In this document: piece by piece, positions 1 through 23,212 of the stretch | Layout: each line of letters begins with the position of its first letter | Numbering within the stretch: the stretch's first letter is position 1 | From: a virus | DNA: 23,212 bases | Reading direction: 5' to 3' (one strand) | Virus record (IMG/VR): IMGVR_UViG_3300013113_000259 | Location: 1 to 23,212 of that record | The notes under the pieces: model-generated | Told to the model about the DNA's origin: nothing | The model's database searches: none | What the model saw: only the letters and a program-made list of their open reading frames with translations | Position numbers and translations under genes: made by a program

Positions 1-273
1 TTGTTCATCTGTTAAATTCTTAGCAATAATAACAGGAATCTCTGTTAATCCTGCATCTTGACACGCTCTGTATCTCATATTACCGCCCAATATCATCATA
101 TCTTTATTTACTACAATAGGTCTTATTTGTAGCATTTCAGGAAACTCTTTTACGCTTTTAGTTAACTTCTCAAGTTTTTCATCTCTTATGAATCTTGGGT
201 TATTCTCATTCATAGTAATGTCATTCACACTCACTATAACAGTACTATACTTCTCAACGGTTTTTGTTGCCAT
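1..273 (-). CDS. ParB N-terminal-domain protein, 5' part only (runs off left edge)
   Basis: The first 91 residues of a longer protein are visible; its C-terminus lies outside the window. It reads as a ParB/Srx-like N-terminal domain: MNENNPR (residues 21-27) followed by a Lys/Glu-rich helix, then RPIVV (51-55) and the family signature LGGNMRYRAC (62-71), then IPVIIA. In this family the GGxxRxxA loop binds nucleotide and phosphate. Free-standing or fused versions are common in phages, where the domain is often joined to a DNA methyltransferase or accompanies nuclease-type functions. Which of these applies cannot be seen here. The ATG at 273 follows the TAG of the upstream gene after one base, so the two are probably co-translated. 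The domain call is solid; the biological role is open. Confidence 0.85.
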   Translation of the reverse strand, partial: MATKTVEKYSTVIVSVNDITMNENNPRFIRDEKLEKLTKSVKEFPEMLQIRPIVVNKDMMILGGNMRYRACQDAGLTEIPVIIAKNLTDEQ

Positions 274-274
274 A

Positions 275-517
275 CTAAAAGATTATGTTGTATATGATAA
301 TTGGTAATGAAAAGATAAATAGCCTTGAGAAAGCATATTTAACATTTGTAAAATCTTTTGCCCATACTGTAAACTGCTGATGTTCTCTATGAGGTAACAG
401 TATATGTAACGTCCTATCTACTAAATAGATTATAAACATAAAAAAGATAACAAGGTAACCTGCTATCTTATACAATAAATTAAATTTAGATTTTTTGCTT
501 AACTTTTTTGTGCTCAT
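275..517 (-). CDS. small membrane protein of unknown function
   Basis: An 80-residue protein. The N-terminus is basic (STKKLSKKSK). It is followed by a strong membrane segment, about residues 14-32 (LYKIAGYLVIFFMFIIYLV), and ends with a second hydrophobic stretch (LFIFSLPIIIYNIIF). An in-frame TTG at 526 is a possible start, but the ATG at 517 with an A-rich leader is preferred. The stop is one base from the ATG of the ParB-domain gene, so it reads as part of the same transcript. No family was recognised. Small inner-membrane proteins in phage early regions are sometimes superinfection-exclusion or host-takeover factors, but nothing in the sequence proves that here. Confidence 0.6.
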   Translation of the reverse strand: MSTKKLSKKSKFNLLYKIAGYLVIFFMFIIYLVDRTLHILLPHREHQQFTVWAKDFTNVKYAFSRLFIFSLPIIIYNIIF

Positions 518-554
518 TTTATTCAATTTGGTGTTGCTAAGTTATGAAAGAAAT

Positions 555-597
555 CAGAGGAGGCTGAGTCAATCGCAGAGTAAAGTTACCCCCTCTG
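555..597 (-). other. large-loop hairpin in the 518-635 gap
   Basis: In minus-strand RNA, 597-589 (CAGAGGGGG) pairs with 563-555 (CCTCCTCTG) over 9 bp with one G-U wobble, leaving a 25-nt loop. On the plus strand the same position would be an A-C mismatch, which favours a minus-strand RNA. The 3' side is moderately T-rich (ATTTCTTTC), so it could be a weak terminator after the 636-884 gene or a 5' leader structure of the 275-517 gene. A TAACTTTA sequence (588-581) within it resembles a Bacteroidota -7 box, with a TTG 22 nt upstream. Either way the structure is only a candidate. Confidence 0.35.
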
Positions 598-635
598 TCC
601 TAAAACATAACAATACTAATATAGTAAAATATGCG

Positions 636-884
636 TTACTTATCATTTATTACTGTAAATTTATTTTGTTTATGAAGATTATACATTTTTTTTAGTATCT
701 CTTTTAAGCATAAGCAATTCAAATTCGTTGCTCTTTCTTTTGGTTCAAAGAACTCAATACTTTTCTGATATCTCTGCAATGTATCGTGAAGATTTAACAC
801 TTTAAATTCTTTGTAATGTATCATACAATTGTCCTGCTTAGACAAATAGCTAAACATTTCATTCCACGTTAGCTCGTTCTTCAT
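636..884 (-). CDS. hypothetical protein, mostly helical
   Basis: An 82-residue protein if started at the ATG at 884 (MKNELTWNEMF). The open frame continues to a TTG at 920, but that would overlap the upstream gene by 62 nt. A second ATG at 857 lies one base after the upstream TGA (TGA-A-ATG) and is an equally plausible start, giving 73 residues. The sequence is charged and helical with several Cys (NCLCLK near the middle) and a basic tail. No family was recognised. It sits in the string of small early-region genes between 275 and 1944. Confidence 0.6.
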   Translation of the reverse strand: MKNELTWNEMFSYLSKQDNCMIHYKEFKVLNLHDTLQRYQKSIEFFEPKERATNLNCLCLKEILKKMYNLHKQNKFTVINDK

Positions 885-1161
885 TTTTAATGTTTTCTTC
901 TGCGATATGATTTGCAACAATTTCTTTTGTTTTTTTATCTATGTATTTAGTCTTTATTACTTTACCGTCTACACTAAACTTAAAAACAATGTAGTTTCCT
1001 TTTTCTCTTTTTGTTGTGAGAATTCTAACTAATTCGTGAGAGTTACTTCTGCTTGTACCAACGTATATAGTTTGCTGATTTGTGTCTTTTGCTCCGTAGC
1101 TTTTACTTGATTTGTAAATACATGCATCTACATCAACCCATATTGGATAACTTCTGCTCAT
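859..1161 (-). CDS. conserved-type phage hypothetical protein
   Basis: A 100-residue protein opening with SRSYPIWVDVDACIYKSSKS, then a Gly/Ser-rich loop (IYVGTSRSNSHELV) and a basic beta-rich centre (NYIVFKFSVDGKVIKTKYID), ending in a helical, acidic tail. The opening looks like a small protein I have seen repeatedly in phages of Bacteroidota, but I know no function for it; that impression is from memory, not a search. Its ATG overlaps the TGA of the upstream gene (ATGA), so translational coupling is likely. Confidence 0.75.
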   Translation of the reverse strand: MSRSYPIWVDVDACIYKSSKSYGAKDTNQQTIYVGTSRSNSHELVRILTTKREKGNYIVFKFSVDGKVIKTKYIDKKTKEIVANHIAEENIKNEERANVE

Positions 1162-1391
1162 TGTTTTCTGTCTTTTAATGTGTTTATAAACTTTTGTCTT
1201 TCATTAGCAATATTTGCTTCAACTAAATGTTGCATTAACCTGCACATAAATTCATCATTCGTTTTGTTAATGATATTATCAACCAAGAACTCAACTGCCT
1301 CTGTTTCGCTTAAATCATTAAATTCTTGAATCGCCTGTTTTTTTTGTCCATTAATGTAGGACTCAATAATTTTATCAAATAAATTTTCCAT
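1158..1391 (-). CDS. hypothetical small helical protein
   Basis: A 77-residue, almost wholly helical protein (MENLFDKIIESYINGQKK and onwards), acidic in the centre with a basic C-terminus (INTLKDRKQ). No family was recognised. The start is well supported: the ATG at 1391 is preceded by the early-region leader motif ACATAAC with a 3-nt gap. Its stop overlaps the start of the next gene (ATGA at 1161-1158). Confidence 0.7.
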   Translation of the reverse strand: MENLFDKIIESYINGQKKQAIQEFNDLSETEAVEFLVDNIINKTNDEFMCRLMQHLVEANIANERQKFINTLKDRKQ

Positions 1392-1394
1392 GTT

Positions 1395-1401
1395 GTTATG
1401 T
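1395..1401 (-). promoter_or_regulatory. ACATAAC start-proximal leader motif
   Basis: Minus strand reads ACATAAC-AAC-ATG, with the ATG at 1391 and an A-tract upstream. It has no complementarity to a normal anti-Shine-Dalgarno and recurs before other early-region genes. Confidence 0.6.
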
Positions 1402-1419
1402 TTTTTATTTAATAATTGT

Positions 1420-1602
1420 TTAATATGGTTTACTTATTAATAATACTTCTTTTGTATCGGTACATATAACTGCTTGAAAGTTTTCGCACTTGATATGCTT
1501 ACATAATATATAAGTTCCCGATATTTCTCCGCTTGATACTAAATCGTCTTGTTTTTCACAATATGTAAAAAATGCTTCTTCTTGTAATTCTATTGTTTCC
1601 AT
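1420..1602 (-). CDS. hypothetical small protein
   Basis: A 60-residue protein (METIELQEEAFFTYCEKQ) with three further Cys (ILCKHIKC and AVIC) that could form a small metal site, though no classical zinc-finger spacing is evident. No family was recognised. A variant of the leader motif (GCATAAC) precedes the ATG by 4 nt. The gene sits just after the hairpin terminator at 1634-1650, with only about 30 nt between hairpin and start and no visible promoter, so it is probably read by partial read-through. Confidence 0.6.
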   Translation of the reverse strand: METIELQEEAFFTYCEKQDDLVSSGEISGTYILCKHIKCENFQAVICTDTKEVLLISKPY

Positions 1603-1606
1603 TTTT

Positions 1607-1613
1607 GTTATGC
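1607..1613 (-). promoter_or_regulatory. GCATAAC start-proximal leader motif (variant)
   Basis: Minus strand reads GCATAAC-AAAA-ATG, with the ATG at 1602. It is the only copy of the early-region motif whose first base differs. Confidence 0.45.
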
Positions 1614-1633
1614 TTTATTTGTTATTAATAAAA

Positions 1634-1650
1634 GAGGGGATTACCCCCTC
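1634..1650 (-). terminator. intrinsic terminator or attenuator
   Basis: In minus-strand RNA, GAGGGG (1650-1645) pairs with CCCCTC (1639-1634) over 6 bp around a 5-nt loop, followed by TTTTATTAAT. It lies directly downstream of the 1660-1944 gene. Because the next gene starts about 30 nt later, it may act as an attenuator. Confidence 0.75.
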
Positions 1651-1659
1651 GTTTTTGCT

Positions 1660-1944
1660 TTAATCAAATAATTTAATTTTTTGGTCTATAATTTTATTAC
1701 CCCAACTCTTTTCCCATCTCCATATTTTAAAATATGTTTGAGGTTTACAATTGTTCCATTGAAACATAATTCTATCATCTCTCATTTCATCATATTGTAA
1801 ACAATCGGGCTTTATACCCCAAGTTCTTAATGATATAAATAGAGCATCAAGATATTTACGCTCTATCTTTACTTGATAAGTTTCAAAAGTATTACACTTT
1901 GAGTAAAACTCGTTTTCTGTTAATTGTGTCTTTGTCGTTTTCAT
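1660..1944 (-). CDS. hypothetical protein, Trp-rich
   Basis: A 94-residue protein that is basic and rich in aromatic residues, with five Trp; the C-terminal half carries FQWNNCKPQTYFKIWRWEKS. No family was recognised. It is probably the first gene of its own transcript: a promoter-like element lies at 1981-2012, a terminator follows immediately (1634-1650), and the ATG at 1944 has the ACATAAC motif with a 3-nt gap. A short monocistronic early unit with its own promoter and terminator is notable in an otherwise continuous gene string. Confidence 0.7.
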   Translation of the reverse strand: MKTTKTQLTENEFYSKCNTFETYQVKIERKYLDALFISLRTWGIKPDCLQYDEMRDDRIMFQWNNCKPQTYFKIWRWEKSWGNKIIDQKIKLFD

Positions 1945-1947
1945 AAT

Positions 1948-1954
1948 GTTATGT
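1948..1954 (-). promoter_or_regulatory. ACATAAC start-proximal leader motif
   Basis: Minus strand reads ACATAAC-ATT-ATG, with the ATG at 1944. Confidence 0.6.
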
Positions 1955-1980
1955 TTTTGTTTTAGCTTTATTGCTATACT

Positions 1981-2012
1981 TAAAAATAAGCATTTTCTTT
2001 CATCAAAACAAG
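1981..2012 (-). promoter_or_regulatory. Bacteroidota-type promoter for the 1660-1944 gene
   Basis: Minus strand has CTTG (2012-2009), then 20 nt, then TATTTTTA (1988-1981), which fits the Bacteroidota -33 TTG / -7 TAnnTTTG form in all but the last base. It sits just downstream of the 2050-2067 terminator and gives a leader of about 30 nt. The block 2000-2026 is 24/27 identical to 4347-4373, which precedes the same kind of gene start. Confidence 0.6.
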
Positions 2013-2041
2013 TTAAATTTAATTTATATTAATAAAAGTAA

Positions 2042-2067
2042 TAAAAAAAAGGAGAACTTAATCTCCT
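2042..2067 (-). terminator. intrinsic terminator closing the replication/recombination module
   Basis: In minus-strand RNA, AGGAGA (2067-2062) pairs with TCTCCT (2055-2050) around a 6-nt loop, and a run of eight T follows (2050-2043). It lies 5 nt after the stop of the XRE-type gene, ending the operon that starts at 8318. Confidence 0.85.
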
Positions 2068-2072
2068 CTTTC

Positions 2073-2291
2073 TTACTCCGAAATAATATCGGCAATCTTT
2101 TGCATTGTTGTTAAATTTAGACCTCTATCAGCGTTTAGGAATAAATAAAGCTGATTTGGGTGTACTGAACATTTTTTTGCAAGTGCATGAACTGACATAT
2201 CATTTTCAATGATGTAATCATTTATCTGCATTCTGCAATCTTTTATCAGATTTTTTAACTGATGCCTTGATATTGGTTTTATCTTTTCCAT
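2073..2291 (-). CDS. XRE-like helix-turn-helix protein
   Basis: A 72-residue protein. Residues 33-53 (SVHALAKKCSVHPNQLYLFLN) form a recognisable helix-turn-helix of the Cro/C1 type: the first helix ends in AKKC, a short turn follows, and HPNQLYLFLN is the recognition helix. Residues 54-71 provide the supporting helices. The N-terminus is basic. It is the last gene before the module's terminator and is likely a DNA-binding regulator of phage genes. There is no cleavage or dimerisation domain, so it is more Cro-like than CI-like. The target is unknown. Confidence 0.75.
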   Translation of the reverse strand: MEKIKPISRHQLKNLIKDCRMQINDYIIENDMSVHALAKKCSVHPNQLYLFLNADRGLNLTTMQKIADIISE

Positions 2292-2301
2292 AACTTAAAT
2301 T

Positions 2302-2691
2302 TTAAAAAGGTAAATCATCGTCTACTTCTGTGCTTATTGCATCTTCAACGAAATTTGCTTCAATCCCACTTTTTTCATACTTGCTTGTTTCATCTTGATA
2401 AGAATTGAACTCTTGTGCTGATTCATTTGTTATCTTCCAAACTTCAAGCGTATTGAAATACTTAATTTCTCCCTTTGGATTAGTCCATGACCTACCTCTT
2501 ACGTTAATAAATGCTTGTACAAGTTCTCCTTCTGCAATATTATCAAGCAATGAGCATCTTTCTTGAGATACCTGCAAGATTATTTGTTGAGGATATTTTT
2601 CTTGCGTTTCAATTACAAATTCTCTGCATGAGAACTTTTCCGACACTTTTTTTGTTGGAAATACCTGTATTAACTTTCCTTTTAAATCCAT
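2302..2691 (-). CDS. DUF3127 single-stranded DNA-binding-like protein
   Basis: A 129-residue protein. Residues 1-87 match the DUF3127 pattern (DLKGKLIQVFPTKKVSEKF at the start; FINVRGRSW followed by YFNTLEVWKI near the end), an OB-fold family found mainly in Bacteroidota. A flexible, acidic linker follows, and the last six residues are DDDLPF. This closely resembles the acidic tip of bacterial SSB, which recruits repair and replication proteins. Fold plus tip plus position next to an annealing protein and exonuclease argue that this is the phage SSB, coating ssDNA in replication and recombination. It overlaps the exonuclease gene by 10 nt. The role is inferred; the tip is directly visible. 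Confidence 0.8.
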   Translation of the reverse strand: MDLKGKLIQVFPTKKVSEKFSCREFVIETQEKYPQQIILQVSQERCSLLDNIAEGELVQAFINVRGRSWTNPKGEIKYFNTLEVWKITNESAQEFNSYQDETSKYEKSGIEANFVEDAISTEVDDDLPF

Positions 2692-3353
2692 GATTCTTGT
2701 TTTTGGTGTTTACTTTTTAATTCTGCCAAACATTCTTTATAGTACTTATTGGCAATTTTGTACTGATTATATATTTCTGTTTCTAATACATTGCATCTTT
2801 CAACTTTTACTGATGTCATTCTATCTTCAAATGGAAGATGGCTAACATCGTGCAATTCTACGTTATCGTATGCTGATAACAAGCTACTTGGTGTCGTTGT
2901 TAAGCAATAGACTACTTCAGCTACATTCTTATCATATAACATCATATAACCTCTTACTTGCCAATCATAACCTGATTTCTTTACTGCTTTATCTGCTTCT
3001 TCTTGAAATGCAGGAAATGTATCAAAACTCCAAGAACATTTTATATCTATGATTCTTTCATCTCCGCAGATATCGCATTCGCCTGTTAGCCAATCAATAG
3101 TTTTTCTTTCTTGGTTTTTTCTAAAGTCCATAAACCTAACCGTATTAAGCATATCAATACCAATAGATTCATTCATAATTCCTTTTTCTGTGTATTTACT
3201 GCTAAAAGACGGAACAATACCAAAGTAATCTTCTTTTGCCTTTTGCATTACATAACTTTTTGTTGTTTCTGCTAAAGGAGAACTTTTTGACCTGCTTTTT
3301 GTCATTATCTTGTGCAACTCGCTACACCTTACTAATAAGTTTTTGTCTTTCAT
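2682..3353 (-). CDS. YqaJ/lambda-exonuclease-type PD-(D/E)XK nuclease
   Basis: A 223-residue recombination exonuclease. The family marks are in order: RCSEL at 9-13; a KGIMNESIGID segment with Glu62; the core GECDICGDERIIDIKCSW (91-108), in which Asp94, Asp103 and Lys105 fit the metal-binding D...DxK of the PD-(D/E)XK fold; and the YDWQVRGYM segment (129-137) with the usual Gln and Tyr. Such enzymes digest one strand of double-stranded DNA ends to give ssDNA for an annealing partner. That partner is most likely the next gene upstream (3355-3981), whose TAA is one base from this ATG, and the SSB-like gene follows. The three form a complete annealing-recombination set. Confidence 0.85.
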   Translation of the reverse strand: MKDKNLLVRCSELHKIMTKSRSKSSPLAETTKSYVMQKAKEDYFGIVPSFSSKYTEKGIMNESIGIDMLNTVRFMDFRKNQERKTIDWLTGECDICGDERIIDIKCSWSFDTFPAFQEEADKAVKKSGYDWQVRGYMMLYDKNVAEVVYCLTTTPSSLLSAYDNVELHDVSHLPFEDRMTSVKVERCNVLETEIYNQYKIANKYYKECLAELKSKHQKQESWI

Positions 3354-3354
3354 T

Positions 3355-3981
3355 TTAATGTTCTTTTTCTACTTTATCCAATTCTTTTGCTAACTCTTTC
3401 TTTTCTTCTTGTTCAATTTTTACTTGCTCACAAAATGTTTCCGCTTTCTTTAATTGTGCAGGTGTTAGCTCAAATGTTTCTATTAACTTTTCTAAAGTAT
3501 AATTACCATTCTTGATAGATTCTAATGCTCCATTCAATCTCTTTGTATCTAACTTTGGCTTTGCAGGTGCAGGTGGCTCATATCCTTCAGGTAAATCTTC
3601 TCCTGCGTAGATATATAAACCAAGACCATGTAATGCTAATGCCTTTGTAGTACTTCTTTGAATAGCTTTATTTACATCAAAACTTGTTACATTATCTAAT
3701 AGTATAGATTTGTTGCGATAATCCATTACAGGCAGGTAATCAATATGCTCAATACCATTGATAGTTACTCCTACCTTAACCCAACAACTTTTACCGTCTG
3801 TAAAATAATTGCATTGGTTTTCGTTTTCGTAAACTGTTCTCTGAACATCGGGATAAAGTTTCTTAACTTCTGCCCAAGCCCACGCCCAAGATAAATAAGT
3901 TAAGTTTCCTTTTTTTTCTGTCTTGTCATTGACATTAATGCTATTTAAAGCATCAAACACTTCTTTCTTTTTTTGTGCCAT
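3355..3981 (-). CDS. DUF1071 single-strand annealing protein (Sak/RAD52-like)
   Basis: A 208-residue protein with the DUF1071 hallmarks: NLTYLSWAWAWAEVKK at 26-41, the YLPVMDYRN strand near 82-90, and the DVNKAIQRSTTKALALHGLG block (102-121) followed by YIYAGEDLP. DUF1071 proteins are phage annealing proteins related to the RAD52-like Sak group (the exact Sak subfamily name is recalled, not checked). They anneal complementary ssDNA exposed by the partner exonuclease. The C-terminal third (about 140-208) is a Pro-rich linker and a charged helix, likely for protein contacts. The start is supported by ACATAAC 3 nt before the ATG. Confidence 0.85.
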   Translation of the reverse strand: MAQKKKEVFDALNSINVNDKTEKKGNLTYLSWAWAWAEVKKLYPDVQRTVYENENQCNYFTDGKSCWVKVGVTINGIEHIDYLPVMDYRNKSILLDNVTSFDVNKAIQRSTTKALALHGLGLYIYAGEDLPEGYEPPAPAKPKLDTKRLNGALESIKNGNYTLEKLIETFELTPAQLKKAETFCEQVKIEQEEKKELAKELDKVEKEH

Positions 3982-3984
3982 TGT

Positions 3985-3991
3985 GTTATGT
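3985..3991 (-). promoter_or_regulatory. ACATAAC start-proximal leader motif
   Basis: Minus strand reads ACATAAC-ACA-ATG, with the ATG at 3981. It precedes the annealing-protein gene. Confidence 0.6.
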
Positions 3992-4007
3992 TTATGATTG
4001 TTATTAA

Positions 4008-4292
4008 TTAAATAGCTTTTCTATACACTGTAAAACTATTGTTATTTTGTTTGTTATTAAACCAAAAAAGTCTAATAACATTACCATCTTCTAAAGTTAT
4101 AGTTTTTCTAAATTGCTTAACAGTTCCTCCATAACGAAGAGATATATCGTCTTTGATTGAGGCTACTTTTTTAGTAACATTAACTTCATTTGTATTAATT
4201 GCTGACGCATAACCTGCTACACCTCTTACTGATACAGTTGCATAAGTTACTTCGTTAAAATTGCTGTCTTTTTGGATGTCTTGAATCTTCAT
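4008..4292 (-). CDS. hypothetical early protein
   Basis: A 94-residue protein (MKIQDIQKDSNFNEVTYATV) with a beta-rich middle (KQFRKTITLEDGNVIRLFWFNN) and a basic C-terminus. No family was recognised. It appears to head a transcript: a promoter-like element lies at 4328-4359 and the ATG has the ACATAAC motif with a 3-nt gap. It is followed by the annealing protein, exonuclease, SSB-like and XRE-type genes. Being first in the recombination unit, it may be a regulator or accessory factor, but this is only a guess from position. Confidence 0.7.
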   Translation of the reverse strand: MKIQDIQKDSNFNEVTYATVSVRGVAGYASAINTNEVNVTKKVASIKDDISLRYGGTVKQFRKTITLEDGNVIRLFWFNNKQNNNSFTVYRKAI

Positions 4293-4295
4293 TTT

Positions 4296-4302
4296 GTTAT
4301 GT
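4296..4302 (-). promoter_or_regulatory. ACATAAC start-proximal leader motif
   Basis: Minus strand reads ACATAAC-AAA-ATG, with the ATG at 4292. Confidence 0.6.
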
Positions 4303-4327
4303 TTTTTGATTACTTATTAACTATATA

Positions 4328-4359
4328 TAAATTTAATAAATATTAATCATAAAAACAAG
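4328..4359 (-). promoter_or_regulatory. Bacteroidota-type promoter for the recombination genes
   Basis: Minus strand has CTTG (4359-4356), then 20 nt, then TAAATTTA (4335-4328), one base from the -7 consensus TAnnTTTG. The geometry is identical to the element at 1981-2012. It lies in the 82-nt gap between 4292 and 4375, where the gene string otherwise has no space. The tract 4322-4337 is also found at 8347-8362. Confidence 0.6.
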
Positions 4360-4374
4360 ATAAATTTAATTTTT

Positions 4375-4806
4375 TTATGTTTGATTTGTATTTTTTTGGA
4401 ATTGTTCTTCTCGCTTTAAGTTACTGATATGCTGATTCATAGCATCGATGATACTTGTTGTATTGTCATAAAACAACCTCATACTATTATACAATCCGTC
4501 CCAACGCTTTTCATCTACATATTCATTTACGGAATAAAATTTTCCTAACTCACTTGCTTTGCTCATTGGGAATCCTGCATCTAAATATTTTTTAGTATTT
4601 TCTCGCTTTACTTTTTCTGTTTGTGCTTCAGCGTTTTTCCATTGGATTCTGCAATCGCCTAATTCTGTTGCATAATAAGATAACAAAGTTACTAATTGGA
4701 TTCTTTGGAACATTAAGTCATTTATACCTGTATAGTCCATTCCTAAATTTCTGTACCAATCTACTATGCTATTGATTTCATCTACTACATCATCAAAGTT
4801 TGTCAT
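4375..4806 (-). CDS. hypothetical helical protein of the replication module
   Basis: A 143-residue, mostly helical and charged protein. It has aromatic-rich helices (IVDWYRNLGMDYTGINDL) and a basic middle (EKVKRENTKKYL), and ends in a hydrophilic Gln/Asn-rich tail. No family was recognised. The start overlaps the end of the ninG-like gene by 14 nt, so it is translationally coupled to it. It is the last gene before the internal promoter at 4328-4359. Confidence 0.7.
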   Translation of the reverse strand: MTNFDDVVDEINSIVDWYRNLGMDYTGINDLMFQRIQLVTLLSYYATELGDCRIQWKNAEAQTEKVKRENTKKYLDAGFPMSKASELGKFYSVNEYVDEKRWDGLYNSMRLFYDNTTSIIDAMNQHISNLKREEQFQKNTNQT

Positions 4807-5344
4807 GTTCTTTTATTTTTTGTTTATACTCGTTATACAATTCTTCTAATTCTTGTTTTGTTAATTTTAATTTACAATACCTGTTATCATCTAACCATTG
4901 CAATTGTTCTTCGCTTATTCTATCTGTAATTCTTTTTCTATACTCATGTATGTTTCCATGCAGGTTTCTATTACAAGGTACGCATTGGCCATGCACGTTA
5001 TCTTCATTAAACCGTAAACCTTCATAAGTTGTAGCGTAAAAATGTCCTGCATCAAATTTCCTGTTTTGCAAAGGTGTTCCGCAACTAACACAACCTTTGT
5101 GCATATCTCGTAATCTTATATACTTGTTAAAGACCGTTTGAACTTTTTTTTTCATATCGCTTAAAGTCATGTTATCCTTGTAGTACTGCTTACGTTCAGC
5201 ACGTGCCTTTTTTTTTGCTTCCTTTTTTATCTTTTGGTTAGAATACTCAATAGCACATTTCGTTGAACATACTATCTGAGTAGATTTGAAAGGAGTAAAC
5301 ATTGCTCCACAAGTTCTGCATTTCTTTTGTTTTAAAGGCTTCAT
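4793..5344 (-). CDS. ninG: NinG/Rap-type recombination nuclease
   Basis: A 183-residue protein with the NinG layout. An N-terminal zinc-binding part (Cys9, Cys12, Cys26, Cys30) is followed by a basic helix of alternating Lys/Arg/Ala (40-57). A second Cys pair (Cys85, Cys88), the FDAGHFYA segment (97-104), the NEDNVHGQC..CN block (113-125) and HGN (129-131) complete the His/Cys-rich nuclease core. In lambda, NinG (Rap) resolves recombination intermediates, acting with Red. The same role fits here beside the annealing protein and exonuclease. Its ATG overlaps the TAA of dnaB (TAATG). Confidence 0.9.
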   Translation of the reverse strand: MKPLKQKKCRTCGAMFTPFKSTQIVCSTKCAIEYSNQKIKKEAKKKARAERKQYYKDNMTLSDMKKKVQTVFNKYIRLRDMHKGCVSCGTPLQNRKFDAGHFYATTYEGLRFNEDNVHGQCVPCNRNLHGNIHEYRKRITDRISEEQLQWLDDNRYCKLKLTKQELEELYNEYKQKIKEHDKL

Positions 5345-6720
5345 TAAAAAGGTATTTCTGTATTTCTATCTTTAAACCCTGCTGAGTAATCTATTGGTAT
5401 TGGTTGTTGGAATGGATTAGGTTTTTCTTCAATATCATTCCATTCACTTGTTTCTAATTTCACTTCCATTTTGTTAATACCAATACTACCGTCTCTATTT
5501 TTAGCAATAATAAACTCACCTATTCCTTCCATATCATTTCCGTTATCATCCATCAACTCTCCATAATATTCAGGTCTATGCAAGAAACTTACAATACTCG
5601 CATCTTGCTCAATTTCTCCACTTTCTTTCAAATCAGGTAAACTTGGTCTTTTACCACTTCTTGCAACATCTCTGTTTAACTGTGCCAATGCAATACAAGG
5701 GATTCTATGGCTCATAACAATACGTTTAATATCATTACTGATTTTTGTTACTTCGTGGTATCTGCTTTCTGATTTATTAGGCATAATCTTTTGCAAATAA
5801 TCTATCATAAACACATCTACTTCTTTTTTATTCTTTACTGTTTGTAGCTTAGTTTCAATATCTTTTGTAGTATGAGAACCGTCAAAGATTATTATGTTTT
5901 CCCAACGTGGATTAGTTTTTAACTTTGTAATCTTAGCTAATTCAGCATCACTACAATTACCATACTTGATATGATTTGAGTTAATACCTGTTATGTTAGA
6001 TATGATTCTTCTTATAATTCTATCGTGAGCCATTTCTAAACTAAAAAATACAACTACCTTGTTTTCTTCAAAACATAAGTTTCTTATGCAGGATATCCCC
6101 CAAGCAGTTTTACCCATTGCAGGTCTACCACCTACTACCATAACATCATCAGGCTCTAATATTAATTCATTTTTTAATACTTTCCAACCCAACTCTAAGC
6201 CTAAAGGTATTCCTAACTTAGCTTGATTATGTTTGTGTATTACTTGCTCAATACTATCTAAATTGGTAACTTCTTTTACTGTTTTATTAACACTCAATAA
6301 CTCCTTAACTTTACTAACTTCTTTAAGTATGTAGTTGCTACGTGGATTAACTTTCTGCATTTCAGCATTGATATTTTGTACCATTAGAAAAATTTTCCTA
6401 ACAGAATACTTATACCAACATTCATTGAGTATTCCTTCTTTATTTAGTGTTTCAGTAAAATCAATGTTTGATGCTAAACAACTTGTCTTATAGATAGTAT
6501 CACTTTCTATCTTATCGTTTTCTCTTAACCATTCTGTAAGATTAAGTAAATCTATATTCTGCCCATTATTTGATAGTTGAGTTATTGCTGAATAGATAGA
6601 CTTGTGAAAATTACTTTGAAACCAATCTGACTCAAGATTATTAATAAATTCTATTTGTTCATTACGGCTAATGTTAAGCACTATACCAAGTGCCTTATCA
6701 AAAATGTTATGTTCTTTCAT
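5344..6720 (-). CDS. dnaB: DnaB-family replicative helicase
   Basis: A 458-residue hexameric replicative helicase that unwinds DNA at the phage fork. The N-terminal primase-interacting domain is at about 5-110. The RecA-like core has Walker A GRPAMGKT (198-205), FFSLEM (225-230), Walker B VFMIDYL (303-309), AQLNR (346-350) and LPDLKESGEIEQDA (361-374), with Arg near 409 in AKNRDG as the likely arginine finger region. All key residues appear intact. The last residues, NTEIPF, resemble an SSB-type tip. It follows the initiator gene with its ATG 10 nt after that gene's TAA, and ACATAAC spans the junction. Confidence 0.95.
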   Translation of the reverse strand: MKEHNIFDKALGIVLNISRNEQIEFINNLESDWFQSNFHKSIYSAITQLSNNGQNIDLLNLTEWLRENDKIESDTIYKTSCLASNIDFTETLNKEGILNECWYKYSVRKIFLMVQNINAEMQKVNPRSNYILKEVSKVKELLSVNKTVKEVTNLDSIEQVIHKHNQAKLGIPLGLELGWKVLKNELILEPDDVMVVGGRPAMGKTAWGISCIRNLCFEENKVVVFFSLEMAHDRIIRRIISNITGINSNHIKYGNCSDAELAKITKLKTNPRWENIIIFDGSHTTKDIETKLQTVKNKKEVDVFMIDYLQKIMPNKSESRYHEVTKISNDIKRIVMSHRIPCIALAQLNRDVARSGKRPSLPDLKESGEIEQDASIVSFLHRPEYYGELMDDNGNDMEGIGEFIIAKNRDGSIGINKMEVKLETSEWNDIEEKPNPFQQPIPIDYSAGFKDRNTEIPF

Positions 6721-6723
6721 TGC

Positions 6724-6730
6724 GTTATGT
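6724..6730 (-). promoter_or_regulatory. ACATAAC start-proximal leader motif
   Basis: Minus strand reads TA-ACATAAC-GCA-ATG, with the ATG at 6720. The motif overlaps the stop codon of the initiator gene. A second ACATAAC at 6711-6705 falls inside the first codons of dnaB. Confidence 0.6.
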
Positions 6731-7464
6731 TACTTAGTCGGAATATAAGTTTCTTTTTTGGTACTATCAAATCCATACTTATCTAATGTTGCTGACCTGC
6801 TAAAGTATTCTAAGGTGCAATACTTGTAATTGTTTTCTGTATGGAAATTATCTTTACTCGCTTTCTGCATTGCCTTTGAAATATTTTCTCGAGAATATCC
6901 TTCTTTTATTCTTGCTAAATATTTACTTTTGTTAGCATCATTAAAAACACGATTATTCTTTTTGAATGTTTGATTAAAGAACATTAATAAGTTATCCCAA
7001 TTAATATTTTCTTTTATTTCCTTTATTTTTATTTCCTTTGTTGCTTTTTGCTTAACACTTGTTACTTTTTGTTTAACATCTGTTACTTTTTGCTTTCTTG
7101 CAACTGCTGACATCTGACCTGCATAAGACCTAACTTGTTTAATTTTTTCACGTTTAGCAATATTTTCTAATACTCTTTCTGAATATATATAATTACCCTT
7201 CTTTTTAAACAATTCACAAATCTTTACCTGATAAGTAATTATTTCTTTAACAAGATTTACATCTTCTTTAAAAGTACTTGCAATAGCTTCAAAAATATAA
7301 GGTTTAAGATATAGCTTATGGTCTTGTTCTTCGTGCAATATTTCAACAACTCTCCAATAAATTCCGTAACCCTTTGCACCATATTTGCCTAATAAGGCTT
7401 GTATTTTTGTATCATTTGTAGTGCTATAATCGTGAGAAAAATAATACGCTTCTTTGTTATTCAT
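6730..7464 (-). CDS. replication initiator, Lin1244/Lin1753-type (DUF4373) N-terminus
   Basis: A 244-residue protein. Residues 4-95 match the Lin1244/Lin1753 N-terminal domain (YYFSHDYSTTNDTKIQ, then YGAKGYGIYWRVVEILHEE), a winged-helix domain of phage and mobile-element replication proteins. Residues 124-143 are a basic repeat (KQKVTDV, KQKVTSV, KQKATK). The C-terminal part ends in NNYKYCTLEYFSR...LDKY, as in many phage O-like/DnaD-like initiators. It is placed directly before dnaB and probably binds the origin and helps load helicase. The DNA encoding the basic repeat is itself a 21-bp tandem repeat whose core recurs in the control region at 8400-8424, so the origin may involve both. Confidence 0.8.
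   Translation of the reverse strand: MNNKEAYYFSHDYSTTNDTKIQALLGKYGAKGYGIYWRVVEILHEEQDHKLYLKPYIFEAIASTFKEDVNLVKEIITYQVKICELFKKKGNYIYSERVLENIAKREKIKQVRSYAGQMSAVARKQKVTDVKQKVTSVKQKATKEIKIKEIKENINWDNLLMFFNQTFKKNNRVFNDANKSKYLARIKEGYSRENISKAMQKASKDNFHTENNYKYCTLEYFSRSATLDKYGFDSTKKETYIPTK
7039..7101. repeat. three 21-bp tandem units inside the initiator gene (iteron-like)
   Basis: Units at 7039-7059, 7060-7080 and 7081-7101 begin TGTTGCTTTTTGC, TGTTACTTTTTGT and TGTTACTTTTTGC on the plus strand and keep an exact 21-base period. They encode the 7-residue protein repeat KQKVTDV/KQKVTSV/KQKATKE. The core GTTACTTTTTGTTTAA (7061-7076) recurs inverted at 8526-8541 and nearly intact at 8400-8415, which a purely protein-level repeat would not predict. 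Confidence 0.6.
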
Positions 7465-7466
7465 AT

Positions 7467-7473
7467 GTTATGT
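7467..7473 (-). promoter_or_regulatory. ACATAAC start-proximal leader motif
   Basis: Minus strand reads TAA-ACATAAC-AT-ATG: the motif begins right after the stop of the upstream gene and ends 2 nt before the initiator ATG at 7464. Confidence 0.6.
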
Positions 7474-7821
7474 TTATATTTCAATACTATCTAATGTAGC
7501 TAACATGGATTCTGCTCTTTGCTTTACTCCTTGGACATATTTTCTGCGTTCTTCTATGTCCTGCTCAATCCAATAACCTTTATTTGAAGCGATTAAATTA
7601 ATAATAAGTCCTTGTATTCTTATGAAATTTATTATCTTTCTTATCCTCGGTTCACTAATTTTTTTATACCCGTACTTCTGTAAACCTTTAATCATTTGGG
7701 TATTTGTAATAGCATTTTCTTTACCTATCTTAGTTTGTAAACCTTTAACTATTACAGGTAAAACAACATTCTGTTCGTACTCACTTAATTGCTCTGTTTC
7801 TTTTTTAAATCCGTAAATCAT
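7474..7821 (-). CDS. winged-helix-like small phage protein
   Basis: A 115-residue protein. The centre (about 38-88) looks like a winged helix: ITNTQMIKGLQKYGYKKISE, RIRKIINFIRIQGLI and a wing ending in KGYWIE. A helical C-terminus follows (ERRKYVQGVKQRAESMLAT). This pattern is familiar in phages of Bacteroidota next to replication initiators. DNA binding is inferred from the fold-like pattern and position, not from a named family. It does not carry the ACATAAC leader; its leader ends AAAGTT before the ATG. Confidence 0.7.
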   Translation of the reverse strand: MIYGFKKETEQLSEYEQNVVLPVIVKGLQTKIGKENAITNTQMIKGLQKYGYKKISEPRIRKIINFIRIQGLIINLIASNKGYWIEQDIEERRKYVQGVKQRAESMLATLDSIEI

Positions 7822-7830
7822 AACTTTTTT

Positions 7831-8052
7831 TTATACGTAATACAATTCAACTTTTTTTCGTGTATCGTTTACAATTTCTAAATACTTTAAATACAATTCT
7901 CTATTGAAACTACTTCTGATAATTATATCATTATGAGGCTTCTCCCAAGAATTAATCTTAGCCATTGTTTCAGCTCCTATGTAAGTATTTTTTTGCATTG
8001 CTTTTACTTGTTTCTTTTTTATACGAAACATTTTTCTAACTAACTTTTTCAT
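7831..8052 (-). CDS. hypothetical small basic protein
   Basis: A 73-residue protein with a very basic N-terminus (MKKLVRKMFRIKKKQVKAMQ) and a more ordinary C-terminal half that ends in VELYYV. No family was recognised. The basic N-terminus could bind nucleic acid. It sits as second gene of the early operon starting at 8318, with 11 nt to each neighbour or less. Confidence 0.6.
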   Translation of the reverse strand: MKKLVRKMFRIKKKQVKAMQKNTYIGAETMAKINSWEKPHNDIIIRSSFNRELYLKYLEIVNDTRKKVELYYV

Positions 8053-8063
8053 TTTTGTAAATT

Positions 8064-8318
8064 TTAATCTGTGAAGATGAATATTAAATCTGTTCCTGCA
8101 ATTCGTTTTGTTAAGTAGATATAACCATTTTCTGATACTGTTAATTTAAACTTTTTGCGAACTAAAAAGTTAATCATTCTTGAGTTATACGTTCCTTGAA
8201 CTCGACAATCTGCTCTGTTAATATCTATATGATAGATATGCTTGTCGTTTTTTAAATACTCTGTTAAAATATACAATATCTTAACTCTTGACTTTGATAA
8301 AAGATTTTCTTTTTCCAT
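8064..8318 (-). CDS. hypothetical first gene of the early operon, HTH-like
   Basis: An 84-residue protein. It begins with helices (SKSRVKILYILTEYLKND), continues through a segment with RADCRVQGTYNSRMINFLVRKKF and ends in a beta hairpin (KLTVSENGYIYLTKR). This helix-helix-wing order is compatible with a small winged-helix DNA-binding protein, but no family was recognised. As the gene nearest the control region 8319-8502 it may be an early regulator. ACATAAC precedes its ATG by 3 nt. Confidence 0.6.
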   Translation of the reverse strand: MEKENLLSKSRVKILYILTEYLKNDKHIYHIDINRADCRVQGTYNSRMINFLVRKKFKLTVSENGYIYLTKRIAGTDLIFIFTD

Positions 8319-8321
8319 TAT

Positions 8322-8328
8322 GTTATGT
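8322..8328 (-). promoter_or_regulatory. ACATAAC start-proximal leader motif
   Basis: Minus strand reads ACATAAC-ATA-ATG, with the ATG at 8318. It marks the first gene of the early operon. Confidence 0.6.
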
Positions 8329-8344
8329 TTTAAATTATACTTTA

Positions 8345-8430
8345 AATATATATAAATTTAATTTATAATCATAATCTTTGTTGAAAAACTTTCAATATTT
8401 GTTACTTTTTGTTAAGCATATGTTCAACAA
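8345..8430. promoter_or_regulatory. early control region with inverted repeats (possible origin and promoter)
   Basis: No gene fits here. The right part holds nested inverted repeats: TTGTTGAA (8378-8385) with TTCAACAA (8423-8430), and TTGAAA (8381-8386) with TTTCAA (8390-8395). The left part is almost pure A/T and includes a TAAATTTA (8360-8353, minus strand) identical to the -7 box at 4335-4328 inside a shared 16-nt tract, but without a matching TTG 20 nt upstream. The region must carry the promoter for the 8318 operon and could be an operator or replication origin. Confidence 0.45.
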
Positions 8431-8541
8431 AAACAAAGGGTGCTACCGCAAACGATAACACCCCGTACCCCTGTCCAACACCAATTGAACAAATAATTAT
8501 TACTAATCTATTTCAAACTCATTAATTAAACAAAAAGTAAC
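8400..8541. repeat. inverted pair of the iteron-like core flanking the late terminator
   Basis: 8400-8415 reads TGTTACTTTTTGTTAA. 8526-8541 reads TTAAACAAAAAGTAAC, the reverse complement of the core in the initiator gene (16/16 to 7061-7076). 8400-8424 matches 7060-7084 at 22 of 25 positions. The right copy lies within the last codons of the endolysin gene and the left copy in the control region, so the pair brackets the terminator and the whole non-coding gap. Confidence 0.5.
8425..8463 (-). terminator. strong intrinsic terminator ending the late operon
   Basis: In minus-strand RNA, GGGTGTTATCG (8463-8453) pairs with CGGTAGCACCC (8448-8438) over 11 bp, including two G-U wobbles, around the 4-nt loop TTTG. 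It is followed by the T-rich tract TTTGTTTTTGTTG (8437-8425). It lies 40 nt downstream of the endolysin stop. Confidence 0.9.
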
Positions 8542-9129
8542 CATTATTTGAGTACCCTTTTCATAAGATTTTTTATAATACTCAATCTGTTTGAGATATT
8601 CTTTTCTATTATTTATTACTTGACAACCTGCTGACCAATAACCAATTGCCCACTTAACTATTTTTAGATTTGCTAAACTAAAATCATAGGTATTTGTATG
8701 GTAATTTATACCAAACCAACCTAATTCATAATCTCCTATTTCTTCTGCTTTTCGATTTTTATTACCATCACGATAAACCTTTACCCTTCGTCCTGTTTGT
8801 TTTAATGAAGGCATCTTACCCCTGTGAAGTCCATAACTCCAAACATTGTAATACCATTCATCTGATTTTAAAATTGCAGTTCCTTTTATGTTGTATTTTA
8901 AAAAACCACCTCTTAAAACTCCTGCTCCTGCATTAGTAGTACCTGTTAAAACTCTGATAAACTTTTCTCCTTCAAACTCATAAAATTTATCATCATAAGT
9001 GTTATAAACATCTTCATTAGAACGAACGCCTAATATCCACCTTTGTTTTGGAATTTTTTTAAAATTGGGTAGGCTCTTAACCTTATCAAGCAACTGTTTA
9101 TCTGTATAGGCTCTTACTTTTGTGCTCAT
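8503..9129 (-). CDS. candidate endolysin with L,D-transpeptidase-like H...SxGC motif
   Basis: A 208-residue protein, last gene of the late operon and directly after holin and spanin candidates, which is the usual place for an endolysin. The C-terminal part has GINYHTN with His144 and GYWSAGCQV with Ser166, Gly168 and Cys169. The spacing resembles the H...S-x-G-C signature of YkuD-type L,D-transpeptidases, in which the Cys is the nucleophile. Upstream motifs (TGTTNAGAG at 62-70, SYGLHRGKMPSLKQ at 98-111, VYRDGN at 118-123) fit a family seen in Bacteroidota and Gammaproteobacteria, recalled rather than searched. It probably acts on cell-wall peptides; whether it cleaves or exchanges cross-links is unknown. 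Its ATG overlaps the spanin gene's stop (ATGA). No signal peptide is visible, so it would need the holin. Confidence 0.7.
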   Translation of the reverse strand: MSTKVRAYTDKQLLDKVKSLPNFKKIPKQRWILGVRSNEDVYNTYDDKFYEFEGEKFIRVLTGTTNAGAGVLRGGFLKYNIKGTAILKSDEWYYNVWSYGLHRGKMPSLKQTGRRVKVYRDGNKNRKAEEIGDYELGWFGINYHTNTYDFSLANLKIVKWAIGYWSAGCQVINNRKEYLKQIEYYKKSYEKGTQIMVTFCLINEFEID

Positions 9130-9602
9130 TTTAGCAGTTTAAGAAATTTGTATATAATTACCATCGCTAATAAAATTAACAATATCATACCAATAGTTAA
9201 GGCATAAGTTTTTACACAAAATTCATCTTTTACCTCATAATACTTAACGGGAATTTTTCTTTCAATAATCTTATCAATATATACAGTATCACATTTTGCG
9301 TCAATGTATATTGAATCGTGTACTTGAGTTATTTTAACTCGTAGCTTTTCTTTTTCTATGATTAATGTATCCTGTAAGCTGATTAAGAAGCTATCTAAGA
9401 GCATTACGGTATCAGTTTGGACAATCGGTATGTTAATTTTAATTGTATCTGTTAAAAGGACTGTATCTGTTTGATGAACAAAAGGATATTTTTTAACTAA
9501 CCTTGCGTGTCTTTTTATTGGAGAACAAGAAGTTAAAGCTAATATTGTTATTAATACAATTAAACCGATTATTACACTTACTTGCTCTTTAAATTTTCCC
9601 AT
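9126..9602 (-). CDS. candidate unimolecular spanin (lipobox plus C-terminal TM)
   Basis: A 158-residue protein. Residues 8-25 form a signal-type hydrophobic helix ending in the lipobox L23-T24-S25-C26. A periplasmic part of about 100 residues follows, rich in alternating Val/Ile/Thr/Asp (several DT-V/I repeats such as QTDTVLLTDTIKI), which looks beta-structured. A membrane helix lies at about 132-152, with a short basic tail. Outer-membrane lipid anchor, beta-rich middle and C-terminal inner-membrane helix is the plan of unimolecular spanins such as T1 gp11, which fuse the two membranes at lysis. It overlaps the holin gene by 25 nt and the endolysin gene by 4 nt. An Rz-like factor without a lipid anchor is the main alternative. 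Confidence 0.7.
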   Translation of the reverse strand: MGKFKEQVSVIIGLIVLITILALTSCSPIKRHARLVKKYPFVHQTDTVLLTDTIKINIPIVQTDTVMLLDSFLISLQDTLIIEKEKLRVKITQVHDSIYIDAKCDTVYIDKIIERKIPVKYYEVKDEFCVKTYALTIGMILLILLAMVIIYKFLKLLK

Positions 9603-9790
9603 GAAGCTACACCTAATAAAACTAAAATAAAACTTAATAACTCAACTAATACTAAAACAATATTTTCAGCAGTTGTATATCTTATTGTAGCATAAATAAC
9701 TAAACAGGTTACAACTAATGCTATAAATCTTTTACTTGATTCATTGCTATGTTTTTCGATTAATTTTTTTATGTATCTAATTAGTTTCAC
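9578..9790 (-). CDS. holin-like protein, two TM segments, GTG start
   Basis: A 70-residue protein with a basic, amphipathic N-terminus (KLIRYIKKLIEKHSNESSKR) and two membrane helices, about 22-38 (FIALVVTCLVIYATIRY) and 43-63 (NIVLVLVELLSFILVLLGVAS), with a short charged tail. Size, two helices, and position just before spanin and endolysin genes fit a phage holin that permeabilises the inner membrane. The only available start is GTG, in a GTGA overlap with the stop of the upstream gene; a weak start is in keeping with tight control of holin level. Confidence 0.75.
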   Translation of the reverse strand: MKLIRYIKKLIEKHSNESSKRFIALVVTCLVIYATIRYTTAENIVLVLVELLSFILVLLGVASWENLKSK

Positions 9791-10077
9791 TTTTTTTTTA
9801 TGCCGTTTTCTGCTAACATAACTACAAGTTGCTGAACATTATTAGATAGACTACTTACATTTTTAGTTAATGTTTTAAGTTCGCTTTGTGTAGCATCTTC
9901 GATTCTTTTAACATCATTTTCTTGTTGTTTAGCAATTAAATCTATTCTACCCTTATTCCTTCCCGTTTCTAAAATACATTCTTTAACATCATTGATTAAT
10001 CTTGTTATAAAGAAACCAACAATTGCTAACAAAACTGTTATTACTAAACTTGCTAATGTTAAAGTATTAACTTCCAT
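9787..10077 (-). CDS. membrane-anchored coiled-coil protein of the lysis cassette
   Basis: A 96-residue protein. One membrane helix at about 5-25 (TLTLASLVITVLLAIVGFFI) is followed by a long coiled coil (about 30-90) with heptad-like Leu/Ile/Val and many Asn/Gln (KTLTKNVSSLSNNVQQLVVML), ending in IKKK. A single TM plus coiled coil next to a holin suggests a holin partner, antiholin or a haemolysin XhlA-like factor. No clear family was recognised. Its ATG overlaps the stop of the upstream gene (TAATG). Confidence 0.65.
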   Translation of the reverse strand: MEVNTLTLASLVITVLLAIVGFFITRLINDVKECILETGRNKGRIDLIAKQQENDVKRIEDATQSELKTLTKNVSSLSNNVQQLVVMLAENGIKKK

Positions 10078-10379
10078 TACGATATAACCTTCAAATTAGT
10101 ACCTACAAAAGTACCTGTAAATTCTTGCAACAAAGTTAATAAAGAATTCAATGTATAAGGAGTATCGTTTTCATCTACGATTAATCCTGCATTAATATCA
10201 GTAACAGTAATAAATGTTTTACCGTTATATATTGTGTTTAATATTTCTATCTTTTCTAATGCTGATGCACCGAAACGAGTAAAATAAAAACTTCTTCCCT
10301 GCGGATATTCAAAAGTCTTTGTTACTCCTGATATATCTCTTTCAATCACTAAATAATTGCCTTTAACTTCAATTTTCAT
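10077..10379 (-). CDS. hypothetical small late protein
   Basis: A 100-residue protein, beta-rich in its first half (KIEVKGNYLVIERDISGVTK) with a conserved-looking NGKTFITVTDIN centre and a Leu-rich C-terminal helix (SLLTLLQEFTG). No family was recognised. It sits between the last structural genes and the lysis cassette, so it may be a small virion component or assembly factor. Confidence 0.65.
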   Translation of the reverse strand: MKIEVKGNYLVIERDISGVTKTFEYPQGRSFYFTRFGASALEKIEILNTIYNGKTFITVTDINAGLIVDENDTPYTLNSLLTLLQEFTGTFVGTNLKVIS

Positions 10380-10390
10380 ATCTAATAAAA

Positions 10391-11266
10391 TTAATAGTAC
10401 GTTCTTTTGTTTTGGTTTTTATCCGTAACCACACAAGTTAAAACTGCTTTTCTTTGATATTGTGCCAAATAATCTATTTCAGGAGATTCTTGAACAATAA
10501 CGGGAACATCAAGTATTGCATGAGTATGATTGAATTTATTATAATCTGAAATAAACAATTCATTCTCACTTAATAAATACAAATCAGTTAACAAGTCAAT
10601 AATACCGTTTGTATATGGGTCAGTTTTTATTTGCCAAGTATTTAGATTTTCACGTACAACTGATTTTAAAGTTCTATCTTGATAAATAAGATTATCTATT
10701 TCCATATTAGGTTGTCTTTCTCCAATAAACCCAAAAAATCTTATAGTATCTTCTACATTAGCATCTGTAAAATTTATGCCTTCAATTGCTTGATTTAGAT
10801 TAAACTTAACTCGTAATCTAGCCGTACTTTTTGCAGTTGCTAAACTGTATTCTTTTAACTCATAAATACCCCAAACTAAATTTCCTGTAATACCACCAAT
10901 ACTGTATTGTAATTCTAATTTGTAACAACCGATTCCATCACTTGCTAAAACATCTTTCCACTCTATTGTTGTATACCATGCGTAAGGCTCATTAGGAAAT
11001 AATATGTTAGTTGGTATGTATGATGTCGCTACACCGTTTTTAGTTAAGCTGAAAGTAATTGTATCAGAAACACTACTCAATTTTATCCAAGCAGAAGTAA
11101 TATCATTTTTATAACTTTCGGTTTCTGTTAAATGTGCTAACACAAGTTGTTTTTCATCACAACATCTAAACGGTTCATCAAACTCATTAGTTACCAACGG
11201 ATATGGTATTTTAATTGCTTGATATTCCGCAACTGTTCTTTCTTCTATGGTTATACAATCACTCAT
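10391..11266 (-). CDS. hypothetical late/structural protein
   Basis: A 291-residue protein. A Cys-Cys pair (FRCCDEK, about 33-39) is followed by a beta-rich body with IKLSSVSDTITFSL and YAWYTTIEWKDVL, and a C-terminal part with NLIYQDRTLKSVVRENLNTW. The look is that of a tail-associated or adaptor protein widespread in phages of Bacteroidota, but I know no function. It is adjacent to the jelly-roll-type protein gene with only the stop/start junction between them. Confidence 0.65.
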   Translation of the reverse strand: MSDCITIEERTVAEYQAIKIPYPLVTNEFDEPFRCCDEKQLVLAHLTETESYKNDITSAWIKLSSVSDTITFSLTKNGVATSYIPTNILFPNEPYAWYTTIEWKDVLASDGIGCYKLELQYSIGGITGNLVWGIYELKEYSLATAKSTARLRVKFNLNQAIEGINFTDANVEDTIRFFGFIGERQPNMEIDNLIYQDRTLKSVVRENLNTWQIKTDPYTNGIIDLLTDLYLLSENELFISDYNKFNHTHAILDVPVIVQESPEIDYLAQYQRKAVLTCVVTDKNQNKRTYY

Positions 11267-11935
11267 TTATTCTAATATCATAAAAAAATCAGCATCATCG
11301 GTTGTTGGTGATGATGATAAACCTAAAATTTCAACCCTATCATTTGTTACACTTCCCGAAGTTGAGGTAGTTCTAATGTTGTAAGTTCCTGCACTCAATC
11401 CACTACTTGCACTAATAGCACCTGTACCTACTTGCCTGTTCGTATTATGAGTAGTAAATGTCCTGTTAGTTCCTTGTGGTATTTGGATTGTTGAAATTGC
11501 ATTAACAGAACAAGCAGTTGCCATGATTCTACTATCCTGTGATACTGTTAAACTTTGAGTATTAGGAGTTGTTTGGCCTCCCGTTCTACCCTCATTTCCA
11601 ATACCACCACTTCCTGTAAAATTTCTTGCGTGAATTGAAATTGGGTTCCATTGATTCCCACTAAAATTAATCCGTAAAGTGTTATTTCCTGTTGGTGGGT
11701 CTACTAAATAAAAAAATGCCATTCGTTGTGATAACCCACCTCTGTTGGTACTGTGTAATTGAGTCATGGCAACTCCGTTATAAGTACAACCTGAATAACC
11801 AACGGTATTTGCCATTGTTAATTGAATAACTAATAACCTATCACTACCCGATGCTACATTATAACTAAACTGATAAAAGTTATTACCCGGTGTAGGATTA
11901 GCATTAAAAGTATTTACCGATACAGGTGCCGACAT
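11267..11935 (-). CDS. jelly-roll-like tail-associated protein, possible ligand binder
   Basis: A 222-residue, Thr/Ser/Asn/Gly-rich, beta-predicted protein. The segment CTYNGVAMTQLHSTN (about 50-64), then AFFYLVDPPTGNNTLRINFSG (about 73-93), recalls an adhesion or jelly-roll domain seen in many secreted and phage proteins, where YNGVAMT and FYLVDPPTG-type strings recur. It might decorate the tail tip or bind a surface glycan; that is inferred. It directly follows two small structural genes and has no enzyme motif. Confidence 0.65.
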   Translation of the reverse strand: MSAPVSVNTFNANPTPGNNFYQFSYNVASGSDRLLVIQLTMANTVGYSGCTYNGVAMTQLHSTNRGGLSQRMAFFYLVDPPTGNNTLRINFSGNQWNPISIHARNFTGSGGIGNEGRTGGQTTPNTQSLTVSQDSRIMATACSVNAISTIQIPQGTNRTFTTHNTNRQVGTGAISASSGLSAGTYNIRTTSTSGSVTNDRVEILGLSSSPTTDDADFFMILE

Positions 11936-11936
11936 A

Positions 11937-12218
11937 TTACAATTCGTTTATATTAGTTATTTCTGCAATTCCTAAATCTGAAGCATCTTCAACAGTTGCT
12001 CGTGCTTCATTTACATAAGCAATATCAGTAAAAAAAGTACTTATACTAACTTGTCCTATTTCCAATTTGGTACGGTTTTCTCCTAAAAACTTTCCCAATG
12101 TTGCGTCGTAATCTTCATTAATTTGATTAATTACAGATTCTTCAGAAGTATATCCAACATCAGTATATTTTAGGTTATCCGTACCCTCTAATTCTATTTT
12201 ACTAATAATTGTTATCAT
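11937..12218 (-). CDS. hypothetical small late protein
   Basis: A 93-residue acidic protein (MITIISKIELEGTDNLKYTD, ending ITNINEL). No family was recognised. It lies between the 127-aa and the jelly-roll genes with gaps of 1-2 nt, so it is translated in the same unit. Confidence 0.6.
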   Translation of the reverse strand: MITIISKIELEGTDNLKYTDVGYTSEESVINQINEDYDATLGKFLGENRTKLEIGQVSISTFFTDIAYVNEARATVEDASDLGIAEITNINEL

Positions 12219-12220
12219 AA

Positions 12221-12604
12221 TTATTCTTCTTCTTCTACTAAAACAACTTTCGAAATATCGTATCCAAAAGTATCAGCAATGATTTTTCTTTGGTCCTCTT
12301 TGTAAGATTGAATTCCCCAATTTGGAACATCAGCAATGGGATAAGTAAAATTTACCAATCTTTTCCATACCATAATTGGCTCCTCTTCTGTTCCTTGGTT
12401 TACCTCATGCTCACCTTTGAAGAAATACTTTCCTTCGTTATAAGTATCTGCAGAAATGTAAACATTGTATTCTACTTTTAACAATCCATCTGCAATAACT
12501 CCCTTGTCACTTACTGCAATTTTGATGATAGGATTAGTAACGGTTACTCCGTAATCCGCTTTAAAATCTCCTGTGATTTGATAGTGTATTTTATTCTTTA
12601 TCAT
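12221..12604 (-). CDS. hypothetical small late protein
   Basis: A 127-residue, acidic, beta-rich protein (IKNKIHYQITGDFKADYGVT, then KVEYNVYISADTY) ending in VVLVEEEE. No family was recognised. It is placed just after the fibre gene; small acidic proteins there are often fibre chaperones or fibre-tip attachments, but nothing in this sequence proves that. Confidence 0.6.
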   Translation of the reverse strand: MIKNKIHYQITGDFKADYGVTVTNPIIKIAVSDKGVIADGLLKVEYNVYISADTYNEGKYFFKGEHEVNQGTEEEPIMVWKRLVNFTYPIADVPNWGIQSYKEDQRKIIADTFGYDISKVVLVEEEE

Positions 12605-12623
12605 TTTATTTAGTTTTTATTTT

Positions 12624-14756
12624 TTATGCTTCTTCTTTTACTGCAATAACATCCCACTTAGTATCTGTGCTATTATAAACTGCTCCAACATACAATGTCT
12701 TATTCGCTGTTGTTGATGCAGGTAAAGTTACTCCAATTGCTCTCCATACTGCATTCCAAGTAAATGCCCTTGAAGTTCCGTCATCTTTGAATCTCAACAT
12801 TAATCTTTGACCTTGAACGGGAGTTCCCGTTGGTGCTTCTATTGTTGTTGCACCTGCCATTGCTGTTAGAACACCCAATGTTTCATTATCCGCATCTATG
12901 GTAAACGTTATGTCTGAGGTTGTTTCTTGAACTGGTGGATTAATAACCGCGTTTGTAATACGGTTGTTATCCATATCTAAATCAGTAGATATTTCAACTG
13001 ATGTCGTAGTACATTTTAATTTTGTCGTTAAAGTTCCATTTTGAGCAACTTGTAATGCTAAGTCACCCTCTTCACTTCCTCCCGTATTGCTAACTATTGT
13101 ACCCAACATACCTGCGTAAGATGTTTGACCCGAAAAGGAGTTATTTAGGTCAATAGTATATAAAGCACCATAATTGGCAAAGTGCCAAGGTCTATACAAT
13201 GAAAACTTATAAAAACTTGCATCCCCAGTAACTACGGCATTTTGACCCGCTTTTATATTTCCATTATCTAAGAAATCCCAAGTTTTATTTGGCGTCGTAT
13301 CATTATCATATAAAGCAAAAGTTGAACCCGTCGTAGTTCCATCGCCTTGAACCGTTACTTTCCCCGACGGAGTAGTAGTTCCAAAACCGAAATTACCACT
13401 TCCTCCGTAATAAGAATCAACATTTTGCCCTATGTATAAAGCGTTGGTAGTATCATTAAGATTTACAACAAAAGTTTGGTCAACTGAATTAGTTTGTGCC
13501 GAGTTGTTCGTGCTTAATAAAATAGACCTTTGCCCACTTACGGTATTTCCTCGTCCACCTATTGCTATACTATTAACCCCACTTGCAACACTTGCATATC
13601 CTAAAGCTATTGCATAACTTGACGTAGCACCCGAAGCAAATCCTAACGCTAAGGCCCTCGTCGTTGCTTGAGTATTTACCCCCATTGCTATTCCTCCAGA
13701 GTTCGTACTTTGTGCGTTGTTACCGATTGCTACGCCATAAATTCCCGTTATTATTTTAGCTCCGTTACCAATTGCTACCCCGCTATTTGTTTCAGCACTT
13801 GAGTTGTATCCAATCGCTATATCGTAATTACCTTTAGCGTCTGAGCCTGTTCCAATGGCTATTGAGCTATCTGCATCCGTTGCTTCTGCGTTAAAACCAA
13901 TTGCCACACTATACTCACCTGCCGTCGTTGCTCCTTTCCCTAAAGTAAAAGCACCGTTGTCTAACAGTGATATTATCGTATCTCCTGCTTGATTGTTAAA
14001 CGATAATGAGTTTCCGTCTAAATCAAGTATTCTATTTCCTGATAAAACACCATCTGCTGAATAAATTGATGAAACAGATAATCCTGCAATTTCATCGTCG
14101 ACATATTTCTTTGGAACAAGAGATGTATCAACCAAAGTCGAATAATTCGCACCCGTTCCATTTGTTTCAGAAGTTTCTCCGAATCCTATTAATAAAATTC
14201 CATATTTGTTAGTAGAATTATCTGTATACCATGTATTACTTGTACCTACTGAACCAACTTGTAAAGTTCCATTTCCTGACGAAACTATTGCGTTTAGTCC
14301 ATCAATTGACATATCCGTTCCACCTTCTGATAAAGAGATTGAACCGGGAGCAATATTTAACGAAGTATAATTTGAAGGCCCATCAGCTATGAATATAATA
14401 TCCGTTCCGTTGATATTATAACTTGTAACAACATTTGTAGATGTATCGTTTAAAAAGCCTACTATTCCTGCACTACCGAATCTTGAATTACCAATTATAT
14501 TACTACTTGAATCATTGATATCAAACTTAAATTCTTTATCTGTTAAGAAATGCTCACGATTTGCTGATAAAGTAAGATTGTTAGTATTAAAAAGGTTTTC
14601 TGATACAACCGCCGCTAAAATCGCCGCCTTAATTACACTTCCTTTTATTTTTGCCGTTTCATAACTTGAACCCGTCCAATAGTCAATGTCGTAATAGTCA
14701 TCATCACCAAAAGCTAATCTTTCTAACGGGTACTGATTTATTTTTATTCCTGCCAT
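12624..14756 (-). CDS. tail fibre with YadA-head (Hep_Hag) repeats
   Basis: A 710-residue protein. The N-terminus (AGIKINQYPLERL) is probably the virion attachment part. VPKKYVDDEIAG (about 214-225) is a string common in phage fibres. Residues about 281-417 carry repeats of the YadA-head type (SVAIGFNAEA, SIAIGTGSDA, DIAIGYNSSA, GVAIGNGAK, IALGYASVA), which form a left-handed beta-roll in trimeric adhesins. The C-terminal domain (about 640-710: GQRLMLRFKDDGTSRAFTW, later GVTLPASTTANKTLYVG) is known from many phage fibres. It is likely trimeric and receptor-binding. No endosialidase-type self-cleaving chaperone is seen at the end. Confidence 0.85.
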   Translation of the reverse strand: MAGIKINQYPLERLAFGDDDYYDIDYWTGSSYETAKIKGSVIKAAILAAVVSENLFNTNNLTLSANREHFLTDKEFKFDINDSSSNIIGNSRFGSAGIVGFLNDTSTNVVTSYNINGTDIIFIADGPSNYTSLNIAPGSISLSEGGTDMSIDGLNAIVSSGNGTLQVGSVGTSNTWYTDNSTNKYGILLIGFGETSETNGTGANYSTLVDTSLVPKKYVDDEIAGLSVSSIYSADGVLSGNRILDLDGNSLSFNNQAGDTIISLLDNGAFTLGKGATTAGEYSVAIGFNAEATDADSSIAIGTGSDAKGNYDIAIGYNSSAETNSGVAIGNGAKIITGIYGVAIGNNAQSTNSGGIAMGVNTQATTRALALGFASGATSSYAIALGYASVASGVNSIAIGGRGNTVSGQRSILLSTNNSAQTNSVDQTFVVNLNDTTNALYIGQNVDSYYGGSGNFGFGTTTPSGKVTVQGDGTTTGSTFALYDNDTTPNKTWDFLDNGNIKAGQNAVVTGDASFYKFSLYRPWHFANYGALYTIDLNNSFSGQTSYAGMLGTIVSNTGGSEEGDLALQVAQNGTLTTKLKCTTTSVEISTDLDMDNNRITNAVINPPVQETTSDITFTIDADNETLGVLTAMAGATTIEAPTGTPVQGQRLMLRFKDDGTSRAFTWNAVWRAIGVTLPASTTANKTLYVGAVYNSTDTKWDVIAVKEEA
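13506..13946 (-). repeat. Hep_Hag/YadA-head repeat block inside the fibre gene
   Basis: At least eight units of about 14 residues with the AIG/ALG core (SVAIGFNA, SIAIGTGS, DIAIGYNS, GVAIGNGA, GVAIGNNA, GIAMGVNT, ALALGFAS, AIALGYAS). Unit sequences diverge, so these are protein-level rather than perfect DNA repeats. Confidence 0.75.
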
Positions 14757-14769
14757 AACTTTTATTTTT

Positions 14770-17082
14770 TTATGCTAATATTTTTTGTTCGTCATCTGTT
14801 GTCCACTTATCTTCATCTGAAGTAGTGTTTTTAGGCACTTCTACGATATCAAAACAAGTTTGTTTAATCTTTGCCGTAATCTTTACTCCATTGGTAGTGT
14901 CTATTTTACTCGGGTCAAATTTACATTTTAATTTAATCGTCGTAGCTGAAATATAAGAAATTTGACATAATAATCCACTAATTGGCGTTAAAGGATTTGT
15001 AGAATCATTATCATAAGCAACTATTGTTGAACTTATATATCGTGGACTACTTTCTTTTGGTTCTACGGTAATCATTCCCCACACCTTTTGAACGTCCCAA
15101 TTGCCTGTTGTTAATACATGAGTACTTTCAATAAATAATTGTTCTCCTTCAGGAATTATTGTTACAACAGAATTATCAGATTGCCTTTGCAGTTCTATTG
15201 TAGAGGTTACATCAGCATTATCATCGTAAGGATTATCTACTAAAGTGTTTGTATGTATAAAAGCTAAACCATTATCATCTAACTCTACAACCATTCTAAT
15301 AGTCCAATTACCTAAGTTATCGTACTGTTCCCAATTTTGATTTTCATTTGGTGCAAAATCAGTACTAACTCCTGCTAATGATAACCAATACTTCCAATTG
15401 AGCAGAAATGGATAATATACGCCTACTTCATAATCTGTTAGTGAATCTGTACCTGTTAGATTGACAATAGCATTTCTTTTTACACTTGTAGTTGGTAATT
15501 CAGAATTAATTGTACTTGTTTCATTTAACAGATATTTTCCTGTGCTTGATTGATATGTAACACTACCAAAATTAAAATTAGTTTGTTGCAATGTAAAAGT
15601 ATCTTCACTAACAGTATTATATGCTTCTACTCTTAAGTTTATTGAATTATAAGTTTGTTTATTCTTTTCTAAATTAAAAGTACCGTAATACGCAATGTCA
15701 TCTTCTGTATCTGCTTCAAATCCAATATGAGTTGCGTTAATTGTAGTTTGATTTTGTGAATGGTCTAAGAATCCGTAATCATTAACCATAGTTAACGCAC
15801 CACCTACGGGCAATTCTTTGTCTAATTGCTTACTGTATACTAAATGATTTATGTTACCAACTTTTACCCATAAATAGAATATCTTATCATCATCTTGTCT
15901 ACTATCAAAAAATGCTTGTAGGTTAGAATTACAACTCCAATCTAAATTTACTACTGCATTACCGCCCGATGGCGTGATACTATTAATGGTTATTTCCCAA
16001 TTTGCAGTCGAATAACTTCCAACACCGTTGTTAGAGGTATAAGTATTTGTTGCAGATATTGTGGTAGTTGGTAATAAATAAGTTATGTTGTTTTGATTGT
16101 ATGTTTGATTTTTAAAGTATGCATCATCAATACTAACATATGCTCCACCAATTGCTAAATCCGCAATGTTTGTTCCTGCTAAATCTACTTCAAAAGAAAC
16201 TGTATTTGGAGAAACATTATACTTTAACTCAGATATTGCTGAAATAACACTACTTCCTGTTGATATGCTAACATTGTTTGACTGATTGAACCAACCTGTA
16301 TTTGCTTGATTATCATATGAAAATTCTGTTCTTTGAAAAACTTCTCCAACTTTGCTACTCCAAAGTCCTTTAACAAATATTTTTAAGCAATCGCCTAACG
16401 CAAACCATTCTTCATTATAGATTCCTGAATTAGCAAAAACAAATGTTATAGTATATTGATTAAATCCGTCAGTATTAGCTCCTAAGTATTCAATATCAGC
16501 AGATTGTAAGAATTGCCCTGATTCATTACCAACAATTGAACCTGATTGAGTACCCCCAACTGATAACGCAGATAAATTACTAAAGAAACTTCTCGTTAAT
16601 TCTCCATCTATTAAACTTGCTGAAGAACCACCTTCATTGTTTAAGCTATGATTGAATTCTAACAATAAATCTTCTCTACGTCTTACGGCACCGCCAACAG
16701 AAACCACAGGAGTAACAACCATAATCTCTCCTGCACTAATATCATAAAAAAGGTTATTTACCCAAGTATCAACATTTAATTCCGTATCTGTTACGCTTGT
16801 AACTGTTGCAGTATGGTCGTGACTGATACTACCGTTAGCGTTATATCTTGCAATGTAAACTAAATCGCCTACTCTTATTCCTTCATCAAGCCAACTAACA
16901 GTAGGACTTGTAAGAATATAAAGTAATGGGTCAAAAGTAAATGGATTGTTTAATGTTGATATTCTAATTTGTTCAGCAACAGTTAATTCCAATGTAGTAA
17001 CATCTCCTGCATTAGATACATAAGTACTACCGCTGTAACCAAAAGAATTTGTATAATTACTATTTTCTACTATTATTGGCAT
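14770..17082 (-). CDS. large tail structural protein
   Basis: A 770-residue, beta-rich, Asn/Thr/Ser-rich protein (MPIIVENSNYTNSFGYSG; TVTSVTDTELNVDTWVNNLF; later IIPEGEQLFIESTHVLTTGN). No catalytic motif is seen. Position between the tail hub-type protein and the fibre suggests a tail-tip or baseplate-periphery component connecting the two. It could also be a second receptor-binding protein. It overlaps the small coiled-coil gene by 23 nt. Confidence 0.75.
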   Translation of the reverse strand: MPIIVENSNYTNSFGYSGSTYVSNAGDVTTLELTVAEQIRISTLNNPFTFDPLLYILTSPTVSWLDEGIRVGDLVYIARYNANGSISHDHTATVTSVTDTELNVDTWVNNLFYDISAGEIMVVTPVVSVGGAVRRREDLLLEFNHSLNNEGGSSASLIDGELTRSFFSNLSALSVGGTQSGSIVGNESGQFLQSADIEYLGANTDGFNQYTITFVFANSGIYNEEWFALGDCLKIFVKGLWSSKVGEVFQRTEFSYDNQANTGWFNQSNNVSISTGSSVISAISELKYNVSPNTVSFEVDLAGTNIADLAIGGAYVSIDDAYFKNQTYNQNNITYLLPTTTISATNTYTSNNGVGSYSTANWEITINSITPSGGNAVVNLDWSCNSNLQAFFDSRQDDDKIFYLWVKVGNINHLVYSKQLDKELPVGGALTMVNDYGFLDHSQNQTTINATHIGFEADTEDDIAYYGTFNLEKNKQTYNSINLRVEAYNTVSEDTFTLQQTNFNFGSVTYQSSTGKYLLNETSTINSELPTTSVKRNAIVNLTGTDSLTDYEVGVYYPFLLNWKYWLSLAGVSTDFAPNENQNWEQYDNLGNWTIRMVVELDDNGLAFIHTNTLVDNPYDDNADVTSTIELQRQSDNSVVTIIPEGEQLFIESTHVLTTGNWDVQKVWGMITVEPKESSPRYISSTIVAYDNDSTNPLTPISGLLCQISYISATTIKLKCKFDPSKIDTTNGVKITAKIKQTCFDIVEVPKNTTSDEDKWTTDDEQKILA

Positions 17083-17296
17083 TTCCTGTTGTGTATTTTT
17101 GTACTAAATCTTCTATCGCATTAAAATTCCCTCTACGGAATTCTTTTAACATTTTATTGGCATCAATTTGATATTGTTTAACTTTTTCGTAAGTTTTTTC
17201 ATCTAAATTTGCATACGCTTGATTTTGTATTTCAACAATGTTATCAAGTTGCTTACTCAAATTTTCTATGTTTTTAAACTGTTTATTGAAATCCAT
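17060..17296 (-). CDS. small coiled-coil protein
   Basis: A 78-residue, mostly helical protein: FKNIENLSKQLDNIVEIQN is followed by a charged amphipathic stretch (DEKTYEKVKQYQIDANKMLK), and it ends in a Gly/Asn tail. It is probably an oligomeric tail component or assembly factor. No family was recognised. It sits between two large tail genes, with 1 nt before and 23 nt overlap after. Confidence 0.65.
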   Translation of the reverse strand: MDFNKQFKNIENLSKQLDNIVEIQNQAYANLDEKTYEKVKQYQIDANKMLKEFRRGNFNAIEDLVQKYTTGNANNSRK

Positions 17297-17297
17297 A

Positions 17298-19013
17298 TCA
17301 CTCGTTTAAAACTAAAATGTTAACTTTACCTTGAGCATAATTATCAGGCTCTTTGTAAGAAATAATTGCTTTACTTTGTTCATCTGTGTACCTTATAGAT
17401 AATATCTCACAAAGTACTCCATTAATGTAGGCAAAATTATTATCAATTAAAGATACAAATTCTGATGATTTTAATCTTAATGGTACATCTGAATAAATTT
17501 TATAACTATTTATGTTAATTTCGTTAATCTTATGATAGTCCTCATATATCTTACTTGCCTTAATCTTATCAACGTAATTGGTATCTTGTCGTCCATTTGT
17601 TGCATAAAGTACTTTTGTAACAGAAAAATATTGTTGAGAAATTTGCGTAACTCCTAATCTATTTGTAATAGCTGAAGTTAAATTTAATCCTGCACCAAAT
17701 AATCCTGTAATCGTATCTATTGTTTTGAAAAAGGTCTTAGCAAATTGTTCTACCCAACTCAATTCGGATTTTCTAACACCTAATGCAAAAGGAATGTTAA
17801 TATCATTCAACCCTCTAATTGAAACTAAATCTTGATTGATTACATTAAGCGGTTCAGTACTATATTCTGCATCTGTTGGGTCAAAGAAATCTAATGTATG
17901 TGTATCAGAATAATCTACTTGATAATGGATATAACTTCTTTTCCACGCTTCTTCAGTATTTAAACGATATTCATTTTGTCTTTTATCCTGAATGTTTAAT
18001 GCAGGTAGCGTAGTATTAGAAGTAATGTTTTGCCAATAATCTCTACGTTCAATCTGCACTACTCCGTTATAAACTTTTGTTCTTGCGTTAAACCATATTT
18101 CTATGGCATTTATCAATTCGCCTAATGTTGATACTGTATCTTGAGCAGTTAGATAACCTTTTGTAAACGAAAAGTTTAAATCGTTTTGAATATATTGGAA
18201 AATACTTTTTTTCTCTTTTACTAATGGAACAGGCATTAACGTGAGTTTTTCCATACTGTTAAGCAATGTTGAATCCAATGTATATCCTAAATATTGACAA
18301 CCTTTGCTAATCAATTCTTTAATTGTTGCTCCTTTGTAGTATCGAACTTTTGGAAATAACAATTCAAACATTTGTCTTGCTAACTTAATTAACGCAATGT
18401 AGACCGCTATTGTGTACGCTAATTGTGCCGCTACTGCCAATGCTAAAGAAATTATTTCTCCAATAGGTGGAACAGGTATTGCACTTGCGTTAGGCGTTGT
18501 TGCTTCAATCAAATCTCTTGTAGCAGTTATCAAATCTTTAGTTGCTTGTATAGATTCCTTAGTAATAACATAAATCGCAATCGCTAAACTTATTCCCATT
18601 TCAGCTTGATTTTCAGGAATAATTAGATATGGAATATCTATTAAATTAAATGATACTCCTTTGCTATTCATTAATTCAAAAGATAATCCTTGTGCATTTT
18701 CATTAAAATTGTCGTACCCTTTTCTTTTTTTTATTTTTACTTCAATCTCAAAATCTCTATAAACAGTTCCTTCTGTTAAATCAACATAGTATTCTAATTT
18801 TACTCCTGAATCTAACTCAATTGTATATGGAATACCTTCAAACACACCTTGAGTAGCAACGTGGTTCAATATGATATCTTGTGCTTCTCTTGGTAAAATA
18901 ACAGTATCGGTATCTACCTGCAATAATTCAGGGTTACCTGTGTAATTAGTAATTAAACCAATTTCTAAAACATTTCGTGGACTTACAATTATGTTGTTTA
19001 AGTAATGCTTCAT
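17298..19013 (-). CDS. tail protein after tape measure (hub/distal-tail type) with hydrophobic segments
   Basis: A 571-residue protein whose ATG overlaps the stop of the tape-measure gene (ATGA), the usual position of distal-tail or hub proteins. The N-terminal 130 residues are beta-rich. Two hydrophobic stretches follow, about 139-151 (MGISLAIAIYVIT) and 184-210 (IGEIISLALAVAAQLAYTIAV and onwards). The rest is beta/alpha mixed, with RRDYWQNI and WKRSYIHYQVDYSD segments. Membrane-type helices are unusual in a tail hub and could serve insertion into the host membrane. No known domain was recognised by eye; the role is inferred from position. Confidence 0.7.
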   Translation of the reverse strand: MKHYLNNIIVSPRNVLEIGLITNYTGNPELLQVDTDTVILPREAQDIILNHVATQGVFEGIPYTIELDSGVKLEYYVDLTEGTVYRDFEIEVKIKKRKGYDNFNENAQGLSFELMNSKGVSFNLIDIPYLIIPENQAEMGISLAIAIYVITKESIQATKDLITATRDLIEATTPNASAIPVPPIGEIISLALAVAAQLAYTIAVYIALIKLARQMFELLFPKVRYYKGATIKELISKGCQYLGYTLDSTLLNSMEKLTLMPVPLVKEKKSIFQYIQNDLNFSFTKGYLTAQDTVSTLGELINAIEIWFNARTKVYNGVVQIERRDYWQNITSNTTLPALNIQDKRQNEYRLNTEEAWKRSYIHYQVDYSDTHTLDFFDPTDAEYSTEPLNVINQDLVSIRGLNDINIPFALGVRKSELSWVEQFAKTFFKTIDTITGLFGAGLNLTSAITNRLGVTQISQQYFSVTKVLYATNGRQDTNYVDKIKASKIYEDYHKINEININSYKIYSDVPLRLKSSEFVSLIDNNFAYINGVLCEILSIRYTDEQSKAIISYKEPDNYAQGKVNILVLNE

Positions 19014-22000
19014 CTTCCTAATCTGTATCTGTTATAAATCTTTGTATTCCCTTGTTTAGTAGTCCTTGATATTGCCATTGCTCCATCAATAATCTGCTCA
19101 ACTTCTAAATTGTGCTCAGGTTTACTGCTTATAGTGCGTTCTAAGGAATCTAATTTATCAACAAGTATGTTTACTCCGTTTACTCCATTTGAAACTAATA
19201 CACCGTCTGTAACGTCTCGTACTAATCCATTTTGATAGTTGTATGCTAATTGAGCAAGTTCATCGTTAGACATTGCACCTATCATTTCGTTGTTTTTCTT
19301 AGGTACAACTCTTTCATTTGGGTGTAACACAGATAAGAAACCACCTTTGCCATCTACTCCTTTTCCATTCTTGCCTGTATCTTCTGTTCCTTCAAAAAAT
19401 GCAGGTAAAGATTTAATGAATTCAGTAAGTAAAACAGTATCAGTAATTGTTTTTTGTAATGGATTCTTAACTTCAGGGTCTTGAGAATTGGTAAGATATG
19501 TTTGTAATACAGTAGATGCCAATTGTACTCTCTGCTTACGTTTTTCCATTTGTTCCCTTTTTCTGTTTTGTTCTGCCATTAATTTAGCTTCTTCAGCCAT
19601 ACTTTGTTGTGCTAAAATATTTCCATTCTGAGCTAATTCAGCGTATGTATCAAATCTTTTTTGCGATGCTTCAATTTCTTCGTCAATCTTTGCAATTCTT
19701 CTATCTGCGTATTCATTAAACAAATCAGTAGTAGCTTGAGCAACTGCAATCATATCTTCTGCACGTTGTTTTCTTACTTCCGCTAATTCTTCAGCTTTCT
19801 TTTTTTCTTCTTCTATTTCTTGCTCATCTAAATCTTTTTTCTTATCCAAAGTTTCATTTTCCAAACGAATAATATCGTTTTGTAGTTTACGATTTATTTC
19901 TTCAATTTTTTGTGCCTTTTCATCTTCTTCTAAAATTTCTTCGTTAGCTTGTTCCCTATCGAATGTCGCTTGGTCTTTTAATTGTTGAATTCTAACTTTT
20001 TTGATTTCATCTAATCTCTGCTTTAATTGTTCAATAGATTCTTCTCCTTTTATTTTTTCGTCCTCAATAGATTTTTCTCTTAATTCCTTTTCTATATCAA
20101 ACTCTCTTTCTAATAATTCTACCTTCAAATCAAAATCATCTTGTTCTATGTTTTGAATAGAATCTAAAATTGCTCTGTTCTTGTCTAATCTTTTGTTTGC
20201 CGTTTCTTCCTCAATTTCAGCTAAATCTTGAACTACTGTTTTACGCTCTTTTAATATTTCAAGAATTCGAGTTAATGTAGTTTCATTTAAAACAAACTTT
20301 TTTAGTGTTCGTCTTATCTCTGCTTCATCATTCATTTTTAACAATTCATCAAAATCTATGCGTTGTTTAGTATAATCCTGCACCAATTTAACTTGATTAG
20401 CAAAGGCACTATCCGCTAAACGTATTGTTTCTTCTGTCAATGCTTCTCGTTCTGCTAATGTTGTCTTTTCTCCGTTAATAATTCTTTCATTAATAGTTTT
20501 TTGGATATCAAAGGCATCTATTGCATAATCTAACTCCTTTTCAAATGTATCTTTAAGAGTATTCCTCTTTTCCATTTCATTTTTTGCTAATGCACTTGTC
20601 AATTCATTATCCTTAGCAATTTGTTCGGTTTTAGCATCTTTTAACTCAGCAAGGGTATCACTATTAATTTTCATCCAATCAGATTCACGCTCAAGGAATT
20701 CTAAGTTTTTAACTTGTTCTAAAGAATATTGTTTACCTGCTTCAATAAGTTTCTGCCTTAATTTAATCGCTTGAAGTTCAACATTCATATCTGCTAACTC
20801 CTTTTCCTTTTCAATACGTTCGGTAACAGTTTTATTGTAATCCTCTTGTGCTTTTCTTTGTTGTGCAAAAGATAATGTCATATCTCCCGCCTGTTCAGAT
20901 AACAATTCCTCCTCACCTCTTAGCTTTTCCATTTCTTCACTTGTCTTTGCTAAGGCATTCTCGTATCTGAAAGTTGCCATTATTGTTTCATCAATATTTT
21001 GTATGACATCGAACGGCTTGTACTTCTTTTTGGATAAAATATCTAACTGAGTATCAATTTCGTTTAGTCTTTTTTGTATTTCAGGTGTTTTAGTTAAAGG
21101 ATTCAACCCTTCTTTTATTTCCAATGCGAACTTTTCTATTTTTAATCCAAGTTTTGTAAAGGTATCCATTACCTTTTGCCCTGCGGTATTTACTAATGCC
21201 ATTGCCTTTTGCATAGTTCCTTGAAGATTTTTAACACCTTCTCGAGTATCTCCCATACTTGCAACCAATGAACCTAACAGTGCTATTAACAGTCCAATAC
21301 CTGTTGCCTTAACCGCTTTACCAATCAAACGAATTTTCTTTGCAGATGAATCTGCCGCCTTTGCCTGAATAACAAACGCCTTTGCTTGTGCTTTTATGCC
21401 ATCAATGGAATCTTTAATTCCTTTAATCATACCACCAAGCTCACCCGTTGCATTTTGTATGGATTCGGTATAATTACCAACATTGATTTTTTGCTTTTTA
21501 AGGGCATCAGCATTTTCTCTGATAACTTCGTTGTTATCATCTAATTCTTCGTTAATTTCTTTTAAGCGTTTTTTACCCTCTTCAGTTTCAAGATTTAGCT
21601 TTTCTCTTTCCCTACGCAGTTTTCTGTTTTGTGCCGCAATTTTTTCTAAAGTTCCTGCTTGTTTATCTTGCAATACTAATTCATCAGCTAATATCTTTTT
21701 TTGTTGTGCTGATGCTTTTTGGAATCTTATTTTTGCTTTTACTTGTTCATCATCACTATCGGCTAACTGTCTTTTTAATTTTAAAGCCTCTTTATCTTGC
21801 TTTTCTTGTTGTTTAGATATTTTAAGTTCTTGTTGAGCAAGTTTGTTTTCTTGAATTTGTGTTTTTATTCTTTCTTGCTCTAATTTTTCTAACTTAGTTT
21901 CTGCGTCTATCTGAGTTTTTATTGCATCGGCTTTCGCTTTATCTAACTGTATGGATTGCTCCATTGTTTCATTCATAGCATTAACAGTTGTATTAACACT

Positions 22001-22180
22001 ACTGATACCTTCTAAGGTGACTTGTAAAGGCTTTTTTAATTCTTTTTGAAGTACTATCGCCGTTTGAGATAAAGAATCGTTTAAATCGTTTATATGATTT
22101 ATCGTCTTTTCAGCAGAATCTCGTATATCTCTATACAAATCTTGTTCAGCTATCTCTGACCTTTTTATTTGCTTTGCCAT
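19010..22180 (-). CDS. tail tape-measure protein
   Basis: A 1056-residue protein with the classic tape-measure layout. Very long charged coiled coils (about 80-235 and 440-900, Lys/Glu/Gln-rich, no long Gly or Pro breaks) flank a hydrophobic segment at about 294-309 (ATGIGLLIALLGSLVASMG). The C-terminal part reads KGVDGKGGFLSVLHPNERVV, followed by a basic segment and NDELAQLAYNYQNG. Tape-measure proteins set tail length at roughly 1.5 angstrom per residue, so a tail of about 150 nm is expected. It starts inside the end of the upstream gene (35-nt overlap) and is followed by the hub-type gene. Confidence 0.9.
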   Translation of the reverse strand: MAKQIKRSEIAEQDLYRDIRDSAEKTINHINDLNDSLSQTAIVLQKELKKPLQVTLEGISSVNTTVNAMNETMEQSIQLDKAKADAIKTQIDAETKLEKLEQERIKTQIQENKLAQQELKISKQQEKQDKEALKLKRQLADSDDEQVKAKIRFQKASAQQKKILADELVLQDKQAGTLEKIAAQNRKLRREREKLNLETEEGKKRLKEINEELDDNNEVIRENADALKKQKINVGNYTESIQNATGELGGMIKGIKDSIDGIKAQAKAFVIQAKAADSSAKKIRLIGKAVKATGIGLLIALLGSLVASMGDTREGVKNLQGTMQKAMALVNTAGQKVMDTFTKLGLKIEKFALEIKEGLNPLTKTPEIQKRLNEIDTQLDILSKKKYKPFDVIQNIDETIMATFRYENALAKTSEEMEKLRGEEELLSEQAGDMTLSFAQQRKAQEDYNKTVTERIEKEKELADMNVELQAIKLRQKLIEAGKQYSLEQVKNLEFLERESDWMKINSDTLAELKDAKTEQIAKDNELTSALAKNEMEKRNTLKDTFEKELDYAIDAFDIQKTINERIINGEKTTLAEREALTEETIRLADSAFANQVKLVQDYTKQRIDFDELLKMNDEAEIRRTLKKFVLNETTLTRILEILKERKTVVQDLAEIEEETANKRLDKNRAILDSIQNIEQDDFDLKVELLEREFDIEKELREKSIEDEKIKGEESIEQLKQRLDEIKKVRIQQLKDQATFDREQANEEILEEDEKAQKIEEINRKLQNDIIRLENETLDKKKDLDEQEIEEEKKKAEELAEVRKQRAEDMIAVAQATTDLFNEYADRRIAKIDEEIEASQKRFDTYAELAQNGNILAQQSMAEEAKLMAEQNRKREQMEKRKQRVQLASTVLQTYLTNSQDPEVKNPLQKTITDTVLLTEFIKSLPAFFEGTEDTGKNGKGVDGKGGFLSVLHPNERVVPKKNNEMIGAMSNDELAQLAYNYQNGLVRDVTDGVLVSNGVNGVNILVDKLDSLERTISSKPEHNLEVEQIIDGAMAISRTTKQGNTKIYNRYRLGR

Positions 22181-22568
22181 ATTCCTCTAAGATTACAAAA
22201 TATTCTTTTACAGTTGTAGTTTTTTGGTCAACTTTATAACCTAAAAACATTCCCAACCACGTCAAAATTACTTCAATTTTCTTGCCTTCTCCGAAGTGCA
22301 TTTCTAAATCTTTTAACTTTTGACTTTCAATTTCTATTTCAGTTAGTTTAAATCTATCTTTTGTTGTTACATATTCACTTTGTAATATCGCTCTTTTTTT
22401 TTGTGCTTCAAGATATTTTTTGTACCGCTTATCTAATCCAAATTCATTTAAGTATTCATTATACAATAATTTCCAATGCAAGTAATCTTGTAACTTATTA
22501 CCTTTATTTGCTTTTCTTGTATATTGCAGTTTTCCGTTATTACATTTTATCCAATTGTATAAAGGCAT
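22146..22568 (-). CDS. tail-assembly protein upstream of tape measure
   Basis: A 140-residue protein started at the ATG at 22568 (MPLYNWIKCNNGKLQYTRK), which is 4 nt after the upstream TGA. The frame is open further, to an ATG at 22634 and a TTG at 22643, but those would overlap the preceding gene by about 70 nt, and the W-x-K...G-x-L-x-Y start looks like the true N-terminus. The position, just before and overlapping the tape-measure gene, is that of tape-measure chaperones (gpG-like). No slippery sequence for a GT-type frameshift was identified. Confidence 0.7.
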   Translation of the reverse strand: MPLYNWIKCNNGKLQYTRKANKGNKLQDYLHWKLLYNEYLNEFGLDKRYKKYLEAQKKRAILQSEYVTTKDRFKLTEIEIESQKLKDLEMHFGEGKKIEVILTWLGMFLGYKVDQKTTTVKEYFVILEEYGKANKKVRDS

Positions 22569-22572
22569 CTCA

Positions 22573-23016
22573 TCAATCGAGTGCCAATACTTGCCTTGCG
22601 TAGAGAATAAAATTTTCCTTAATCTTTTCAGCATACTTTTCAAGATTTTCTTCTGTTAAACCTAATATATCTATACTCCACCAATTTTGGTCTTCCATTT
22701 TTGTATAGTTAGCATCTATCAGAATACTATCTTTTAAGACTTTTATAAACATAGAACGATAAAATTCTCCCGTATCTTTTAAAGTGTAGGGGTCACCCAT
22801 TTTTTTTCTACCATTAGTCATTACCTCTGTTAGATAACTGTAAGTACCAATGATATCTTCATTAGCATCTATACCTTCATCAAATAATTGGTCATTTCTA
22901 ATATAGTCTAAAATCATTTGTTCTACATCATTAGTATGCGATTCAAACCATGCAATACTATCATCTAACAGTAATGCTTTTTGTAACTGTTCGTCTATTT
23001 TAGTTTGACCTATCAT
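22573..23016 (-). CDS. putative tail-completion or minor tail protein
   Basis: A 147-residue, mostly helical, acidic protein. The centre carries GRKKMGDPYTLKDTGEFYRS (69-88), a pattern reminiscent of head-tail/tail-completion proteins of phages of Bacteroidota; this is recalled, not searched. It is the first gene after the terminator at 23051-23068 and is followed 4 nt later by the tape-measure chaperone-type gene. No promoter is visible in the 30-nt leader, so it is presumably reached by read-through. Confidence 0.65.
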   Translation of the reverse strand: MIGQTKIDEQLQKALLLDDSIAWFESHTNDVEQMILDYIRNDQLFDEGIDANEDIIGTYSYLTEVMTNGRKKMGDPYTLKDTGEFYRSMFIKVLKDSILIDANYTKMEDQNWWSIDILGLTEENLEKYAEKIKENFILYARQVLALD

Positions 23017-23042
23017 ACTAATTTTAAATTGGTGTTGTTTTA

Positions 23043-23068
23043 AACAAAAAGGAGGACTATCGCCCTCC
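23043..23068 (-). terminator. intrinsic terminator or attenuator between late genes
   Basis: In minus-strand RNA, GGAGGGC (23068-23062) pairs with GTCCTCC (23057-23051) over 7 bp with one G-U wobble, around a GATA loop, followed by TTTTTGTTT. It lies 5 nt after the stop of the gene at the right edge. With no visible promoter after it, partial read-through is expected, reducing downstream tail-gene expression relative to upstream. Confidence 0.75.
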
Positions 23069-23073
23069 CTTTA

Positions 23074-23212
23074 TCACTCTTTGGTTTTCTTTGGCGATTT
23101 TCTTTTTGCCTTTTTCGGATTCGCCTTCACCCATGCTTTTTCTACTATTGCTTTATCAATTGACTTAAAACTACTTAGAGCCTTTTCTTTTGATATAGTT
23201 TTTAGTATATGA
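23074..23212 (-). CDS. 3' end of an unidentified late gene
   Basis: The last 45 residues of a protein that begins beyond the right edge. The end is strongly basic (WVKANPKKAKRKSPKKTKE). No domain can be named from this piece. Position upstream of a terminator, then tail-completion and tape-measure-type genes, fits an abundant tail or head protein (for example a tube protein), but this is inference from order only. Confidence 0.6.
   Translation of the reverse strand, partial: HILKTISKEKALSSFKSIDKAIVEKAWVKANPKKAKRKSPKKTKE

Follow-up and report, generated by a model that had tools for sequence, protein, structure and literature searches.

A seven-nucleotide sequence, ACATAAC, stands at a nearly fixed distance before the start codons of early genes in a virus of Bacteroidota, probably marine ones, and we consider it probable that this tag is the core of a putative RNA-level, start-associated sequence in the translation initiation region of uncoupled early genes. 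The window, that is, the whole stretch of virus DNA analysed, comprises positions 1 to 23,212 of IMGVR_UViG_3300013113_000259 (23,212 nucleotides). Within it the tag precedes the ATG of eight early genes, seven times exactly and once as GCATAAC, always on the minus strand and at the sites listed in the initial annotation (Table 1). The tag keeps its position and spacing independently of the gene behind it, is confined to early, uncoupled genes, and differs in version among lineages. Because related viruses carry the tag, or a variant of their own, at early genes only, it looks like a virus-specific signal for the start of protein synthesis in bacteria that do without Shine-Dalgarno (SD) sequences.

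Table 1. Start tags and neighbouring elements of the window, in ascending order of position.
Feature	Positions	Strand	Placement	Gene behind the tag
ACATAAC	1395..1401	(-)	3 nt 5' of ATG	1391-1158
GCATAAC	1607..1613	(-)	4 nt 5' of ATG	1602-1420
Terminator-like hairpin	1634..1650	(-)	directly upstream of tagged start 1602	
ACATAAC	1948..1954	(-)	3 nt 5' of ATG	1944-1660 (orphan)
ACATAAC	3985..3991	(-)	3 nt 5' of ATG	3981-3355 (Sak-type ssDNA annealing protein)
ACATAAC	4296..4302	(-)	3 nt 5' of ATG	4292-4008 (orphan, 94 aa)
ACATAAC	6724..6730	(-)	3 nt 5' of ATG	6720-5344 (DnaB-like helicase)
ACATAAC	7467..7473	(-)	2 nt 5' of ATG; adjoins upstream TAA	7464-6730 (replication initiation protein)
ACATAAC	8322..8328	(-)	3 nt 5' of ATG	8318-8064 (first early gene)
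-7-like promoter element TATATTTA	8343..8350	(-)	14 nt upstream of 8322..8328 tag; assigned from sequence	
Tagged leader, ACATAAC version: AAAACATAACAAAATG				

Excess of the heptamer over chance

Exact ACATAAC lies 2-4 nt before the ATG of 7 of 33 genes, against 0.064 expected (P = 4e-13), the start null being a position-specific first-order model from 612 starts of relatives into which the A-rich, Kozak-like context is built. Across the whole window, RCATAAC was counted 17 times, compared with 7.8 expected from dinucleotide shuffles. When all 16,384 heptamers were scanned, CATAACA and ACATAAC came out on top in the window with 7 copies each, at Bonferroni significance (best 1.3e-8). The same scan recovered the SD sequence AAGGAGA, at comparable strength and only in the SD-using phages L055 and L056, and thus detects true initiation signals. 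Chance arising from AT-richness or from an A-rich start context is ruled out by the shuffles, the positional null and the heptamer scan. The earlier proposal that a fixed heptamer is more specific than a preference for A is borne out, since the excess persists over a null that contains the A-rich start context, and a frequency beyond base composition was likewise confirmed. As had also been claimed, no late start (8503-23016) carries the tag. The chance copies previously named in coding sequence (5990-5996, 12907-12913 and 16082-16088) do exist, but the initial annotation had missed another in coding sequence, at 6706-6712, as well as several on the plus strand.

Early, uncoupled starts and lineage versions

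Among window genes 1391-8318, the tag was found at all six starts with an upstream gap of more than 12 nt and at two of five with gaps of 9-11 nt, while no overlapping or abutting start was tagged. With upstream gaps defined by greedy ORF calls, 24 of 97 starts were tagged at gaps above 12 nt versus 1 of 105 at gaps of 4 nt or less (P = 8e-8). Late genes are closely packed, and the early-only distribution is partly an artefact of that packing; yet the bias stays when only gaps of at least 9 nt are considered (34/102 early versus 0/36 late starts, P = 8e-6), so the suggested role as a marker of the early gene class holds after control for the few intergenic gaps among late genes. The remaining early starts with a leader of their own (68/102) are untagged.

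The enrichment at starts, with the right spacing, that the initial annotation had proposed to look for in relatives was found. Nine related records contain 31 instances of ACATAAC-N1-5-ATG versus 6 in the control, with almost every instance in a given record on the same strand, and among the matches listed for IMG/VR loci with the extended pattern, 30 of 80 lie at called gene starts, compared with 6 of 80 in the control. When the window is taken together with its relatives, 22 of 35 ACATAAC-type sites are separated from the ATG by exactly 3 nt and 33 by 2-4 nt; across versions, the tag lies 2-5 nt from the start codon and, at starts, in sense orientation only. Relatives L008, L021 and L025 carry a tag at the same position as window 8322..8328, and tags are likewise found at orthologues of the replication initiation protein (L025, L016, L017) and of the DnaB-like helicase (L021, L022, L025, L027, L016), as well as in the slot behind the HTH gene (window 1944-1660; L008, L021, L025, L035). 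On sequence comparison, these correctly spaced tags show that the element is maintained. Part of the sharing among close relatives reflects common descent.

Tags in the relatives also sit at non-homologous genes, among them those occupying the slot of window gene 4292-4008, and one syntenic slot has undergone several gene replacements with the tag still there. The version of the tag (ACATAAC, ACACAAC or ACAATTA) goes with the genome rather than with the gene: 92 same-version pairs were counted against a permutation maximum of 66, Sak orthologues have any of the three depending on lineage, and the copies in L008 are of the ACACAAC type throughout. Judged by these patterns, ACATAAC is one lineage's version of a start-associated sequence family whose members change together within each genome. 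L016 and the ACAATTA lineage have tandem copies before some of their starts.

Proposed action in RNA and the rival explanations

An RNA-level role, as first suggested from contact with stop codons, is supported by the fixed distance to the ATG, the single orientation, the occurrence at operon-internal starts and the higher predicted accessibility of tagged leaders, and we infer from these an action in RNA and on initiation. The stop-codon contacts themselves were verified: the first A of the motif at 6724-6730 is shared with the upstream TAA, a one-base overlap, and the motif at 7467-7473 directly adjoins its TAA. Positions -14 to -1 are predicted to be unpaired with a mean of 0.77 in tagged leaders versus 0.62 at untagged uncoupled starts (P = 4e-4). 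The higher predicted accessibility partly follows from A-richness. Written as RNA, the tag reads AAAACAUAACAAAAUG. No known structured RNA family was found: Rfam covariance models gave no match in window 1-9200 up to E = 1.

The full element, roughly AAA-ACATAAC-ANN-ATG, would act in the mRNA of early genes whose translation is not coupled to that of the preceding gene, where the tag may leave the 30S landing site unpaired and would put A at about -13 to -10, -6 and -3, positions that promote initiation in Flavobacterium johnsoniae. At a spacing of 3 nt, the further fixed letters C-9, T-7 and C-4 form a lineage-specific signature common to all copies in a genome, and a common reader is therefore implied. 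On the host side, the reader could be the 30S subunit or its bS1; on the phage side, an RNA-binding protein resembling RegA is a candidate. The effect of the tag on translation could be either positive or negative.

T4 RegA binds and shuts off about 30 early mRNAs, and the tag could similarly be an operator for a phage-encoded translational regulator, a control site rather than an enhancer. We hold this rather unlikely as an account of its own, although its RNA-level location is the same as in our preferred explanation and the two therefore overlap. The early-only tags, the tandem copies and a common lineage-specific signature suggestive of a co-evolving reader all speak for it, as does a site next to AUG that is predicted to be unstructured, since RegA sites, too, are A+U rich and lack structure, carry a poly(A) tract on their 5' side, and lie at the AUG, or immediately 5' of it, in many early mRNAs (PMC3014915). 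RegA sites, however, share no conserved heptamer with a set spacing (RB69 RegA selects AAUAAUAAUAAnA; PMC3014915), and no RegA relative or other RNA-binding family was detected among the early proteins scanned, most of which are without assignment, in a window that is a fragment.

Flavobacterium johnsoniae does not rely on SD pairing, and the Bacteroidota as a phylum are not SD-using. No version of the tag has a G-rich core complementary to CCUCC of 16S rRNA. Initiation in F. johnsoniae is promoted by A at -3, -6, -12 and -13 (Baez et al. 2019, PMC6847099), most of which the tag supplies. The partial fit to A-3 and A-6 noted initially was reproduced: of the eight window tags, seven have A at -6 and six have it at -3, and start 7464 breaks the rule. 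Agreement with this A-rich rule would be expected if the phage merely matched a generic start preference of its host's own genes, a reading that we regard as improbable. The F. johnsoniae context is a nucleotide preference with no fixed heptamer and no described limit to a gene class (PMC6847099), whereas the fixed C, T and C letters of the tag are unexplained by a preference for A, the A-rich context is already contained in the positional null, and the late genes of the same phages are untagged. Four Bacteroidota replicons (2.4 Mb, from a plasmid collection), used as proxies for the true host, showed no enrichment either, with 13 matches where the reversed control had 47, nor did seven isolated Flavobacteriia phages (2 versus 4). 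A DnaB search of GTDB genomes for the host returned one match, to an unrelated Oscillospiraceae.

Roughly one tag in three follows a TAHHTT(A/T)G promoter element at a distance of 5-25 nt, most often 12-18 nt, and in the relatives TATATT(A/T)G likewise occurs 12-18 nt upstream at about one-third of tags. This would fit a DNA-level site, serving either as a promoter element or, like a stoperator, as a repressor site that recurs in one direction at gene boundaries. In cluster A mycobacteriophages the stoperators, which are repressor sites of 13 bp in the DNA, are also asymmetric, mostly intergenic, one-directional repeats with a lineage-specific consensus (PMC3029335), and Nonlabens phage P12024S, which encodes a sigma-70-like gene, has CGTTAAT with an upstream AAAACAAA box at nearly fixed distance, an example of how a start-associated repeat acting in DNA looks. 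Window sites have no such fixed box, however, and at only 22 of 65 tags is a TAHHTT(A/T)G no more than 25 nt away. The motif does not match the Bacteroidota -7 promoter element (TAHHTTTG) and keeps no fixed spacing to it, its distance to ATG being far tighter than that to any promoter. Tags are present at operon-internal starts without a recognisable promoter, where they overlap or adjoin the upstream stop codon. Stoperators are not described as fixed to start codons, and placement tied to the ATG argues against them. We hold a DNA-level site to be very doubtful.

We give as little credence to a recombination linker, a short boundary homology for cassette swapping that spread by duplication with no role in expression: there is gene turnover behind the tag in the same slot, the phages have a gene for a Sak annealing protein, and for lambdoid phages work cited in PMC3029335 has put forward short boundary sequences, but 7-10 nt is a very short homology, L008 has exclusively ACACAAC-type copies, and tags are early only and always start-side, in one orientation, 2-5 nt from ATG.

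Known start-associated sequences and biological meaning

The putative initiation-region element is best read as analogous to the start-associated sequence (SAS) of cluster K mycobacteriophages, a 13-bp consensus, GGGATAGGAGCCC, that contains an SD core and is located 3-7 bp before start codons in the non-structural half of the genome only, with its function unproven (Pope et al. 2011, PMC3203893). Both are short, asymmetric repeats a few nucleotides before mostly ATG starts (3-7 bp for SAS, 2-5 nt for the tag), in one orientation, retained by genes of different families, limited to non-structural genes (for the tag, as counted above at gaps of at least 9 nt), and absent or rare in other phages. 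In sequence, however, the two are unrelated: the tag, (A)AAACATAACA, is AT-rich, lacks an SD core and occurs in a phylum that is not SD-using. Furthermore, SAS is conserved across its cluster whereas the tag version differs by lineage, and an ESAS-like inverted repeat was not seen in an unsystematic look. In the open-licence literature we found nothing on point concerning start motifs in Bacteroidota phages. More speculatively, each phage lineage of the SD-less Bacteroidota may have a private start-associated sequence, and an initiation factor that the phage encodes or modifies would read it and so pick out early phage mRNAs, with reader and tag co-evolving and newly acquired genes plugging in behind the tag; we think this unlikely.

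To our knowledge, how Bacteroidota ribosomes choose start sites without SD pairing is not fully explained. A lineage-varied tag on early uncoupled starts offers, in compact form, a natural set of mutations with which to test recognition by the ribosome or by a phage factor, and the tag would help to annotate early genes and start codons in these phages.

Distribution of the tag in the window

Genes of this 23.2-kb virus contig lie nearly all on the minus strand, and its host is probably a member of the Flavobacteriia, because its DUF3127 protein matches chiefly phages of Flavobacterium, Polaribacter, Cellulophaga, Nonlabens and Tenacibaculum. The initial annotation placed the tag ACATAAC before eight early starts, and all eight sites were found (see table). 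Exact ACATAAC 2-4 nt before the ATG occurs 7 times in 33 window genes versus 0.064 expected (P = 4e-13), an excess over chance that holds even against the A-rich start context of relatives, as the null was a position-specific first-order model built on 612 starts from relatives, with A enriched at -14 to -10 and at -3 from the outset. An unbiased search of all heptamers ranked the overlapping CATAACA and ACATAAC top in the window (1.3e-8 after correction), and the same procedure yields AAGGAGA in the set's two Shine-Dalgarno (SD)-using phages. Starts and gaps were defined by longest-ATG ORFs. Of the eight tagged genes, those at 1391, 1602, 1944 and 4292 have no homologues among the fetched loci, and the reality of these four therefore rests on length, strand and position.

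Among starts 1391-8318, every gene with an upstream gap >12 nt carries the tag, as do two of the five whose gap is 9-11 nt; overlapping or abutting starts never carry it. Across six contigs (the window and five relatives), tagged starts number 24/97 at gaps >12 nt, 9/43 at 5-12 nt and 1/105 at ≤4 nt. Because late genes are packed more tightly, the comparison of early and late genes was limited to gaps of at least 9 nt, and the suggested restriction to early genes persists: 34/102 early versus 0/36 late starts are tagged (P = 8e-6), each start taking its class from the closest gene that has a window homologue. The tag was absent from the late start at 23016.

Coordinates of tagged starts and associated features
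Sequence	Position	Feature	Detail
Window	1391	tagged start	spacer 3 nt
Window	1602	tagged start	spacer 4 nt; GCATAAC
Window	1944	tagged start	spacer 3 nt
Window	3981	tagged start	spacer 3 nt
Window	4292	tagged start	spacer 3 nt
Window	6720	tagged start	spacer 3 nt
Window	7464	tagged start	spacer 2 nt
Window	8318	tagged start	spacer 3 nt
Window	8318 down to 275	early genes	Lin1244/Lin1753-type replication initiation protein, DnaB-like helicase, NinG endonuclease, Sak annealing protein, exonuclease, DUF3127 single-strand binding protein, Cro/C1-type HTH protein
Window	23016-8503	genes taken as late, few with assigned product	one tail-protein match, one endolysin-like match
Window	6706-6712	second ACATAAC, first codons of dnaB (His-Asn)	kept as coding sequence in relatives L007, L012/L013, also in cases without the upstream tag
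P12024S (L298, JQ823122)	3019, 5400, 21269, 23949, 25189, 26790	CGTTAAT/AAAACAAA sites	

Lineage versions and gene turnover

Searches with DnaB, Sak, exonuclease and NinG yielded well over a hundred contigs; the relatives are metagenomic fragments. Starts preceded by ACATAAC are found again in L025 (eight genes), L007/L021 (4-5), L016/L017 (3-4), L018 and others; the start enrichment looked for in relatives amounts to 31 copies of ACATAAC-N1-5-ATG in nine related records versus 6 of the reversed control, almost all on a single strand per record. L008 and L009, whose DnaB is 75-76% identical to the window's, lack ACATAAC at starts and carry ACACAAC; a third group (L014, L026, L028, L030-L034) has ACAATTA, frequently in tandem. 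Tandem copies immediately before the ATG were seen in L031, L014, L030 leaders and L016 2536-2549 (AAACAATTAAAACAATTAAAAC, ACATAACACATAAC). At the orthologous Sak start, which of the three versions occurs goes with lineage. Pairs of tags sharing a version within one genome total 92, compared with a mean of 42 and a maximum of 66 in 5000 permutations, a count to which shared descent of close genomes contributes; L021 is mixed (ACATAAC four times, ACACAAC once).

Between a 143-aa gene (window 4806-4375) and sak, the window, L021, L008, L018, L010, the L025 group and L014 hold ORFs that gave no blastp match to one another at 1e-3, each with its own lineage's tag (exceptions, L022 and L035); the tag is therefore not the passenger of one gene. 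Nor, within the sequences covered, is it shared by Bacteroidota at large: four replicons serving as host proxies (Flammeovirga, Persicobacter, Parabacteroides and Segatella; 2.4 Mb) gave 13 matches versus 47 for the control, and seven isolated Flavobacteriia phages 2 versus 4.

Level of action and kindred systems

The tag-to-ATG distance is near-constant (exactly 3 nt in 22/35), and promoter distance is not fixed: TAHHTT(A/T)G lies within 25 nt of only 22/65 tags, usually at 12-18 nt. Two tags were held to abut or overlap the upstream stop codon, and those of 6720 and 7464 do contact it. Predicted openness of -14 to -1 is 0.77 at tagged versus 0.62 at untagged uncoupled starts. Early leaders of L007, L008, L010 and L018 repeat, 12-18 nt ahead of the tag, the promoter-like sequence AAATTTATATATT(A/T)G, which is a variant form of the -7 element of Bacteroidota. 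Terminator-like hairpins lie directly 5' of tagged starts at window 1634-1650 and, in L035, immediately before 11970. No promoter could be recognised between hairpin and start, which suggests that early transcription proceeds by antitermination or readthrough.

In F. johnsoniae, initiation is promoted by A at -3, -6, -12 and -13 (PMC6847099). At 3 nt spacing and with its usual flanking A's, the tag places A at -3, -5, -6, -8 and -10 to -13 and would make a good initiation region under these rules, which nevertheless leave its fixed C-9, T-7 and C-4, early-only distribution and in-step variation unexplained; these point to a common reader. That the host 30S reads the tag as an enhancer remains an RNA-level model, as does reading by a phage RNA-binding protein resembling RegA, which acts on about 30 T4 mRNAs (PMC3014915), although no RNA-binding family appeared among the early proteins scanned, most of them unassigned and from an incomplete window.

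By contrast, Nonlabens phage P12024S, which encodes a sigma-70 region 2 protein, carries CGTTAAT a few nt before the ATG at six starts and AAAACAAA ~17 bp further upstream, probably a phage-specific promoter giving near-leaderless mRNAs. Elsewhere, AAACCAAAACAAA precedes each of five successive tiny ORFs in L400/L399 (L400 8314-9133), putatively another private start-associated sequence, and AAAATTTAT, ahead of eight starts in L053 (2874-9291) and repeated near the ATG, could be a promoter or start tag.

All functional readings of the tag are inferred. The nearest system is the start-associated sequence (SAS) of cluster K mycobacteriophages, which shares its layout and restriction to non-structural genes but differs in sequence and contains an SD core (PMC3203893); the tag would therefore be of kindred type, not a member of that family. 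As the SAS kind has no proven function, the tag system makes a useful case for testing, not a settled example.
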